A stretch of DNA of 64,000 nt from a virus, in IMG/VR virus record IMGVR_UViG_3300024346_010589, positions 1-64,000 of that record; one strand, 5' to 3'. Positions 1-64,000 of this stretch are shown piece by piece (position 1 is the first letter of the stretch; every line of letters starts with the position of its first letter). The notes under the pieces are model-generated. The model worked only from the letters and a program-made list of their open reading frames with translations. It had not been told where the DNA came from and did not search any database. The translations under genes were made by a program, and so were the position numbers.

Positions 1-31
1 TTGTTGAACCAACTAGTGTTTTGAAGATCAT
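1..31 (-). CDS. 5' end of a gene running off the left edge
   Basis: Four bases after the stop codon of the RecA-like gene, a minus-strand ATG at 29-31 opens a frame (MIFKTLVGST) with no stop before the window edge. The close spacing matches the tight operon style around it. Only ten codons are visible, so no product can be named, and the call rests on position and an open frame alone. Confidence 0.35.
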   Translation of the reverse strand, partial: MIFKTLVGST

Positions 32-35
32 TCTG

Positions 36-1157
36 TTAGGACTGATAGATTATTTCTGAAAAATGTTTGATTAAAAATTGTATTAAATCTGGGTTGGCTT
101 CAAGCAGGTCGTTTAGCTTTGGCTCTCCATGAAGTTTAGCGGGGAATTCATGGCCTTCTTTTTTTAGAAGCTCCACAAAGTCTTCTTCTACTGATATCCA
201 TGCGCCTTTCTTGCTGATGTAGCCCCATAAGTATAGCATATCAATAAGCTCCTTCTCTACCCATATAGAGGTTCCGTTCTTGCGCCCATATTTAATTGGG
301 TACTCGAGCACATAATTGGTTTTTTCATTAGGGGATTTCTTAACGGTCATTTTTGCGACATGCCCAATTATTTTATTTTTGTCATGGTCTAATGGCGCAC
401 TAGGATTCTCTAGTATTAGGTCTTTTTTGAACCTAGGCTCAAATTCAAGTATGTAATTAGCAAAGTGAAGAAGCGCATTACCTCCTGTAGCGGTAGTTTG
501 ACGAACAGGAGCCTTGCTATATGGGTCAAGCTTGATGTCCGCGCGAACTTGGGATATGAATATAGCCATGTGACCTCTTTTAGCGAGGGCGATACTCATC
601 TTTTGCATAAACTTTGCGCCCAACAGTGCCCCACCGGCAATCTTATGAGAGTCTTCAAAGTTTTTCTTGAGGTCATCCTTCATTATTAACCCGTCCAAGG
701 AGTCTAGCACAAAGCAATATTTTATAGCCTCAGGAGTCCGCGCAATAAGAACTCTCATCAAATCTAATACAGTTTCATATATATTGGACTCAAAAACAAA
801 ACAACTACCTTGCTCCCACTCGTCCTCTTTGGACACGAACTTTATTCCAGACCTCTCTCTTACCTCTCCCGACAATCTGCCCTCCGCTTTTATATAAACA
901 GCCTTTGCTTTTGGCATTTTCAAAAAGTTCTTAGCAACCTCTAAGGCTTCAGAGGTCTTGCCCCCTTCGTTTATACCAACAAACCTATGGAGCCCAGGTC
1001 CAAGCCCTCCACCTAACTCAAAGTCAACTTTTAAGCTGCCGCAAGACACTTTATAATCTATATCTTCTTCGTAGTTGTAGTGGTGCTCTTCGTTTTGTTT
1101 TAAAAAGCTTTTGAGTGAATCTATTGATCCAGTTTCTGTTTCTGTTTTTTTACTCAT
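36..1157 (-). CDS. RecA/UvsX-like recombinase
   Basis: A 373-residue RecA-fold ATPase that should form filaments on single-stranded DNA and drive strand exchange in phage replication and repair. The Walker A motif GINEGGKTS lies at residues 61-69. A Walker B-type strand (CFVLDSLDG) is near 148-156, followed by the RecA-type segment around SQVRADIK and a Gly-rich loop (TATGGNALLHF). The length is close to bacterial RecA and T4 UvsX; the sequence reads as a divergent phage member. It overlaps the upstream hypothetical gene by 4 nt (ATGA), so the pair is probably translationally coupled, and both are likely transcribed from the sigma70-like promoter at 1493-1521. SSB is encoded far away on the other strand at 39196. 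Confidence 0.88.
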   Translation of the reverse strand: MSKKTETETGSIDSLKSFLKQNEEHHYNYEEDIDYKVSCGSLKVDFELGGGLGPGLHRFVGINEGGKTSEALEVAKNFLKMPKAKAVYIKAEGRLSGEVRERSGIKFVSKEDEWEQGSCFVFESNIYETVLDLMRVLIARTPEAIKYCFVLDSLDGLIMKDDLKKNFEDSHKIAGGALLGAKFMQKMSIALAKRGHMAIFISQVRADIKLDPYSKAPVRQTTATGGNALLHFANYILEFEPRFKKDLILENPSAPLDHDKNKIIGHVAKMTVKKSPNEKTNYVLEYPIKYGRKNGTSIWVEKELIDMLYLWGYISKKGAWISVEEDFVELLKKEGHEFPAKLHGEPKLNDLLEANPDLIQFLIKHFSEIIYQS

Positions 1158-1486
1158 GATAGAAATTCTTTAATGTTTTTTGGTTTATTTTGTTTTATAT
1201 AATCTTCTCCTGTTTTTTCTTTTATATCTATTTGTTTATTAGGAGGTATGTTGTATGTGTATCTATTGTATTTCTTTTTGAGTTGATCTGCGTAGTAACC
1301 AGAGCGCAATACAATTATACTGTCAAGCTTCTTTGGGAACGATAAACCTTTCCAGAACCCATCAATAGGGTAGGATTCAATTAATATGTTTAGGGATTTT
1401 ATTTCCCTTCCCCAAAACAATCTCTTTTGAGTCTTGGGTTGTTCTATTAACTTTTCGATTACTTTCTTCTTTTCAGTTTGAGTCAC
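1154..1486 (-). CDS. hypothetical protein upstream of recA-like gene
   Basis: A 110-residue protein that I do not recognise. It begins at GTG (1484-1486); there is no internal Met, so this is the only plausible start. The chain is basic and polar (TEKKKVIEKLIEQ at the N terminus) with a hydrophobic beta-like core (SIIVLRSGYYADQLKKKY) and a lysine-rich tail. Its stop overlaps the RecA-like start by 4 nt, which suggests a role in the same recombination or replication step, possibly as a loader or partner, but nothing in the sequence proves that. The predicted transcription start coincides with the GTG, so the mRNA may be leaderless. Confidence 0.7.
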   Translation of the reverse strand: MTQTEKKKVIEKLIEQPKTQKRLFWGREIKSLNILIESYPIDGFWKGLSFPKKLDSIIVLRSGYYADQLKKKYNRYTYNIPPNKQIDIKEKTGEDYIKQNKPKNIKEFLS

Positions 1487-1492
1487 CTATTA

Positions 1493-1521
1493 ATAATAGC
1501 ACAAACGATAAAAAAAGTCAA
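1493..1521 (-). promoter_or_regulatory. sigma70-like promoter for the recA-like pair
   Basis: On the minus strand TTGACT (1516-1521) is followed after exactly 17 bp by TATTAT (1493-1498), matching the bacterial sigma70 -35/-10 consensus at 5 of 6 in both boxes. The expected start of transcription is about 6-7 bases downstream, at the GTG start codon itself, leaving essentially no 5' leader. Confidence 0.7.
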
Positions 1522-1525
1522 GGAA

Positions 1526-2362
1526 TTAAATGAAGTATCTTGGCTGGTATTTGTAGGGGTGTGACACTGGGAGATTATTTGAAGTACCCCACTTGTGAGC
1601 TAAATATCCTTCCATCTTTTCTTGGACTGAAGAGTCTTCAAAGAATACGAGCTCGGCAATGTATCCATTTATTGGGGCAAGCTCTGACTCATTAGCTCCA
1701 ACATTAAGTGATGAAAATGGATTGGTGCCAATGTTCCCTGAATTTTCAATTTCTCCATCAATCCTGATGGTAGAATTACTTCCGTTAAATTTGACAACAA
1801 GTAAAAGATCCTCTCCCTCATTGGCGGTGTTTTGGGGTGTGGTGAGGCTGTTATTTGAACCTGCTCCACTGCCCCCTAATATTTGAATTGAACTCAAGTT
1901 ACCATTCCTCCTTACCGACATTCTATTACCAGGCCCACTATTTTCAGTGCCAGCAATAATGAAATCCTGCTGGTTATTTATATTGCATTTGAAAATTACG
2001 GCAAGGTATAACCCATTGGAGTTTTGATCGTATGCAAAAGAATTATTCTCAAGCACCTGAGCAGGTAAGTCCCAGGTTAGTACGTTTAAATTATTAAGTG
2101 TCTCTACGCCCGTCTTGGGTGCAACTTTATTGGCGGTTAATACATTTAAGTGGAATCCATTGTCTGACTTATCGTCAACTTGAGACACGATTCCAGCAGA
2201 TTCCGTTATAGTGGATATGTCGCTTGCGTCGTACCACGCAAATATTGAAGCTTCTTCTGGGGTCCAGCGATTTTGAAAATTTTTAAGCTCAGTGTTGGGG
2301 TAAAATTTAGTCTGGTATGCGGAAGTTTTACCGATGAGCCTGAAGCTTGATATTTCTCCCAT
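1526..2362 (-). CDS. LamG-like receptor-binding/tail appendage protein
   Basis: A 278-residue protein. Residues 1-35 form a short unique head. The rest is a LamG/concanavalin-like beta-sandwich module, with the common phage and bacterial openings IFAWYDASDIST and DDKSDNGFHL and the closing helix KMEGYLAHKWGTSNNLP. Such modules bind glycans and sit at the ends of adhesins. The same module, almost identical at DNA level, forms the C terminus of the large fibre protein at 46393-49704. The gene starts with a TAATG one-base overlap with the upstream structural gene at 2362. I read it as a second receptor-binding tip or an accessory fibre; virion location is inferred, not shown. Confidence 0.75.
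   Translation of the reverse strand: MGEISSFRLIGKTSAYQTKFYPNTELKNFQNRWTPEEASIFAWYDASDISTITESAGIVSQVDDKSDNGFHLNVLTANKVAPKTGVETLNNLNVLTWDLPAQVLENNSFAYDQNSNGLYLAVIFKCNINNQQDFIIAGTENSGPGNRMSVRRNGNLSSIQILGGSGAGSNNSLTTPQNTANEGEDLLLVVKFNGSNSTIRIDGEIENSGNIGTNPFSSLNVGANESELAPINGYIAELVFFEDSSVQEKMEGYLAHKWGTSNNLPVSHPYKYQPRYFI
1587..2244. repeat. LamG-module duplication, copy L
   Basis: These 658 bp are collinear and of equal length with 46451-47108, both read on the minus strand. Most stretches are identical or nearly so. Differences cluster in short windows that change the protein, for example around 1700-1730 and 1840-1950. The similarity stops sharply beyond 2244. Confidence 0.9.
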
Positions 2363-3078
2363 TACAAATCATGCTTTTCCTGCAACAAGCAAGTTCCTGT
2401 AAAATTAGAATCACCTGTGAAGGTAACCCTGCTGTACCTGAAATTGAATTCATCGTAATAGCTAAAAGTTGTATCGGCGGAGGACTCGATTGTTCTTGTT
2501 TCTATTGGCGTCCAGTTGATTTCATCCATACTAGCTTCAAATATAAAATTACCGGTAAAGGTATTATTGGCACCAGTATAGCAATGAGCTATATAACCGT
2601 GCTTAATGTAAGAGGGCGATTCGGCTGGGTGGAGGTCGATAGAATCGCTAGACTCGCCAAGACTGGAGCTGCTTAAGTTTTTATTAGCTTCAATACTGAC
2701 GTAGGTCTTTGGGTTGACGGTTGGAACTGGATTAGTGTCAGATACATCTACGTCGCCCACCTGTAGATTGGCGCTAACAAAATCTGTGTCGCTGGTCAAA
2801 TTTCTAATATCTAGATCGGTAGATTCAATATTAATAGATTGATTTTCACTGGTATAAATGTTTACGGAGTCTTCGTCTTTGTCTAAATTTACGTTGATCT
2901 GCGCATCTTCTATGTTTACAGTCAGTAAGTCTCCAGTATTTAAAGGTCTCCAGCCGCCAACCTCAGAATTAATTCCTTGGTCCCATATGTATTGTAAATT
3001 TACATCTGGAGAATGTGATGCTTGACTGCTTCCACTAAAAAGAGGATTATCGTATGTGCGTGTAGGTATTGTGCTCAT
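2362..3078 (-). CDS. structural protein, probable fibre or appendage
   Basis: A 238-residue protein with no family I can name. The N terminus (RTYDNPLFSGSSQ) and the low-complexity Asp/Asn/Ser/Thr composition resemble phage tail appendage proteins. A central region with alternating polar and hydrophobic residues (NIEDAQINVNLD) suggests beta structure. The last 100 residues look like a compact beta domain (FTGNFIFEASMDEINWTPIETRTI), similar in style to the small sandwich domains that measure or bind carbohydrate in fibres. It is coupled to the LamG-like gene by a TAATG overlap, so the two may form one appendage. A GTGTATACC element precedes it at 3102-3106. Confidence 0.65.
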   Translation of the reverse strand: MSTIPTRTYDNPLFSGSSQASHSPDVNLQYIWDQGINSEVGGWRPLNTGDLLTVNIEDAQINVNLDKDEDSVNIYTSENQSINIESTDLDIRNLTSDTDFVSANLQVGDVDVSDTNPVPTVNPKTYVSIEANKNLSSSSLGESSDSIDLHPAESPSYIKHGYIAHCYTGANNTFTGNFIFEASMDEINWTPIETRTIESSADTTFSYYDEFNFRYSRVTFTGDSNFTGTCLLQEKHDL

Positions 3079-3111
3079 AATTTTTTTATCTCATAAAGGT
3101 ATACACTTTTT

Positions 3112-3546
3112 TTAGCGCCTTTTACTAGGAATTGCATAAAATCCAACAACCATAAAGCACAAATCCATGAAAGACGAGAGCATCAGGCCTCCGGTCATTT
3201 GAACTAGCTCCCAATCTTTAGCCCCAAATACCCAACTAAAGAAGCCCCATCTAGTTCCTTCTCCTTTTGGTATTATTAAGTCATAAGTTATGTCTGGATT
3301 GTGGGCGTAATAGATCATCAAATAACACATCGTAAAGGTTATCGACATAAAAAGTATACGTCTTGAGACTTTCACAAAAGGATCGCTTGCTTGAGCAGAT
3401 TGGTTTTTGCAAATAGCATCAAACATAGCTGCATCTTTGGCGGCTATAAAAAGTTGGTCTTGGCGTTTTTGTTCAAGCCAAGAATTAATTAAATTACAAA
3501 GCAGTTTGATTCCTGCCCCAAGAATTGTATTTAATATGGGCCCCAT
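3112..3546 (-). CDS. 3TM holin-like membrane protein
   Basis: A 144-residue protein with an amphipathic N-terminal segment (ILGAGIKLLCNLINSWL), a polar middle, a first clear membrane span near residues 65-82 (ILFMSITFTMCYLMIYYA) and a second near 119-138 (LMLSSFMDLCFMVVGFYAI). The layout matches the GTA_holin_3TM type of holin, which opens the inner membrane at lysis. No endolysin is directly adjacent; the nearest lysis candidates are at 24986-26733. Its start overlaps the preceding small gene by one base (TGATG). It could instead be a membrane-bound structural or injection protein. Confidence 0.55.
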   Translation of the reverse strand: MGPILNTILGAGIKLLCNLINSWLEQKRQDQLFIAAKDAAMFDAICKNQSAQASDPFVKVSRRILFMSITFTMCYLMIYYAHNPDITYDLIIPKGEGTRWGFFSWVFGAKDWELVQMTGGLMLSSFMDLCFMVVGFYAIPSKRR

Positions 3547-3740
3547 CAGTCCGGAAGCTTATCGTAGTCGGCCTTACTGCAGAATTTAGTCAGCTTGGTG
3601 CCGTCTTCATCTACCGCTTTTAAGGCATATCTTATCGATTGCTTTCCGGTCTTGGTTGTTTTCTCGTAAGCTTGTTTTGTTACGCTTGACTCATCAACTG
3701 AGACTTTTTTTTTCTTTTTTACGTTATAAAATTCGATCAT
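3546..3740 (-). CDS. small conserved phage protein (64 aa)
   Basis: It starts at the ATG at 3738-3740. An ATG further upstream in the same frame lies inside the epimerase gene and is rejected. The protein begins MIEFYNVKKKKKVSV and then has a KQSIRYALKAVDEDGTKLTK core and a KADYDKL end. I recognise this as a widespread small protein of unknown function in phages and bacteria. It is basic at the N terminus. The preceding 17-bp gap contains a GTGTAAATA element. Its one-base overlap with the holin-like gene suggests co-expression. Confidence 0.7.
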   Translation of the reverse strand: MIEFYNVKKKKKVSVDESSVTKQAYEKTTKTGKQSIRYALKAVDEDGTKLTKFCSKADYDKLPD

Positions 3741-3757
3741 AGTAAAAGTATTTACAC

Positions 3758-4750
3758 TTAATACCCTGATGAATCGCTGCAATTTTGCATCTGATCGTAA
3801 ATCCAAGCATAAGTTTTCTCGAGTCCATCTTGTAGGCTGATTGATGGAGCCCATCCAAGAACCTCTTTGATCATTTCATTGTCGCTATTTCGACCACGAA
3901 CTCCTTGTGGCGCATCAAGATTGTAGTTTCTTTTTAATTTAATGCCTCCAATGCCTTCGGCTATATCAACCAGCTGATTGATTGAAACCATTTCGTCGCT
4001 GCCTAAATTCAATGGACGAGTGTCGCCTTTTTTCCACATCAAGTCCATTCCGGTTATGCAATCGTCGATATACATAAAAGAACGAGTTTGTTCGCCATCG
4101 CCCCAGATTTCAATTTCATGATTGCCGCTCATCTTAGCGTCAATAACTTTGCGGCAAATAGCTGCTGGAGCTTTTTCGCGGCCTCCGCGCCATGTGCCAT
4201 AAGGGCCATAAACATTGTGGTATCGACAGACCCTAGAGTCAATATTAAAGTCTTTGCCGTAGTAAGAAGTTAAGATCTCGCTAAAGAGTTTCTCCCAGCC
4301 ATATCCATCTTCCGGATTTGCCGGGTATGCAGTGTGCTCTTTTAAGCCCTGGGAGGCCGCATCTCTAATGTCGGACTGAATCTCTTGAGGGTAAATGCAG
4401 GCAGAGGAGCTATAGAGTATTTCTTTTACTCCATTGTCTCTAGCCGCCATAAGCATATGCGCCTGAATTAAAACTGATTCCATACAAAGAGCATGATTAT
4501 TTTGAATGAAACCCATGCCACCCATGTTGCAGGCAAGATTGTAGATTCGCTCAACACCTTTTGATAGATTATAGCAATGGTGCTTTTCCCCAAGATCACA
4601 GTCAAAATGATTTTCAGCAGCATCAAAAGTTTGATACCACTCTTCTGATGGTTTAATATCGGCAGCAATAACTTCGTGCCCTTGAGCTAGCAAATCTTTA
4701 ACTAAATAACCGGCAATAAAGCCGCCTGCTCCTCCTACTAATATTTTCAT
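3758..4750 (-). CDS. GDP-mannose 3,5-epimerase family protein
   Basis: A 330-residue extended short-chain dehydrogenase. The NAD-binding motif GGAGGFIAG lies at 6-14. The segment CNMGGMGFIQ is near 74-83, and SSACIYP carries C118. Y150 and K154 form the YxxxK pair, and K193 lies in GGREKAPAAICRK. These correspond, at near-constant offset, to the catalytic Cys145, Tyr174, Lys178 and Lys217 of the plant GDP-mannose 3,5-epimerase that makes GDP-L-galactose and GDP-L-gulose. Family assignment is strong; the exact product is inferred. It is the last gene of the glycan island and complements Gmd and Fcl at 31550-33543, which use the same donor, GDP-mannose. It overlaps the upstream methyltransferase by 4 nt. 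Confidence 0.85.
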   Translation of the reverse strand: MKILVGGAGGFIAGYLVKDLLAQGHEVIAADIKPSEEWYQTFDAAENHFDCDLGEKHHCYNLSKGVERIYNLACNMGGMGFIQNNHALCMESVLIQAHMLMAARDNGVKEILYSSSACIYPQEIQSDIRDAASQGLKEHTAYPANPEDGYGWEKLFSEILTSYYGKDFNIDSRVCRYHNVYGPYGTWRGGREKAPAAICRKVIDAKMSGNHEIEIWGDGEQTRSFMYIDDCITGMDLMWKKGDTRPLNLGSDEMVSINQLVDIAEGIGGIKLKRNYNLDAPQGVRGRNSDNEMIKEVLGWAPSISLQDGLEKTYAWIYDQMQNCSDSSGY

Positions 4751-5313
4751 TTTTTTGTTAATGAATATTGAAATTTAAAGATTTCAAAATTTTCTATTTC
4801 ATCAAAATAACATTCCAAAAATGTATCTACCGCTGGTATGATCCCGAAATCAAGCAGTTTAATTTGAGCGTCATCGTCTTGGTAGGCATTTCCGCATAGA
4901 AATCCGCCGGGTTTTAATTTGCGCCACCAGTTCTCTAAATCTTTTTGAGCAAAAGAATATGAATGGTTGGCATCTAGGTAGATCCAGTCAAGCGATTCGT
5001 CTGCGAAATCATAAAGAGCATCAATCGAATATTTTTCTATGACATTAACTCTTGAATCAGTGTAAAATTTATCCTTCACTTCTTGCTTGATGACGTCTAT
5101 TTCTTCTTGAGGAATAGCATGCCATCTAGCTGGAATATCCATTATGCTAACCCATGGGTCAACCAAATAAAGCGCTGATGGTTCCATTTTTATAATAAAC
5201 TCAGAAAAATCTCCCCTAAAAACACCTATTTCTGCGCATTTATCGCCGGGCTTTATTTTTTCCAATAGAGAGAGTCTTGAGTCGTCTAGTTCAAATTTGT
5301 ATGGTAATGGCAT
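4747..5313 (-). CDS. SAM-dependent methyltransferase (Methyltransf_24-like), copy A
   Basis: A 188-residue class I methyltransferase. The SAM-binding motif I is KCAEIGVFRGDFS near residues 25-37. Motif II acidic strands are LYLVDPW and LDWIYLDANHSY, followed by the KPGGFLCG loop. This family often sits in polysaccharide loci and may O-methylate sugars. A clear paralogue lies at 6528-7070 with the same architecture (CVEVGVWKGDLS, DWIYIDGNHSY, KSGGYLCGDDY). In copy A the DDY of the other copy is replaced by NAYQDDD. The substrate is not known. A GTGTATAATATAT element occurs about 55 bp upstream of the start, inside the previous gene. Confidence 0.75.
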   Translation of the reverse strand: MPLPYKFELDDSRLSLLEKIKPGDKCAEIGVFRGDFSEFIIKMEPSALYLVDPWVSIMDIPARWHAIPQEEIDVIKQEVKDKFYTDSRVNVIEKYSIDALYDFADESLDWIYLDANHSYSFAQKDLENWWRKLKPGGFLCGNAYQDDDAQIKLLDFGIIPAVDTFLECYFDEIENFEIFKFQYSLTKK

Positions 5314-5318
5314 TTTGT

Positions 5319-5912
5319 TTAAAATTTATAATTATATTGCTTTATGTCTTGTTTATATATATTATACACAATATTCTTGCTATCTTCTATGTATAATTCT
5401 CTATAGTCTTTATTGTTTGTTGAGTTTGTTTTTGGTAGGTTCTTCATTGGGAGGTTTAAGCGAGAGCGAATACTGAAGTAATCATGCTGTATGTTCTCGT
5501 GCCGACCAATAAAATCAACAGGCTCATCTAAGAAATAAGAGAACGGTTGAAAGTGAATCCCAGACTCATAGGAGCCATCTTCTCTTTTCATTAGTTGCTT
5601 GAAGTCGCCTATGTGATTAACAAAACCGCTGAAGTCTAGTTTGTTAGCCAGGTCAGCTATAATACTGTTTCTTTTGTACCATCTATGGCCCGGAACTAAT
5701 TTTTGAAAATACCTATAAGCAGAAGCAACCCTATCGTATGGATTTCGAATAAACGTAAAAGAAAAATATCCTTGGCTGATGTAATCAAAATGACAAGAAG
5801 CTGGACTATGCCCAGAGAAACCCACAGAAGTTAATTTTAAGTCAAGATTAATTGAACTACCAGCACACTTAGGAATATGCACGAATACGCACTTCAACTT
5901 TTCTGAAATCAT
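5319..5912 (-). CDS. sulfotransferase (Sulfotransfer_2 type), first of four
   Basis: A 197-residue PAPS-dependent sulfotransferase. The 5'-phosphosulfate loop VFVHIPKCAGSS is at about residues 9-20 and the 3'-phosphate-binding segment FIRNPYDRVASAY near 54-66. Between and after them are the family's aromatic-rich helices. Enzymes of this type transfer sulfate to hydroxyls or amines of carbohydrates. Three more sulfotransferases lie at 17373, 18872 and 19662. No PAPS synthase is visible, so PAPS would have to come from the host. The gene is flanked by a methyltransferase and a WcbI-like gene, consistent with sugar modification. Confidence 0.85.
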   Translation of the reverse strand: MISEKLKCVFVHIPKCAGSSINLDLKLTSVGFSGHSPASCHFDYISQGYFSFTFIRNPYDRVASAYRYFQKLVPGHRWYKRNSIIADLANKLDFSGFVNHIGDFKQLMKREDGSYESGIHFQPFSYFLDEPVDFIGRHENIQHDYFSIRSRLNLPMKNLPKTNSTNNKDYRELYIEDSKNIVYNIYKQDIKQYNYKF

Positions 5913-5916
5913 TATT

Positions 5917-6531
5917 TTATTGGTCGAATGGGTACCCAGAGTTAAGGTATGTTTTGTAATCTTTTTTGGAGAAATAATCCCATCCGGTTAATTTGCATAG
6001 ACCCAAGATAACTTCAAGAAAATAAAAAGAATTTGGATGAACTTTATATCCATCTTTCAAAATTTTTGTTTGACCATGAATTTTATCTTTATTTTTTAAG
6101 ATTATGTTGTAACCGCAAATGTTGATATTATATTTCCTTGACCTATCTTTCATTCCCATAAGTTTAGATTCGTCTTTTGGGTCATAAAAGTAATCGCTGA
6201 AACTGATTACTTGGCAGGCTTTAGTTTCGTAGGATTGTATTTTTTTGTAATTGTGTATCTTTGAGGTCTCTTCTTTTATGGGTTGGTAGATGATATGTGT
6301 AGCAGACTCCAGAAAGTCAATGGATTCTAAATTATTATATATACTATTGCTGAGCTGATCTCCCCATATGTTTTTGTCACGAAACATTGGTAGGGGACGC
6401 TCCCCGAGAATGCAATCGGGACATATATACTTGCAGGAGGATAGGAAATTTAATTTCCCTAGGTACCAGCATAAAGCTTGAGCTTGACAGTTGCCAACTA
6501 CAGCGACTTTGGTCGAGCCATCATGATTCAT
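5917..6531 (-). CDS. WcbI-like polysaccharide biosynthesis protein
   Basis: A 204-residue protein opening with VAVVGNCQAQAL (residues 9-20), the signature nucleotide-binding loop of the WcbI family found in capsule loci. Known members bind CoA or related adenosine phosphates and are linked to acetylation of capsule heptose. The middle carries the family-like HIIYQPIKEETSK and the C terminus has YKVHPNSFYFLEVILGL. It overlaps the methyltransferase upstream by 4 nt and lies 4 nt from the sulfotransferase, so these three genes form one coupled modifying unit. The reaction here is inference; it could act as an acyl- or sulfo-transfer accessory. Confidence 0.6.
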   Translation of the reverse strand: MNHDGSTKVAVVGNCQAQALCWYLGKLNFLSSCKYICPDCILGERPLPMFRDKNIWGDQLSNSIYNNLESIDFLESATHIIYQPIKEETSKIHNYKKIQSYETKACQVISFSDYFYDPKDESKLMGMKDRSRKYNINICGYNIILKNKDKIHGQTKILKDGYKVHPNSFYFLEVILGLCKLTGWDYFSKKDYKTYLNSGYPFDQ

Positions 6532-7070
6532 TTCTTCTGGAAAACAAATTGATCTTTAATTAATTCCGAATGATTAATTTCAGATTCGCGCTCTTGCCTG
6601 AACTCGTCAACAGCCTGCACAATCCCGAATTGCAATTCTTCAACTTGATATTTTCCTTCGATATAATCATCGCCGCACAAATAACCTCCACTCTTAAGCT
6701 TTGGCCACCAGCCATTAAGGTCTTCTTTTACAAATTCATAGCTGTGATTGCCGTCAATATAAATCCAATCCACAGAACCATCTTTAATATCAGCCATTGC
6801 ATCAACGGAAAATTTTCGTATTAACTTAACCTTTTTGTTGAAGAAGAACCTTCTTTTTACCGTGTTGTAAATATCATCTAAGTTTTTTTGCTCAGTATTG
6901 TGAAGGCGGCCTTCTACATCGTTGATAGTTTGCCAGGGGTCAATTAAGTAAAGCTCAGAAATTGGAAGCTGAGCTATATGCCTAGACAAATCACCCTTCC
7001 AAACTCCAACCTCCACACAAACTGCGTCGTTTTTAATAAATTGCAATACTCCTTTGTTTCCTAAGCTCAT
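6528..7070 (-). CDS. SAM-dependent methyltransferase (Methyltransf_24-like), copy B
   Basis: A 180-residue paralogue of the protein at 4747-5313. It has CVEVGVWKGDLSRHI as SAM motif I, LYLIDPWQTI, SVDWIYIDGNHSYEF and LKSGGYLCGDDY. The shared order, including the AVD(E/T)F segment near the C terminus, shows a duplication that has since diverged widely. Two related methyltransferases suggest methylation at two different sugar positions. The gene is 2 nt from the upstream glycosyltransferase and overlaps the WcbI-like gene by 4 nt. Confidence 0.75.
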   Translation of the reverse strand: MSLGNKGVLQFIKNDAVCVEVGVWKGDLSRHIAQLPISELYLIDPWQTINDVEGRLHNTEQKNLDDIYNTVKRRFFFNKKVKLIRKFSVDAMADIKDGSVDWIYIDGNHSYEFVKEDLNGWWPKLKSGGYLCGDDYIEGKYQVEELQFGIVQAVDEFRQERESEINHSELIKDQFVFQKK

Positions 7071-7072
7071 TT

Positions 7073-7777
7073 TTAGTCCTTATATATTATTGTTTTTTCA
7101 CATTCAGGTAGTTTTGGTATTTTAAAACCATCCTTCCTCATATTATACACTAAATTTTTTGTCATTTTGCCGGCATCCAGAGATTCAGCCATGTTGATTT
7201 GATTACTACTGGTGGCGTATAGATCTTTGACTGGCTTGAAGTTCATTATCGGATAAAGCTTTAATAGTGGGTAGTGCTCTTCTAATCTTTCGTTCAGGTA
7301 CAAATATTCGATCACTTCTTTTTTGATTAGTTGGGGTTGAAATATCTGATGGTGATTTTTCTTTTTGATTAAATTGTGGCCGCCGATGTTTGTTGTGCCT
7401 TTTAGATGGCTTTTGTGGGCGTCTGCATTTTTTGTAAACATAAAGCCGCCAATATTCGGAGCGTTGAATTGATAAAGGTCTTTTATTATTTGTTTGTTTT
7501 TAAAATCCAATATGTATTTGTCATCTTGCGCCCACCATACAAATTCGTCAGGATTAACCACAGAAAGTAAAGTCCGGATGGTTGGCTTAACCGCGCTATC
7601 GGTCTGTAATAGTTTGATTTTATCGGCGCCGTATTTATCTACTAAATGGTTGGGCTTGATTTTGTTCCACGGAACGTAAAAAACAAAAGGATTACCAGGC
7701 CAGCATTTAAAATATGTGTGCAGGACGTACTCCATGATCGGCATGTTTCGATCAAAAGTAAAACAAATAGCTTTCAT
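7073..7777 (-). CDS. putative glycosyltransferase (GT-A-like)
   Basis: A 234-residue protein beginning with a beta strand (MKAICFTFDRNMPIMEY) and containing an acidic, aromatic motif FVWWAQDDKYIL near residues 100-111. That motif resembles the metal-binding DxD of GT-A glycosyltransferases. No membrane span is present. The C terminus is basic. I cannot assign a CAZy family. The role is suggested mainly by the motif and by the surrounding transferases. A GTGTATAATAT element lies inside the gene at about 7144-7153 on the minus strand. Confidence 0.5.
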   Translation of the reverse strand: MKAICFTFDRNMPIMEYVLHTYFKCWPGNPFVFYVPWNKIKPNHLVDKYGADKIKLLQTDSAVKPTIRTLLSVVNPDEFVWWAQDDKYILDFKNKQIIKDLYQFNAPNIGGFMFTKNADAHKSHLKGTTNIGGHNLIKKKNHHQIFQPQLIKKEVIEYLYLNERLEEHYPLLKLYPIMNFKPVKDLYATSSNQINMAESLDAGKMTKNLVYNMRKDGFKIPKLPECEKTIIYKD

Positions 7778-8545
7778 TTAAAACTCAGGCAAGTAGTGGT
7801 CAGGAAACCAATTATTCTTGCACTCATTAACCCGATACATTTCAAGACTAGGGTTAATTATCTTCGCCCAACTAGAAAAGGCAGAGTGAGATTTTATAAC
7901 ACATCCACACTTTGATAGAAGTAGCATTTCTAAGATAGAGTTTTTCGTAATAGAAAGCTTGTCGGGATTAGAAGCTAAGGTCTTATGAAAATGTGGAGGT
8001 AAGTGGGTTGACAAAACTGTAACCCCTAAATTTTTAACAAAGCTTATGATAGTTTGTTTGCTATCTGCCTCATCTGATATAACAAAAACTGACTCAAAGC
8101 AACGATCCTTCAGGAAGGATTCTAATTTTAATAAAAAAGCAGTCAAATTAATAATCTTGCAATCTTTATTGTTGGTTAATTTATCTGTACCTCGAAAATG
8201 AATACCTAAGCATTTTTCTGGTATAAAATCTATATCAAGTTGATCTGTAATGCTTGGACAAAATTCAAAATATTCATTGAAATAAAAGTTTGCCTCTTTG
8301 AAATTGGTATACTGGTATCTTTCTATACTTAATAGATCTACTCTTGTATCTGAATTTGTTGTTTGTTTTTTTGGTTTGATGATATGGGGGGTAATCCTAT
8401 CTTGGTCCGAAGGGTTTCCATGGTTTACGTTTCTAATATCCCAATGAGGGTATATCTTATTTTTATATAAATAAGGCAGCCTTGAATTAATCCAGTTTAA
8501 GGATGAGCCAAACAAACCCTCCTCGCTTTCGTTGAAGACTTTCAT
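7778..8545 (-). CDS. fucosyltransferase-like protein (NodZ/O-FucT superfamily)
   Basis: A 255-residue GT-B-like protein. The motif CLGIHFRGTDK (near residues 112-122) matches the GDP-fucose-binding HxRxTD(K/E) loop of alpha-1,6-fucosyltransferases and related enzymes. Later VFVISDEADSK and SKCGCVIKSHSAFSSWAK fit the family's second and third conserved blocks. Two other island genes, at 11991 and 18012, carry variants of the same layout. The phage also encodes Gmd and Fcl, the route to GDP-L-fucose, so fucose transfer is a reasonable prediction. Acceptor and linkage are unknown. Confidence 0.65.
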   Translation of the reverse strand: MKVFNESEEGLFGSSLNWINSRLPYLYKNKIYPHWDIRNVNHGNPSDQDRITPHIIKPKKQTTNSDTRVDLLSIERYQYTNFKEANFYFNEYFEFCPSITDQLDIDFIPEKCLGIHFRGTDKLTNNKDCKIINLTAFLLKLESFLKDRCFESVFVISDEADSKQTIISFVKNLGVTVLSTHLPPHFHKTLASNPDKLSITKNSILEMLLLSKCGCVIKSHSAFSSWAKIINPSLEMYRVNECKNNWFPDHYLPEF

Positions 8546-9192
8546 TTATTAATATTAAATTTTAGTACAGGCTTATCTTGCCATGGGTTTATTTCTACTG
8601 GCAGTATGTTGCATTTCTCTAGATATTTAGCTACCGCAAGGTCTTCGTATATATCGTAGTTTCTAATCTCTGAAAGTTTGTAAAAGTTTTTCCATTTATT
8701 CAAAGACTTGGAACTAAGGAAGTATGTTGTTCCGCCGTCTATCCAGTCGGGGTACCTGCCGCTATATCTTTTGTTGAACCAAGGTGAATCTTCTCTTACT
8801 CTTCCAATGTGCCAGCCGCGCTTTCCGTCGCCGCTTTTGAGCTTGAATCCAGCGTAATCTAGGCCTTCAAGGGACTCGGTTAGTGATTCTTCACGCTCAA
8901 TATTCCAGCGCATGAAATCAACATCATCATCTATCTTCCAGAAGTAATCATAGCTGTCAGCGTATCCGTTATCTGCCAAATATCCATAGATGGCAAACAT
9001 TTTCTCTGGCAGATCTTCATAGAGATCGCGGCATTTTAATTGGATGACATTTTCTTCTATCTGTTTTTCTTCTTTGCCACCAGTAAAGATTAAATAGTCC
9101 CCAAGACCCCACTCATTAACACGAGCCTTTATGTCTTCAACTCTATGAATATATTTGTGACAACAGACGAAAATTTTAAATATTTTTTTCAC
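8542..9192 (-). CDS. GT31-like galactosyltransferase
   Basis: A 216-residue GT-A enzyme. The motif YFWKIDDDVDFMR near residues 83-95 holds the metal-binding DDD. The later GGTTYFLSSKSLNKW and YEDLAVAKYLEK match the donor/acceptor loop and the E-D-V block of GT31 beta-1,3-galactosyl- or N-acetylglucosaminyltransferases. It lacks the N-terminal membrane anchor of eukaryotic members and is soluble. It overlaps both neighbours by 4 nt. Confidence 0.65.
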   Translation of the reverse strand: MKKIFKIFVCCHKYIHRVEDIKARVNEWGLGDYLIFTGGKEEKQIEENVIQLKCRDLYEDLPEKMFAIYGYLADNGYADSYDYFWKIDDDVDFMRWNIEREESLTESLEGLDYAGFKLKSGDGKRGWHIGRVREDSPWFNKRYSGRYPDWIDGGTTYFLSSKSLNKWKNFYKLSEIRNYDIYEDLAVAKYLEKCNILPVEINPWQDKPVLKFNINK

Positions 9193-9818
9193 AATAACCA
9201 GTGGTTGAATTGTTTCATCTTTTGTACTTTGCCTTCTATGGAATCTACACTATTATAATGAACAATAGATGGATTTAATCTTTTATTCCATTTGTACCAG
9301 CGATATCCATTGGGGAAAGAGTCTTGATCAAGCTTGTGGACTTTTAGGCTAGAGTATTTGTCTGATTGTAATTTAGTATGGATATAATTTTGATCGCTTT
9401 GCTCACCATCTAAAACAAATTTCTCGGTTGTGTCAAAAAGATCTACTGTTAAATCAGAAGATTTGACCATATAAAAACCCGTGCAGAGCCTATCAAAATC
9501 ATTTTGCCCAACAATATCGAAATTATCAAGTAATCCATACATGTATTCTGTGGGATCTTTTAGGTAGAAAATATCTAAGTCGGTGCAAAAAACAGTGTAA
9601 CCTTGTTTTAATAACTGATGGGTGTGATCTAATTTTTTGTATACGGTATCCAGGAAGCCTTGACTTTGCCAGTCCCCCGATTTTGTCTCAACATTTATAA
9701 CCTCAACACTGGAAATAATTGAATCAAAAGAAGATGTGTTGGCTAAGAAATTATCACGAATAGATTTGTATCTATTGTCTCCCGAACTAATTACAGAAAT
9801 TAATTTTAAATTAGTCAT
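9189..9818 (-). CDS. GT77-like nucleotide-diphospho-sugar transferase
   Basis: It starts at the ATG at 9816-9818 (MTNLKLISVISSGDN), giving 209 residues and an 8-nt overlap with the upstream GT17-like gene. An in-frame start 140 bp upstream would lie deep inside that gene and is rejected. The motif YTVFCTDLDIFYLKDP carries the DxD and the L-K-D-P that follows it in the Nucleotid_trans (GT77) family. CTGFYMVKSSDLT and SDQNYIHTKL are the later conserved blocks. A second member lies at 15773-16498. Sugar specificity cannot be read from the sequence. Confidence 0.65.
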   Translation of the reverse strand: MTNLKLISVISSGDNRYKSIRDNFLANTSSFDSIISSVEVINVETKSGDWQSQGFLDTVYKKLDHTHQLLKQGYTVFCTDLDIFYLKDPTEYMYGLLDNFDIVGQNDFDRLCTGFYMVKSSDLTVDLFDTTEKFVLDGEQSDQNYIHTKLQSDKYSSLKVHKLDQDSFPNGYRWYKWNKRLNPSIVHYNSVDSIEGKVQKMKQFNHWLL

Positions 9819-10602
9819 AGGTGATATAATTTTTAAAGACAGGATAATTTTTATCGAATTTTTCTGATTGCTTTTCGCCTTGAATGTCAAGCCCTGATTT
9901 AATTCTAAACTTAACAATATCGATATTTTGTAACAATTCGTCAACCCATTCTTCTCCATTGTGGGCGAAGCTTTTTAATTTAACGATTAAATCTTCAGGT
10001 TTCATGAACCAAGACGCATGCCAGCCAGATAATTCCTGTTTCTTGATCGGCTGGGAGAATTTAGGATGATCCCATCGCCAACCGCATTGCATACCCCTCC
10101 AGTGGGGCATTCTTTTTTGAAGCTCCCTCCAGTAGGAGAAAATAATACTGTGATGTTGCCATGCTCCTAGGTAGCAATCCCAGGATACGTTAAACCAATG
10201 AGGCTGGACAAGCAAGACTGTGTCTTTGGGTAACTCGTTTTTGTAGTTAGTGATTAATTCTGTGTCTATAATTTCATCTAGATCACAAAAAGAAACGATA
10301 TCGTCGTCGTTTAAGTTTAGCAATGAGACTCCTTTTAGTAATACCTCATATCTTTGAGTATATTCCCTACTCCAATTGTCTTTCCCCCTGGTGTCGCTTT
10401 TTACATGAACAATCTTGTCGGAAAATTTAGAAAACATTTGTTTGTTCTCCTCAAAGTAAAGTGGTTTTTTATTGCCGCTAAATGTCCAGCAGTTTTCGTA
10501 AATCACAAACTTATCTACATAATCATTTAATTCATGCAGCCTAAAATTAAGAACATCGAGCTCATTGTTAAACATAAAAGCATCTATAACCTGAGGCTTC
10601 AT
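9811..10602 (-). CDS. GT17-like N-acetylglucosaminyltransferase family protein
   Basis: A protein of about 263 residues. The opening VIDAFMFNNELDVLNFRLHEL followed by DKFVIYE and FSGNKKPLYF is characteristic of GT17 (the beta-1,4-mannosyl-glycoprotein GlcNAc-transferase III family). The acidic DDDIVSFCDLDEIID matches its metal site. C-terminal blocks with HWRGMQ and GWHASWF also fit. ATG codons exist at 10602 and 10608; I prefer 10602 because it makes an ATGA overlap with the upstream stop. There is no signal anchor, so it is cytosolic. Related GT17 genes occur in large viruses and marine bacteria. Confidence 0.7.
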   Translation of the reverse strand: MKPQVIDAFMFNNELDVLNFRLHELNDYVDKFVIYENCWTFSGNKKPLYFEENKQMFSKFSDKIVHVKSDTRGKDNWSREYTQRYEVLLKGVSLLNLNDDDIVSFCDLDEIIDTELITNYKNELPKDTVLLVQPHWFNVSWDCYLGAWQHHSIIFSYWRELQKRMPHWRGMQCGWRWDHPKFSQPIKKQELSGWHASWFMKPEDLIVKLKSFAHNGEEWVDELLQNIDIVKFRIKSGLDIQGEKQSEKFDKNYPVFKNYITYD

Positions 10603-11330
10603 GACCATTTTTGGTTGAAATAACTTTTACCTATTGACCGAGTTTCGTCTCTATTGATCGTCTCATGATCAAGATGATACCCAATACAATTAGTATTAAG
10701 GATGGTATCATGCCCATCTAGTTGAGCTCGTCGGGCAAAATCAAAATCCTCTCCGCCCCAACCTTTAAACTCTTCATCTAGCCCTCCGAGTTTTTTAAAA
10801 ATATCAGCAGGGCAAGACCAGTTGCCGCCATACATGTATCGCGGAGGTATCTTTTTGCCGTGATGTAATTGTGGTTTTTTGAGCCCAGAAATATAATCCT
10901 TTCTTCTATCCTCTGTCGCTATTAAATCTATCGACCAAAAGTTGTGCCGTATTTTTTCTTTTGTTATAGATTTTACATAATCAATTGGTATTGATGGGTA
11001 ACTGCCAGCAATTAAATAGTTATTAAATTTTGAATGCTCCTCTATTCTTTTGGGGTGAGATATAATATCTGAATTGCCAAAAATGAATCTATCTCCTGTA
11101 GCTAATTCGGCACCGCGATTCCAAATATATGCAAGCCTATAGCCTTCATTGGGGCGGCTAAAATATTGTATTCCTTCTTTTTCTAAATATTCTATGGTGC
11201 CATCTGTTGAGCCATCATCTGCTATAATAATCTCAAAGTCTTTTTCTGTTTGATGGCGCAGGCTTTCAATGCTTAACTCGAGTGCGGATAGGTTATTGTA
11301 AGAAGACAAGATGATTGAGGCTTTAAGCAT
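10599..11330 (-). CDS. family 2 glycosyltransferase with GT7-type C terminus
   Basis: About 243 residues from ATG 11328-11330; a GTG three codons upstream is the alternative. The N-terminal GT2 fold has SIILSSYNNLSALELSI, then EIIIADDGSTDGT (nucleotide site) and FIFGNSDII. The C-terminal half has GGNWSCPADIFKKLGGLDEEF followed by GWGGEDFDFARRAQLDG, the galactosyltransferase (GT7_C) block with the ED dyad. This is a typical polymer or O-antigen side-chain enzyme. It overlaps the neighbours on both sides. Confidence 0.8.
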   Translation of the reverse strand: MLKASIILSSYNNLSALELSIESLRHQTEKDFEIIIADDGSTDGTIEYLEKEGIQYFSRPNEGYRLAYIWNRGAELATGDRFIFGNSDIISHPKRIEEHSKFNNYLIAGSYPSIPIDYVKSITKEKIRHNFWSIDLIATEDRRKDYISGLKKPQLHHGKKIPPRYMYGGNWSCPADIFKKLGGLDEEFKGWGGEDFDFARRAQLDGHDTILNTNCIGYHLDHETINRDETRSIGKSYFNQKWS

Positions 11331-11982
11331 AACTAACACTTTCCCCTGTTTTATTTTTATTCCATTTCTTTAAATTATATTGCTCGCCCCATTTTCTGCC
11401 AGCATCTTCGAATACGCCGTTGAAGTTAATTCGGTTTACATCCTTTAGGTGGCTCGAATCTTCTGATCTAGTTTTTTTGTGGTGATTAATCAACAGCTGC
11501 TCTGGATCAATTGAAGTCTCTGAAGCAGCAAAAGGTTCGTATACGTTTTTTACAAAGAAATCTTTGCTCCACATAGTTGGGTTAAATGAGAATTCAAAAA
11601 AGTGATGAAAGTGAAAGCCAATATATTCATAATCACTATCTATTAATTCGCGCATGTTAAATGGAATAAGTAGATCCCAATCATCTTCAAGCCACATTAC
11701 GTAACCATCAAGATTGTCTAGTTCATTATGCGCAGAACTGATCACGCGTTTTGCCGCCGAATAAAAACAGGCTTTGTCTGAAATATGCAAGTCTTGGGAG
11801 CCCCCATTGAAAGATTTTAAGTTATTTGTGGCTTCTTCTGTTTTTTTAAACGGAGAATCTAAGTTAATAAACCATTTATAACTGACACCCTGATCTTCCA
11901 ATATTTTTAAAAAAGGCGGCAGCGTTTGATTGTGTAAATCAGGCCTATCAATTGCGGTAGTTAATATATATAAGTTATACAT
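11323..11982 (-). CDS. putative glycosyltransferase (GT-A-like)
   Basis: A 219-residue protein with an N-terminal strand LYILTTAIDRPDLHNQTLP, typical of GT-A enzymes, and a central YVMWLEDDWDLL (near residues 93-104) that looks like a DxD-type metal motif. His- and Phe-rich segments (IGFHFHHFFEFSF) follow. No family could be assigned with confidence. It overlaps the downstream GT2 gene by 8 nt. The context of transferases on both sides supports the call more than the motif does. Confidence 0.5.
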   Translation of the reverse strand: MYNLYILTTAIDRPDLHNQTLPPFLKILEDQGVSYKWFINLDSPFKKTEEATNNLKSFNGGSQDLHISDKACFYSAAKRVISSAHNELDNLDGYVMWLEDDWDLLIPFNMRELIDSDYEYIGFHFHHFFEFSFNPTMWSKDFFVKNVYEPFAASETSIDPEQLLINHHKKTRSEDSSHLKDVNRINFNGVFEDAGRKWGEQYNLKKWNKNKTGESVSYA

Positions 11983-11990
11983 TATCAGTA

Positions 11991-12848
11991 TTATTTAATC
12001 CATTCTCCCCTACGATATTGTAAGACTTCTGTGACCCCACCCCTATATAGACACATTGCATGAGAAACGTGAGACGTGTTAATTATAATACTTTTCAATT
12101 GAGAAAACAAGCAAACAACAGAAAGCATATATTTAGAATTTTCGGTTTGACCTGTGTTGGAAAGGCGAAGCTCTTTATGTACGCCATCTCCTGTTCTGCT
12201 AACTTGAAGTTCTTGTATCATTACTGAATTATTGATGGAAGCTAAAAAAAGATCCTTGAAGTCTGGGTCGTCTGTTTGCAGGAGCACTTTGCTGTATTCT
12301 CCTTTTGCGAGAGCCTCAAGGGTTTTTTCGATATATTCTTTGTGTGATGGTAGTTGCTCTTCTTTTGCTTTGTCAGTGCCCCTGTAGTAAACGCCTAGGG
12401 TGTTTTTAACATCTATTTTGTATTTTTCAATTAAACTAAATGTTAAGGATTTAATCTCAAAACTGGGAGAAAAGTATTTTTCCCACAAAGGGCGTATTGC
12501 TTCGAAGTTTTGCTCTCTATAAGGTCTGGAGGCAAAAATTATAGGAACCTTAAATCGGTTTAATCCTGGATCAGAGTACACGGATAGGAGTTCGTGGACA
12601 TTTATAGATTCATTAATGCAAAAAAACATATCGTATAAATCTTTGGACTCTTCGCAGGACATTGATATGCCGTCGTCTATATTCACGGAGTATGGTAATA
12701 TCTTGCATGAATTATAAGCCAAAACTATACTATTTAATGCCGAAAAAGTACATGCAAAAAAACCACCCTTATGATGATCTATTAAACTATAAGAGTAAAC
12801 ATCCTTGCAGGAGTAAAAGCCCTTCCAGTAGGAATTAAGAATAGTCAC
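11991..12848 (-). CDS. fucosyltransferase-like protein (NodZ/O-FucT superfamily), second copy
   Basis: A 285-residue GT-B-like protein. TLGVYYRGTDKAKEE (near residues 134-148) is the GDP-sugar loop seen also in the gene at 7778, with Tyr replacing the first His. KVLLQTDDPDFKDLF and FSQLKSIIINTSHVSHAM are the later conserved blocks. The N-terminal region (GFFACTFSALNSIV) is unlike copy one. The missing His could alter donor choice or activity. The gene overlaps the upstream GT8-like gene by 4 nt. Confidence 0.6.
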   Translation of the reverse strand: MTILNSYWKGFYSCKDVYSYSLIDHHKGGFFACTFSALNSIVLAYNSCKILPYSVNIDDGISMSCEESKDLYDMFFCINESINVHELLSVYSDPGLNRFKVPIIFASRPYREQNFEAIRPLWEKYFSPSFEIKSLTFSLIEKYKIDVKNTLGVYYRGTDKAKEEQLPSHKEYIEKTLEALAKGEYSKVLLQTDDPDFKDLFLASINNSVMIQELQVSRTGDGVHKELRLSNTGQTENSKYMLSVVCLFSQLKSIIINTSHVSHAMCLYRGGVTEVLQYRRGEWIK

Positions 12849-13585
12849 GGATTAAAACCCCTCATGTGGAAAATTTTAGTTTTTGAAAAGTCCCAGTTGT
12901 CATCTTTTAGTGATTGATATTGAGCGTTGCGGCAGTTCCATATCCTCGAGTCAAGTATGTCGAACGACACTGACTTGGATAAATTTATTAAATCTACAAT
13001 TCTTTTTGGTTTGCCATCTGCAGGTTTATACAACAACCTATAGAGATTATTAAAGTGTCCTTGGTCGTCTGGGGTTTTGTTGTGCGGGGAGCTGCCGGAA
13101 TGAATCGCTTTATATTTAGTCTTGCTCATGGATTCATACCACTCTTTCACGAATTTATTAACGCTGGTAGATTTTCCATTAAAAGCAATTACGCCAGTAT
13201 TGCGTGTTTCAGGGTTAAGGAATTCACTACTAACGCATATGTCGAAAGAATCAAGCCTTAAGAATAATTCCGAAATATCTTGAGAGACATAAGTATCGCA
13301 ATCCAGGAAGAGAGTTTTGTCGTATGGAGAATTAAGCATGCCAAGAACTTTAGGCAAGAAACCATAATCGTTATTGATCTCGATCACCTCGTAGCCCTCC
13401 GGTGAGGAAATGATTTCTTTGTAGTCGGAGAAGACGGTTATTGGTAGTTCCGGATTAGAGCGACGTAACGAATTTATAGAGCGAAGAACGTCGGCTAAAA
13501 TTGATTTTTTTGAACTGTTAAACTTAGCTGGAGAGGGTGAGGTGTTAGGGTCTACAGCAACGTAAATTACTCCTTTATCATTCAC
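12845..13585 (-). CDS. GT8-like glycosyltransferase
   Basis: A 246-residue GT-A protein. GVIYVAVDPNTSP at the N terminus and DKTLFLDCDTYVSQDISELF near residues 89-108, with a DxD core, are typical of GT8 or glycogenin-like enzymes. The later ETRNTGVIAFNGKS and TPDDQGHFNNLYR correspond to the substrate and DQ blocks. The C terminus contains an H-x-R (FHMRGF) where many members have a metal-binding His. It overlaps the GHKL ATPase gene upstream by 8 nt. Confidence 0.65.
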   Translation of the reverse strand: MNDKGVIYVAVDPNTSPSPAKFNSSKKSILADVLRSINSLRRSNPELPITVFSDYKEIISSPEGYEVIEINNDYGFLPKVLGMLNSPYDKTLFLDCDTYVSQDISELFLRLDSFDICVSSEFLNPETRNTGVIAFNGKSTSVNKFVKEWYESMSKTKYKAIHSGSSPHNKTPDDQGHFNNLYRLLYKPADGKPKRIVDLINLSKSVSFDILDSRIWNCRNAQYQSLKDDNWDFSKTKIFHMRGFNP

Positions 13586-15308
13586 TCTTCTTCTTTATTT
13601 GAGCGTATTTATTAGAATAGAAGTCACTAATAGCTTCGTCTAGATCGGCAGGCTTAGCCAAAGGATTCTTGTACATTGATATCTCTCTAATAAGTAGTTC
13701 GGAAATATGAAGAGACAATAAAAATGGGGAATTTTCTTCGTAGAATCTCTTGAATTTAGGGTTGCCGTTGTTGATTAATATGGTAAAATCAGATATATCA
13801 TCAACCTTGGACATTGATTTAGATTCTTCCTCTCCAAAATCAATAATTCTATATCTTAGTCTTTTTGATTGTTTTAATTTTTGGTTTTTATACTTGTTCC
13901 ACAGTGGAGGGACGTTGTCTTCGGGCTTAGGCTCCTCATCTTCTTCTGGTTCTGGTTCGAGCTCTTCTTCTGGTTCTGGCTCAAAAACCCATTCTTTATC
14001 AATTGTGAGCTCTGCAAATTTCTCTAACTCTTTTCTTTCTTCTTCTTCTTTCTTTTCTTCCTCAGTAAGCTCTTCTGGTTCTTCGTCATCCTCCTCTTCT
14101 TCAGTGTCCCATAAATCAGAAAAGTCTTCGTCTTCAAAATATTCAGCAAGCATGCTTGATACCTCGTTAGCAAGAGCGTCAAGGATATTCATTTTTTCTT
14201 CGGAGTTCAATTTAATATATTCAACGATCCACTCGAGTAGAACTTTATAAACTCTTTCGTAAAAAGGGTTGGTTATGGGGTGGTCACTCCTTAACCCATG
14301 ATGAGAGAGATCTTTGGCTGGCATTCCAGTACTATCCATAACTTCAGAGAGGTCGTCGCAAGAAATAAAACCAATCAACTTATTAAACACATCATAAATT
14401 TTATCCTTATCTTTTATTTCTTCTTTGTTTTTTTCTTCCAACCATTCTAGTGTTGATTCTAGTAAGTCTTGGTCGGACAAGTTAAGCGAGCAGATTTTAA
14501 CCTTTGATATTATTTCAATGTTTTTGAGTGGGTGGTTTTTAATTAAGCCACGATTATAAATTAATGATAATCTAAATTCGATATTACTGGTGCGCTTTTC
14601 TCCGTAGTAGTCGTATTCAAATTCACGCCTAATAATAGGAACATTAGAGCCAGGAAGTTTGTATGAAAAGTCTAAACTTTCCCCATTAAGGATTAGGTCG
14701 AATTTCTTACCTTCTTTTTCAAGCTGCGGCAAAAGAAAGCCAAAGAAAGTGCAAAGCTCATTTTTAATTTGACCAGAAGGCCAGCCCTCTTTTTGTATAT
14801 GGTCTTTTAGGGTTGCAATAGTTATCTTTGTTCCAGACTCTGTGAGTATAGAGCATTCTTCTGGGCTTATTTCAGTAAGCTCAGGAGAGTAATCGTTCAA
14901 AAATTCGACGCCAGAAGGCTTGTATTCAACAATAAAGCATTTGCCGTGGATATTCTTTGTTTCAATGATCCAATGTATATCAATCTCGTTGGAGAGTTTG
15001 TCGTTTGCGAGTTTACCACCTATTCCCATTTGACCAAGCTTCACGCCTTTACCACCAGTCATGTCGTAGGAATTTCCAAAGACAAAGTATTTCTCAAAAC
15101 CGCTCATGCCGTTTTCATCTTTTTCATGATCAAACCCTTGGCCGTCGTCGATTATAGTTGCGCATGTATCGTTAAAATCAATACGGCAAAATGTAGAGAA
15201 ATTTTGTATCGAGTTTTTTACAAGCTCAGTAAAGGCTTGAGGTATGTTTACTGTTGATTGAAGCAAGCGACTAAGGTTTGCTCCTGTTTGTATTTTTATT
15301 TGTTCCAT
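13578..15308 (-). CDS. GHKL (Hsp90/MutL-type) ATPase with acidic middle region
   Basis: A 576-residue protein. The Bergerat ATP site is clear: N box FTELVKNSIQN (E28, N32), G1 box IIDDGQGFD (52-60) and G2 box LGQMGIGGKL (91-100). This places it in the HATPase_c_3 group with MORC, MutL and Hsp90. Residues 400-475 are extremely acidic (Glu/Asp runs mixed with Pro), followed by a basic folded C-terminal domain. Family members dimerise on ATP binding and act as DNA clamps or chaperones; which applies here is unknown. It lies within the glycan island, yet nothing suggests a sugar role. A GTGTATAATATAT element precedes it. Confidence 0.75.
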   Translation of the reverse strand: MEQIKIQTGANLSRLLQSTVNIPQAFTELVKNSIQNFSTFCRIDFNDTCATIIDDGQGFDHEKDENGMSGFEKYFVFGNSYDMTGGKGVKLGQMGIGGKLANDKLSNEIDIHWIIETKNIHGKCFIVEYKPSGVEFLNDYSPELTEISPEECSILTESGTKITIATLKDHIQKEGWPSGQIKNELCTFFGFLLPQLEKEGKKFDLILNGESLDFSYKLPGSNVPIIRREFEYDYYGEKRTSNIEFRLSLIYNRGLIKNHPLKNIEIISKVKICSLNLSDQDLLESTLEWLEEKNKEEIKDKDKIYDVFNKLIGFISCDDLSEVMDSTGMPAKDLSHHGLRSDHPITNPFYERVYKVLLEWIVEYIKLNSEEKMNILDALANEVSSMLAEYFEDEDFSDLWDTEEEEDDEEPEELTEEEKKEEEERKELEKFAELTIDKEWVFEPEPEEELEPEPEEDEEPKPEDNVPPLWNKYKNQKLKQSKRLRYRIIDFGEEESKSMSKVDDISDFTILINNGNPKFKRFYEENSPFLLSLHISELLIREISMYKNPLAKPADLDEAISDFYSNKYAQIKKKSE

Positions 15309-15314
15309 GATATA

Positions 15315-15785
15315 TTATACACTATATAGAAGTTCTGTTCTGTTTTGTTTTATAAGTTTAGCTTTATCCTTCATGAATAATTCTATGTCTTTTTTGTTTT
15401 GTTTAAAGTCTTTTGTTTTAACTGGGTTGATAGCTATACAGAAATGTTTGATTGTATACTTGGAAAAATCGATAGACTCTAAAACTTCAAGCGAGATGTC
15501 AGGGTCAAGTATTGATAAGAAGTCAATAGATGTTGATGAATCGCATAGAGATTTGTAAACTTTATGCCCCAAATACTTTTCCCCAACAAATACGTTTGAG
15601 TCTTTTGTGTTTTTGAATGGGCTAATTTCGACACATGTCAAATGTTTTGCAAAGTTTGTTTTGCGCAAAAACCAACGATCACTTAACCATTTACTTGTTG
15701 AATTGACAACTTCACCGCTATAAAGCTTTATTAAATTAATAATATGCTTATTCGGGCCTTCAAGATGTGAGATTAAATTTTCCAT
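15315..15785 (-). CDS. short FkbM-methyltransferase-like protein
   Basis: A 156-residue protein. The segment IDFLSILDPDISLEVLESIDF (about residues 86-106) and the following KYTIKHFCIAIN match the C-terminal core of FkbM methyltransferases, which usually reads D-x-E-G-x-E then VL-x-x-I-D-F. Here the acidic/Gly motif is PDIS, so key residues are missing. The N-terminal half keeps the spacing of the SAM region (SKWLSDRWFLRK, then CVEISPF) but lacks the Gly-rich motif I. It may be a degenerate or non-enzymatic family member. Its 3' end overlaps the GTGTA element in front of the GHKL gene. Confidence 0.4.
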   Translation of the reverse strand: MENLISHLEGPNKHIINLIKLYSGEVVNSTSKWLSDRWFLRKTNFAKHLTCVEISPFKNTKDSNVFVGEKYLGHKVYKSLCDSSTSIDFLSILDPDISLEVLESIDFSKYTIKHFCIAINPVKTKDFKQNKKDIELFMKDKAKLIKQNRTELLYSV

Positions 15786-16498
15786 AGTCCTCTATCTATA
15801 AATGATTGTTTTTTATGCTCAGCTTCTTTTCTTGTGTTTGGATGCCAGACGTATGTTTCTTCTTCTATTGGGCCGCGCTTAACTAGAGGCTTTGATAGCC
15901 CAAGCAATGAGACGTTTAAGTCATTGGTAATGATTAGCTCATCTCCATTGTCGAGCGGGCTAATTGATGGATTATTACTCAATAAGAATTCATTGAAGTT
16001 TTTTTGATCTGACCCTTTGATTTCTCTTGTGTTTAGAAACCTGTCAAGGTAATTAACTGTTTCATTATTGCTTCGAAAGAATATCCAGCCCATGCAGCAT
16101 GTGAACCCAAAAGCTTCTGCAACTTCAGGGGGGAATGCTCCGCTATGCCTAACGGTTGACATTATGATGTCTTGATTGTTGGCCTCTATTAAATTAGGTA
16201 TAGGGTTTTTGAGCCAAAGCGCATCAGTATCTGAATGAATAATGTCATAACCTTCTTCTAGGTACTTTTTAAATATCAAAATACGGCGCATGGTATGCTT
16301 GCAGCCAGAAATCCAATCATCATTAAATTCATCTAGAACTCTTGAGTGACAACCATGAAATTTCAAGTATTCATCGGATTCAGCGTCAAGACATAAAACT
16401 TCATAATTATCTATAGATAAAGCTTCTAAATGTTTGACCCAATTTAGAGCTATTTCCCTATAAGGGTAATTGCAAAATGATATAATTTTAAGGTTCAT
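15773..16498 (-). CDS. GT77-like nucleotide-diphospho-sugar transferase, second copy
   Basis: About 241 residues from ATG 16496-16498, which makes a classical ATGA overlap with the upstream stop; an ATG at 16510 is the alternative. YDIIHSDTDALWLKNP (near residues 84-99) contains the DxD and L-K-N-P of the Nucleotid_trans family. The later CCMGWIFFRSNNETV and SDQKNFNEFLL blocks match. The sequence is clearly related in design to the gene at 9189-9818 but diverged. Soluble, no anchor. Confidence 0.7.
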   Translation of the reverse strand: MNLKIISFCNYPYREIALNWVKHLEALSIDNYEVLCLDAESDEYLKFHGCHSRVLDEFNDDWISGCKHTMRRILIFKKYLEEGYDIIHSDTDALWLKNPIPNLIEANNQDIIMSTVRHSGAFPPEVAEAFGFTCCMGWIFFRSNNETVNYLDRFLNTREIKGSDQKNFNEFLLSNNPSISPLDNGDELIITNDLNVSLLGLSKPLVKRGPIEEETYVWHPNTRKEAEHKKQSFIDRGLWKI

Positions 16499-17376
16499 CT
16501 TTCGTCCCATGTAAATAAATCTAAACCTAATATATCTTCTTCTGAATCGATGAAGTTTTGTTTTGTTTGCGGCTTTGCTATAAAATCATAATCTTTTAAA
16601 TACTGGGTCTTTTCAGCCATTGATTTGTCTTCTGTGTATTCCATTTTTTGTTTGCCGTGGTGTTCTATTGAAATTTTTGCATTTTTATTAACTTTATAAT
16701 GATAGAAGCAAAGTTCTTCTTGACTTATATTTACACTAGTTTTGTTTTTACTGGGAGGGAAGTGGGGCGAGTTTTTGTATATCAAGTTTGCGTTTTGAGC
16801 ATTGAATATATATTTAGGGCCAACCCTTGAGAATTCATCTAAGCATTTTGTCTTCTGCGCCACCAAGTCGCCGACATGAATAAACACAGATTCAAAAAAC
16901 TTACAACCTAATAACGAAATATCTTGTTTGTTTTTATCTAAAAAACTTGTAATGTTGTCGTGTTTGTCGCTATAATAAAATTCATCACAATCTATGGTTG
17001 ATACTCTATCGTATTTTTTAGCATAATTTTTATAAAAGTGATTGAGAGCGGTGGCTTGCTCGTGAGCATTAATCTGATGATGCTCTAAGTAATTTCCGTT
17101 TTTATTCTTAGGCAGCCATTTAATAAAAGTGCAGTAATCCTTATACCTTTCCCTTATTTTGTCGTAGTATCGGTAGATTTCTTTGTAAGGTATGTCTCCG
17201 ACGATAGGGATGTCTATCTCTCGTTTAGTATCCCTTTGTAAGCAGGGAATCCCTGCATGGGAGCTTTCATAAAAATAAAAATGATCTACGCCGAAATCAA
17301 TATGATACTTCAACCATTCCTCAAAATGAAAAAGATTAGGCCTGAAGAACAAATGAGTGAATATGCAAAATTTCAT
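16495..17376 (-). CDS. GT92/GT2_4-like glycosyltransferase
   Basis: A 293-residue protein. FEEWLKYHIDFGVDHFYFYES (residues 19-39) is the hallmark of the GT92 and Glyco_tranf_2_4 families, where the E-W-x-x-Y-H helix is conserved. RVSTIDCDEFYY provides the DxDE metal site. The next block, CKFFESVFIHVG, and the late ELCFYHYKVN fit as well. Members add galactose to N-glycan cores in animals or act in bacterial polysaccharide loci. It overlaps neighbours by 4 nt on both sides. Confidence 0.7.
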   Translation of the reverse strand: MKFCIFTHLFFRPNLFHFEEWLKYHIDFGVDHFYFYESSHAGIPCLQRDTKREIDIPIVGDIPYKEIYRYYDKIRERYKDYCTFIKWLPKNKNGNYLEHHQINAHEQATALNHFYKNYAKKYDRVSTIDCDEFYYSDKHDNITSFLDKNKQDISLLGCKFFESVFIHVGDLVAQKTKCLDEFSRVGPKYIFNAQNANLIYKNSPHFPPSKNKTSVNISQEELCFYHYKVNKNAKISIEHHGKQKMEYTEDKSMAEKTQYLKDYDFIAKPQTKQNFIDSEEDILGLDLFTWDER

Positions 17377-18011
17377 TTGTCGTAATTAAATAATTCAAAA
17401 TCTTTTTTGTAATAATTATACATCTTATCTTTTAACTCACTCGACCACATGGCTTCTTTTTTGAACGTCTTTGAATTATATGCATGGGGTAGGTCAAACT
17501 GATTTATGCCAATACTAGACCAAGCCTTATTGAGGTCTTCGTGGAGGTTTTCAAAGCGACCAATAAAATCACAAGTGAATTCAGGCTTTATTGTGTCTGT
17601 GAAATAATGACCGCCATTTAAATGAGGAAAAAATTCAAACTGTGGTAAAGTGTGGTATTCATCATATTCGCTCCATAAGTTTTTATTCTTGTTGCGATAA
17701 TCGAGATTGGTAGTTAGCGAAACATATTCCTCAAATGGTACTGATCTTTCTTTATTGTAAAATGGTAAGCCGCCTTCTTTTTCAAATTTCAACTCGCCCC
17801 ATTTCCATGCAGATACGAAACGGTCATACGGGTTACGAACAACAGAGAATACATAATAGTCGGGGTGCTCGTTTAAGAAATGAGAGAAGCCGCGTTTTCT
17901 TGGAACTTTTTGGGGTATATCTATGTCAGCTCCGGACAAAAGTCTCTCAATTGAAGTGCCAGCAGCTTTAGGGATATGAAGGAAAATGCATTTATACCTG
18001 TGGCTAATCAT
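17373..18011 (-). CDS. sulfotransferase (Sulfotransfer_2 type), second of four
   Basis: A 212-residue enzyme with IFLHIPKAAGTSIERLL (5'-phosphosulfate loop, residues 9-25) and VFSVVRNPYDRFVSAWKWG (3'-phosphate region, near 53-71). FIGRFENLHEDLNKA near 150-164 is the usual family block. It closely follows the layout of the gene at 5319 but the two have diverged widely. One base separates it from the fucosyltransferase-like gene at 18012, so sulfation and fucose transfer may be coupled; the link is inference. Confidence 0.87.
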   Translation of the reverse strand: MISHRYKCIFLHIPKAAGTSIERLLSGADIDIPQKVPRKRGFSHFLNEHPDYYVFSVVRNPYDRFVSAWKWGELKFEKEGGLPFYNKERSVPFEEYVSLTTNLDYRNKNKNLWSEYDEYHTLPQFEFFPHLNGGHYFTDTIKPEFTCDFIGRFENLHEDLNKAWSSIGINQFDLPHAYNSKTFKKEAMWSSELKDKMYNYYKKDFELFNYDK

Positions 18012-18875
18012 TTAATAACACTTCTCCTGAAAATTTATATGAAAATTTGGCATGCCTTTGTATACGCAGAACTCATTAAATCGACTAAAGTTCTTGAATA
18101 GAAAATTAGTCTCCTGTAGTAAATAGAAATCAACAAGAGCTTCTTTGGCTATTTTTGTCTTACCGTAAACTTCTTCTAATTTTAACTGCTCCTCCGTTGA
18201 GCCTTCTCCTATTTCGTGGCCGGTGCCGCAACCCGGAGGGGCAAAATACCTATCTATTGAAATAGTATTTGGAAATTGATCCTTGAATATATCCACGAAT
18301 TTGCTCGAATCAGAAGCTATAAAAAATTTATAATCCTTGCAGGATTTCAAAAAAGCACGAGGAGCGTTAAAGAGTATATCGTCGATCTTTTCTTTATAAA
18401 ACAATACGGCATCCTTCATTGGGCGAGCGCCTTCAAATCGACTTTTAACTTCCCCGTTGGACATTCTGGCGTGAACCCCAACCATGTAATTACCTTTGAA
18501 TTTTTCCCGCACTATATCCTTGACGGTATTAGTTACTGATTCACTGGGCTTAATTCGAGAAAACGTGTTGTAGAATAACACGGTATCCTCTTTTGATTTT
18601 AAGGGGTTTTTGATTTTTACAGTTTTATTTGTATGTTTTTCTGAATCTTTTTTTAATTGATCTATAGATTCTTCATTAGTTATAATGTTTATATCGGTAT
18701 CTATAGAGCAGAAGTATTCATTAAATAGGTTTTTTTCACCTTTGCTAGACCAGTGGCCCCGCAAATCTATAAGCATATCTTGCTTTGAATTCTCGCAATG
18801 AATTAATGCATTAGTTAAGTGCCATATGGTGTCGCCCCAGCCAGCATCCCAGGAGAAATAATAATACTTGCTCAT
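18012..18875 (-). CDS. fucosyltransferase-like GT-B protein, third copy
   Basis: A 287-residue protein. It opens with YYFSWDAGWGDTIWHL, a Gly/Trp-rich start of a GT-B N-terminal domain. The sugar-nucleotide loop reads MVGVHARMSNGE, an HxR variant without the T-D of the other two copies. YKFFIASDSSKFVDIF and ALVDFYLLQETNFLFKNFSRF follow as in NodZ-type enzymes. Because the T-D is missing, the donor may not be GDP-fucose. It lies between two sulfotransferase genes. Confidence 0.5.
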   Translation of the reverse strand: MSKYYYFSWDAGWGDTIWHLTNALIHCENSKQDMLIDLRGHWSSKGEKNLFNEYFCSIDTDINIITNEESIDQLKKDSEKHTNKTVKIKNPLKSKEDTVLFYNTFSRIKPSESVTNTVKDIVREKFKGNYMVGVHARMSNGEVKSRFEGARPMKDAVLFYKEKIDDILFNAPRAFLKSCKDYKFFIASDSSKFVDIFKDQFPNTISIDRYFAPPGCGTGHEIGEGSTEEQLKLEEVYGKTKIAKEALVDFYLLQETNFLFKNFSRFNEFCVYKGMPNFHINFQEKCY

Positions 18876-19672
18876 AATATGATTTTCTCACTGCCATATT
18901 TATTAAACATTTCTTGATAATTTGGTATTTTACCATAGGCTTTTTTGCCGAATACTCTTCTGTCTGTAGATAGGAAGTTCTCTACGTTGTTTTGATCTAT
19001 TTCTATGTCTAGGTAGTTTACGATCTTGTCGAACTGAACTAATCTTTCCTCGTAGGTTGATAAGCCATAAAGATCTTCGTATTTGGAGACGATACTTTCG
19101 GGAGGAAGCAATTCGTGGTAGTGGGGTAGGTATTTTTGATACCACGCTACTCTTCTTTTGATTGGAGCCTCCTCTAGGGAGGTATAGTTAAATGAATCGA
19201 CTAAACCCTTGTTCTCTTTGTTTTCTCCAAGCTGCCACACTTGAACTTGATTGGCAAGCTGCCAGGAAATAGCGGGGTAGAATGCGCTCTCCCTGTACTG
19301 GAAGATTATTTTTATTCCATGAGCTTGGCAGTAGCAGATAAAGTTTTCGTTCCCCTCTTCCGAAGAAGTACACCACACATGCTTGACCCCGTCAAATGTG
19401 CAAAATAATGAGTCTAGGAAATCCCACAGTTTATCGTTATCTTCTGCAATGTTGTTAAACTTATTAAAGTATGGTATGTTTTTGGAGGCAGGCAAGTTGT
19501 CTGGAATCATTTTGTGTTGCTTGATAATTTCAGCATACCTAGGGTTGTGATCAAGATCTCCAGTCAACGAAGAAAGTGGCTCGTGCACAATTCTATCGTT
19601 TTTGTTGAGCGCAGAAATCAGACTAGTTGTTCCAGCCCGTTCCTGACCAAATATAACAAATTTAGAATCCAT
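18872..19672 (-). CDS. sulfotransferase (Sulfotransfer_1/3 type), third of four
   Basis: About 266 residues from the ATG at 19670-19672; a TTG two codons earlier is less likely. FVIFGQERAGTTSLISAL (near residues 5-22) is the PAPS loop of the longer sulfotransferase branch rather than the HIPK type of its neighbours. IIFQYRESAFYPAIS and SIVSKYEDLYGLS are the 3'-phosphate and late conserved blocks. It is thus a separate lineage from the other three, implying a different acceptor. It overlaps both neighbours slightly. Confidence 0.8.
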   Translation of the reverse strand: MDSKFVIFGQERAGTTSLISALNKNDRIVHEPLSSLTGDLDHNPRYAEIIKQHKMIPDNLPASKNIPYFNKFNNIAEDNDKLWDFLDSLFCTFDGVKHVWCTSSEEGNENFICYCQAHGIKIIFQYRESAFYPAISWQLANQVQVWQLGENKENKGLVDSFNYTSLEEAPIKRRVAWYQKYLPHYHELLPPESIVSKYEDLYGLSTYEERLVQFDKIVNYLDIEIDQNNVENFLSTDRRVFGKKAYGKIPNYQEMFNKYGSEKIIL

Positions 19673-20348
19673 AACCAAAGTAATCTAAATCACGAACGAA
19701 ATGATCTTCTATATATTCACGACTGTAATCAGAGTAGTAATCTCTGTAGCTCTTTTTCTTTTTATATTCGGAACTGCTATTTTTTCGCCAGTCATCGAAC
19801 CCGGAGGAGCTACTAAACCCAAAAACATCTTTTAATGCATAAAGGCATCCCTCTATGTTTTCCATTTTATAAAACTTATCAATAGCAATATCTCCATTAA
19901 TTTTTATGCGGTCAACATAGTTTTCGTAATATCCAGCGTGGAATTTTAGAATAGCTTTTTCTTCGTAGGCGTATTTGATAAAACCATCAAAGTCATCAGA
20001 CATATAATACTGGTGAAATTTCTGAACATAAGGCATCATTGGTGATTCTATATTGTTTTCAACAAAATAATCAAACTTCCATCCACCAAGATAAGAAAAC
20101 ATTGATACGACTCTATCAAATGGATTACGAACAACTGTGAACTTGAAGTAATCTTCGTAATCTGGCACGTCTTGCGCGATAGCATTAAGAGCTCTTTCGC
20201 AGGTCACGTGATATTTGTCATCATAATCCTGCTGGTTTTGGTTCTTTGCATAATCTGACTCTATGTTAGAAAGCAAATAATGCTTTACAAAAGTTCCTGC
20301 AGACTTGGGTATGTGAACGTATATAAATTTATGTTCGTGACTATACAT
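19662..20348 (-). CDS. sulfotransferase (Sulfotransfer_2 type), fourth of four
   Basis: A 228-residue enzyme. FIYVHIPKSAGTFVKHYLL (residues 8-26) is the PAPS loop and FKFTVVRNPFDRVVSMFSYLG (near 68-88) the 3'-phosphate segment. The block FYKMENIEGCLYALKDVFG is the family's late helix. With the genes at 17373 and 18872 it makes a run of three sulfotransferases within 3 kb, interrupted only by a transferase gene. The start overlaps the upstream GT8-like gene by 8 nt. Confidence 0.87.
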   Translation of the reverse strand: MYSHEHKFIYVHIPKSAGTFVKHYLLSNIESDYAKNQNQQDYDDKYHVTCERALNAIAQDVPDYEDYFKFTVVRNPFDRVVSMFSYLGGWKFDYFVENNIESPMMPYVQKFHQYYMSDDFDGFIKYAYEEKAILKFHAGYYENYVDRIKINGDIAIDKFYKMENIEGCLYALKDVFGFSSSSGFDDWRKNSSSEYKKKKSYRDYYSDYSREYIEDHFVRDLDYFGYGF

Positions 20349-21192
20349 CGATACGATCCATTACTTCTGGATTTTCTAGATTATCTAAAAGGAACTGCTT
20401 TCCGTCTTCCCCGCAAAGGTGACATAGATTGAACGCTTTATTGTCTTCTCCTTTTTGAAAGCAGGCTTGATAGTTCGCGTTCCAGATCCAGTCTAGAGGT
20501 TTATGTTCTTGAAGTATGTCTGTTTTTGTATATGCGTATCCGTACAGATCTTGATCGATGAAATCTTTTCTCTCCCCCAATACTTCTAAGACTGGATTAT
20601 CTATAAGTCCATGGCTCTTTAAAAAGTCAACGAAGTTATATTGATCTGGTAATACCTTGGTCATTTTTCTTACAACTTCTCTACCCATGACATAACAACC
20701 TAAATTTAAATTGTATTTTGGTATATCTCTGTTTGTTTTTTCATTATGCCAGTATACATTTTCATCTTCCGGTATGCTTTTTAAGTATTTCTTTAGGAAA
20801 ATTTCATTCTTCTGCACAACTGCTGGGTGGAATCCGTATCCCATAACAAAATCGTTTTCCTTGTAGGCTTCAAAAATATCTGTAGCGTCTTTACTGACAA
20901 CCATATCAAGATCAAGAAGCGCAAACTTATCATAGCTAGTCTTCATGAATTCATGCAAGAATAAAATCTTAATAAAGGTGCTCTTCTGGTAGAAGCTAAA
21001 GTTGTAATCATCTATTTCTTTGAATGCTGGGAAATCATTCATTGAGATAATCTTGAGGTCGCAATTTATCTTTGATGCGTATCTCTCTAGGGACTTTAAG
21101 CAGTGTGGCACCCACGCTACATCTTGATAGCCTGGATTTGCAAAATCCGTATCAGAGGGTAGGTTGTTAATAATATATATTACGTTACTCAT
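20341..21192 (-). CDS. GT8-like glycosyltransferase
   Basis: A 283-residue GT-A protein. NVIYIINNLPSDTDFANPGY at the start, KFALLDLDMVVSKDATDIF (DxD, near residues 91-109), YNLNLGCYVMGREVV and a late FNLCHLCGEDGK match the order of GT8-type blocks, including a C-terminal His that could bind metal. It overlaps the upstream GT2 gene by 4 nt. Sugar unknown. Confidence 0.65.
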   Translation of the reverse strand: MSNVIYIINNLPSDTDFANPGYQDVAWVPHCLKSLERYASKINCDLKIISMNDFPAFKEIDDYNFSFYQKSTFIKILFLHEFMKTSYDKFALLDLDMVVSKDATDIFEAYKENDFVMGYGFHPAVVQKNEIFLKKYLKSIPEDENVYWHNEKTNRDIPKYNLNLGCYVMGREVVRKMTKVLPDQYNFVDFLKSHGLIDNPVLEVLGERKDFIDQDLYGYAYTKTDILQEHKPLDWIWNANYQACFQKGEDNKAFNLCHLCGEDGKQFLLDNLENPEVMDRIDV

Positions 21193-22118
21193 ATCATGGT
21201 TATTTCTAAATCTTCGTCAATCAAGCCCCAGTTGTCTGGGTTCGGGTTGTCTATCATTTTGTTTCTGATGTCCAGGTCGTTAGTCTTGCGCTCCCCTTCT
21301 TGTTGCGCGTGAGGCTGCGTGGTATCGTTAGATGCTCCTTCAGATCTGTCATGATTTTGATGGTAAAAATCAGCGTCAATTGATAAACATAAATTATATA
21401 TATCTTCTTTTGCGGCAATACGATTAAGGAACTCTGTATCCATGCTATTCATGTAAACCAGCTTTTCATTAAACCCTTTGTTCTCAAGGTAGCATTCTCT
21501 GTCAACCATCATAACACCAACTGCACCGCCATAAAAAGGAAAAACTTCGCCGTTTGGCATCAATCGGCTATAGTGATTATGCTCGTGACAAATATCAACC
21601 TTCCTGGATAATTGTTGATCATATATATAATCCCTAAAAACAGAGTGATGAGATTGATCTTCACTTAAATTTCTACGACTACAAAACGCCGCCCTTGGCC
21701 AGCTCCAACCATAATCTTTAACTTCATACTCATGGTAGAACCAGTCCATAAACCTTTGACCTATCAAGGTGTCTTGATCGATTCTCGCAAAATGTTTGCC
21801 CTCCATGTTTCTGAATCCAACATTCATTGCGTGAACCTCTGAGAATGGAGAGTCTCCCTGGTGCCTGTCAGCTATCTCAGGTGACACGGTAACTATTTTA
21901 AGTAGACCTTTAGCTTCTGGGACTAATCTAGAGGATATGGACTCCCTTAAAGAGCCGCTACGAGAGCACCAATCAACCAGTAGGACTTCGGATTGATCAA
22001 CAACATTATTCTTTGCAATGATTTCACAGGCATGATTAACTGTGTTGACACAACGGCCAACCGAATCACCATTATAATTATCATTTCTAGAAACTAATAC
22101 GTAAGATATTCTTTTCAT
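21189..22118 (-). CDS. GT2-family glycosyltransferase
   Basis: A 309-residue protein with a GT2-like start (RISYVLVSRNDNYNGDS), a VLLVDWCSRSGS strand in place of the common DDGS, KHFARIDQDTLIG (DxD) and a C-terminal GGAVGVMMVDRECY followed by NSMDTEFLNRI, resembling the galactosyltransferase acceptor block. The tail after residue 265 is polar and rich in Asn/Asp. It is the second gene of the island as transcribed and overlaps the first large one by 4 nt. Confidence 0.65.
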   Translation of the reverse strand: MKRISYVLVSRNDNYNGDSVGRCVNTVNHACEIIAKNNVVDQSEVLLVDWCSRSGSLRESISSRLVPEAKGLLKIVTVSPEIADRHQGDSPFSEVHAMNVGFRNMEGKHFARIDQDTLIGQRFMDWFYHEYEVKDYGWSWPRAAFCSRRNLSEDQSHHSVFRDYIYDQQLSRKVDICHEHNHYSRLMPNGEVFPFYGGAVGVMMVDRECYLENKGFNEKLVYMNSMDTEFLNRIAAKEDIYNLCLSIDADFYHQNHDRSEGASNDTTQPHAQQEGERKTNDLDIRNKMIDNPNPDNWGLIDEDLEITMI

Positions 22119-22756
22119 GATCCTGGGACTAATCTTTTAGAGTTAAAACAGAAAACGCGATTTTGATTAGGCACTGTAACTTGTATACCTCCAATTTCTT
22201 TTAACATGTTCATGTGCATAGATCCTGGAGTGGATACGTGCTTTTCAAGATGCTTTAAGCAGTGAAAATTTATACTATTTCTGTATTGTTTATCTATGTT
22301 GTGATTGTATGTATTTGGAACTATGTAAAAAATCTTATTCATCCAGTTAAACGCATCATTTAATTTTAAAAGAATATCTTCCGAGTCGGTGACCACAAAG
22401 AAATTAGCCTTTCTCGCATTGATTTGAACTTTATTCATTTGCGCGATATAAACATTAATGTCACTAACTTTGTCGGCCTCGAGAATAACTCCCCAAGTAT
22501 GCTCAGTAATCCTTTTATTGATTCTTATTATTTCTTCGATAGCTGTTTCTGGCATAGAGCTAAGGCTATGAATTTCGTTTTCAAATTTGTAAGATTTGTA
22601 TTCCATTGTTAGTTCTTTTATTTTGTGTTGTTCAGTGTAGTATTTAAGTGATTGTTCGTAGTTTAATTCTCTATCTAGGTATTTTAATATTTGAAGGCTT
22701 TTATTTTCGTATGCTGTTTTAGCTTTATTTAGTTTTTTTTTAAAATAAGATATCAT
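22115..22756 (-). CDS. hypothetical protein at the head of the glycan island
   Basis: A 213-residue protein that I do not recognise. The N terminus is strongly basic and helical (KKKLNKAKTAYENKSLQILKYL). The middle has strands such as WGVILEADKVSDINVYI and ANFFVVTDSEDILLKL that could be part of a Rossmann-like fold. It ends abruptly at NRVFCFNSKRLVPGS, which looks like the interior of a domain, so the gene may be a truncated relative of a larger glycan enzyme. It is joined to a 33-residue ORF by a TAATG overlap. Confidence 0.6.
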   Translation of the reverse strand: MISYFKKKLNKAKTAYENKSLQILKYLDRELNYEQSLKYYTEQHKIKELTMEYKSYKFENEIHSLSSMPETAIEEIIRINKRITEHTWGVILEADKVSDINVYIAQMNKVQINARKANFFVVTDSEDILLKLNDAFNWMNKIFYIVPNTYNHNIDKQYRNSINFHCLKHLEKHVSTPGSMHMNMLKEIGGIQVTVPNQNRVFCFNSKRLVPGS

Positions 22757-22857
22757 TAAGTTGGTGGAGCTGGAGGGAGGTCAACCTTATTGACTACCAG
22801 TTTTGATAGTTTTTTGACTATTAATTTAGCGGTTTTTTTTATAATTAAAAATGCCAT
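22756..22857 (-). CDS. small basic peptide (33 aa)
   Basis: An ATG at 22855-22857 opens a 33-codon frame that ends in TAA at 22756-22758, sharing one base with the ATG of the next gene (TAATG), as many real pairs here do. The peptide starts with a hydrophobic run (MAFLIIKK), continues as a Lys/Leu/Val amphipathic helix (KLIVKKLSKLVVNKV) and ends DLPPAPPT. A GGATTAC sequence lies just upstream. The stop-start coupling and the clean amphipathic pattern argue for coding; the length argues for caution. Confidence 0.45.
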   Translation of the reverse strand: MAFLIIKKTAKLIVKKLSKLVVNKVDLPPAPPT

Positions 22858-22975
22858 TGTAATCCATAAAGTAAATTAAGCACAGTCAATTATGAATTAT
22901 TAATTAATTTAAAATCCCAAAGAAATAGAGAAAAATAAAAAATAGTTGAAATCGTACAGAGCATCGTTAGTTAGA

Positions 22976-23512
22976 TTACACATTATTGAGTATAAATTTT
23001 ACTATAATATCTCCCCTTTCTTTTTTGGAGGAGAAGGCCCATAGCCATACATAGCTGTTTCTAATGTCAGATATGGTCTTTTCGGTTTTAATTATGCTTG
23101 CTTCTATGAATTTAATGTCTGAGAACTTCATTTTATTCAAGTCTATTTTTAAATCTTTAGCTATTGAGACTAGTTTATCAATCTTATTTTCTTTTTTTGC
23201 CTCTGTTGCTTCTTGGTATGCGTCTAGTTTTTTATCATTATTGGCGACTTTATCTGGGTGAGTTTCGATTGCTATCTTTCTGTATAAGGATTTAAATTCA
23301 GGCGCAACTTCAGGCTCACCCTTCTTTTCTTTATCTTCTTTGAGTTTTTCTAGTGGGTTTTGTAGGTCGTTTCTACTGCAATAATCACAAACCTCAGAAC
23401 AAAATATAGGCACTGACTCTTCGTATATAGAGTTAACTTCCGATAACTCGTTATTGAGTTCAGAACATTTAGCCTTTAGCTTTCTTAGTAGTTTTGATTT
23501 ATAATCGTCCAA
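22976..23512 (-). CDS. J-domain protein (DnaJ-like co-chaperone)
   Basis: A 178-residue protein beginning at TTG (23510-23512). Residues 8-35 look like a coiled coil. A Cys cluster C38-x3-C42-x2-C45 might bind metal. Residues 70-110 are a J-domain core with YRKIAIETHPDKV containing the invariant HPD (85-87). The C terminus is basic. J domains stimulate DnaK, so this protein probably recruits host Hsp70, for example during replication or virion assembly. An AT-only hairpin lies immediately upstream of the start. Confidence 0.75.
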   Translation of the reverse strand: MDDYKSKLLRKLKAKCSELNNELSEVNSIYEESVPIFCSEVCDYCSRNDLQNPLEKLKEDKEKKGEPEVAPEFKSLYRKIAIETHPDKVANNDKKLDAYQEATEAKKENKIDKLVSIAKDLKIDLNKMKFSDIKFIEASIIKTEKTISDIRNSYVWLWAFSSKKERGDIIVKFILNNV

Positions 23513-23516
23513 TATA

Positions 23517-23537
23517 CAATATTATAAAATAATATTG
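23517..23537. repeat. perfect AT-rich inverted repeat before the J-domain gene
   Basis: CAATATTAT, three bases, ATAATATTG: a 9-bp perfect stem in the 29-bp gap between the small structural gene and the TTG start at 23512. It may act as a weak terminator or affect translation start. It is short and AT-only, so chance is possible. Confidence 0.5.
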
Positions 23538-23541
23538 ATAT

Positions 23542-23793
23542 TTACCCACTACTAATTTTCAAGAAATCAGAGCCATCTCTCCATACAGCCCCCCTTACCA
23601 AGGGGTCAACAGTAGGAATATTATCATAGTCAAGAATCAAATACCCCAAGCTGGCAGAAATCGAAGAAATACTTGAGCTAGAAATAGATGATGCGGAAAC
23701 CTGACCTAGGTCAGACACATCACTGTCTAGGTTCTGGAAGATTCCGCTTTCGCCGCTAGTATTGCTTAATGTGTATAATGGAACTTTTGCCAT
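23542..23793 (-). CDS. small structural (fibre or decoration-like) protein
   Basis: An 83-residue protein. The C-terminal half has IPTVDPLVRGAVWRDGSDFLKIS, a motif I recognise from many small phage virion proteins, usually in the form P-T-x-D-P-x-x-x-G-A-L-W. The N-terminal half is Ser-rich (SASSISSSSISSISAS), like fibre linkers. A GTGTAATATATAT element lies 14 bases before the ATG, the same spacing as at three other genes. Function in head or tail decoration is inferred. Confidence 0.65.
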   Translation of the reverse strand: MAKVPLYTLSNTSGESGIFQNLDSDVSDLGQVSASSISSSSISSISASLGYLILDYDNIPTVDPLVRGAVWRDGSDFLKISSG

Positions 23794-23816
23794 AATATAT
23801 ATTACACGTAAGAATT

Positions 23817-23884
23817 AAGCGCCTTGAAGATGAATATCAGAATCTTGATCAAACAAGATGATAGGGTGAATCTCCAGGGCGCTT
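23817..23884 (-). other. structured intergenic RNA between nrdB and the structural gene
   Basis: As minus-strand RNA, AAGCGCCCTGGAGA pairs with TCTTCAAGGCGCTT over 14 positions with one mismatch and one G-U. Inside the loop, ATCTTG and CAAGAT form a second 6-bp stem around TTTGAT. No clear U-tract follows, so it is not a textbook intrinsic terminator. It could end or stabilise the nrdB transcript or form a leader for the gene at 23793. Confidence 0.6.
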
Positions 23885-23892
23885 TTTAGAAT

Positions 23893-24906
23893 TTAAAAGT
23901 CGTCTTCTAGTGAGCCGCTTTGTTGATACTCGCGGACTCTTCTTTCGAAGAAATTACCCATCGCCTGCACATCAACAACCTCTCCTAGCCAAGGGAATGG
24001 GTTTTTATCGCTAGGGAACCTGTAGTCTAATCCTATAGCTTCTAAGCGTCTATTACCAATGTAATGCATATAGTCCACGAACATGTCTGCATTCAACCCA
24101 AGTATTCCGGTGGGAAGAACATCTTTTGCATAAGCAATTTCAAGGTCAACTGCTTTTTTAATGTGTTCAATGAATTCCTCTTGAATTTCTTTAGTCCAAA
24201 TAGAGGGGTTTTGATCAATTAAAGTATTGATGAGATAAGTTCCAAATGCAATGTGAGAGCTTTCGTCCCTCAATGTATATTTAATCTGATCAGAAACACC
24301 CTGTAATTTATTTTGACGACCAAGCGCAAGAAGCATAGCAAATCCACTAAAGAAAAAAGTACCTTCGCATATAATCCAGTAGGTCAAGAAGTTTCTTAAT
24401 ATAGCCTGCTTGCCCTCAATGCTAGTTGAGTTGAAGTCATTAGAACTAATATCGTCAGTAATCTGCATCAAGAAGTCATCCTTAGCTTTAATGCTTGGAA
24501 CATTTTGATAGGCCGCATAGACCTCGTCAATTTCTAAATCAAGACTATCGCATATGTATACAACAGTTAGGTTGTGAAGACTTTCTTCAAAAGCTTGACG
24601 CAATATATACTGGCGACACTCAGCGTCTGTAATATAACGAAAAGCGGACAAAAGCAAATTATTGCCAACCAAAGACTCACTTCCTGCAAAAAATCCAAGA
24701 CATCGTTTGACAAGTAATTTTTCATCTTCTGTAATTTCATTGTTTTTCCATTGAGCTATATCGTTTTGCATAGATATTTCAGTGGGCATCCAGTTATTTG
24801 CACAGCTTTTAAGGAATAAGTCCCATGCATATTTATGTTTATGGGGCAATATTCTGTTTACCCCGGCGATATTGTCTGTTAAAAGTTCTCCTGTTTTATC
24901 TTTCAT
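23893..24906 (-). CDS. nrdB: class I ribonucleotide reductase beta subunit, class Ic-like
   Basis: A 337-residue ferritin-like R2 protein that generates the radical used by the alpha subunit to make deoxyribonucleotides. Metal ligands fall at E77 (FFAGSES), E108 and H111 (FEESLH), E180 (IICEG), and E214 and H217 (DESSH). The spacing equals that of the Chlamydia class Ic enzyme to within one residue. The radical tyrosine position, four residues after H111, is Val115, and the first ligand is Glu rather than Asp; both fit the Mn/Fe class Ic type. The acidic tail GSLEDDF is the R1-docking peptide. It has its own sigma70-like promoter, separate from nrdA. Confidence 0.9.
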   Translation of the reverse strand: MKDKTGELLTDNIAGVNRILPHKHKYAWDLFLKSCANNWMPTEISMQNDIAQWKNNEITEDEKLLVKRCLGFFAGSESLVGNNLLLSAFRYITDAECRQYILRQAFEESLHNLTVVYICDSLDLEIDEVYAAYQNVPSIKAKDDFLMQITDDISSNDFNSTSIEGKQAILRNFLTYWIICEGTFFFSGFAMLLALGRQNKLQGVSDQIKYTLRDESSHIAFGTYLINTLIDQNPSIWTKEIQEEFIEHIKKAVDLEIAYAKDVLPTGILGLNADMFVDYMHYIGNRRLEAIGLDYRFPSDKNPFPWLGEVVDVQAMGNFFERRVREYQQSGSLEDDF

Positions 24907-24945
24907 GTATAGTATAACGAATGCGATTAATAATTAGATCACACA

Positions 24946-24974
24946 ACTATACAACAAAAAACAAGAAAGGTCAA
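24946..24974 (-). promoter_or_regulatory. sigma70-like promoter for nrdB
   Basis: On the minus strand TTGACC (24969-24974), 17 bp, then TATAGT (24946-24951): 5 of 6 consensus bases in each box. The ATG of nrdB lies 40 bases downstream, leaving a leader of about 33 nt. Confidence 0.7.
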
Positions 24975-24985
24975 GCAAAAAAAAA

Positions 24986-25309
24986 TCAAGAACGATTCTT
25001 AAATCTTTTAATTAACGACGTTAAATAAGAATAAACTATCGGCCAAAAACAAATAACCATAACAATAGTTGACAGTATAGAGAAAACTGCAAAAGGAGTA
25101 TCGTAGTCTATTGAATTGTTTTTATTAAAAAATTTAATTGATTCATTTTTATCTATAACTTGGTCTTTATTTATATCAGCTTTATTGAAATCATTAATAC
25201 TTGGTATAACTTGTTGTATGCTTGTCGGGTTATTTGTGTTTTTACTTTTTTTAAATGTAGAACAATTAAGCAAAAAAGGGATAATTAAAATTAATAGATA
25301 TTTTTTCAT
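24986..25309 (-). CDS. lipoprotein with C-terminal membrane span, unimolecular-spanin-like
   Basis: A 107-residue protein. Residues 1-16 are a lipoprotein signal with lipobox LLNC (Cys16). The linker contains an EF-hand-like loop, DINKDQVIDKNE, with acidic or Asn residues at loop positions 1, 3, 5, 9 and 12. A membrane span near 72-92 (FAVFSILSTIVMVICFWPIVY) precedes a basic end. Lipobox plus C-terminal span is the architecture of u-spanins such as T1 gp11, which join outer and inner membranes at the last step of lysis. The calcium loop is unusual. Alternative: a membrane lipoprotein for exclusion or adsorption. Confidence 0.65.
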   Translation of the reverse strand: MKKYLLILIIPFLLNCSTFKKSKNTNNPTSIQQVIPSINDFNKADINKDQVIDKNESIKFFNKNNSIDYDTPFAVFSILSTIVMVICFWPIVYSYLTSLIKRFKNRS

Positions 25310-25627
25310 TTATAAATTGTCTGATATTTTTTTGAGTCTAGTTATTATGTAGTTTAGGTTTAGTGCATTTATTCTATCTACAACTATATCTCCTTTTTTG
25401 GGATGGATTAATGCGCCAGACTCCAGCTCCCCCTCGTGGAGAACATAGGAGATGAAATCATGAGCGCCGTTATTCTTCAACCAATTCCAGTACATAGATC
25501 TTGTACCCATCTTGCAGGAAAGCAGTACGTTTTCAAAATGAAACACTTTACTATACATAGTCACGTCCCTGAAACAGGATATCTCGCTGGGTGGTTCGGA
25601 TAGAGTTGAATCTATGATTAAATTCAT
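25310..25627 (-). CDS. hypothetical protein in the protease/spanin cluster
   Basis: A 105-residue protein that I do not recognise. It has no signal or membrane span. It contains MYWNWLKNNGAHDFISYVLHEGEL in the centre and KKGDIVVDRINALNLNYIITRL near the end, suggesting a small alpha/beta fold. Its start shares one base with the stop of the papain-like gene (TAATG) and its stop abuts the spanin-like start at 25309, so it is a member of the same possible lysis or processing unit. Confidence 0.6.
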   Translation of the reverse strand: MNLIIDSTLSEPPSEISCFRDVTMYSKVFHFENVLLSCKMGTRSMYWNWLKNNGAHDFISYVLHEGELESGALIHPKKGDIVVDRINALNLNYIITRLKKISDNL

Positions 25628-26733
25628 TAACTAGAGGATATGATCAATGCCAGAATCACAACTATTGCGCAAATTATCAATGGTATGTTTTTGCTTTTCT
25701 TGGGTTCTGGTTCTACAGGCTCTGGTTCTGGTTCGACAGGCTCTGGTTCTGGTTCTATGGGCTCTGGTTCAACAGGCTCTGGTTCAACAGGCTCTGGTTC
25801 AACAGGCTCTGGCTCTGGTTCTATGGGCTCTGGTTCAACAGGCTCTGGTTCAACAGGCTCTGGTTCTGGTTCGGGGTCAATTGGTTTTGGGTTAACAAAC
25901 CCATCCGAAAACTCTACATAGTAAGGGCCAATAGAGTTCATGATAGAGGACTTAAATAAGGAATCCTCCATAAAAAAGTAGCCAGAGTTTCCAAAAAATA
26001 AACCCCAACTGTTTTGAAATTCCCAGTAAAGCTTGTCGTTTATATACTTCCAACCAATGAGGCATACCGCATGGCCACCTGCAACCTCTGATGCTAGGTA
26101 TTTTTCTGTATCAACAATGCCGTCATAGCCAATGGAAAAAAAGTAATCCCTGACTTTGAATGCATACCAAAGTGGCCGGTCAATCACCATCCTTTTAATC
26201 TCTTCTGTTTCAGAGCAGGGTATAACGTGGTAGGAGCTAATCTTTTTGAGTCCAGCGTCTTCTTTTGCTCCTTCTTTGGGGTTACTGGATTCGCTATCTA
26301 TATATGGCCAAAAGCTTTCAAAGCAGCAACCTTCGTTTATTAATGCGTTAGCAGCACCCCTGATTGATGTTCCTGAGTAATCTTCACCGGCCCATGGGTC
26401 GTATTTTTTAGCGGTCTTGTATATCCACATAGGGCTTGGCTCTTCGTTCTTGAACGCACTAGCCGAACCAAGAACAACCCTTCCGCTGTGGCCCACGCAT
26501 GAACCTATTGACCCTTGGTTAGCGACGCTTACGCATAGTGATCTTCTGGAGAATTCCTTACTGTTGACACTTTCGGATTTTAAATACTCAGAGACGTGAA
26601 CCCAATCTCTTTTATCTGCAGGATGTTCAGAAACATTTAATTTTTTTTCTGAAAATTTATTCTTTTTAACGTATTTAGATACTGGATTGTCTAGTAATAA
26701 GGACGCTATCGATTGTATTAGTTTTTTTCTCAT
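25627..26733 (-). CDS. papain-family (C1A) cysteine protease with Pro-Glu linker and membrane tail
   Basis: A 368-residue protein. The catalytic elements are Q73 and C79 in ANQGSIGSCVGHS, H221 in GGHAVCLIG and N241 in FQNSWG. These are the classic oxyanion Gln, nucleophile, His and Asn of C1A peptidases. The N-terminal 60 residues could be a propeptide. Residues 285-344 are a repetitive Pro-Glu-Pro-Val linker, and 350-366 (IPLIICAIVVILALIIS) are a C-terminal membrane anchor. Papain-type enzymes are rare in phages. The enzyme might process virion proteins, act on host surface proteins or aid lysis. A GTGTATTTATATA element lies 14 bases before the ATG. Confidence 0.85.
   Translation of the reverse strand: MRKKLIQSIASLLLDNPVSKYVKKNKFSEKKLNVSEHPADKRDWVHVSEYLKSESVNSKEFSRRSLCVSVANQGSIGSCVGHSGRVVLGSASAFKNEEPSPMWIYKTAKKYDPWAGEDYSGTSIRGAANALINEGCCFESFWPYIDSESSNPKEGAKEDAGLKKISSYHVIPCSETEEIKRMVIDRPLWYAFKVRDYFFSIGYDGIVDTEKYLASEVAGGHAVCLIGWKYINDKLYWEFQNSWGLFFGNSGYFFMEDSLFKSSIMNSIGPYYVEFSDGFVNPKPIDPEPEPEPVEPEPVEPEPIEPEPEPVEPEPVEPEPVEPEPIEPEPEPVEPEPEPVEPEPKKSKNIPLIICAIVVILALIISSS
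25702..25881. repeat. tandem repeat encoding the Pro-Glu linker
   Basis: About 180 bp built from degenerate copies of GGCTCTGGTTC(A/T)ACA-like units on the plus strand, coding on the minus strand for E-P-E-P-V and E-P-E-P-I blocks. Such arrays can change length by slippage. The plus strand shows an open Gly-Ser frame across it, which is only a shadow. Confidence 0.85.
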
Positions 26734-26759
26734 GTATATAAATACACATTAAAGTGCAA

Positions 26760-27182
26760 TTATATACCATCTAAGAGGTTAACTATGTTGGGATCTATCA
26801 AGTCTTGGAAGTTTACTAGCTCGTTGATTTTAAACCAACCAAACTCACTATGTTCTTGGCATAACTGTGGAACCACTATTTTATTGGACCTATGTATATG
26901 AAAGTAAAAATCACAATATTCATCTCTTATTACATCGATAAACTCAATAAATTTAAAGTCTACAAATATTTTTGACTCTTCCAGTAATTCTCTTCCAGCG
27001 CACTCAATTGGAGTTTCGCCTTCATCTATTGATCCACCGAACACAGACCAGTAACCTCCGTAAGGATATGACTTTCCGGTAACATAGCACTTTTCTGACC
27101 TCTTGGCTAATAGTACCGAATTTTCAAATAGTACAGCAACGCCAGAAGCTCTTCTATTGGCAGCTTTCACATTCTCCACCAT
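26760..27182 (-). CDS. NUDIX hydrolase
   Basis: A 140-residue enzyme that hydrolyses nucleoside diphosphates linked to another group. The Nudix box starts at GGSIDEGETPIECAGRELLEE: the first Gly, the Glu seven later, and the R-E-x-x-E-E core are present, but the closing Gly is replaced by Lys (EESKI). The start overlaps the 3' end of nrdA by 29 nt, so it is coupled to nrdA translation. Possible roles are nucleotide-pool cleaning with RNR, or turnover of NDP-sugars. Substrate is unknown. Confidence 0.8.
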   Translation of the reverse strand: MVENVKAANRRASGVAVLFENSVLLAKRSEKCYVTGKSYPYGGYWSVFGGSIDEGETPIECAGRELLEESKIFVDFKFIEFIDVIRDEYCDFYFHIHRSNKIVVPQLCQEHSEFGWFKINELVNFQDLIDPNIVNLLDGI

Positions 27183-29622
27183 TCTTCATCGCTTCAATAC
27201 TGCAGGCGGTTTGAGAGCTAGAAGAATTTGAATCTTCGGAGGTCGACTTCTCTACCTTACTGGCGGCCCTATTCCTTAAATAGTACGTTGTCTTTAGTCC
27301 TGATTTCCAGCACTCCATATAAATGTCATTTAAGTACTTCAAGGACGTTGAGTTGTTGTATAAATTAAAGCTAATTGCTTGGTCGAGCCATTTTTGCCTA
27401 GCTGCGTTGCATTCTATTAACTTGAACATATCCCTGTCAAAGGCGGTTTTGTATTTTTCCTTTATCCACTGTGGGATATCGCCATTAAGTAAAGAAAGAT
27501 CTCCATCAACATCCTTGACTAGCTTTGCCACCTCGGGACTCCACAAGCCTTCGTCTTTCATGTCATCAATAAAATGCTGGTTAGTGATAAAGAAGTTGCC
27601 GCTTTTATTTTCATAAACAAAGAGTACGGAAAAGTTGGGCTCAATGCTTTGCTCTACTCCGTTAATATAACCTATGGTTGCAGTTGGCGCAATAGCCATA
27701 ACATTAGAGTTTCTCATACCGAATTCAGAAACATGTCGCCTTGAGATCTCCCACTCGTCTTTCTTGGTTTCACCATTACCAGATGGCGTTTGGCCCTTGT
27801 AGGACATTAGGTTATTGTAGGAATCAATTGGGAAAATATTTTGACTCCATAGTGAGCCTTCATAAGTTTCATAGGATCCTCTTTCCTTAGCCAGTATGGA
27901 GCTAGCGTATATGGATTGGCAAGAATAAAACTCAAACAATTCATCATTGAATTTAATAGATTCATCGCTATCAATATTAATATTTAATTTATGAAGCACG
28001 TCGTGTATCGCCATCATGCCTAGACCTATAGGGCGATTTTTCAGATTTGAGTTAGCAGCTTCCTTTGTTGGATAAAAGTTGATATCAATAACATTATCAA
28101 GCATTCTTACAGCTGTATGTATTGTTGATTTCAGTTTATCGTAATTAACAAAATAACCAGACTTGCCGTGCGTGGACTTCTCCTCCACATGGTTGAGTAG
28201 ATTTATTGATCCTAAGTTGCATACAGCAGTCTCTCCAATTTCAGTCTTCTCGCCGGATTTATATTTAGAGGCTTTAGTGTGGAGTGTTATTTCTGTGCAT
28301 AGATTACTACTATGGACAACTCCTTCATGCTGATTGGTGTATCTTATATTGCACGGATCCTTGAAGGTACACCAAGGATGTGATGTCTCAAATAATACCT
28401 TGAGCATTTTTTTCCACAACTCTTTTGCTGGGGTTTTTCTGAAGTTTTTAACATTTCCGTCTTCTGCTGATTGGCACATTGCGTTATACTTATTGTCAAA
28501 GTCTTCGCCGAAGGAATCATGTAGACTTACTTCACTATCAATGAGCTTTTCGTTTGGGTCAAAGAAATACCAATCTTCATTAGCTTCAACTTTCCTCATA
28601 AAGATATCTGGAATCCATGAAGCAGTATTCATATCGTGACACCTAAGTCTATCGTCACCAGTATTTCTTCTTAAGTTTAAGAAGTCCTCAAAGTCTAAAT
28701 GCCAAGGTTCTAGGTATGCGCAACCTGCACCTGGGCGCTTTCCGCCTTGGTTTACGGCAACCAGCAAGTCGTTGTAAATTTTCAACCATGGAATTAAACC
28801 TCCAGAAGTTCCATTTGTTCCCTTGATGTGGGAGCCTGAAGACCTAAATGGAGTTACATCAAAACCTAAACCACCAGCAAACTTGGATTTTCTAGCTTCT
28901 TGCCAGGCCCCATCAAATATACCATCAATACTATCATCAAAAGTATTAAGGTAACAAGAGCTAAGCTGTGAGTGTGTTGTACCGCTGTTGAATAGTGTGG
29001 GAGTAGAGGCTGTGTATAAAAATTGACTGAACAGATTGTAGAACTCTATTGCTTTTTCGTTTTTATCTTCTTCGTTGATGGCTAGACCCATTGCAACTCT
29101 CATCCAGAAAGCTTGAGGAGTTTCCATTATTTTCTTTTCACTTCTTATGAAGTAACGATCAAATAGTATCTGGATTCCTAAGTATTTAAACTTCTTGTCT
29201 CTGTCTATCTTTAGCGCCTCTGAGAGTTTAGCAAAATCAAATCCAAGTAATCTTTCGTCTAGCATTTCCTGCTTTACTAATTTTTTAATGTTCTGTATGA
29301 AGCTTTTTCTATATTGTGACTGGAAAGCTTCTGAGTCAACCCCCTCTTTGAATACTTCTTTGTATAAGCAGTTTAATAGTAAACCTGCAGCAGCGTAAGA
29401 ATAGTTTGGCTCTTTTTCTATTTTTTCTCTAGCAGATAAAACCAAAGCTTTGTCTATTTCGATAGTAGTTATTTTATCAAATAATTGCAACTGTGCATCT
29501 AGTACTATCTCGCTTGGAGAAACGTTGTCTATGTCACTGCACGCTCTTAATGCGCTGGCGTTTATTTTATCTACTTCAAATTCTTCTAGGCGGCCGTTTC
29601 TTTTCTTAACTTTAATATTCAT
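27154..29622 (-). CDS. nrdA: class I ribonucleotide reductase alpha subunit
   Basis: An 822-residue catalytic subunit. Residues 3-93 are an ATP-cone (VKKRNGRLEEFEVDKI), the site of dATP feedback. The active site has C223 in SSCYLN, N440/C442/E444 in SSNLCTEI (thiyl-radical Cys) and C468 in AVCNLGSINL. The radical-transfer tyrosine pair is in TTYYLRNRA. The C-terminal redox Cys pair is ECESC. Length and order match bacterial NrdA. The gene has its own promoter and hairpin upstream; nrdB lies 2.2 kb downstream with the papain and spanin genes between them. Confidence 0.95.
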   Translation of the reverse strand: MNIKVKKRNGRLEEFEVDKINASALRACSDIDNVSPSEIVLDAQLQLFDKITTIEIDKALVLSAREKIEKEPNYSYAAAGLLLNCLYKEVFKEGVDSEAFQSQYRKSFIQNIKKLVKQEMLDERLLGFDFAKLSEALKIDRDKKFKYLGIQILFDRYFIRSEKKIMETPQAFWMRVAMGLAINEEDKNEKAIEFYNLFSQFLYTASTPTLFNSGTTHSQLSSCYLNTFDDSIDGIFDGAWQEARKSKFAGGLGFDVTPFRSSGSHIKGTNGTSGGLIPWLKIYNDLLVAVNQGGKRPGAGCAYLEPWHLDFEDFLNLRRNTGDDRLRCHDMNTASWIPDIFMRKVEANEDWYFFDPNEKLIDSEVSLHDSFGEDFDNKYNAMCQSAEDGNVKNFRKTPAKELWKKMLKVLFETSHPWCTFKDPCNIRYTNQHEGVVHSSNLCTEITLHTKASKYKSGEKTEIGETAVCNLGSINLLNHVEEKSTHGKSGYFVNYDKLKSTIHTAVRMLDNVIDINFYPTKEAANSNLKNRPIGLGMMAIHDVLHKLNINIDSDESIKFNDELFEFYSCQSIYASSILAKERGSYETYEGSLWSQNIFPIDSYNNLMSYKGQTPSGNGETKKDEWEISRRHVSEFGMRNSNVMAIAPTATIGYINGVEQSIEPNFSVLFVYENKSGNFFITNQHFIDDMKDEGLWSPEVAKLVKDVDGDLSLLNGDIPQWIKEKYKTAFDRDMFKLIECNAARQKWLDQAISFNLYNNSTSLKYLNDIYMECWKSGLKTTYYLRNRAASKVEKSTSEDSNSSSSQTACSIEAMKNGGECESCQ

Positions 29623-29687
29623 GAAATTGTTTTTACACTAAGGGGTTGTGTTGTTTTATAAAAAATGTAAGTTTTGCTAAAGAAAAC

Positions 29688-29716
29688 ATACTAACATAAA
29701 AAAACGTGTAGATCAA
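29688..29716 (-). promoter_or_regulatory. extended -10 promoter for nrdA
   Basis: On the minus strand TTGATC (29711-29716), 17 bp, then TAGTAT (29688-29693), preceded by TGT as an extended -10. The core TATGTTAGTAT resembles TATGTTAGTCT at the sigma-factor promoter (38571-38581). The predicted leader is about 60 nt. Confidence 0.55.
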
Positions 29717-29736
29717 GTAAAAACGAAAATAATTTA

Positions 29737-29792
29737 TTAACAATAAGAGAACCAAGGATGAATGTGGGAATCCCTAGTGTGCTTATTGTTAA
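29737..29792 (-). terminator. hairpin between sugar operon and nrd promoter
   Basis: TTAACAATAAG (29737-29747) and CTTATTGTTAA (29782-29792) are perfect 11-bp inverted arms with a 34-nt loop that itself contains GGGA/TCCC. It starts just after the stop of the dehydrogenase gene, and T-rich sequence follows on the minus strand. This is consistent with transcription ending before the nrd promoter, though the long loop is atypical. Confidence 0.5.
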
Positions 29793-29794
29793 AT

Positions 29795-30652
29795 TTATGA
29801 ATCGCTATTGTCTACGGCAGAAGTTGAGTTTCCCCAGTCCAGGTCTTTTCTTACGTCTAGATTAACTGACCATGCTGATTTTAAAAGTTTCGCATCTAAC
29901 CCATTTTTCTCAAAGGTGGATATTAATGCATTAATGTCTTTTGGAAAGCATGTGCCGCCAAAACCTTTGTCTCCGTCGTGACCGGGAACTTGATAGTGGG
30001 ACTCACCTATTCTTTTGTCGCTAATAACTCCATTAATAATAGAGTCCCAATCTAATCCAAGTTTATCAATCAGCAAGTGTATCTCATTGAAAAAACTAAC
30101 CTTGGTAGCAAAGAAACAATTAGCGATATACTTTACAGATTCAGACTCAACGCTTTTCATTATAAGGCATGGCACATCAGGGAAATTGTATTTGAATAAG
30201 CCAGCAGCTTCCTGTGCGACGTGCTGGTATTTAGTGTAGCCTATTATGTGCCTATCTGCATTAATGAAATCTTCTTTTGCTAATTTAGCGGTAAGAAATT
30301 CTGGGGAATGGATTATATGTAATTCCGGATGCGCTTCCTGTAGGCTGTCGGTTGTCCCAATTGGAACAGTTGATTTTATTATGAAGGTGGCGTTAGATCC
30401 AATAGATTTAATTTCGCTAAAGCAGGATTCTATAATTGATAGATTGCAGTCATCTCCCATAACATCCCTCATTGGTGTTGGGACGCATATGAAAACAAAG
30501 TCCTGAAGTATTACATCTCTAAGCGAGTGAGTCGAGGAGTTTGGATTTTTATCATACACCTTTACTTCTTCGGACGAAAATCCGTTGGCGACTGCAGAAC
30601 CAACGAAGCCATTCCCTATAACTCCGATTTTAATTTGGTCTGTTCTTTTCAA
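29795..30652 (-). CDS. short UDP-glucose/GDP-mannose dehydrogenase family protein
   Basis: A 285-residue NAD-dependent nucleotide-sugar dehydrogenase. The Rossmann motif IGVIGNGFVGSAVA starts near residue 9. FICVPTPM and HSPEFLTAKLA are family blocks, and the catalytic Cys is in GFGGTCFPKD. Typical members are about 400-450 residues; this one lacks the C-terminal nucleotide-binding domain. It may still oxidise a UDP- or GDP-sugar as a dimer, or work on a different substrate. It overlaps the epimerase gene by 23 nt. Confidence 0.75.
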   Translation of the reverse strand: MKRTDQIKIGVIGNGFVGSAVANGFSSEEVKVYDKNPNSSTHSLRDVILQDFVFICVPTPMRDVMGDDCNLSIIESCFSEIKSIGSNATFIIKSTVPIGTTDSLQEAHPELHIIHSPEFLTAKLAKEDFINADRHIIGYTKYQHVAQEAAGLFKYNFPDVPCLIMKSVESESVKYIANCFFATKVSFFNEIHLLIDKLGLDWDSIINGVISDKRIGESHYQVPGHDGDKGFGGTCFPKDINALISTFEKNGLDAKLLKSAWSVNLDVRKDLDWGNSTSAVDNSDS

Positions 30653-31541
30653 TCCAATCTTCTATTTTACGAGATGGATTCCATCCGAGCATAGTTTTAG
30701 CCTTAGTGTTGTCTGCAAGAGTTTCTCTTGACTCTCCTGGTCTTGCCGGGATATGAACGTGCTCACCTCCAGTTAATTTAACCAAGTCTAAGACTGAATG
30801 ATTTGTGCCAGTTCCGAGGTTGAAAAGCTCTCCCACGATTTTCTTGTCATGCGATTCTCCAGCCAGAAACATCGCCTCGACTATGTCTTTGACATGAGTG
30901 TAGTCTCTAGTTTGAAGGCCATCTCCGACAACAGTCATTGCTTCGCCCGATTCTTTTTGCCTAAAGAATAAGCCGACAACTGGCGCGTAATCTCCAGCTA
31001 AAGGCTGACGCTCGCCATAGACGTTAAAGAATCTAAATAGAACAGTTTGTAGCCCAAAAAGTTTTGTATACATTTTGCAAAGCTCTTCACAGTTAGACTT
31101 GCTTACAGAATATGGGTTTAAGCAATCATTCGGCATATCCTCTCTTAGGGGAATTGGGTTTTTGAGCCCATAGCAAGAAGATGTTCCTGCGAACATTACT
31201 TTTTTGCAATCATTTAATCTTGCGGCCTGAAGAACGTTGCAGGTTCCTAGTGAGTTGTTCTTGACAGCATCAGCTGGATCCTGTACGCAAATTTGTATCC
31301 TGGACCTAGCAGCTAAATGAAAAACCAAGTCAACACCCTTGAAGAGTGGATTAAGTTTCTCAAAATCACAGATATCTACTTTGTGGTTTTCGCAATCATC
31401 TCTCCATGTGAAATTAGAATTTGCTGTGGAGGATTCATCATCAACCACGATAACATCGTGTCCGGCTTTAAGTAATCTTTCAACAAGATGGCCGCCAATA
31501 AATCCGGCACCACCTGTAACTAAACATTTTTTCTTTGACAT
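30630..31541 (-). CDS. UDP-hexose 4-epimerase-like SDR
   Basis: A 303-residue extended short-chain dehydrogenase. GGAGFIGGH (NAD loop, near residues 10-18), FAGTSSCYG, the YSVSK Tyr-Lys pair and FRFFNVYGERQP match UDP-glucose/UDP-N-acetylglucosamine 4-epimerases. QTRDYTHVKDI is the late conserved block. It would supply a UDP-galactose- or UDP-GalNAc-type donor. Decarboxylase activity is also possible. A GTGTAACATT sequence 14 bases before the ATG overlaps the stop of fcl. Confidence 0.8.
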   Translation of the reverse strand: MSKKKCLVTGGAGFIGGHLVERLLKAGHDVIVVDDESSTANSNFTWRDDCENHKVDICDFEKLNPLFKGVDLVFHLAARSRIQICVQDPADAVKNNSLGTCNVLQAARLNDCKKVMFAGTSSCYGLKNPIPLREDMPNDCLNPYSVSKSNCEELCKMYTKLFGLQTVLFRFFNVYGERQPLAGDYAPVVGLFFRQKESGEAMTVVGDGLQTRDYTHVKDIVEAMFLAGESHDKKIVGELFNLGTGTNHSVLDLVKLTGGEHVHIPARPGESRETLADNTKAKTMLGWNPSRKIEDWIEKNRPN

Positions 31542-31549
31542 AATTAATG

Positions 31550-32515
31550 TTACACTTGATCGCAGTCAATATTTAAATTTTCTAGATACCATTTGTATGT
31601 TTTAACTATCCCATCCTTTAATGTGACTTTTGGCGAAAATCCTTTTGATTTAATTCTTGTGTTGTCCATTTTTTTTCTAAAAGTTCCGTCCGGCTTAGAG
31701 CTGTCAAATACTATTTCTCCATCATAGCCGATTGCGTCTTTGATCAAATGCACTAATTCTAATATCGTAACCTCGTGTTCTGATCCACAATTTATATGGG
31801 AAACGCCATCGCTATATATGTCCTCTGCGTTTATGTTCTCCATGCAATGGATAACGCCATCAGCCAAATCTTCGACATATAAAAATTCACGTAGGGGCTT
31901 GCCAGATCCCCATACTTCTATTGATTTATCGCCTTTTTCTTTTGCGCAATGTATTTTGTTTATTAAAGCAGGCAGGACATGCGAACTCTTTAGATCAAAA
32001 TTATCCCTAGGGCCGTATAGATTGCACGGCATTACCGAGTAAAAGTTGCAACCATATTGATCGTAGAAGCTTTCGCACATTTTGAGCGCCGCTATTTTAG
32101 CTATAGCATAGGGCTCATTGGTATGTTCGAGTGGACCGGTTAACAAGTATTCTTCTTTAATTGGTATGTCTGCATGCTTTGGATATATGCATGAAGAACC
32201 TAAGTTGATTAACTTCCTGACTCCGAACTTTTGCGCAGCCTTTATTATTGTTGATGAAATTTGTAAATTATCATAAAGGAAGTCTGCTCTGTATGTATTG
32301 TTGGCCAGAATTCCGCCAACTTTAGCCGCGCAAAGAATTACTGTGTCAATTTTTTCATCCCTAAAGAAGTCCAAAACCTTATGTTTATTCATTAGGTTCA
32401 TCTCTTGCCTGGTTCTTGTTACAATATTGGAATAGTTTGAGCGTTGAAGCTTGCCAAGTATAGAAGAACCGACCATTCCGCGATGGCCAGCTATGAATAT
32501 TTTTTCTTGCTTCAC
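31550..32515 (-). CDS. fcl: GDP-L-fucose synthase
   Basis: A 321-residue bifunctional epimerase/reductase that converts GDP-4-keto-6-deoxymannose to GDP-L-fucose. Signatures are IAGHRGMVGSSI (NADPH loop), CAAKVGGILANNTYRADFL, GSSCIYPK (Ser and Cys), EPYAIAKIAALKMCE (Tyr-Lys) and MPCNLYGPRDNFD. These are specific to Fcl (WcaG). It overlaps gmd by 4 nt, so the two steps of the pathway are coupled. Confidence 0.93.
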   Translation of the reverse strand: MKQEKIFIAGHRGMVGSSILGKLQRSNYSNIVTRTRQEMNLMNKHKVLDFFRDEKIDTVILCAAKVGGILANNTYRADFLYDNLQISSTIIKAAQKFGVRKLINLGSSCIYPKHADIPIKEEYLLTGPLEHTNEPYAIAKIAALKMCESFYDQYGCNFYSVMPCNLYGPRDNFDLKSSHVLPALINKIHCAKEKGDKSIEVWGSGKPLREFLYVEDLADGVIHCMENINAEDIYSDGVSHINCGSEHEVTILELVHLIKDAIGYDGEIVFDSSKPDGTFRKKMDNTRIKSKGFSPKVTLKDGIVKTYKWYLENLNIDCDQV

Positions 32516-33543
32516 TTAGACAATAACGAATAATCGTTATGGTACATCTTAGAGACAAGCCCAAAGAAGTCTACTTTCCTGACCCAGCCAAGTTCCTTTT
32601 CAGCAAGAGAGCAGTCTCCGCAAAGCTTGTGGACTTCAGCTGGCCTGTAGTATTTTGAGCTAACCTCAAAGAATAACTTACCCTTTTTTGTGTAAAATTT
32701 TTCATTATCATCTTGGCCCTCAGAGTAGAAATCTATTTCTGCGAACTCTAAAGTCTTGGTTAGGAATTCTCTTACAGTGTGCATTTCCCCGCTACCCAAT
32801 ACGTAATTCTTAGGCTTGTCTTGGTTGAGCATGATCCACACTCCAGACATAAAATCTTCGGCATCACTCCAGTCTCTCTTGGCGTCAAGGTTGCCTAGTT
32901 GAAGAATAGGTATATCTTTTCCATTTTCTAGAGCAATTTTAATTTTTGCTATACTGTGGCTGATTTTTCTGGTTACAAAGTCAAGGCCTCGACGAGTGCC
33001 TTCATGATTAAATAGCCAACCCTGTACTGCGTATAAATTGTAAGACTCCCTGTAGACCCTGACAATGTGCCTGGCCGCGCACTTGGCGGCACCATAGGGA
33101 GATTGTGGTCTTAGTGGGTGGTTCTCATCTTGAGGAACACACACTACATCTCCGAATTCTTCAGATGATCCAGCATTATAAAATCTGCATTCCGGAGCAA
33201 ATCTTCTTATGGATTCCATGATATGCAGAACCGCATCAGCATCAGTATCCCATGTCTGGATTGGGTAATCCCAGCTTCCAGCTACGAAAGATTGAGCTGC
33301 AAAATTAATAAAATAGTCTGGCTTAATGTCTAGTATTACATCCCGAATGCTGTGCGCATCATTGAGGTCCATATTGATTAGCTCAAATCTAGGATTGTCT
33401 TCTAGGTGCAAGATATTCTCGTGGTTTTTAACGCTCAGCCTACGTACCGAACCATAAATTTTATGATCAGTGTTCTTTAATAAATAGTCAGCCATGTGAC
33501 TTCCGTCTTGACCTGTTACTCCTGTTATAATTATTTTTTTCAT
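32512..33543 (-). CDS. gmd: GDP-mannose 4,6-dehydratase
   Basis: A 343-residue SDR that makes GDP-4-keto-6-deoxy-D-mannose. Signatures are ITGVTGQDGSHMADYLL, the NADP-type GSVRRLS, NFAAQSFV, SSEEFGDV, SPYGAAKCAARHI (Tyr-Lys) and GWLFNHEGTRRGLDFVTRKI. The last motif is the Gmd hallmark. The product feeds both Fcl next door and, probably, the DegT-type aminotransferase at 33872. Confidence 0.94.
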   Translation of the reverse strand: MKKIIITGVTGQDGSHMADYLLKNTDHKIYGSVRRLSVKNHENILHLEDNPRFELINMDLNDAHSIRDVILDIKPDYFINFAAQSFVAGSWDYPIQTWDTDADAVLHIMESIRRFAPECRFYNAGSSEEFGDVVCVPQDENHPLRPQSPYGAAKCAARHIVRVYRESYNLYAVQGWLFNHEGTRRGLDFVTRKISHSIAKIKIALENGKDIPILQLGNLDAKRDWSDAEDFMSGVWIMLNQDKPKNYVLGSGEMHTVREFLTKTLEFAEIDFYSEGQDDNEKFYTKKGKLFFEVSSKYYRPAEVHKLCGDCSLAEKELGWVRKVDFFGLVSKMYHNDYSLLSK

Positions 33544-33546
33544 AAA

Positions 33547-33855
33547 TTAATATGTTTTGTGCTTTCTTTGTATGAATTTTACTGAATCTAATTCTTCTCC
33601 CGCCATATACGAATGAATTATTTCAATGATTTTTTCGTCAACTTCATCTATTAGCTGATTTCTTTGAACATTCAGGTCGCAGCACTTCTTTAAAGATTGC
33701 CATAAGTTCTCTGCGCCTTCTTTATTGTCGAAGTATTTTTCCTTGTACTCATCAAAGGACATGCGCCTAATTTCATAAAGTAATTCTTGGTTATTCCACA
33801 TTTTTAAATCAACCGTGGAGAGTTTATCTATTAATGATCCTAGTGTATCTGACAT
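33547..33855 (-). CDS. small DUF4254-like protein of sugar loci
   Basis: A 102-residue helical protein. GSLIDKLSTVDLKMWNNQE at residues 6-24 and CDLNVQRNQLIDEVDEKI near 70-87 resemble DUF4254-type proteins that accompany glycosyltransferases. The opening is similar in pattern to the DUF6165-like protein at 44045 (GELFDRISVLEVKR). It sits directly upstream of gmd. Function is unknown; a stabilising or regulatory partner is possible. Confidence 0.55.
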   Translation of the reverse strand: MSDTLGSLIDKLSTVDLKMWNNQELLYEIRRMSFDEYKEKYFDNKEGAENLWQSLKKCCDLNVQRNQLIDEVDEKIIEIIHSYMAGEELDSVKFIQRKHKTY

Positions 33856-33871
33856 AGTTGTTGTTGAGTTA

Positions 33872-34984
33872 TTAGATTAAATCGTTTTTATCTGCCCAGT
33901 TTTGGAAAACTAAAGAATTGTATGCAATAATTCTATCACAAATTTCATCAATCTCTTCGTTTTTTAAAAAAATATGAGAAGGGAATACGGCAATTTGATT
34001 TTGCAATATATCTGAATTAGTGTGGGAACCCTTTAGGGATAAGTGTGTGTGTTTATCGTAAGAATAAAACATAGGTCTAGTCTCAATATTGTTAGATTTA
34101 AAAAAATGACTAGATTTAGCAAATGATTTAGCGCAATGAAACCTAACCCCAATCATCCACATTGAATGATCGCAGCCATCTTCCGCCGATTGCAGCGATA
34201 GGAAGGTTTGATTTTTTAAGTTTTGCGAATAACGATCAAATACCCTTTTCTTTTCGCTATATATGTATTCATATTCTTCTAGTTGGCCTAGTAGTAAACC
34301 AGCTTGAATGTTGGTCATTCTGTAGTTATAGCCTAATTCGTCATGGATGTATCTGGTTGATGTTTGGCCTTGACCATGAATCTTGAGGGCAAATTCATAA
34401 ACATCCTTCTCGTTAGTTAAGAATGCTCCTCCTTCTCCGCTAGTTATATTTTTATTTCCAAAAAACGAAAGAGACGAGCAAAAACTCTTTGATCCAGAAG
34501 GGTTACCTTCATATTTACCAAAAAAACCTTCGCAATTATCTTCAATAATCGGAGAATTGTGATTTTTTAATAACTTTGGAACATTTATAATCCCCCCGAG
34601 ATTATGAACGGCCATGATTGCTGAATTTTTATTTAATTTTATTTTATCAATTGACATATTCCATGTGTCAATGTCTAGGTCGATGGCAACAATGTTTTTG
34701 TAACCTTCATAGATTAAAGAATTGTATGCTGCGATATAACAAGCGCTTGGAACTAAAACCTCATCAATATTTGGGAAAAATTTCTTTAAAGATATAGCGG
34801 TAAGGTGAGTAGCTGAGGTTCCACTGTTTACAGGGAGTGCATATTTTACTCCAAGTTTTTCGCCTAAAAGTCTTGAGCTTTTTTCTGGATAATCACCTAG
34901 GGAAGAAATCCAACCGCTATCAATAGCTTCTTTGGCGTACTCTAAGCTTTTCCTGGGTAGATAGGGCTCGTAGATTTTATGCAT
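33872..34984 (-). CDS. DegT/DnrJ-family sugar aminotransferase, perosamine-synthase-like
   Basis: A 370-residue PLP enzyme. SGWISSLGDY at 23-32, VNSGTSATHL (PLP phosphate), IIEDNCEG (Asp binding the PLP nitrogen) and SFFGNKNITSGEGG with K178 as the Schiff-base Lys fit the GDP-perosamine synthase branch. The keto-sugar made by Gmd is its expected substrate, giving GDP-4-amino-4,6-dideoxymannose. The lysine is kept, so it is not the ColD dehydrase type, which has His there. It overlaps a GNAT gene by 8 nt. Confidence 0.8.
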   Translation of the reverse strand: MHKIYEPYLPRKSLEYAKEAIDSGWISSLGDYPEKSSRLLGEKLGVKYALPVNSGTSATHLTAISLKKFFPNIDEVLVPSACYIAAYNSLIYEGYKNIVAIDLDIDTWNMSIDKIKLNKNSAIMAVHNLGGIINVPKLLKNHNSPIIEDNCEGFFGKYEGNPSGSKSFCSSLSFFGNKNITSGEGGAFLTNEKDVYEFALKIHGQGQTSTRYIHDELGYNYRMTNIQAGLLLGQLEEYEYIYSEKKRVFDRYSQNLKNQTFLSLQSAEDGCDHSMWMIGVRFHCAKSFAKSSHFFKSNNIETRPMFYSYDKHTHLSLKGSHTNSDILQNQIAVFPSHIFLKNEEIDEICDRIIAYNSLVFQNWADKNDLI

Positions 34985-35393
34985 AACTTTTCTTCATATA
35001 AATAATAATAGAATTAGATTTAATAATTTCAAATCCAAATTTTAAATATAATTTTTGCCCCGCTATATTAGCTGTGTCAACCGATAGATATATATCCTCA
35101 GATGAATCTTCTAGGAGTTCTCTCATTATTTTTTTTCCAAAACCCTTTCCGGTGAAATCTTTAAGTAATGCAATTCCTAACCATATTTTTTTATCAGATC
35201 GGTCTCTGTCTAAATGACCGTAACCTATGGGCTTCGAGTGATCAACCAATAAAATGGTTTTCTCATGATTTGGTAAGCAAGAATCTAAATCCCTAGACTC
35301 AAAGTAACGAAACGTGTTAGAAGAAGCACCCAGTTTGGATATAAAAATTTTTAATAAAGAAGTGTCCCTGGTGTCTACATGCGTGAAGTTCAT
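34977..35393 (-). CDS. GNAT-family acetyltransferase
   Basis: A 138-residue N-acetyltransferase. The acetyl-CoA pyrophosphate loop is DFTGKGFGKKIM near residues 85-96. It is followed by DIYLSVDTANIAGQKLYLKFGF, the typical motif B with Asn and Tyr. Coupling to the aminotransferase suggests N-acetylation of its amino-sugar product; that is inference. RimI-like protein acetylation is the alternative. Confidence 0.8.
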   Translation of the reverse strand: MNFTHVDTRDTSLLKIFISKLGASSNTFRYFESRDLDSCLPNHEKTILLVDHSKPIGYGHLDRDRSDKKIWLGIALLKDFTGKGFGKKIMRELLEDSSEDIYLSVDTANIAGQKLYLKFGFEIIKSNSIIIYMKKSYA

Positions 35394-35399
35394 AAAAAA

Positions 35400-36368
35400 T
35401 CATAGAGAATTTAACGCTTGCCCTATTTTTAATAAAAAAGAAGATTTATTGTCGTAAATTAATGTGGGGTTTTTTGCGTTAAAAAATGGATGATCCGACC
35501 CAAGGTCCACAAAAGTATGTGTGGTAGTTTTAGCGTAAGAGTTCATAACCACATTACCACCTATACCGAAAGCTATACAAAGACTGGAGCGCGATGATAG
35601 AAAAGAGTCAATGGCTAAGTTGTTTAAGGTAAACCCAGCACTAGTGAAGTCAACTAGCGATTCTGCTGGTATTAAACTTCTACAAATCCCGTATATAGAA
35701 CTAAAGTTACACATATCAGTCCTTTCACCAACGAGGCAAACTTTATAGTTAGAAGAACCTATCACGCCAAACAATAAACTATGTAGAAATTGTTTATCCG
35801 GGGGGTTTAGGCTTCTGTTCCTGGTGTGGATGCAGATATATTTAGTTTTAGAGAAGTGAGCCATCTCTGTGGTTATATTAATCCCTTCGAATAATTCATT
35901 TGATAAGTTTTGATGAGGTAGGTCGGGAAAAACTTGTGAGGCTAAAACGTCCTGGGTTCCGGCAAAACCCTGAAAGTACAATTCATCACCAAAAAAATTA
36001 CCTCCTATTGGTCCATTGGGGTTTAATGCCAAAGATATAAAGATATTCGCGTCAGATGGAAATATTTTTTTAATAAAAGGGACCAAGACGGAGTTAAGAT
36101 AATCAGGTATCTGTTGACATCTTTGTTCAAATGGTCGTTTTAAAAAACGTAGATGCAAGAATTTTTTCCCACCTATGAATAGGGGGGTATCGCCGCCACC
36201 GACAAAACTAGCCCAATGCTCGCATTTTTTAAGTGGGTTAGATTTATGTGTTGGCATCACGTAATCTCTTAAGATTAATAGATCCCCTATTCCGCATCTA
36301 GAAAAAATAGATAAAGTTTCGTGAGCATATGTCTGTAGTGATGCTAGGTCTTGGGTTATGCAAATCAT
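35400..36368 (-). CDS. putative GT-B-like glycan protein
   Basis: A 322-residue protein without a clear family. The second half looks like a GT-B C-terminal domain: YICIHTRNRSLNPP (sugar-phosphate-like H-x-R), YKVCLVGERTDMC and SRSSLCIAFGIGGNVVMN. The first half begins with a Rossmann-like CGIGDLLILRDYVM, with the GIGD loop of GT9/GT-B enzymes. It may be a transferase using one of the GDP-sugars made nearby. No membrane anchor. Confidence 0.45.
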   Translation of the reverse strand: MICITQDLASLQTYAHETLSIFSRCGIGDLLILRDYVMPTHKSNPLKKCEHWASFVGGGDTPLFIGGKKFLHLRFLKRPFEQRCQQIPDYLNSVLVPFIKKIFPSDANIFISLALNPNGPIGGNFFGDELYFQGFAGTQDVLASQVFPDLPHQNLSNELFEGINITTEMAHFSKTKYICIHTRNRSLNPPDKQFLHSLLFGVIGSSNYKVCLVGERTDMCNFSSIYGICRSLIPAESLVDFTSAGFTLNNLAIDSFLSSRSSLCIAFGIGGNVVMNSYAKTTTHTFVDLGSDHPFFNAKNPTLIYDNKSSFLLKIGQALNSL

Positions 36369-36381
36369 ATCAAGTTAAGAG

Positions 36382-37509
36382 CTAGAAAAAGGAACTCAAG
36401 TATTTGTGTTTTATATTAGAGATTTTATAATTATTATATAAAGATGATTGGTAAGAAGATAATTGTTTAAGCTTAACCCTACTCTTTGTTAAAAGATTCT
36501 GTAATTTTATTGATGCAGATTGATGGTCGAAGTATAGATGAGGGTGGTTTTTAAATTCAAATATAAACTCCGAATTAAAACCAATATGGTCGGTTATTCT
36601 TGTTGTTGAGCAATGAAGTATTGGTATACCTATGCAGGAAGCTTCGATTTGAGAATATTGTATTACTAAACCATTAGACACCCCTAGTAGTATTGGATGA
36701 AAATTGAACATTAGTTTACATCTTTGCATAAATGAAAACACCTCGTTAATATGACCACATTCATGTACAGATAGATTCTCTGGAACCATGCCGTTTGGAA
36801 TATTTGAGTTATCTTTTCCAACCAGAACAAACTCAATATCAGGATTGGCTTTGCATAAGGATAACAACCAGTCCCTGCAGCTTGCTAACACTTTTATGCA
36901 CGTTTGTTGTCTTGAGAAAACTCTACTACACACTATTAAAACCTTGTTGTTTGATTCATCACTACAAGCCCAAGAGTTTTCTAGTTCGCACATATCTTTA
37001 ATTGGTATATTAAGTTGAGCGAACTTATTCGTTGGTAGGTTTTTAGTGGCGATTGGAAGTAAGTGTTTGTGGCAAAAAATATACCTAGAGCTATTAGAGT
37101 TGATAAATTTAGTATTGAATTGAGCTAATCCTTCGTACCCCGTTTCTGAGGGTAAGACCCCGTCCCCCCATATTAGGAAGTATTTAGGGCAATTAAGGTC
37201 CATTAGTCTTAAGTTTAGCTTTTCTGGTACAAAAAAATAAGAAATTATAAAATCAAAGTTCATTGAAGCAATAATATTGCATATTGCGTCAGCGCCTTCT
37301 TTAGACATGTTTTTATTGAATAAATTATATCTATTAGTTAATTCTTCGTTTAAGATGGTGGAGTGTTCTCTGTAGGTTGATTCGTAATTTTTTTCTTCAT
37401 CGCTGATGAAAGGTGGAGCAAAAGTATCCACCCCGATGCTCTTAAATAAAGCACAGAAGTTAACCATTGCTTGTTGGTGGCCAAGTAGTATTAACGCCCT
37501 CTTTTTCAT
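36382..37509 (-). CDS. GT-B glycosyltransferase (GT4-like)
   Basis: A 375-residue protein. RALILLGHQQAMVNFCALF starts a GT-B N-terminal domain, MNFDFIISYFF a middle strand, and NKVLIVCSRVF, IEFVLVGKDN and VIQYSQIEASCIGIPIL the C-terminal nucleotide-binding half; the last contains the Glu and Pro of the GT4 E-x7-E-like region in altered form. The order is right for a GT-B transferase, but motif conservation is weak. It lies between the GT9-like first gene and the unclassified gene at 35400. Confidence 0.55.
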   Translation of the reverse strand: MKKRALILLGHQQAMVNFCALFKSIGVDTFAPPFISDEEKNYESTYREHSTILNEELTNRYNLFNKNMSKEGADAICNIIASMNFDFIISYFFVPEKLNLRLMDLNCPKYFLIWGDGVLPSETGYEGLAQFNTKFINSNSSRYIFCHKHLLPIATKNLPTNKFAQLNIPIKDMCELENSWACSDESNNKVLIVCSRVFSRQQTCIKVLASCRDWLLSLCKANPDIEFVLVGKDNSNIPNGMVPENLSVHECGHINEVFSFMQRCKLMFNFHPILLGVSNGLVIQYSQIEASCIGIPILHCSTTRITDHIGFNSEFIFEFKNHPHLYFDHQSASIKLQNLLTKSRVKLKQLSSYQSSLYNNYKISNIKHKYLSSFF

Positions 37510-37513
37510 TGTA

Positions 37514-38392
37514 TTATTTAAGTGGGTATCTGCTTAGCGCTAAATCTAGATTGTCGGCTTTATATATTATTGTTTTATTCTTATGGTGGGTAAAATCTTT
37601 TGTAGACCAATGTTCCCCTTTAACTAACTCTATCCTTGGTATATTTGAGTCGCAATAATCGCTTGAAGTTAAGCAAGTTATTCCAGAAGAGCAGCTAATG
37701 AATAAATCCACAGAATTGTACATCTCGGCATTAGACATGAATGAGCCGGAATAATGAAATAAATTTAAACCAAGCTCCAGGTCGACAGTATCCAAGTATT
37801 TGGGTTTATTTTTACCTGAAAAAATAATATTAAAACCAGTTCCTTTGTAGAATTTCAAGATCATTAAGATGCAATCTAGATTCATGAAGCTTTGCTGAGA
37901 AAGGAATTCATACTCAAGCATAATTATCGGCCTATTTGGTAATTTATCTAGAAAAGATTTTGCTTCACTCTTCTCTCTAGTGGATAACTCTACATGTGGT
38001 ATAAAATCGCAATTCCAATCCTTTATCCCGCTAGATTTATCCTTAATAATCCTAAGCAGTCGATCCTTGGGCGTTCCATCATATTCCGACCACATGTATG
38101 GAGCTGGAAAAATTATTTGACTAAAATCCTCAATATTCAATACGCCACTGTTGATTTGACCCTTAAAGAGTCGAGATAAAGGAAATGGTGGGTAGTCATT
38201 TAGGCCTTCGTTTAAAGTAAGCACCGAATCAATCTTTGAGTTGTTTTCAATAATATGCCTGTATTTTCCTTTAGTTAAGAAGGACACATGGTTGTCTTTT
38301 GATGCTTTTTTGTAGTGTGTAGCAATCGGCGTCGTGTTGAGGATGTCACCCATTCCGCCAAAATTCACAATTAATATTTTTTCACTTGACAT
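37514..38392 (-). CDS. GT9-like (heptosyltransferase family) protein
   Basis: A 292-residue protein. ILIVNFGGMGDILNTTPIATHY at residues 5-26 is the GT9 start (ADP-heptose:LPS heptosyltransferases). PIIMLEYEFL, FNIIFSGKNKP and the late LFISCSSGITCL match the family's second domain. GT9 proteins usually transfer a heptose or deoxy-hexose to a soluble or LPS acceptor. As the first gene of this leftward operon it lies next to the divergent control region. Confidence 0.65.
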   Translation of the reverse strand: MSSEKILIVNFGGMGDILNTTPIATHYKKASKDNHVSFLTKGKYRHIIENNSKIDSVLTLNEGLNDYPPFPLSRLFKGQINSGVLNIEDFSQIIFPAPYMWSEYDGTPKDRLLRIIKDKSSGIKDWNCDFIPHVELSTREKSEAKSFLDKLPNRPIIMLEYEFLSQQSFMNLDCILMILKFYKGTGFNIIFSGKNKPKYLDTVDLELGLNLFHYSGSFMSNAEMYNSVDLFISCSSGITCLTSSDYCDSNIPRIELVKGEHWSTKDFTHHKNKTIIYKADNLDLALSRYPLK

Positions 38393-38602
38393 TTTCTTAA
38401 TTTATGTTATAATGCTTCAAAAGCTTTAGCTATTGAAGCTATTCTCATGTTAATCTTATTTGTCTCACGTTAGTCTAATCAATTAGTAATTCTTACGGAG
38501 ACCTCATATCTTACGAAGACCAAGCGCGCGCGATTTTTTTCTTTATTTTTGCTTGACATTACTATGATTATATGTTAGTCTATCATTTATTCTAAATAAA
38601 AA
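38393..38602. promoter_or_regulatory. divergent control region with spaced repeats
   Basis: These 210 bp separate leftward and rightward operons. They hold an inverted repeat GCTTCAA/TTGAAGC (about 38414-38439). Two copies of TCTCA(T/C)GTTA(A/G)TCT lie exactly 20 bp apart (38443 and 38463), with a third partial copy, TATGTTAGTCTATC, at 38571. A 12-bp direct repeat CTTACG(G/A)AGACC has an 18-bp period (38492 and 38510), and an alternating GC run sits at 38524-38530. The pattern resembles operator sites set on one helix face. Confidence 0.65.
38553..38581 (+). promoter_or_regulatory. extended -10 promoter for the sigma-factor operon
   Basis: TTGACA (38553-38558), 17 bp, then TAGTCT (38576-38581), preceded by TGT as an extended -10. 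The -10 lies inside the third copy of the GTTAGTCT repeat, so a repressor or activator bound to that repeat could control it. The start codon is 22 bases further. Confidence 0.6.
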
Positions 38603-39199
38603 ATGGAAATAAACTCCTTATCCGATAATGAGCTGGTCTGCAATTTGCAGGTTGGTGTAGAGCCCGAGCAAAGCTTGGGTGAATTGGTTCAACGTCATAG
38701 TGGTATATTCATAACAATGGTGAATAATTACTCCCCCACTAGTACTTCCGGGATAGTGTCTGATAGAGTTGACCTACTAAAGGATAGGAATTACTACATA
38801 TATAAAGCGGCGCTAAAATATGATGATTCCAGAAATACTAAATTTTCAACCCATCTGGGTAATGAGACGAGGTGGTTGTGCTTAAACCTATATAATAAAA
38901 ATAAGAACTCGAAAGAAGTTCACATGGATTATGCCGACATTGGTAAAAGGTCAGAGACTCAACCTGAGGATAAAAAAGTAGACCTAGAGGTTTTAAGTAA
39001 GATCATGAATTTAATAAATAAAGATCCTGACACTAGGGTTTCAAAAATATTCAGAATGAGATACATAGAAGGGCAGAGAAACAACGTAATGCCGTGGAAT
39101 AAAATATGCAAGCCGCTAAAGCTTAGCATACAAGGATGTATAAATATCCACGACAAAGCAATCACTAAAATAAAAAGAGAACTAAAGAACGAATTATGA
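38603..39199 (+). CDS. phage sigma factor (sigma70-like)
   Basis: A 198-residue protein with two sigma domains. Region 2 spans about residues 55-110: DLLKDRNYYIYKAALKYDD then NTKFSTHLGNETRWLCLNLY, matching the conserved A-x-x-K-F-D-x-x-x-x-x-K-F-S-T-Y pattern. Region 4 spans about 150-195, with RMRYIEGQ and a helix-turn-helix ending IHDKAITKIKREL. The linker is short, as in T4 gp55 and ECF-type factors. It would direct host RNA polymerase to phage promoters, perhaps the GTGTA-type sites. It overlaps ssb by 4 nt. Confidence 0.8.
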   Translation: MEINSLSDNELVCNLQVGVEPEQSLGELVQRHSGIFITMVNNYSPTSTSGIVSDRVDLLKDRNYYIYKAALKYDDSRNTKFSTHLGNETRWLCLNLYNKNKNSKEVHMDYADIGKRSETQPEDKKVDLEVLSKIMNLINKDPDTRVSKIFRMRYIEGQRNNVMPWNKICKPLKLSIQGCINIHDKAITKIKRELKNEL

Positions 39200-39585
39200 T
39201 AAATAAATTTATAGGAATAGGTCACCTAACAAAAGACCCAGAGACTAAATCATTCGAGAGTAGCAACACTAAGTGCTCATTTTCACTAGCAATAAACAGC
39301 TCCAAAGACGAAGTGCTATTTATGGACACCGAATGCTGGAATAAAACTGCAGATAACTGCAAGAAGTTTTTATCAAAAGGGTCTTGTGTTTACGTTGAGG
39401 GCAAAATCAAAGTCAGCAAATGGGAAGATAAGAATGGAAATTCAAGACAGAAGTTCTACCTTGGTGCTGACCTAGTAAGATTCCTACCTAGCGGAAAGAA
39501 AGAGTCAAACACTGTTGCTGTTGAAAATCCACAACCCAGCCCTACTATACAATCAATAGTAGAAGAAGAAGAAATGCCATTTTAA
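39196..39585 (+). CDS. ssb: single-stranded DNA-binding protein
   Basis: A 129-residue OB-fold protein of bacterial SSB type. INKFIGIGHLTKDPETK, the CSFSLAINSS strand, DTECWNKTADNCKKFLSKGSCVYVEGKI and the C-terminal acidic tip EEEEMPF all match. The tip would dock replication and recombination proteins. Short linker (Pro/Ser/Ile). ATGA overlap with the sigma gene. Confidence 0.93.
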   Translation: MINKFIGIGHLTKDPETKSFESSNTKCSFSLAINSSKDEVLFMDTECWNKTADNCKKFLSKGSCVYVEGKIKVSKWEDKNGNSRQKFYLGADLVRFLPSGKKESNTVAVENPQPSPTIQSIVEEEEMPF

Positions 39586-39588
39586 ATT

Positions 39589-40674
39589 ATGAACAAAATA
39601 AACTTCAGCGGACCAATCAATTCCTTGAGTTTCGGCAACGTTACTTATAATATGCTAAAATCCCTGCACAGTAAAAGTGTAGATATATCATTCTTCCCTA
39701 TGGGTAGCTCTCTAGATTTTAGCGCTTACGATAAAGTTGACAGTGACTTCAAGTCTTGGATAGATAGTTCCTACAATAATAGATTCTCAAATCTATCAAA
39801 AGATTCTGTATCTCTAAAAATGTGGCATATAAATGGCGCCGAGTCAAGAGTTGGATCAACTCAATATTTATATACTTTCTATGAGACGGATGAACCTACA
39901 GATACTGAAACCAACATCTGCAAGATACAGGATAAATGCATCTTTAGTAGTTCTCATGCTAGAGATTGTTTCGATAAATCTGGAGTAGAGAATACTGAAT
40001 ATATCCCAATCGGATTTGACACAGACTTCTTTGAAACTAATAAGACATATTTAGAAGGAAGGATTAATTTTGGCATCGTAGGCAAGTTCGAAAAAAGAAA
40101 ACACACCGAAAGGATAATCAAACTTTGGGCAGATAGATATGGCAATAATAATGATTATCAGTTAACATGCTGCATTAATAATCCATTCTTTAAGCCCGAG
40201 CAAATGGGTCAAGTTTTAACTAAAGCTACCAATGGAAAAAGATTTAGTAATATAAACTTTTTACCTCATCTGAAGACCAACTCAGAAATGAATGAGCTCT
40301 ACAACTCTATTGACATTAACCTAAGTGGTTTAAGCGGAGCGGAAGGATGGAACCTGCCTGCATTTAATTCTACCTGCCTAGGAAAATGGAGCGTTGTATT
40401 GAATGCCACATCTCACAAAGATTGGGCCACAAAAGATAACTCAATATTAGTTGAACCAGAGGGTAAAGAAGAAATTTATGACGGAGCTTTCTTCCAAAAA
40501 GGTCAACCATTCAACCAAGGCAACCTAAATACATTCTCAGACCAATCGTTCTACAAAGCGCTAGATAAAGCTATAGATAAATATGGAGAAAGAAACGAAA
40601 AAGGTGTTGAAATAAAAGAAGTATTTACTTATGATAATACAGTTGAAAAAATCTTAAACTTAATAAACAAATGA
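39589..40674 (+). CDS. GT4-like glycosyltransferase
   Basis: A 361-residue GT-B protein. NKINFSGPINSLSFGNVTYNML starts the N-terminal half, and CIFSSSHARDCFDKSGV gives way to the donor half with NFGIVGKFEKRKHTERIIKL (the V-G-R/K-F-x-x-x-K GT4 motif) and NLSGLSGAEGWNLPAFNSTCLG, the E-G-x-x-L-P block. Unlike most sugar genes here it is on the plus strand between ssb and a small Cys protein, so it may be expressed early. Confidence 0.75.
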   Translation: MNKINFSGPINSLSFGNVTYNMLKSLHSKSVDISFFPMGSSLDFSAYDKVDSDFKSWIDSSYNNRFSNLSKDSVSLKMWHINGAESRVGSTQYLYTFYETDEPTDTETNICKIQDKCIFSSSHARDCFDKSGVENTEYIPIGFDTDFFETNKTYLEGRINFGIVGKFEKRKHTERIIKLWADRYGNNNDYQLTCCINNPFFKPEQMGQVLTKATNGKRFSNINFLPHLKTNSEMNELYNSIDINLSGLSGAEGWNLPAFNSTCLGKWSVVLNATSHKDWATKDNSILVEPEGKEEIYDGAFFQKGQPFNQGNLNTFSDQSFYKALDKAIDKYGERNEKGVEIKEVFTYDNTVEKILNLINK

Positions 40675-40859
40675 ACATCAAAAAACAAGATGGTGGAGTC
40701 CTTCTTTGCTGCGGTAAAGGAAGATGCCCAGTGCTTAAAAAATCTAAAGAAAAAACAGATCACTACACCCTCACCGATGATTTCGGCGGGGAAGTATCCT
40801 TGACTCAAGAGCAACTTCTAGTTATTAAAGAAGCGCTAGAGTCGCTAAATGGCAATTGA
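40671..40859 (+). CDS. small Cys-rich hypothetical protein
   Basis: A 62-residue protein starting MNIKKQDGGVLLCCGKGRCPVLKK, with Cys at 13, 14 and 19, and ending in a helix (LTQEQLLVIKEALESLNG). I do not recognise the family. ATGA coupling with the transferase gene upstream and a short overlap with the next gene support that it is real. The Cys cluster could bind metal. Confidence 0.65.
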   Translation: MNIKKQDGGVLLCCGKGRCPVLKKSKEKTDHYTLTDDFGGEVSLTQEQLLVIKEALESLNGN

Positions 40860-41145
40860 ATTAATCTCCTGTGTCGGCTTAATGTGGATCCTCAGGTATG
40901 GGTCCATATTAAGTCGTCCGAGGAATTTTATTTTTAAATATTCTAATTTATTAAAGGAATTATTTAATTGTAGTTTATGTTTAGGTTTTTGGTGTGGTTT
41001 ATTGATTGGTTTATTAATGTATTATTTTAAAGAAAGTAATATTTTATATTTGTTATTTCCTTTATGTTCTAGTGCTTGTTGTTGGTTATTTGATTCTCTA
41101 TTGGATTTAATACAATTAAGCTGTAATAAGTTAGATAAAAAATAG
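40849..41145 (+). CDS. DUF1360-like membrane protein
   Basis: A 98-residue protein with an N-terminal hydrophobic stretch (ELISCVGLMWILRY), a Cys-rich start of the second segment (LFNCSLCLGFWCGLLIGLLMYY) and a third span (ILYLLFPLCSSACCWLFDSLL). The S-L-C-L-G-F-W motif is typical of DUF1360, a family of unknown function found in phages and spores. AT-rich codons are heavier than in neighbours. It is followed immediately by a strong promoter. Confidence 0.65.
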   Translation: MAIELISCVGLMWILRYGSILSRPRNFIFKYSNLLKELFNCSLCLGFWCGLLIGLLMYYFKESNILYLLFPLCSSACCWLFDSLLDLIQLSCNKLDKK

Positions 41146-41174
41146 TTGACAATATAGTAGATATCTGGTATAAT
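41146..41174 (+). promoter_or_regulatory. consensus sigma70 promoter
   Basis: TTGACA (41146-41151), 17 bp, TATAAT (41169-41174): a perfect match in both boxes and spacing. The ATG of the next gene lies 8 bases beyond the -10 box, so the transcript would start at, or one or two bases before, the start codon. Confidence 0.85.
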
Positions 41175-41182
41175 CTAACACT

Positions 41183-41569
41183 ATGCCAATGTATATCTTT
41201 CAAAACCCTGAGACCGAAGAGGAAACAGAAGTGTTCTTCCACATGAATGATGAGAAGAAGTATGTAGATGAGAAAGGATTAGAATGGAAAAGAATCTTTA
41301 CGTCATCCCAATTAAACACAGAAGGTTCTATTGACCCCTGGGATAATGCTAGCTTTGTAAACTCTACTGCAAACATGAAGGGTAGTATTGGTGACATGAT
41401 GGATAAGAGCGCCGAACTTTCATCTATGCGCGCCGAAAAGAATGATGGCGTAGATCCACTAAAGAAAAAATACTTTGAAAACTACTCTAAGGAAAGAGGA
41501 GGAACAAAACATCATATGGAAAAAACTAAAACATATGAAAGTAAAAACGTTAAAATAGACTTCGATTAA
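41183..41569 (+). CDS. FmdB-like protein without the zinc ribbon
   Basis: A 128-residue protein. MPMYIFQNPETEEETEVFFHMNDE resembles the opening of phage FmdB-type proteins (M-P-x-Y-x-F-x-x-x-E-T-G-E), but the four Cys of the usual zinc ribbon are absent. A middle LEWKRIFTSSQ and a basic tail (KERGGTKHHMEK) follow. FmdB-like proteins may regulate transcription. The start lies almost on the predicted transcription start; a second ATG at 41189 is possible. Function unknown. Confidence 0.6.
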   Translation: MPMYIFQNPETEEETEVFFHMNDEKKYVDEKGLEWKRIFTSSQLNTEGSIDPWDNASFVNSTANMKGSIGDMMDKSAELSSMRAEKNDGVDPLKKKYFENYSKERGGTKHHMEKTKTYESKNVKIDFD

Positions 41570-41571
41570 TT

Positions 41572-42141
41572 ATGAGCTTACAATTATACAAACCAAATAA
41601 ATACAACTCTGGATTCGGTTTCAGTTTCTCAATGGGTCACGACAAGAATAGCGGCGAGCCTATCTTATTTGTGTCAGCTATTATGCAGTACAGCTGGGAT
41701 GAGAAAGCTAGACGAGGAACCTTCATCAAAAACAAAGAAGACCCAGAGAAAAACATTACCTTGAAATTTAATGAGTTTGAGTGTGGCTCAATAATCAACG
41801 CAGTAAAGAATAGATTTGCATACGACACCTTCCATCAATTCGAAGGTAAAAAAACTACTATAAAATTTACTCCATGGGATAAGGAATCTAAAGTTTCTAA
41901 GTTTGACCCAAAAACAAAAAGCTACAAAGAAGAAATTCAAATACTACCAAACTTCGGATTAACAATTATCAAAAACGGAAGCAGTACATTCAAATGCTCC
42001 TTAGAAGCTGGAGAGGCAGAATGCTTATCTAGATTTCTTGAAACTATTTTAACCAGAATATACAACTTTCGCATAGAGAAAAATATTGAGTCATTTTCTA
42101 AATCCAAATACTCTAACCCTGAAGAAGACTGCCCGATTTAA
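41572..42141 (+). CDS. hypothetical, possibly ssDNA-binding (PC4/whirly-like)
   Basis: A 189-residue protein. LYKPNKYNSGFGFSFSMGHD and a central ITLKFNEFECGSIINAVKN resemble a conserved phage protein whose strands and helix are arranged like PC4-type ssDNA-binding folds. FKCSLEAGEAECLSRFLETIL is the C-terminal helix region. I cannot confirm the fold by eye. TAATG overlap with the next gene. Placement near ssb and the possible annealing gene suits a DNA role. Confidence 0.5.
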   Translation: MSLQLYKPNKYNSGFGFSFSMGHDKNSGEPILFVSAIMQYSWDEKARRGTFIKNKEDPEKNITLKFNEFECGSIINAVKNRFAYDTFHQFEGKKTTIKFTPWDKESKVSKFDPKTKSYKEEIQILPNFGLTIIKNGSSTFKCSLEAGEAECLSRFLETILTRIYNFRIEKNIESFSKSKYSNPEEDCPI

Positions 42142-44048
42142 TGAAGAAGATATTATTTCATAGCAATCACAGTAAAGCATTTACTGGCTTCGGAAAGAAT
42201 TGCAAGAACGTATTATCCTACCTGTATTCTACCGGAAAATATGAAATTATAGAAGCCTGCAATGGGATGCCAAAGTCTCATCCAGCTTTATCCAAGATGC
42301 CCTGGAAGTGCGTTGGCACATTGCCGGACGACCAAAGAAAACTGCAACAATTACAGAAAGATCCAAATACCGCAAGGATCGCCAGCTATGGTGGAGAAAC
42401 AATAGACGACTTAATAAAAGAATTCAAGCCTGATATATATATTGGCGCCGAAGACATTTGGGGCTTTAATGGATACTGGAAAAGGAAATGGTGGGACAAG
42501 ATAAACTCCATCATATGGACGACATTAGACTCTGAACCTATATTGCCACTAGCGCTTGAAGCTGCTCCATTTGTTAAAAACTTTTATGTTTGGGCTAGTT
42601 TTGCTGAAAGAGAATTAAATAAACTAGGACACGAACACGTTAAAACCCTAAGAGGCGTAGTCAAGACAGAGAGCTTCTTTAAAATTCCAACCAAACACAA
42701 AGAACATTTAAGAAAAAAATTCCTAATAGACTCAAATTCTTTTGTAATTGGCTTTGTTTTCAGAAACCAACTAAGAAAGAGTGTGCCTAATTTAATGGAT
42801 GGGTTCTCGTCATTCCTTAGGGATAATCCTGACTCAAACGCCAAACTATTACTCCACACGCACTGGGGCGAAGGCTGGGATATAGTCAGGTTGATAAAGG
42901 AAAAGGGTATAGAGAACTCAAGAATACTCACAACGTATTATTGCAAGAAATGCAAGCAGTACGAAATTAAACCATTCTCAGGCCAAGAACTTGATTGCAA
43001 ATACTGCAGATCCAAAAAAAGCCAAAACACCACAAACGTACAGGCTGGGGTTTCTGAAAATCAACTGAATGAAATATACAACCTAATGGATGTATACTGT
43101 CATCCGTTCACTTCCGGCGGTCAAGAAATACCAATTCAAGAAGCTAAGCTTACCGAGCTTGTAACCCTTGTCACAAACTATAGCTGCGGCGAGGACACCT
43201 CAACTACAGAGAGCGGATCCTTCCCGCTTGAGTGGGCTGAATACAGGGAGCCTGGAACTCAATTTATAAAAGCTAGCACCTATCCATCCAGCATCGCCAA
43301 GCAGTTGACAAAAGTTTTCAAAATGAAAGCCAACAAGAAGGCTAAGATGGGCAAAACTGGAAGAAAGTTCGTTATAGATAATTTCTCCCCAGAAGTAATA
43401 GGCGCCCAACTAGAAGATATATTTGATTCAATGCCTGACCATAATTTTGATTTCGACTTCAAGGATAAGCCAAGAAATCCTAATTACATCCCACGAAATA
43501 TAACTTGCGACTCAGAATGGTTGGTTGACATTTATAAAAATATCCTAATCATGGACGTGGATGCAAAGACTGACGAAGGCCACAAGTACTGGATGGGTGA
43601 AATCTCAAAAGGGAAAACAAGAGACGAAGTTCTTCAATTCTTTAAAGATGTTGCCAATAAAGAAAATTCTTCAATTCCATCTTCTTTTGATTTTGAGAAA
43701 TTTCTTGACGACGAAGGCGCAGAGAACAGGATTGCTGTAGTTATGCCTGGAAGCGGCGGCGATGTATTGTGGGTTAATTCACTGATATCTAATCTAAAGT
43801 CTCTCTATCCATCCCATAATATATATTTTATAACAGACCCAAAGTTTTATCCCTTTATTGAAGACAATCCTTGCGTGCATAAATTAATACCATATAGTGA
43901 TCGGATCGATTCCTTGACCTTCCTGGAGGGTGTGGGCGAACACAAAGGATACTTTGACGTAGCCTACCTTCCCCATATCGGAACTCAAAAAATATATAAC
44001 TATATACACAACGGCAGAGACAAAAGTCAACTAGATTTATTGCCATGA
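42141..44048 (+). CDS. fused GT4 glycosyltransferase and N-half of a GT9 domain
   Basis: A 635-residue protein. Residues 1-430 form a GT4-type enzyme with FVIGFVFRNQLRKSVPNLM and a late SGGQEIPIQEAKL (E-x-P-x-x-E-A). A zinc-ribbon-like insertion (CKKC then CKYC, near 268-292) interrupts it. From about 528, RIAVVMPGSGGDVLWVNSLI begins a GT9 N-terminal domain that stops at NGRDKSQLDLLP. The rest of that GT9 domain appears as a separate gene at 44449. The stop overlaps the next start as CCATGA. Confidence 0.8.
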   Translation: MKKILFHSNHSKAFTGFGKNCKNVLSYLYSTGKYEIIEACNGMPKSHPALSKMPWKCVGTLPDDQRKLQQLQKDPNTARIASYGGETIDDLIKEFKPDIYIGAEDIWGFNGYWKRKWWDKINSIIWTTLDSEPILPLALEAAPFVKNFYVWASFAERELNKLGHEHVKTLRGVVKTESFFKIPTKHKEHLRKKFLIDSNSFVIGFVFRNQLRKSVPNLMDGFSSFLRDNPDSNAKLLLHTHWGEGWDIVRLIKEKGIENSRILTTYYCKKCKQYEIKPFSGQELDCKYCRSKKSQNTTNVQAGVSENQLNEIYNLMDVYCHPFTSGGQEIPIQEAKLTELVTLVTNYSCGEDTSTTESGSFPLEWAEYREPGTQFIKASTYPSSIAKQLTKVFKMKANKKAKMGKTGRKFVIDNFSPEVIGAQLEDIFDSMPDHNFDFDFKDKPRNPNYIPRNITCDSEWLVDIYKNILIMDVDAKTDEGHKYWMGEISKGKTRDEVLQFFKDVANKENSSIPSSFDFEKFLDDEGAENRIAVVMPGSGGDVLWVNSLISNLKSLYPSHNIYFITDPKFYPFIEDNPCVHKLIPYSDRIDSLTFLEGVGEHKGYFDVAYLPHIGTQKIYNYIHNGRDKSQLDLLP

Positions 44049-44452
44049 ACCCAAAGGATGAAAGCATCTTATCAGTGCCTATATCAGTAGGTGAATTGTT
44101 TGATAGAATTTCTGTATTAGAAGTTAAAAGAATAAAGATTAACGATCCAGAAAAGCTTTCTCACGTGAATAATGAATACGAATTACTACTCCCCCTATGC
44201 GAGGAACGTATTTCAATAAAACCAGAACTAAAGTCATTACTCTCAGATATAACAGACGTCAACGAAAACCTATGGGACATACTAGAGCACCAAAGAAATA
44301 AAGAAAAGAATAAAGAATTAGATCAAGAGTTTATAAACATATCTATATCAGTATACAGAGAGAATGATAAAAGATTTAATATTAAAAATGAAATTAATAA
44401 TTTAACTAATTCAAAAATTAAAGAACAAAAATATTATACCGCAGAAAAATGA
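44045..44452 (+). CDS. DUF6165-like small protein inserted between GT9 halves
   Basis: A 135-residue helical protein. VPISVGELFDRISVLEVKRIKI (residues 12-33) is the start of the DUF6165 family, often found beside glycosyltransferases. The rest is charged helix (NENLWDILEHQRNKEKNKE). It is coupled by ATGA overlaps on both sides, so it sits neatly between the two halves of a GT9 domain. Function unknown. Confidence 0.7.
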   Translation: MNPKDESILSVPISVGELFDRISVLEVKRIKINDPEKLSHVNNEYELLLPLCEERISIKPELKSLLSDITDVNENLWDILEHQRNKEKNKELDQEFINISISVYRENDKRFNIKNEINNLTNSKIKEQKYYTAEK

Positions 44453-45639
44453 GTCATATCGCTGAAGAATACGCAAAATCACTTGGTGTTAAAATAGGTC
44501 AACCTGAAATCATTGGTCACTTCTACCCAATACCTTCTGAGAAATTTATAACGTTCCACACTAACAACACTAAATCTCCAGCAAGACATTATGATTATTG
44601 GGCCGTAACTATACAAATGATTAAACCCTTCTTAAAAAAAGAAGGAATAGATATAATACAAATAGGCGGAAAAGATGATGTCGTACTAAATGATTGCGAT
44701 TTTAATTTACTAAATTGTTCATTCAAACAAATGACCTACGTATCCAGTAAGTCGTTACTGCATTTTGGTATAGATAGTCTTCCCGTCCATATAGCGAGCT
44801 GCTTTGATAAAAAAATAGTATGCCTCTACTCGAACCTTTTCCCAGAATGCTCTGGTCCAATATGGAATAAGAAATCACAAGTAAAATTAATTTCTCCTGA
44901 TTTTTCCGAGATAAAACCATCTCTCTCAAACCATGAATCTGTAAAAAGAGTAAACGAAGTTAAGCCTGAAGAAATAGGTTGCGCAGTTTTAGATTTATTA
45001 AATATCAAGCATGATTTAAATAACCTATATACATTAAATATAGGCAGGCATTTCCATAGTCGTGTAGTTGAGGCCGTGCCAAACACTATTGCGCCAGAAG
45101 GATTCAAACAGTCGTCCTTGATTAATTTAAGGTGTGACTATGGGGCGAATAACGAAGGACTTTCTTCTTGGCTAAACTACAGGTCTAATTTAATGACTTC
45201 AACAAAGATTACATTGGATCACATCAACAAATCCAATATCGTTGCGATGACTTTATTCCTGGAGGATGGAAACTTCGACAAAGAGTATCTAAATTATTTA
45301 AACTCTCTGGGTGTTAAATACTCCTTAATATGCAGGGACTCATCCAAACTATCAGAACTTAGATTCAAGTTCTTTGATTGGACTGTTGAGGAATACAAAC
45401 TGACCCTAAAAAAAGATCTTGACTTCTGTGAAGAAATATGTGATAATACGTTCTATGAAAGCAATAAAGTACTTATATGCGATAGTAAAGAATACGCAAG
45501 CAAAGCGCACTGGAAAGCTGGAATTACAAACAATAAAGAAAAATCAAAAATCATCGACACTGATGACTTTTGGGAAGAAGTAGAACATTTCAACATATAT
45601 AATCATGGTAAAAGCAAAAAAAATCGAAACAGAGTCTGA
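44449..45639 (+). CDS. C-half of a GT9 domain fused to an unknown domain
   Basis: A 396-residue protein. HIAEEYAKSLGVKIGQPE, FITFHTNNTK, IDIIQIGGKDD and SLLHFGIDSLPVHIASCF are the second-domain blocks of GT9 proteins and continue where the gene at 42141 stops. Residues after about 190 (AVPNTIAPEGFKQSSLINLR and onward) belong to another domain I do not recognise. The protein might assemble with its partner half to rebuild an active GT9 site. Confidence 0.7.
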   Translation: MSHIAEEYAKSLGVKIGQPEIIGHFYPIPSEKFITFHTNNTKSPARHYDYWAVTIQMIKPFLKKEGIDIIQIGGKDDVVLNDCDFNLLNCSFKQMTYVSSKSLLHFGIDSLPVHIASCFDKKIVCLYSNLFPECSGPIWNKKSQVKLISPDFSEIKPSLSNHESVKRVNEVKPEEIGCAVLDLLNIKHDLNNLYTLNIGRHFHSRVVEAVPNTIAPEGFKQSSLINLRCDYGANNEGLSSWLNYRSNLMTSTKITLDHINKSNIVAMTLFLEDGNFDKEYLNYLNSLGVKYSLICRDSSKLSELRFKFFDWTVEEYKLTLKKDLDFCEEICDNTFYESNKVLICDSKEYASKAHWKAGITNNKEKSKIIDTDDFWEEVEHFNIYNHGKSKKNRNRV

Positions 45640-46396
45640 GATAGACAACTCCATAGGGCCTTCGTTATTCAACAGGGACGAAAACGGTTTACTAAAAAAC
45701 ATACAATACGTCTTTAACGAAGATGGCTCCGTTAACTGGAGAGCGATGATAAAAGAAGAACATTTATTCCCAAACAAACTTTGGTTTCAGGCTAGAAATA
45801 AAGACATGCCAAGATCAATAGAAGGTTTAAAAGATAACCAACTTTTAATAAAACTTAGCGGAATCAAAGAGCTTGCCAGGCTAAGGGGGTTCTCAAGCAT
45901 ATCCTACTCTATGGATAAGTGTGAAGATGATCATGTTGCAGTTACTTGTAGTACTGTTTTTATACCCAATTACGAAACAGGAAACGATCCAGTTTCATTT
46001 CAAGACATGGCAAATGCAAGTACAAAAAACACAAGTAGTTTTGCTACCAAATTTCTAGAGACTATAGCGTGCAACAGGTCTTTTGTCAGATGCGTTAGAA
46101 ACTTCCTAAATGTACATATTGTTGGAGACGACGAGATTGACAAATCAAACCCAAATGGACCTTCCCATCAAGATTCTTCTAAAAAAAGTGACCCATTTAG
46201 TCCTGTAACCACATTGAAGAATAGGGTGAAAAGCATTCTTTCCGTTGAATCGTTTGAAGAGTTTAAGCCTTTTATCAAAAAATGCTGGCAAGAAAAAAAA
46301 GAAGGAATCTACCAAAATAAAAATATAGAATCCTGGAAAGACTGGGACGACATCTCAGTCAAAGACGCCAAGATACTTATAAGCTTAATATCTTAA
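45605..46396 (+). CDS. possible ssDNA-annealing protein (Rad52/Sak-like)
   Basis: A 263-residue protein. The region IKELARLRGFSSISYSMDKCEDDHVAVTC suggests an extended beta sheet, and KFLETIACNRSFVRCVRNFLN recalls the A-x-x-R-A-x-x-R helix of Rad52/Sak-type annealing proteins. The C-terminal third is separate and basic. This is a pattern guess; the protein may be something else. It is last in the rightward operon, which also carries ssb, and its stop codon shares the TTAA with the fibre gene's stop on the other strand. Confidence 0.4.
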   Translation: MVKAKKIETESEIDNSIGPSLFNRDENGLLKNIQYVFNEDGSVNWRAMIKEEHLFPNKLWFQARNKDMPRSIEGLKDNQLLIKLSGIKELARLRGFSSISYSMDKCEDDHVAVTCSTVFIPNYETGNDPVSFQDMANASTKNTSSFATKFLETIACNRSFVRCVRNFLNVHIVGDDEIDKSNPNGPSHQDSSKKSDPFSPVTTLKNRVKSILSVESFEEFKPFIKKCWQEKKEGIYQNKNIESWKDWDDISVKDAKILISLIS

Positions 46397-46400
46397 GCTT
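46381..46400. terminator. palindrome spanning both convergent stop codons
   Basis: AAGCTTAA, TATC, TTAAGCTT: a perfect 8-bp stem with a 4-base loop. It contains the TAA stop of the plus-strand gene (46394-46396) and the TAA stop of the minus-strand fibre gene (46393-46395). No T-tract follows, so it may be a two-way pause or RNA-stabilising hairpin rather than a strong terminator. Confidence 0.5.
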
Positions 46401-49400
46401 GTGGTGTCACAAACTTGTATGGATGCCCTTGTGGCAGTTTACTAGACGTGCCCCACTTGTGAGCTAAATATCCTTCCATCTTTTCTTGGACTGAAGAGTC
46501 TTCAAAGAATACGAGCTCGGCAATGTATCCATTGATTGATTGATCCTCTCCCTCATTGGCTCCAACATTAAGTGATGAAAATGGATTGGTGCCAATGTTC
46601 CCTGAACTTTCAACTTCCCCGTCAATCCTGATACTAGAATTACTTCCGTTAAATTTCACAACAATTAAAAGATCCTCTCCCTCATTGGCAGTGTTTGGGC
46701 CTGAGCCAAGGGCGATATTTGAACCTGTTCCACTGCCCCCTAATACTTGAATTGAATTGAAGCCAACTGTCCTCCTTGCAGACATTCTATTACCAGGCAC
46801 AGTACTTTCAGTGCCAGCAATAATGAAATCCTGCTGGTTATTTATATTGCATTTGAAAATTACGGCAAAGTATAATGCCTTGGAGTTTTGATCGTATGCA
46901 AAAGAATTATTCTCAAGCACCTGGGCAGGTAAGTCCCAAGTTAGTACATTTAAATTATTAAGTGTCTCTACGCCCGTCTTGGGTCCAACTTTATTGGCGG
47001 TTAATACATTTAAGTGGAATCCATTGTCTGACTTATCGTCAACTTGAGACACGACTCCAGCAGATTCCGTTATGGTGGATATGTCGCTTGCGTCGTACCA
47101 CGCAAATAAAGAAGCCACAGTGGGACTCCATGGTTTAAATATAAACTCTCTAGTCTTAGTATTTCCGCTAGCAGATCTAACATAAAGAGAGTATCCATCG
47201 CTTGGAGGTATTTCTGTAAATAAAAACGACACATCCTTGGTGCTGGCTTTTCCAACTACCATTGCCCCTAAATAAGACATCGTTTCGTCTCCACCATCAT
47301 ACTCAATACCAAATGTAACTATCGGCGCATATTCATGTTCGAATGGAAATTTAACTTTTATGTAATTCTGATTGGCGGCTCTCATTCCATCAAGATTCAC
47401 AATGGTAATTTGATCATTCTGTATTAACTTTATTGGGTCTTCAGGGTTTCCGCCTTCAGCTTCAGCTATGATTTTATTAGCGTCCGCTAAAACTCCAGTT
47501 CCAATTGTATCAAATGGCAATATCTGAAAAAATCCAGGAGGATTATCTCCGTCTTCATTGTATGAGAAATTCACTCCAGATTGTAATACCTCTATAGTTC
47601 CATCTCCTGGTTGATCTTCTTTAAAGGATTTGTATAAATTGTCGTCAGAAATAGAAAATCCATAAGAGTCTCCTGTATAGAGGTTTGCCTGGATTAAATT
47701 GTAATTTGTTTGGTCTCCCTGCTGCAACCCAGACTCATAATAATGATCTTCAAAGTTGTATTGAAAATTTATATCTAAACTCCCTGATAATCCAGTTAAT
47801 TCATTTATTTCTACTGGTCTAGATTCAGCTTTAAATCCTGTGGTATATATTAAATAATCATCACTATCTCTCTTTATGTCTAATTTTAAATGAGCCTCTC
47901 TTGTTTTTTCGTATCCACTTCCTGCATATTTATATATATGAGTTCCGCTTGAGTTTGTCCAACACCAATACTCCCCTACATCATTTATTTCCAGCCTTGA
48001 GCTTTCCGTTCCTCCAGTTATGTTTGTTATCTGTATGTCTCTACTTTGCTCCTGATCTATGTTTATACTTTCAAGGAATGATTGATTGCTAAAATCCTCA
48101 GAGAACAAACTAGTCATAACCCCAACCTTGTTCCGCCTTAACCCTAGCCATCCAATCCCTCCGCTAATTTCAGAAATCTTAGTCAATTGGGATTTATTCA
48201 TTATCACCGCAGGCATGCGCCCTATCGAATTAAGATAAGAGGCTCCCTGCTCGTAACTCTTTTGAAAATTAACTCCATCATGATACTGTATATCATAACT
48301 ATTCGGGTTGTTTACAGGGATAGAATATATTCCCCTAGTCTCCAGTATTCCAGATTTTATTTCTTCGTTACTAGCGCATTTAAATTTATTTTCATAAGGG
48401 TCGTAATATCCATAGTTGTAAATTCCTCCTGATATTACGCCACCTCCATTATCCTTTGAAACGTATCCAGTATACTTAGGAAAAGATTCAGCCCAATATT
48501 CTCCCGCTCCACTTCCATATGTTCCAGATCCAGTAAATCCTACTCCAGTTATAGTTGCTACATCTTTTAATTCTCCAGTATTAAAACCCTCCTGAATTGG
48601 CAGTGAATTATCGTATGTATATTCAATCCCAGTATTATTATAATTGTAAGTCGCATCAAAGGCAACCCCGCTATCATAAAATATTTCACCATCATAACCA
48701 AGTACTGAACCTGTTGTCTGACCTGTTCCTGTCACACCGTAGCAAGTTGTCATTAAATCACTGCCAGTGTTGTAATTCAAATCAAATGTATAGCGATATG
48801 CATCGCCACCAGATATTCTGTAGCCATTAATGTTTCTTATTGCTGGGTTGTAATCTATCAGTAATGGTTGCTCAGGGTTCCCCACAAGCCCGCTAAACCC
48901 AACTCCTGTAATGTATTCTTGAGGCTTAAAAAATCCAGATACATCCCCATAATAATATAAATCCCTAGGAACTGACATTACGTAATTGTTAGCGCCTGGC
49001 GTTAGCTCTATTGATGCAAAACCATTATTACCTGTCTCTGATCTTATAGCTTTACTTTTATCCGGAAAAGTACCATTTTCGAATCCAGTAAAATTATAAA
49101 GCTCTAAATACCTAAGGCCGTTTGCTATGCTTGATCCATTTTCTCCAGTTAATCCACTATAACTGCAATCAAAAACTCCCATATCAACTCCGGTTGATAA
49201 AATAGAATAATTAGGCATCGGGTTCTGCGTGGTTAATATTGCCCTATTCTTGTTGCCTGTAAAATCTGTTAATATTATCTCTACAGAATAATTTCTACTA
49301 TAGCTATCTCCTGTTATTTCATAGTTTAAAGTATTACCCAATAGGCCTGACTCAGAAAACACTTTAGTTCCATTATCTATAGCGTTTTGTCCTGTTAAAT

Positions 49401-49704
49401 TTCCGTAGTTTTCATATATATTTACATCGAAACCACTTATGTATACATTCTTCTCTATGTCTGATGGGTTTTTATATATGTAGTCGTTCCTTGGATCGGT
49501 TACCTCCCATTCTAAATTCAGGCTTGAGGTCTGAAAGTTCTGCTTATAATAAGATGTTGAGTCAGAAGACGGTTGCAAGTCCTTTACATCTTGAACTTCG
49601 CTAGATGAATTTAAATATATATTCGAAATCCTAAAAGTTTTTCCGTATTTTAACCTGGGATTAGATAGAGGTATTTGAACTTGACTGGAATTATTGAATG
49701 ACAT
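46393..49704 (-). CDS. tail fibre/adhesin with C-terminal LamG-like tip
   Basis: A 1103-residue virion protein. The N-terminal 870 residues are beta-rich with many Gly/Asn/Thr and short repeats of the G-x-G-F-(S/T)-G type (for example TGVGFSGLVG, ITGVGFTGSGTYG), as in elongated fibres that follow J proteins. The last 230 residues, beginning at SLFAWYDASDISTITES, are a LamG-like module nearly identical to that of the gene at 1526. The start is TAATG-coupled to the J-like gene, so it most likely attaches to the tail tip. It binds host surface glycan by inference. Confidence 0.75.
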   Translation of the reverse strand: MSFNNSSQVQIPLSNPRLKYGKTFRISNIYLNSSSEVQDVKDLQPSSDSTSYYKQNFQTSSLNLEWEVTDPRNDYIYKNPSDIEKNVYISGFDVNIYENYGNLTGQNAIDNGTKVFSESGLLGNTLNYEITGDSYSRNYSVEIILTDFTGNKNRAILTTQNPMPNYSILSTGVDMGVFDCSYSGLTGENGSSIANGLRYLELYNFTGFENGTFPDKSKAIRSETGNNGFASIELTPGANNYVMSVPRDLYYYGDVSGFFKPQEYITGVGFSGLVGNPEQPLLIDYNPAIRNINGYRISGGDAYRYTFDLNYNTGSDLMTTCYGVTGTGQTTGSVLGYDGEIFYDSGVAFDATYNYNNTGIEYTYDNSLPIQEGFNTGELKDVATITGVGFTGSGTYGSGAGEYWAESFPKYTGYVSKDNGGGVISGGIYNYGYYDPYENKFKCASNEEIKSGILETRGIYSIPVNNPNSYDIQYHDGVNFQKSYEQGASYLNSIGRMPAVIMNKSQLTKISEISGGIGWLGLRRNKVGVMTSLFSEDFSNQSFLESINIDQEQSRDIQITNITGGTESSRLEINDVGEYWCWTNSSGTHIYKYAGSGYEKTREAHLKLDIKRDSDDYLIYTTGFKAESRPVEINELTGLSGSLDINFQYNFEDHYYESGLQQGDQTNYNLIQANLYTGDSYGFSISDDNLYKSFKEDQPGDGTIEVLQSGVNFSYNEDGDNPPGFFQILPFDTIGTGVLADANKIIAEAEGGNPEDPIKLIQNDQITIVNLDGMRAANQNYIKVKFPFEHEYAPIVTFGIEYDGGDETMSYLGAMVVGKASTKDVSFLFTEIPPSDGYSLYVRSASGNTKTREFIFKPWSPTVASLFAWYDASDISTITESAGVVSQVDDKSDNGFHLNVLTANKVGPKTGVETLNNLNVLTWDLPAQVLENNSFAYDQNSKALYFAVIFKCNINNQQDFIIAGTESTVPGNRMSARRTVGFNSIQVLGGSGTGSNIALGSGPNTANEGEDLLIVVKFNGSNSSIRIDGEVESSGNIGTNPFSSLNVGANEGEDQSINGYIAELVFFEDSSVQEKMEGYLAHKWGTSSKLPQGHPYKFVTPQA
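46451..47108. repeat. LamG-module duplication, copy R
   Basis: Partner of 1587-2244 with the same length and orientation. The coding differences are clustered, for example NESELAPINGY in copy L against NEGEDQSINGY here. The flanks are unrelated, so the module was copied as a unit. Confidence 0.9.
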
Positions 49705-52700
49705 TATGTTAATACTGAATAAACTCTTGCGTAATAAGTACCGTTCTCAACTACTCTTTCGCTTCTAAATTCGTGCGATATGGTTTCAGCAGTCTTATCG
49801 TTAGGCACTTCGAATGTTGCCAGTAGAATGTTTTCGTTAAAGAATTGCACTCTGTAACTTGCCGCAGCAACAACCATTGACCAAGTAGCCTTTACTCCAT
49901 ATGGTATATTGTCGCCAATATCTTCGCTCAATATTTCTACTGTTATTTCGGAAGGTGGGTCAATGCTATTTTCTGTAAATATTACCGGTGACTTTGGTTG
50001 CGTTAGTGATAAATCTCTTTCTATATTATCAAACTTGTCTTCGTTGTATTCTAATCCTTGAATATTATATACGCCATTAGAAGATTCCGCTATGTTTAGT
50101 ATTTTATATTTCTTGGGCTCTGCAAGGTTGACGGAATCTTCCATCATGAAAGTAGTACCCTTATTGTCTTTTAAATTAAAAAACGACTCATCAGCTTGTT
50201 TTTCCAAAATGTATCCAAGTTTCGTATCCCCACTCAATGTAACCCAATCTCCATGTATTGAATTGTTCTCAGAACCACTAACTGCTATAAAAATTTCTCC
50301 AGGGAACTCATTATCTGCCGCTATGTCTAATGTGCCTAGAGGGCATATATGATCAGTTTCTAAGTTTCCTTCTGACGCCAGGTCTGACTCTATTTCTTTT
50401 GCCACCCTAGGGTATCCATCAAGCCAGCTAAAAAATGTTATTTCGTTACTGTCGCATTCTTGCGGTTGATGCCATATAAATTTTTCAGGTATCGGAAGTT
50501 CTAAGTAATATCCACCTATCCACGCCATCTCATCTTCTGGCAACATAGCCTGAACCATTACTTGATCCATTTCGTTGTTTATGGTTGCAAGTATTCCTCC
50601 ACGCTCTTCTGCATCTTTTAGGGCTTCAACCCAAGTGTACTCACCAGTTACATGACTATATGGGTTATTAACCAACCTTAGTTTAGTGTCGTTCTCATAA
50701 ATCTTATTGACCGTGAACTGTTTTATTTGCTCGGCCCTCATGTCTTCTATTTGCTGGTCGGTCACTTCCCCTAAATCATCCAATGATTCAATTGTTTGAT
50801 TTCCTGAGGTGTTATAAATTGTTATTTGCTTCCATGTGTCCTTATCATCTTCTTCTATTATTGTTCTTATTGGGTAATCGACCATTAGTTCCGCAGTTTT
50901 TCCGTCTCCGCTTATTTCAACATCAACTATTTTACCAGCAAACCTACCTATAGTTCTTTTATTGTCTAAAACATCTATTACATCTCCTGGCTTGAGATAA
51001 GATCCAAGCGAGCTGGTAACGAAAGACAATAGTTCTGTTTCCATGTTTGCGCCCTTGACTAAAAAGTCAGCAGCTCTTTTTGCTTGAGCTTGAGAAGTTA
51101 TTCCAAACCCATCTATGGTTTGCTCTATGATATTATTCTCTTGTATGGATTTTCTATCTTCAGAATGTTCCATTTTTGCTCTGAACATATTGTACTTATC
51201 TACGTACTTTATCTTACATGAATTAGTTCTGCTTGTTTTCGGCGTACTAGAATAAGAGAATCCTTCTTTGGATATATTATTGTTAGCAAACAACATTACT
51301 GAATCTTTTTTCTGATCCTGAAAGAAGTTGATTGAGCCCCCTGACCAATAAGCAAAAGCTCTAAATATCGCAGCAAATTCATTTATTAACTTAAAGGCAT
51401 TTTGGGAGTTCATTAAAAATGCATTCAATGTGTACCTTGGCTCAACCAATGGATAGTCTATTTCTACAGCGCACTCCCCTGACTCCTGAGCTGGGTTTCT
51501 CTCTAGTATTATTTTCTTTCCAGATAATGTTGTTCCAATTATTTTAATAGATTCGCATATTCCATGATCGTAGTAAATGGCTAGTTTTTTATTCGTGTGA
51601 TTATATTCGCTTTGAAAATCCGCATCATCATAAGGGCCCTCTGCGGTTATTGATATGGTATTTTCTCCGGACAAAGAGAATTTTCTTTTAGGAGTTTTCG
51701 AGCTGTAACCAGTCGGAATAAACTCATCGCAATATTTCGCTATCCTGTAAAGAGTCCACCTGTCTATATTTTCGGGCTTTATTCCAAATTTACCTACTCC
51801 ATATCTTTTGCTTGATATTAAATCATACAAACACCAGGCCGGATTATCGGTCCAAAGTTTTGCTTCTTCAGGAACCGGATCATCTTTAGATGCTTGGCCT
51901 TCGAATCTTCCATCCCAGTTTCCATTATACCGCCTTGTTTCCGGGTTGTAATTACTTGGGACTGCTACTTTCTTTAGCTTTAGGTGGTAATTTCTGGTGG
52001 GAATAGAGGATACGTCTTTAGCGTTAACTCTTGTTCCTATAACAACTGAGTTAGGATAACTCAACTGAACCGGTGTTATTTCAGTTACCCCAGACAATAA
52101 AAAAGTCTCCTTGTATCTAGCGGCCTGCTCTCCCTCTTTTACTGGATTCCTTTCTCTATTTAATTTGTAAACCTTTACTATCCTATCCTTTCTAGATGGA
52201 TTCTTTGGTAGATAAATTTTAACATCTTTCCTGTATGAACTCGTGGCTACGCCATAAATGTAAATATCGGTAGAGAAAGGAGTCTCTCCTTCGTTTCCGT
52301 ATTTTATTCTAAACTTCGCTTTGTTTGGCCAAATCTCTCCTGCGTTTTCTATTTTTGTTCCAATATTCCATCCATCATCAGGGTTTATAAAGCCTTTTAT
52401 AACTGTCCAAGCCGCCAGCATTGCAAGCTCCCACGCAGCCGCTGCAGCGTTTTCTCCAGCGATAGCTCCTGCACCTGCGGCTAATTGCGGAACCATTGCA
52501 GCTGTAGCCATGAGCGCGAATTTAATCGCTGTAGCTGCATAATAGGCCGCTAACAATCCGTGGTAGATCTGGTATGCAGACATTATCCAAGTCCAAAGTT
52601 TTCCTATTTTGTATGTTATCTCTATTGTGTCTCCCTCGTATATATATGATAATTGGTCTATCTGAATTGTAACGTACATCTCTTCGACTAATGGATTAAT

Positions 52701-55100
52701 AACCGTGTGACTCACATAGTATTCTTCCTCTGAAGACCTAATTACTGCCTGGTCTGAGGTTCCAGCTAATAAAAATATTTTAACACGTAAATCGTCCCTC
52801 TCTTCTCCTTCTTCTCCTGGACCTCCTGGCCCATTTTTTACATCCTTAACTCCGTTTATTTTGATGGATTGCCATAGCCCTTGTATTTGCCCTGGAGTCA
52901 ATTGAACCTCAGAAGCCCAGTCTTTAGCACTTACCCCTACGTCGTCTGTATTTTGCAATATATAAATAGGGTCATTTGTTGTTATTTTCTTGTCGTCACT
53001 CCTATCTTTAGCTGAAAGCTGTTTTGTGAAATCTTCAAAACCAAAAGGCCTAGTAAGCTCTGGATTTATCTGTATTATTTTTCCTGGAGAATAATCTCCT
53101 GTTATTTTATATATTGGTGATGTTGTATTGTTTTCGTCCGACAATTTTTTCATCAAGACCTTGCCTTGTTGCCCATTGTAGGTCGCCTCTTCATCAAAAA
53201 GACCCAAGAAATCACCTGCGTCAGCACCCATTTGGTAATACTCAACCCCTCCATCATGTCTGGCAGACCTTATTAGGTCTCCATCTTCATAAAACTTATC
53301 TTCGTCTATGTTTACGTACTCTCCATAGAAAGTCTGGTATCCATTAATGAGCGGGGTTGTTGTATAAAACTCAGCAGCATCACCTGCCCCCACGTAAACT
53401 ATTTCAGTTTCACTTTCGCTATAATTATGGTTCGCATGCCTACTGAAAGGATTAGCTAGGCTGGTATTTATTTTGTATGTATATTTTTCTCCAGCACCCT
53501 CTTGATATGAAATATAATCTCCCTGCTTGTATGTTTTGTTTTTTTCAAAAGGTTGAAGATTATTTGCGTTTTCTATTATGTTATTAGGATTTATTTCTCT
53601 TGGTCCGTAAAGTGGCGCGTTAATATCTTTGGTGTTTGCTGAGAATAAATATTGAGGGTCAAGCAGTGATTGATCATTTGTACCAATAACGCCGCCTCTG
53701 CTTTGTCCTATGTCTATGTCAAACTCATTTATATTATATGCGTCCTTAGGTGGAACTGTTCCCAGGTTTACTTCTTTTACTTGTGCGTCATCCAATATAA
53801 CCCCCTGAAGATAATCGTCATCGGGATTTCTTAAAAATTTAGGGTCGCTAGGGTCTGTTATTTTTTTTGATTCTTTATTGAATACTAAAGTTTCTCCGTT
53901 TTTATCACAAAGCCCATCAATTGGACCCTCGCAGGCCAAGTCTACAGCTTTATATACAGATGTTGACTCTAACTTGAACCATCCAACTCCATCATTTTTA
54001 CTACCATTTCTCCACCTCTGTCCAACTGGTATAGGAAAAAACCCTTCAAATGATTTATCTTTTCCGGCTATATATTCTATCTCTCCGTCTTCCGCAAAAG
54101 ATATTGGATAAAATTCTTTTTCTTTAACCTCGTCATCAGGCAGTGGCACGCTTTGAAGGCAAACATAAGAACTTGTAGATGCGTCCGATTCTTTTACCTT
54201 ATAGGTGTTGTCCGCTTTTGATACAGTGGTCCAGTTTCCATCGACTCCTTTCACCCCCATTCTATCTATATTGACACCCTTTAACCAGTTATAGTTGTAA
54301 TAAAAATAACCCGCAACTGCATTGCCAGTTTTCTCCTGTTTCACTGTCGTTACTGACTGCCTATAAGTGTCAGCATCTGTATACTGACCATAAATTCCAT
54401 CATTTGCTCCAAAATAAGTTGTTGGTAGGTTATTTTTTAAAAATTGATAAGCTGGATCAGAAGCCTTGAAGTCACTACTTCCATCAAATAAATTCAACGC
54501 GAATGCAGAAAACAGACAACCCTGAGGCAAGTAGTATTTACTATAACTAGGAACGAGGCTGTATAATCCTTTTTTGAAATTAAAAATTTGCCCCTTTTCC
54601 GAATCGTAATCATAATTGACAATACATGAAGATATAACATTGCTTCCAATTTTCATTCTGCCATAACCAAGAGGCACAGTTGCCCCCTGCTGGTATCTAT
54701 TATCGGACCCATTGAATAAAAACGATTGAGTTTGCGCAACTAGAGTGCTGTCGTCTCTTTCCATTGCTTCCGATATTTTCTTTGAAATATACATGCTTGC
54801 GGCGGTCTGAATTGCCATCATGAATAAGCTGCCAACGAATCCTGATCCTTGCGGCATAGGAAATATATGTATATCTTCTTTTGTTGGCAATACGTAGTCA
54901 ACTTGATCTATAAAGTTGTCGCTTTTCTCTTTTTTTATACCATAATGTATTCCTGCTTTTTCTTTCTTATTAAGGTATGATTCTATTTCTCTATCGTTAG
55001 CGAACAGTGCAGACACAGCTTCAGACGGAGAGCTAACGTCTAGCTTCCATTCCTTACCGAACTTTTTTCCAAGTTCTCCGTACAAAAATACCCTTTTCAT
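49704..55100 (-). CDS. tail-tip host-specificity protein J with fused I-like domain and lectin insert
   Basis: A 1798-residue protein. Residues 1-90 look like the beta-grasp tail assembly protein I (VFLYGELGKKFGKEW, then VSSPSEAVSALFAN and EDIHIFPMPQGSGF). The J region follows, with TVPLGYGRMKIGSNVISSCI and DNPAWCLYDLISSKRYGVGK. Residues about 850-910 are an Ala-rich hydrophobic stretch. Residues about 1485-1630 form a C-type-lectin-like domain (YTWVEALKDAEERGGILATI, MAWIGGYYLE, LGYILEKQ). The end, from about 1705, is an FN3-like domain. It forms the tip that meets the receptor. A GTGTAAATATA element and a GGAAAAAAGG RBS precede it. Confidence 0.88.
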   Translation of the reverse strand: MKRVFLYGELGKKFGKEWKLDVSSPSEAVSALFANDREIESYLNKKEKAGIHYGIKKEKSDNFIDQVDYVLPTKEDIHIFPMPQGSGFVGSLFMMAIQTAASMYISKKISEAMERDDSTLVAQTQSFLFNGSDNRYQQGATVPLGYGRMKIGSNVISSCIVNYDYDSEKGQIFNFKKGLYSLVPSYSKYYLPQGCLFSAFALNLFDGSSDFKASDPAYQFLKNNLPTTYFGANDGIYGQYTDADTYRQSVTTVKQEKTGNAVAGYFYYNYNWLKGVNIDRMGVKGVDGNWTTVSKADNTYKVKESDASTSSYVCLQSVPLPDDEVKEKEFYPISFAEDGEIEYIAGKDKSFEGFFPIPVGQRWRNGSKNDGVGWFKLESTSVYKAVDLACEGPIDGLCDKNGETLVFNKESKKITDPSDPKFLRNPDDDYLQGVILDDAQVKEVNLGTVPPKDAYNINEFDIDIGQSRGGVIGTNDQSLLDPQYLFSANTKDINAPLYGPREINPNNIIENANNLQPFEKNKTYKQGDYISYQEGAGEKYTYKINTSLANPFSRHANHNYSESETEIVYVGAGDAAEFYTTTPLINGYQTFYGEYVNIDEDKFYEDGDLIRSARHDGGVEYYQMGADAGDFLGLFDEEATYNGQQGKVLMKKLSDENNTTSPIYKITGDYSPGKIIQINPELTRPFGFEDFTKQLSAKDRSDDKKITTNDPIYILQNTDDVGVSAKDWASEVQLTPGQIQGLWQSIKINGVKDVKNGPGGPGEEGEERDDLRVKIFLLAGTSDQAVIRSSEEEYYVSHTVINPLVEEMYVTIQIDQLSYIYEGDTIEITYKIGKLWTWIMSAYQIYHGLLAAYYAATAIKFALMATAAMVPQLAAGAGAIAGENAAAAAWELAMLAAWTVIKGFINPDDGWNIGTKIENAGEIWPNKAKFRIKYGNEGETPFSTDIYIYGVATSSYRKDVKIYLPKNPSRKDRIVKVYKLNRERNPVKEGEQAARYKETFLLSGVTEITPVQLSYPNSVVIGTRVNAKDVSSIPTRNYHLKLKKVAVPSNYNPETRRYNGNWDGRFEGQASKDDPVPEEAKLWTDNPAWCLYDLISSKRYGVGKFGIKPENIDRWTLYRIAKYCDEFIPTGYSSKTPKRKFSLSGENTISITAEGPYDDADFQSEYNHTNKKLAIYYDHGICESIKIIGTTLSGKKIILERNPAQESGECAVEIDYPLVEPRYTLNAFLMNSQNAFKLINEFAAIFRAFAYWSGGSINFFQDQKKDSVMLFANNNISKEGFSYSSTPKTSRTNSCKIKYVDKYNMFRAKMEHSEDRKSIQENNIIEQTIDGFGITSQAQAKRAADFLVKGANMETELLSFVTSSLGSYLKPGDVIDVLDNKRTIGRFAGKIVDVEISGDGKTAELMVDYPIRTIIEEDDKDTWKQITIYNTSGNQTIESLDDLGEVTDQQIEDMRAEQIKQFTVNKIYENDTKLRLVNNPYSHVTGEYTWVEALKDAEERGGILATINNEMDQVMVQAMLPEDEMAWIGGYYLELPIPEKFIWHQPQECDSNEITFFSWLDGYPRVAKEIESDLASEGNLETDHICPLGTLDIAADNEFPGEIFIAVSGSENNSIHGDWVTLSGDTKLGYILEKQADESFFNLKDNKGTTFMMEDSVNLAEPKKYKILNIAESSNGVYNIQGLEYNEDKFDNIERDLSLTQPKSPVIFTENSIDPPSEITVEILSEDIGDNIPYGVKATWSMVVAAASYRVQFFNENILLATFEVPNDKTAETISHEFRSERVVENGTYYARVYSVLT

Positions 55101-55120
55101 CCTTTTTTCCTTATGTATAT

Positions 55121-55834
55121 TTACACTAACGATGGATGTCTGTACACTTCTTTTATTTTTGCTTGCCAGCGTTCGTCCAATAACTCTCTCCTGGATAAAA
55201 TACCAGTGGCCTGATGCAAGAAGTAATCATCTCCACAATATATACCAACATGATATCTAAAATTTTTCTTTACTTGAAATAATATCACATCATGTTTTTG
55301 TAATTTTTTATCTTCTATTTTTTCTAAATTATTATTTAATATATTTATTAATAGTTTATTTGCATCTTTATCTTCTTGTGGAAGCCAATAGTTTTCATTC
55401 CATTTAGATATGTTTATGTTTAGTTCTTTTTTGAAATAGTCTTTGAACATACAAGTGCATTCAAAGAAACCCTTGATGTAAGGTTTCCCAGTAAGCTTTT
55501 CTGGCTCATAGCTTTCGGGGTAATAAAGAAAAAACTTCTTGGTTATTACGCTGTAAATTAAATAAGGAATACCCATCTCCTCAGACATGGCTATATCTGG
55601 CGGAGAAGGCTTCTCGTTGCTCCTTGGATGAGAGTGGTATATTCCTACTATTGTTTTGTCTATAGAATGTTTTATGAAGCTTTTTGGCGATATTGTAAAG
55701 CAATCTCTTGGCGCCGAATGTTCGTTTATTGCGGGCTCAACTGATACAGTTAAATCTTTATGAAGCAAAATAAATCCACACACCTCTTCCTCTGGATTAC
55801 TCTCCGCATGAACTATGACTTCTCTCTCAAACAT
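55121..55834 (-). CDS. tail assembly protein K-like (JAB/MPN plus NlpC/P60)
   Basis: A 237-residue protein. The N-terminal JAMM protease site is EEEVCGF plus HSHPRSNEKPSPPD (HxH-x7-S-xx-D). The C-terminal NlpC/P60 part has a Cys in GFFECTCMFKDYF, His in RYHVGIYCGDDYFL and a second His in LHQATG. This is the domain order of lambda gpK, needed for tail-tip assembly and perhaps peptidoglycan cutting on entry. The Cys block reads ECTC where DCSG is usual, so hydrolase activity is uncertain. It abuts the L-like gene. Confidence 0.88.
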   Translation of the reverse strand: MFEREVIVHAESNPEEEVCGFILLHKDLTVSVEPAINEHSAPRDCFTISPKSFIKHSIDKTIVGIYHSHPRSNEKPSPPDIAMSEEMGIPYLIYSVITKKFFLYYPESYEPEKLTGKPYIKGFFECTCMFKDYFKKELNINISKWNENYWLPQEDKDANKLLINILNNNLEKIEDKKLQKHDVILFQVKKNFRYHVGIYCGDDYFLHQATGILSRRELLDERWQAKIKEVYRHPSLV

Positions 55835-56869
55835 TTACTTAAACTCATAAGGGTCAACTCCGGGAAAACCTCCAAAAGGAAGACCTTCCTCGGATTCGGT
55901 CCAGAACTGATCCTTACCTTCTGGGTTCTCTGTGATTCTTTTTCCGCCTCCAGCTCCTGTAGCTAAATCTGAGAATCTAAGTCTGCATCCGCATAAACTT
56001 CTATCGCAATCATCTAAAACCCAATTTTCTGTATCGTAAATAGGGTTCGACCTAACACCATCATTCAGGCAAACATAAATATCAATAGGATTCAATGAAG
56101 AATCATGGTCGTAAGGAACCAGCTTAACGGTATCTCCCTTGGAATAAGTAGAAGTTATAGACCAATCTGGATAAACATTTCCTTCCTCAAATTTAGCAAA
56201 CTCTTCGGTTTTAAATTCGCCGCTAAAATATACTTCAGACCCAACCATATCTTCATTATAACCGCTTGGCACAAACCTTTTATTCTTACCGTTCGATATT
56301 GGCTTACCTTTATACCCACAACCTATATCTCCTCTGTATTGCCAAGGACAACTATTAGAGTATACTGTCCTGGCTGGCACGCTTGCGTTCTGCAACTCAA
56401 GCAGTGAAACCAATTCGAACTCTACTATATTATCATCTTCTTTTGTTTTTTGATTAACAAAGAAAACATCTTCACCAAAAGCCGCATCAGGATCAGGTTC
56501 GGCGTGAGGATTAAAATTATTAGGAAAATTAACTGCATCTAAATATTTAACAAATGTTTTTATTCTGGTGACTTTATAATTAATAAAATCTTCAAAGTGA
56601 TTCAGGCGCAATGAGATTACTCCTTGATGATTTGTGAATGTTAATTTAGGTCTGGGCAATCTGCCATCTCCTTGAACCTCAAATCCGTCAGCCTTTATGG
56701 GAAAGAAGTCGTACTCCTGGCTATTGAATACTAGCTTATTTTTATATCCATTTTCTCCAGCATGAAATAAATACTGACCTTTCCCTTTTAAATCTATCTT
56801 ATACAAACATATAATAGCAGAAGGATCCAGCTCGAATAAAGCTTTAATATTTTTACCTGTATCTTTCAT
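55835..56869 (-). CDS. minor tail protein L-like
   Basis: A 344-residue tail-tip protein. LPRPKLTFTNHQGVISLRL and IKTFVKYLDAVNF match the N-terminal fold of lambda gpL. The C-terminal Cys blocks SCPWQYRGDIGCGYKG and CDRSLCGCRLRF are placed as in gpL-type proteins, where four Cys bind an iron-sulfur cluster. Immediately next to K-like and J-like genes in the lambda order. A long linker (KTEEFAKFEEGNVYPDWS) is inserted between the Cys blocks. Confidence 0.82.
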   Translation of the reverse strand: MKDTGKNIKALFELDPSAIICLYKIDLKGKGQYLFHAGENGYKNKLVFNSQEYDFFPIKADGFEVQGDGRLPRPKLTFTNHQGVISLRLNHFEDFINYKVTRIKTFVKYLDAVNFPNNFNPHAEPDPDAAFGEDVFFVNQKTKEDDNIVEFELVSLLELQNASVPARTVYSNSCPWQYRGDIGCGYKGKPISNGKNKRFVPSGYNEDMVGSEVYFSGEFKTEEFAKFEEGNVYPDWSITSTYSKGDTVKLVPYDHDSSLNPIDIYVCLNDGVRSNPIYDTENWVLDDCDRSLCGCRLRFSDLATGAGGGKRITENPEGKDQFWTESEEGLPFGGFPGVDPYEFK

Positions 56870-56887
56870 ATATATATTATAAATTAA

Positions 56888-58033
56888 TTAATCAATAAAA
56901 TCAGCAATATTAATATTATTTTGTAAATTGTATGAATAAGTTGTTCTTGGAGGAGATGCGTATATTTTTGTTATCTCTTTTGTTTGCTTTACTACTGGAA
57001 GGTATGCTAGTTCAGATCTTAGCGCCCTTACGTTTTCCGAAAATAAACTTTTACCACCAAGACCAATATACCAATTCATCCCCTCGCTACTACTAAAACT
57101 AGTATTAGATAATATATTTATATCATCAGAAGCTCCAAAATAATAAAAACAATAGAATATATGATTCTTTAATGTTTCTGGATCTCTTGAGCTTAATTGT
57201 ATGCTTTCATTATCTATATAATTTCCCCACAAATTTCTTTTTAACTTGTTGTACCAATTTTTTTCTAAATAATCCTGCATCTCTTGAATAAAAACTTCAT
57301 CTCTGTTTTGTCCGTTTTTGAATATAGAATCTACGTTGGAGTTTTGGTTTATCTCAAACATGCTGTTCCACTCTTTTAAAGTTTCACCCTTGCTCGCTGA
57401 AGATGTTGTTTTTGTTTTTATTAAGTCTGGTAATAACAAGCTACCAGGCCCGTTGGAATCCCCGCTTATGAAATCCCTTTTTATATCCATTGTGAAAATG
57501 CATCCCTCAAGTGACGAAGCGTAAATATCAAAAGATCCAGTTGAGCTTATTTCTTTATTTTTTATATTCACAAAAGGCATATTACCCTTGAGAGAATATA
57601 CGTTTGAAACCTTCATTATTCCCTGAGGGCTCCACTCATCATCATACAAGTCTTCTAATACAAGCGATCCAGATTTCAAATATTCGTTATTACTTAATTC
57701 TGACTTTTCCGTCAACGAATCTAGTTTTCCTGTCTCAACCTCTTCTGAATTAGAAAGAGAACATACTGAATCCCCAGGAATCCACGCAAAACCTGAAGGG
57801 TAACCAATTTTTTGATTTTCTGATGCGCTTAGTTCAACAGTTTCTTCGGAAATATATTTAACTCTCTCAACTTTCCATGCGTAATCAGAAGTGGAGCTAT
57901 ACTGAATTACCCCAGATATTCCACTATTATATATTCGTATATTCGAACTTGTCCCAGCGTCCATCGCAACATGCATTCTTACATAATCATTACTTGGGTC
58001 GTTGTCACCAGAGGACATACTGTAAATATTCAT
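56888..58033 (-). CDS. tail-tip associated hypothetical protein
   Basis: A 381-residue protein that I do not recognise. It starts MNIYSMSSGDNDPSNDYVRMHVAMD, has a beta-rich first half (VERVKYISEETVELSAS) and a helical second half (QEMQDYLEKNWYNKLKRN). It overlaps the upstream gene by 4 nt and is 18 bp from the L-like gene, so it is part of the tail-tip operon and probably a virion or assembly protein. Confidence 0.65.
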   Translation of the reverse strand: MNIYSMSSGDNDPSNDYVRMHVAMDAGTSSNIRIYNSGISGVIQYSSTSDYAWKVERVKYISEETVELSASENQKIGYPSGFAWIPGDSVCSLSNSEEVETGKLDSLTEKSELSNNEYLKSGSLVLEDLYDDEWSPQGIMKVSNVYSLKGNMPFVNIKNKEISSTGSFDIYASSLEGCIFTMDIKRDFISGDSNGPGSLLLPDLIKTKTTSSASKGETLKEWNSMFEINQNSNVDSIFKNGQNRDEVFIQEMQDYLEKNWYNKLKRNLWGNYIDNESIQLSSRDPETLKNHIFYCFYYFGASDDINILSNTSFSSSEGMNWYIGLGGKSLFSENVRALRSELAYLPVVKQTKEITKIYASPPRTTYSYNLQNNINIADFID

Positions 58034-59436
58034 ATCGTCTCTTTCATTGGGTAGTTGTTAAAATCTCCACTATTGACAATAAACATTCTTACATCTTTTG
58101 CTTGTCCTGGAATAATTTCTGCGTTAAAAAATACAGCTTGATTACTTACGTCTCCAGCGTTCTCAACTGGTTCGTTTTTGATAATCATTCCCGTCCAATT
58201 ATAGCCATCAAGTTGCACTTCAGAGGTATTATTACTTGCGTAAGAAACTTGAATCTTCTTGTCTCCATAACTCACTTGCGTTGTGGGTAACGAGGATTGC
58301 AGTAAATTGTTTATGTCATTATCCTGGCCTGCATCTATAACCCCCTGCACTAAGGAGTGAAAAACGCCTAGAGCTCCAGATATTCCTAGGTCCCCATAAG
58401 CTTCATACCAATTAGGTTGCATATTATTCAACATTGCTGCGTAAGCTAAAGAAGAGTCCTTTAATCCTTGGTAAATATTCTGAACCGTCACTACATCAGT
58501 AGTGTTAATCTCTATCGTTTTCTTTTTGCTTAAAAAATAGTCATTCTGTATTTTTTTTAATACTGAAAAGTCGGGCTCTATAAAGTTTTCGTCATTATTC
58601 AAGAAGTCCCTATCAACCGGCTCGCAGATAAATTCTCCCTCTAATTTAAACTTTGGCGAACAATAAGAAGATATAGCTTTTGAGTTATACTTTACCGCTA
58701 CATTTTCTTCACCTTTCTCTTCAAAATACTGGGCATCTTCAGTGTATGATTCAAATAATGACTCCCTGACTTGATAGTTATCATCACCAGACTCCTGAAA
58801 CCACTGAGCTGCAGGATTAAAAGATTTCTCCGCATCATTCAATAGAACCAAATCGCAATGCTCATTTTCCTCCCACCATAAAATAGAAGTATTTGGGTCC
58901 TCCACACAGTTCAATACCTCAAAGCCCGGAAGTATTGAAACGTTAGACTCAAACTTATCTCCAGTTCTATTCTCATAAGTTCCCGCTTTTCCACTTATAA
59001 GCTCGGAATATAAAGGATGAAAAAAAGTATTTATGTTTACTCTTTGGAATGGTTCGACAGTAAAAGGAAGTTCTTGAGTGTTACCAGTATTATATTCTGC
59101 GTAGCCTGAATATTCCGGGTAATTAAATATAGAAAACCTCAACGGGTCTTCGTTTTTAAATCCCGTTATAGTTAAAGGAAGACTACAGGTATTAATTATG
59201 GTTACAAATTTTCCGCTATCCACGGTAATTCTATCAAGCTTACTACAATCAAAGTCAGTAATTGGCAAACAATCTCCTTCTGGGATTATTCTTTTTGATC
59301 CTTCTGTCAGTATATACTTTCTGCCCAACTCATCTATTAAAAAGTCACACCCAGCAAGCACCGACGTTCCGGTTTCCGAAAGGCACACTCCAGACTCTTC
59401 ACTTATGAAACTCATGGGCAATACTGCAAGCCCCAT
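58030..59436 (-). CDS. tail protein with ASH/Ig-like domain
   Basis: A 468-residue protein. Residues about 60-150 resemble an ASH/Ig-like beta domain: VTIINTCSLPLTITGF, then LRFSIFNYP, PFTVEPFQRVNI and FFHP. A middle part has AAQWFQESGDDNYQVRESLF and EDAQYFEEKGEENVAV, which echo segments in the large protein upstream (VQWFDEVGESELEPR, GAQYFEETTEEF). So the two share a short module. The C-terminal half is helix-rich then beta-rich. It overlaps the upstream gene by 25 nt. Confidence 0.65.
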   Translation of the reverse strand: MGLAVLPMSFISEESGVCLSETGTSVLAGCDFLIDELGRKYILTEGSKRIIPEGDCLPITDFDCSKLDRITVDSGKFVTIINTCSLPLTITGFKNEDPLRFSIFNYPEYSGYAEYNTGNTQELPFTVEPFQRVNINTFFHPLYSELISGKAGTYENRTGDKFESNVSILPGFEVLNCVEDPNTSILWWEENEHCDLVLLNDAEKSFNPAAQWFQESGDDNYQVRESLFESYTEDAQYFEEKGEENVAVKYNSKAISSYCSPKFKLEGEFICEPVDRDFLNNDENFIEPDFSVLKKIQNDYFLSKKKTIEINTTDVVTVQNIYQGLKDSSLAYAAMLNNMQPNWYEAYGDLGISGALGVFHSLVQGVIDAGQDNDINNLLQSSLPTTQVSYGDKKIQVSYASNNTSEVQLDGYNWTGMIIKNEPVENAGDVSNQAVFFNAEIIPGQAKDVRMFIVNSGDFNNYPMKETI

Positions 59437-62400
59437 ACGAGACTATAGTAACACTCAGCGGTGTCTGGCGTTAAAGTTATGCTTGTATGCTCCCCCGGAA
59501 ACTGCAGGACTCCAAAAGCCTCCGGCCCCTTGAAGCTAAAGTCTGTATCAACAACTATAGTGGAATGGTCAGCTGATTTTGCTCCTCCCGAATAATCGAC
59601 AACTTTGGTGCTTGTTTTTATAGTTACGCTTAAACCAGGGTTTCCCAAACTATACACAGCCAAAAGAGGATTTCTTATTGGTTGAGAAAATGTATATGTT
59701 TGAGCTGAAGCTATGTTGCACATCTTGAAAGAATTACCCCCTGATGTCGGCGGCTTATCTGCGAAATCCCTTAAAGCCCAAGGGTGGTATGTTGGGGCGA
59801 TAGGTAACTTAGGGCTACTATCAAAAGAAACTTTTCCATATTCTGGGTGGTCTATAATCAGATTTGAATTCATCCATACGCTCTCACAATCAGTTGGGTC
59901 GCTATTATCCTTAGTGTCAGAATCACCTAAAGACTCCTTGCTTGATGGAATGATTATTTCAAAATCATAATTAGCATAACAGTCCATCTCCTTCATTGTC
60001 TCGTCGTCTGAATTGATAAAGAGTTGAACTTTTTCGGAAAAGTCGCTCAACTTATTAGTTTTTACTCCAAAAAATAAATCAAGTTTTTCACCAGGCTTTA
60101 TTGCTGGTAAATGGGAATAATCTCCCCTGTATCCATTACTAGAGGTAACGTTTCCTATATTGTAGTCTGTTATCTGTAAGCCTGAATCTGCCTTAAATAC
60201 TCTTATCGGCATACCTTTAAATGCAACACCTGTATTCTTAACTCCGTTTGTTAAATTTGAGTTTGCGGCCCACCCTCCATTTATGTTTTCTACTATCCCT
60301 TGTCTTGACACTTCGTATTGGGTATTAAATGAAGTCCACAATATATTTGAAGCCTTAGGGTCGTCTGAAAATAAATCTTGATTGTCCGAGTCGCCAAAGT
60401 ATTGGCCGCCGTAACCTTTCACTATTGACCCTAATCCCTGATCTGGCTGCGTGAAAGTTAAATCCCTAACGTTTCCTCCTTTGGGTATACCTTCTTTTAA
60501 TATTTCAGTAGTGTATTTTAATGCGGTGTTTTGGCCTTCGATATTAATTAATGTGTTTTTTAGTTTTACATCGTGAGGGCCACAATTATATAGAACTATC
60601 GATAATACGTTCTGATAACCATTATCATTGGTGAGCATTTCTACAACTTTTATCAAGTCCATTATCCTAGTTACTTCTCCATTTAAGTCACCCCCTTGCG
60701 TTATGGGAAAAAAGAACTGAGGAGTCTTGCCTGGCGGCTCTAAGTATGGCGCCGGCTTATCATAATCATAAACATAATTTGGAGCGTAGTCAGACAATTG
60801 TCCAGGTACGCCTACCCTAGCAAACATAAACACCGTTGGCATTTCCTCTTTATACCATGCGGGATTATCTTTGCCCAGGTCAGGATTATTATAAGCTGAC
60901 TTTCCGCCATCCCTTTCTTTAAATTTATATTGCTCCATCTTGGCATATGGATTTTGAGATTGATAACCATACTTTTTAAGCGTCTCGTCAGATGGTCTTC
61001 TGACCGCCAAGTCTCCTCCTTTTCTTAATTCAGCGCACATGTCAAGAGTATATTGGCTATAAAATTTATTATAGTCGTGACTTGCCCCCTTTAGGGGCAT
61101 GGTGGCGTCAGCGGTTGTAAAAACTCCATCGCTTAGCATTACAACTATTCTATCTGTCACATGTTCGGCTCGTGGGCTATTATAAAACTGAGCCAAGGCC
61201 TGGCTAACTGCTCTAGGTGAATCTTCCAATAGTGGGTCGTTAGGATCTTTTATGTCTATGCTCTTATAAGATTGCACTTTATCAAATGAGCTTGGGTAAT
61301 CTGAAACATCCTGAATTACCTGCCTTGTATCCGCCATCAGTATAAAACCAAGATTAACTCTTTTTTGGTCTATTTTTATTTTAAATCTATCTAGGTTTTC
61401 TAAATTGTAATCATTATTTTCCAGTTCTTCCTGTAACTCTTTTAGCGGGTCATATAATTTAGAAATTAAACTATTTAAAACTTGATCGTCTGCTGGCCAA
61501 GGAGGAACAGTATCGTCTCCACTCCTGGACCCAAAGCTTAATGGTGGAGCGCTGAACTCACCATTGTATGATTCGGTTCCAGGCATGACATAACTATCGT
61601 GAGCTGTTATCATTTTTAAAACCACATCTATACATACCTGATACTTTGTTTTGGTGACGCCATTCGTCTCCATAGAGGCAAATGTCATGCTCCCCGTCGT
61701 GTCAACTATAAAAACTAAATCAACAGCTTTAGATTTTGCAGTTTTCGAGTCTTGATCAAGGTCAAAACCAGCACCCTTTGCAGCCATCAATTGAGAAGAA
61801 AAAGTGCAAAGCTCATGGGTCGTTATTGGATCATATATTTCTGCTCCATAACAGGGTTTATCTTCATCTCTTCCTATTCCAAAAACATTCCTTAGATCCT
61901 CCTCTATTGAAGTTGTGGACTCTATAAATGTCGCAGATATTGTGTGATTATTTTTGTATATTATATCGTGCCCCCAACTAGGACAATAGAAGCTCGAAAT
62001 ATAAGGCCTGCTTGGCGAAGTGATGTAACTTCCATCCTTTAGATATGGGCGCGGCATTTGAAACCTAAACTTCTTGTAACCAAGATGACTCTCAAGGAAC
62101 TGCAATATTTCAGACGCTTCTTCGTCACTTCTTTGTTCAAATGTCAAATTAAAAGTTGATAAGTTTCCGTTAATACCCCTTTTGAATTTTTTGTTGTAGT
62201 ATTTTAGAAAACTTGACTGAATATTATCGGGCGTCTGCTCTAAGCTAAATGCCAAACTTGGCTTGTGGTCAAAGTTCCTGACCTCCAACCATGGATATTT
62301 AGGTATTTCATTCGGGTCTTTTAAGTAAATACTACTCCTGCCCTGAACCGCAGACACAAGCAACCAGAAATCATCCTTCGCTTCTAGTGTAAAATTCTCT

Positions 62401-64000
62401 AAAGGCGTAAAGATTACGTACAGGCTTTCTGCGTCTATGTCTGAGTCTATCTGCATCCTTCTGTAGTTTTTAAGATAAACCTGCCTTTTTCTGGGTGCCC
62501 CGGTTGCTGGATCTATTACCTCTGACGGTATATTCGAAACATGCTCTGGTAAAAGAACCTTACTGAACATACAATCCTCTGGGCAGACTTGCATCTTCTT
62601 CATCATGATATTTCCGCTTATTATGAAATCTTCACCCCTTATTGTTATGAACTCTTCTGTAGTCTCCTCAAAGTATTGAGCTCCATCCTCTGATTCGAAT
62701 AGTTCATTTCTTGGAGTTATTCTATCTACATCAGTTGGTCTCCATAATTGATCTGCCAAGTCAGTGGTGAGCAGCTCTTGCTGCCTAGGTTCTAATTCAC
62801 TTTCACCGACTTCGTCAAACCATTGCACAGAAGTGTTCTCTCCGGCAGAAGATGTTGCTCTCAAGTTTGCAACGTCGGACTCATCTCCTTCTTCAAGTAT
62901 TGGCCAAAAAGCGTATTGGTTTTTTGATATTTTTTTCTTTATCTTTGTTTTTCCAACGTTAAAAATAGAGTTCTTTGGATCTGCAACTGTTATGTAAACG
63001 CAATCTTCTTCTTCTACATCTACATCATCAGTAAAAGTTATTATTCCCCCGGTTATTGGAGCCAAAGGGTCTTCCGGATACCTTTTGATTGTTTTTATTT
63101 TATTGGTATCAATTGTTATAACCCCATCTCCTTCTTCCAAGGTGAAGGTGTTTAATTTTATTTGCTCGCCCTTTTTGAAGTGAGTAGTTTCATCTATGAA
63201 TATAGGTATCAGTGCATCAATTCTTTTGTTGTAACCAGCGTGACTCTCCACGCTTGACAGAGAGCTTTCTGTATTGCATATAAACTTAGCATTTACATTA
63301 TTATTATTCCTATAAGAAATAGTATGGTTAAATTGAGTACAAGTATATTTTAAGTCGCTCCTGTATGGGTACGAAAACTCAAAGTTGAACGCCGATATCT
63401 CGCTTGACAATAACCTGTCGCCCTTATAATCGAGGCTAAAAATTGACTCGTATGCAAATGATTTTTCCTGCAAGAAGTGGACAATAGCTCTAGCTTCCTT
63501 GTCTGTTCGGTTTCTAAAGTTTAATGTTAATTCCATCGGCAATGCGTTTATTGCCATATTGGTAACATAATCTTTACCTTCCCCCATTTTTAATTCTTCA
63601 TTGATTGCTACAAAGTCAGACTTCGCTCCATAGGAAGGCCTCCAAACAAAATCTTGAGTCCAATATTCTAATCCGTCTTTACTATTCGGACTATTGTATG
63701 AAGTTGACTCGTGATCCTTTATGCAATAAAAGAACTTACTTAAATTTCTTACTGATGGTTTTTTGAAAATAAATGAACCAGCACTCATTCCATAAACAAA
63801 TAAAACTAACTGCGCAGAAACAGCCTCATCAGGTATTGAAGTGTTGGCTATATCTAATTGTACATCGTAGTATTCATTATGGTTTAATTCACTAGTCGCC
63901 ATTAACCTATGAGTATCCCTTAGATTCGGCGCATAAAGCTCAACATCACTTTCATCATAAAACTTTATACCAACACCAACTCCAATAGAATCTCCAATAT
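59412..64000 (-). CDS. large tail-tip protein with two M-like domains and a VWA domain (5' end outside window)
   Basis: The frame stays open through the right edge. Codons upstream of the first visible ATG (63902) read as good protein (KFYDESDVELYAPNLRDT), so the true start is beyond 64000. Two copies of a lambda gpM-like domain occur (LTLNFRNRTDKEARAIVHFL near residue 110 and FNLTFEQRSDEEASEILQFL near 600, counted from 63902). A von Willebrand A domain follows (VDLVFIVDTTGSMTF, with DxTGS as the MIDAS metal site), then DRIVVMLSDGVFTT. Beta domains close the C terminus. It is over 1500 residues, and its place before the L-like gene matches M in lambda. Confidence 0.8.
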   Translation of the reverse strand, partial: IGDSIGVGVGIKFYDESDVELYAPNLRDTHRLMATSELNHNEYYDVQLDIANTSIPDEAVSAQLVLFVYGMSAGSFIFKKPSVRNLSKFFYCIKDHESTSYNSPNSKDGLEYWTQDFVWRPSYGAKSDFVAINEELKMGEGKDYVTNMAINALPMELTLNFRNRTDKEARAIVHFLQEKSFAYESIFSLDYKGDRLLSSEISAFNFEFSYPYRSDLKYTCTQFNHTISYRNNNNVNAKFICNTESSLSSVESHAGYNKRIDALIPIFIDETTHFKKGEQIKLNTFTLEEGDGVITIDTNKIKTIKRYPEDPLAPITGGIITFTDDVDVEEEDCVYITVADPKNSIFNVGKTKIKKKISKNQYAFWPILEEGDESDVANLRATSSAGENTSVQWFDEVGESELEPRQQELLTTDLADQLWRPTDVDRITPRNELFESEDGAQYFEETTEEFITIRGEDFIISGNIMMKKMQVCPEDCMFSKVLLPEHVSNIPSEVIDPATGAPRKRQVYLKNYRRMQIDSDIDAESLYVIFTPLENFTLEAKDDFWLLVSAVQGRSSIYLKDPNEIPKYPWLEVRNFDHKPSLAFSLEQTPDNIQSSFLKYYNKKFKRGINGNLSTFNLTFEQRSDEEASEILQFLESHLGYKKFRFQMPRPYLKDGSYITSPSRPYISSFYCPSWGHDIIYKNNHTISATFIESTTSIEEDLRNVFGIGRDEDKPCYGAEIYDPITTHELCTFSSQLMAAKGAGFDLDQDSKTAKSKAVDLVFIVDTTGSMTFASMETNGVTKTKYQVCIDVVLKMITAHDSYVMPGTESYNGEFSAPPLSFGSRSGDDTVPPWPADDQVLNSLISKLYDPLKELQEELENNDYNLENLDRFKIKIDQKRVNLGFILMADTRQVIQDVSDYPSSFDKVQSYKSIDIKDPNDPLLEDSPRAVSQALAQFYNSPRAEHVTDRIVVMLSDGVFTTADATMPLKGASHDYNKFYSQYTLDMCAELRKGGDLAVRRPSDETLKKYGYQSQNPYAKMEQYKFKERDGGKSAYNNPDLGKDNPAWYKEEMPTVFMFARVGVPGQLSDYAPNYVYDYDKPAPYLEPPGKTPQFFFPITQGGDLNGEVTRIMDLIKVVEMLTNDNGYQNVLSIVLYNCGPHDVKLKNTLINIEGQNTALKYTTEILKEGIPKGGNVRDLTFTQPDQGLGSIVKGYGGQYFGDSDNQDLFSDDPKASNILWTSFNTQYEVSRQGIVENINGGWAANSNLTNGVKNTGVAFKGMPIRVFKADSGLQITDYNIGNVTSSNGYRGDYSHLPAIKPGEKLDLFFGVKTNKLSDFSEKVQLFINSDDETMKEMDCYANYDFEIIIPSSKESLGDSDTKDNSDPTDCESVWMNSNLIIDHPEYGKVSFDSSPKLPIAPTYHPWALRDFADKPPTSGGNSFKMCNIASAQTYTFSQPIRNPLLAVYSLGNPGLSVTIKTSTKVVDYSGGAKSADHSTIVVDTDFSFKGPEAFGVLQFPGEHTSITLTPDTAECYYSLVWGLQYCP

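What the first reader, a model, noticed from the sequence alone, without database searches (positions are those of the whole stretch)
1587..2244. Near-identical LamG modules 45 kb apart with clustered protein changes
A 658-bp module is shared by a short stand-alone protein (1526) and the end of the 1103-residue fibre (46393). Long identical blocks sit beside short blocks dense in amino-acid changes (for example PGNRMSVRRNGNLSSIQ against PGNRMSARRTVGFNSIQ). That suggests recent copying or gene conversion plus selection on exposed loops. The short copy could be a donor that refreshes the fibre tip, a decoy, or a second receptor-binding protein.
Basis: seen in the sequence. Interest (0 to 1): 0.65.

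Follow-up and report, generated by a model that had tools for sequence, protein, structure and literature searches.

The report
Matched lectin tips at two loci
A marine phage carries the same lectin-like, probable receptor-binding domain on its tail-fibre tip and on a small separate protein about 45 kb away; related phages carry unrelated domains but again mostly the same one at both places, and two relatives have the two variants swapped, pointing to a recombining, matched pair of adhesins.

Summary
In detail: 684 bp (1568-2251 and 46432-47115) are 91% identical, in a 278-aa protein (S) and at the C-terminus of a 1103-aa fibre (F) encoded just downstream of a gpJ-like tail gene. It is the only long-range repeat in the 82-kb record.

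Relatives show more than a recent duplication. (1) Genome G002 has the two variants in exchanged places: 23 of 24 informative interior sites show the swap, flanking sites show locus orthology, and no site shows one-way homogenisation. (2) The module is a cassette with conserved end motifs. Near-isogenic relatives (99%) have it replaced by an unrelated LamG (class 2) at S and at F, and a 103-kb relative has class 3 at both (97% identical). (3) Within-genome S-F divergence (dS 0.09-0.13) far exceeds backbone divergence (0.014), so both loci switched class separately to matching classes.

Best reading: a two-locus, class-matched lectin adhesin whose cassettes move by homologous recombination, between genomes and between loci. 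No reverse transcriptase, invertase or integrase was detected. What S does is inferred: most likely a second adhesin; decoy, or donor, remain open. Positive selection is suggested, not proven; loop enrichment failed.

The parts
1526..2362 (-). S: stand-alone 278-aa protein, ~39-aa N-terminal segment plus LamG/ConA-like module
   Evidence: ORF; AF2 pLDDT 82, residues 1-32 low; intact in the S-locus copies read
1568..2251 (-). LamG module copy in S (684 bp)
   Evidence: 91% identical to 46432-47115
1670..2084 (-). Minimal swapped segment in S (alignment columns 282-696)
   Evidence: 23 swap-type sites vs 1 orthology-type site; flanks orthology-type
2220..2242 (-). 5' anchor of the cassette in S (TTTGCGTGGTACGACGCAAGCGA, encodes FAWYDASD)
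   Evidence: class 1/class 2 boundary here; MAG contig breaks here
1586..1624 (-). 3' anchor of the cassette in S (encodes QEKMEGYLAHKWG)
   Evidence: class 1/class 2 boundary
46393..49704 (-). F: 1103-aa distal fibre; stem aa 1-~850, LamG tip aa ~865-1097
   Evidence: stem family found in about 20 contigs with or without the tip
46432..47115 (-). LamG module copy at the fibre tip
   Evidence: identical in record G004
46534..46948 (-). Minimal swapped segment in F
47084..47106 (-). 5' cassette anchor in F
   Evidence: similarity of G005/G006 fibres to the window stops at 47084
46450..46488 (-). 3' cassette anchor in F
   Evidence: similarity of G006 resumes at 46484
2362..3078 (-). 238-aa gene immediately upstream of S (its stop overlaps the S start codon); F5/8-type-C-like, weak
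   Evidence: conserved beside S in relatives
36..1157 (-). RecA-family recombinase; marks the downstream flank of the S locus
   Evidence: Pfam RecA E 8e-12; conserved flank in relatives
49704..55100 (-). gpJ-like central tail / host-specificity protein directly upstream of F
   Evidence: phrog_31 E 5e-105

Best explanation
The repeat is a mobile lectin-type receptor-binding cassette present twice in the genome: as the tip of the distal tail fibre (F) and as the C-terminal domain of a small second adhesin (S) encoded beside recA. Shown by sequence: whole cassettes are replaced at each locus across short conserved end motifs; segments cross between the two loci; and in three module classes both loci carry the same class. 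Inferred: exchange is by ordinary homologous recombination (phage RecA or co-infection), because no site-specific recombinase or reverse transcriptase was found; S is made, binds the same kind of cell-surface glycan as the fibre tip, and most likely works as an accessory adhesin on the virion, so that selection keeps the two domains matched in class while the variable stretches diversify.
For: Swap between W and G002: 33 orthology-type sites, all but one in the flanks, 23 swap-type sites all in columns 282-696, 0 concerted sites. Class concordance: class 1 at S and F in W and G002, class 2 at S (G009) and F (G006) of one sample, class 3 at both in the single 103-kb contig G010, 97% identical over 693 bp. 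The S-F pair is the only long far repeat in W, and is present in G002 and G010. Clean cassette replacement: G009 vs G002 99.1-99.6% identical on both sides of S, G005 vs G002 98.8% along the stem; boundaries at shared end motifs. Timing: backbone G002/G009 median dS 0.014 and W/G002 0.409, against module dS 0.045-0.14. Lectin fold. F sits beside gpJ. S-locus proteins of relatives join a conserved N-terminal domain to interchangeable C-terminal domains. No RT, resolvase or tyrosine recombinase in three genomes.
Against: Concordance is not universal: G011 has a LamG fibre tip but a repeat protein at S, and G001 has class 1 at S with a tip-less fibre. Only about seven backbones could be scored (permutation P about 0.01). 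Class 2 S and F come from two contigs of one sample. G002's fibre allele and the window's S allele are each seen in one assembly. No evidence that S is expressed or is in the virion. Class 2 and class 3 pairs show no excess of replacement changes comparable to class 1.
Confidence: 0.6

Rival explanations
1. Two-allele switch: each genome keeps two different versions of the domain, and reciprocal exchange between S and F changes which one is displayed on the fibre, working like the alternative-tip switches of Mu and P1 but by homologous recombination between direct repeats.
For: W and G002 carry the same two allele types in opposite places with no homogenised sites; breakpoints lie in long identical blocks; one contig, G008, joins the fibre stem to the S-locus tail through a class 2 module.
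Against: Only one swapped pair is known; class 2 copies keep locus-specific differences; G008 switches inside a 107-bp identical block and ends 442 bp into the stem, so it may be an assembly chimera; W and G002 backbones differ by dS 0.4, so the swap need not be a within-genome event.
Confidence: 0.2
2. S is a matched decoy or superinfection-exclusion protein: a free lectin with the specificity of the fibre tip that masks receptors or debris during infection.
For: Explains class matching and the position of S outside the tail operon, beside recA.
Against: No signal peptide is apparent by eye in S; relatives put repeat or glycine-rich adhesin-like proteins at the same locus; closest PHROG is a virion structural protein (phrog_10356, E 3e-15), though that match is to the LamG domain.
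Confidence: 0.15
3. S is mainly a donor archive that refreshes the fibre tip by gene conversion.
For: Module dS between lineages and loci (0.045-0.14) is lower than most backbone genes, so modules move often.
Against: S is an intact gene that overlaps its upstream neighbour's stop codon and has its own conserved N-terminus; no one-way homogenisation was seen; the two loci of the near-isogenic pair changed class separately rather than by a fresh copy.
Confidence: 0.15
4. Assembly artefact: collapsed or switched repeats in metagenome assemblies produce apparent swaps.
For: Several contigs end in or at the module (G005, L065, L066, L128, and MAG contigs C4 and C81).
Against: All four sequences (W_S, W_F, R_S, R_F) carry private differences; shared blocks flanking the swap are at most 106 bp; R_S recurs in two other samples and W_F in a second record; G010 carries both copies in one contig.
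Confidence: 0.06

Closest known systems
Modular receptor-binding-protein exchange / domain mosaicism in tailed phages (Smug et al. 2023, PMC10684548)
   Same: Recent swapping of distal binding domains on a conserved stem, with breakpoints at domain edges.
   Different: That survey describes fragment sharing between otherwise unrelated proteins; here one domain class occupies two distant loci of the same genome and alleles cross between the loci.
Carbohydrate-binding-module decoration of lactococcal 936 siphophages (Hayes et al. 2019, PMC6669499)
   Same: Several virion proteins besides the RBP carry carbohydrate-binding modules, and combinations are not random.
   Different: The section read reports module classes that partly correlate with RBP group, not near-identical copies of one module shared with the fibre tip and exchanged with it.
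T-even gp38 adhesin exchange across conserved glycine-rich motifs (from memory)
   Same: Conserved coding motifs flank variable segments and could serve as homology for swapping.
   Different: One locus only; unrelated fold.
Mu G-segment / P1 C-segment invertible tail-fibre tips (from memory)
   Same: Two alternative tips kept in one genome, with switching of which one is on the fibre.
   Different: No invertase detected; copies are direct repeats 45-47 kb apart; S is itself an intact gene.
Diversity-generating retroelements
   Same: A second copy of a variable receptor-binding region.
   Different: No reverse transcriptase; changes are not adenine-specific; both copies are coding.
Phage LamG / ConA-like lectin domain proteins (e.g. 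cyanophages KBS-S-2A, S-CBS4, Pseudanabaena phage Pam2; PHROG 10356)
   Same: Same domain family, 25-32% identity, and same fold.
   Different: In 33 other LamG-positive phage records no comparable far-apart near-identical pair was found.

Membership tests
LamG / ConA-like jelly-roll domain | Jelly-roll fold | tested here: met
   AF2 model pLDDT 82; Foldseek to lectin-like domains, best E 3e-8 (PDB) and 1e-16 (BFVD)
LamG / ConA-like jelly-roll domain | Pfam Laminin_G_3 above gathering score | tested here: not met
   19.1 and 18.3 bits vs cut-off 27.6; filed by fold, not by the Pfam model
Diversity-generating retroelement | Reverse transcriptase | tested here: not met
   PF00078 no match in G000, G002, G010; controls ring
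Diversity-generating retroelement | Adenine-specific changes | tested here: not met
   All 12 change types present
Invertible tail-fibre switch (Gin/Cin type) | Serine recombinase and inverted crossover sites | tested here: not met
   PF00239 none; copies are direct repeats
Gene conversion / concerted evolution of paralogues | Copies within a genome more alike than orthologues between genomes | tested here: inconclusive
   True at the level of module class; not true within class 1: 0 concerted sites, 23 swap sites
Modular receptor-binding-protein exchange | Domain replaced on an otherwise near-identical backbone | tested here: met
   G002 vs G009 at S, G002 vs G005 at F
Modular receptor-binding-protein exchange | Domain binds the host receptor | not testable with these tools
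   needs binding assays

The most novel reading that the evidence does not exclude
A recombinase-free tropism switch: the phage keeps two alleles of one lectin class at two loci, and reciprocal homologous exchange over about 45 kb changes which allele is on the fibre tip, while new classes spread through the population as matched pairs.
Probability: 0.2. Interest if true: 0.8.

Novelty: new variant of a known kind. Interest (0 to 1): 0.62.

Why it matters
Phage receptor-binding domains are known to be swapped one locus at a time. A rule that two distant proteins of one genome change to the same domain class implies a partner or function that forces matching, and gives a natural, sequence-readable test of what accessory lectins do for marine phages. 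Short-read assemblies tend to break at such repeats, so the pattern may be overlooked elsewhere.

Tried and rejected
DGR, invertase and integrase: searched, none found. One-way gene conversion as the sole process: rejected for class 1, no concerted sites. Loop enrichment of changes: tested, not significant. Positive selection in windows: suggestive only. G040 looked like a second far-apart LamG pair but is a 3-kb end overlap of the contig at 94%. Neighbouring LamG pairs in G036, G045, G047, G038 and G039 are old paralogues with little DNA identity. G008 fibre-to-S junction: kept as ambiguous. MAG contigs C4/C81 break at the S cassette edges but do not show which class S carries there. No PDB sequence relative.

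Full report
What is there. The window is bases 1-64,000 of an 82,063-bp virus record. The stand-alone gene S (1526-2362, minus) and the fibre gene F (46393-49704, minus) share 684 bp at 91% identity without gaps. This is the only long far repeat of the record. F follows a gpJ-like tail protein (phrog_31, E 5e-105), so F is a distal tail-fibre-type protein (inference from position and architecture). S lies between a 238-aa gene whose stop overlaps the S start, and a 110-aa gene followed by recA. The shared module folds as a LamG/ConA jelly roll (pLDDT 82).

Pattern of differences. Of 230 codons, 35 differ with and 17 without an amino-acid change, clustered along the gene. dN/dS is 0.59 across the module (S vs F of the window) against 0.09 for the fibre stem and 0.01 for recA between W and G002. 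The replacement-to-silent ratio differs from the stem's at P = 5e-8. The windows above 1 are small and not significant, and changes are not enriched in loops of the model. So relaxed or diversifying evolution of the module is shown; positive selection on exposed loops is not.

Swap. G002 (75 kb, another sample) has both genes. In a four-row comparison (W_S, R_S, W_F, R_F, where R is G002) the flanks group by locus. In columns 282-696, 23 of 24 two-against-two sites group W_S with R_F and R_S with W_F, and none group the copies of one genome. The exchanged segment is 415-607 bp. The R_S allele type recurs at the S locus of G001 and G003 from other samples, and W_F recurs in G004, 99.97% identical to the window over 27 kb. 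All four sequences have private differences and the identical blocks around the swap are at most 106 bp, so assembly switching is unlikely but not excluded.

Cassette replacement and class matching. Fibre stems related to the window's at 93-96% in DNA carry a different LamG (class 2, about 40% identical in protein) in G005, G006, G008 and in a contig of a MAG labelled uncultured Flavobacteriaceae. The S locus of G009, from the same sample as G006, also carries class 2. G009 is 99.1-99.6% identical to G002 on both sides of S, and G005 is 98.8% identical to G002 along the stem, so only the cassette was replaced there. The boundaries coincide with DNA encoding FAWYDASD and KMEGYLAHKWG, shared between classes. 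A more distant genome, G010 (103,642 bp, one contig, stem 67% identical in protein), carries class 3 at both loci, 97% identical over 693 bp, 46.9 kb apart. Exceptions: G011 has a LamG fibre tip but an InlB-like repeat protein at S; G001 has class 1 at S with a fibre that ends at the stem and a further LamG on a third protein; G020 has LamG at neither of these loci, its LamG being on a third protein. Across seven backbones the concordance has a permutation P of about 0.01. In 33 LamG-positive phage records fetched as background there was no comparable pair.

Timing. Median dS is 0.014 between G002 and G009 (48 genes) and 0.409 between W and G002 (45 genes). S-F dS inside a genome is 0.125 (G002) and 0.089 (class 2 pair). 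The copies in each genome are therefore older than the split of the two backbones. Whichever lineage changed, it changed both loci in separate events to the same class; a fresh copy from one locus to the other would have left them nearly identical. That favours selection for matching over mere copying, with the caveat that class 2 S and F come from two contigs of one sample. Cross-lineage module dS (0.045-0.12) lies below the backbone interquartile range (0.229-0.647), so modules also move between lineages.

The S locus. In relatives found through recA, this position holds LamG proteins, InlB-like repeats, a 1207-aa glycine-rich protein, or nothing of note. Several of these join a conserved N-terminal domain (NHTGREL..RKLY..YDSGFRP) to interchangeable C-terminal domains, and one has the N-terminal domain alone. 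The window's own S has a different, short N-terminus. This is the design of an adhesin with a fixed anchor and a variable head (inference).

Mechanism and limits. No reverse transcriptase, serine recombinase or tyrosine recombinase is detectable in G000, G002 or G010, so homologous recombination across end motifs and shared blocks is the simplest mechanism. Whether S is in the virion, acts as a decoy, or chiefly donates sequence cannot be settled from sequence; I rank accessory adhesin first. G008 joins the fibre stem to the S-locus tail through a class 2 module, but switches inside a 107-bp identical block near the contig end and may be a chimera. In the MAG, contigs break at the S cassette edges, which shows repeat or polymorphism there but not the class.

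Relation to known systems. It works like modular RBP exchange (PMC10684548) combined with multi-protein carbohydrate-binding decoration (PMC6669499), and it fails the defining tests of DGRs and of invertible fibre switches. Class matching across two loci together with allele swapping was not found in the literature searched, which is a limited library.

Noticed in passing
window 3758-22756 and 29795-38392: Sugar-nucleotide and glycan genes in the phage: NAD-dependent epimerases, GDP-mannose dehydratase, UDP-glucose/GDP-mannose dehydrogenase, DegT aminotransferase and a NodZ-like fucosyltransferase, among many ~200-290-aa ORFs of unknown function.
   Followed up: partly
window 25627-26733: Papain-family cysteine protease with a GSGST-type repeat stretch that differs in length and arrangement between relatives.
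   Followed up: no
L037 2690-14791 (record 66690-78791): A 4033-aa ORF on the minus strand, function not examined; G002 and G010 have repeats of several hundred bp near their contig ends whose relation to this ORF was not checked.
   Followed up: no
L016 1-2241 (G001 around 42121-44361): A third LamG-bearing locus: an 853-aa open frame whose C-terminus is a LamG 51% identical to the fibre module, also seen in tip-less-fibre relatives G029 and G030 and as a 925-aa frame in G020.
   Followed up: partly
L306 (CAJQLD010000083.1): A 23-kb contig of a MAG called uncultured Flavobacteriaceae is 99.4% identical to phage contig G006 over 14 kb; a host hint, or a binning error.
   Followed up: partly
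G024 35897-36440 and 51661-52099 (loci L248, L249): A far-apart repeat pair (86-88%) in another relative, unrelated to the S position; not identified.
   Followed up: no
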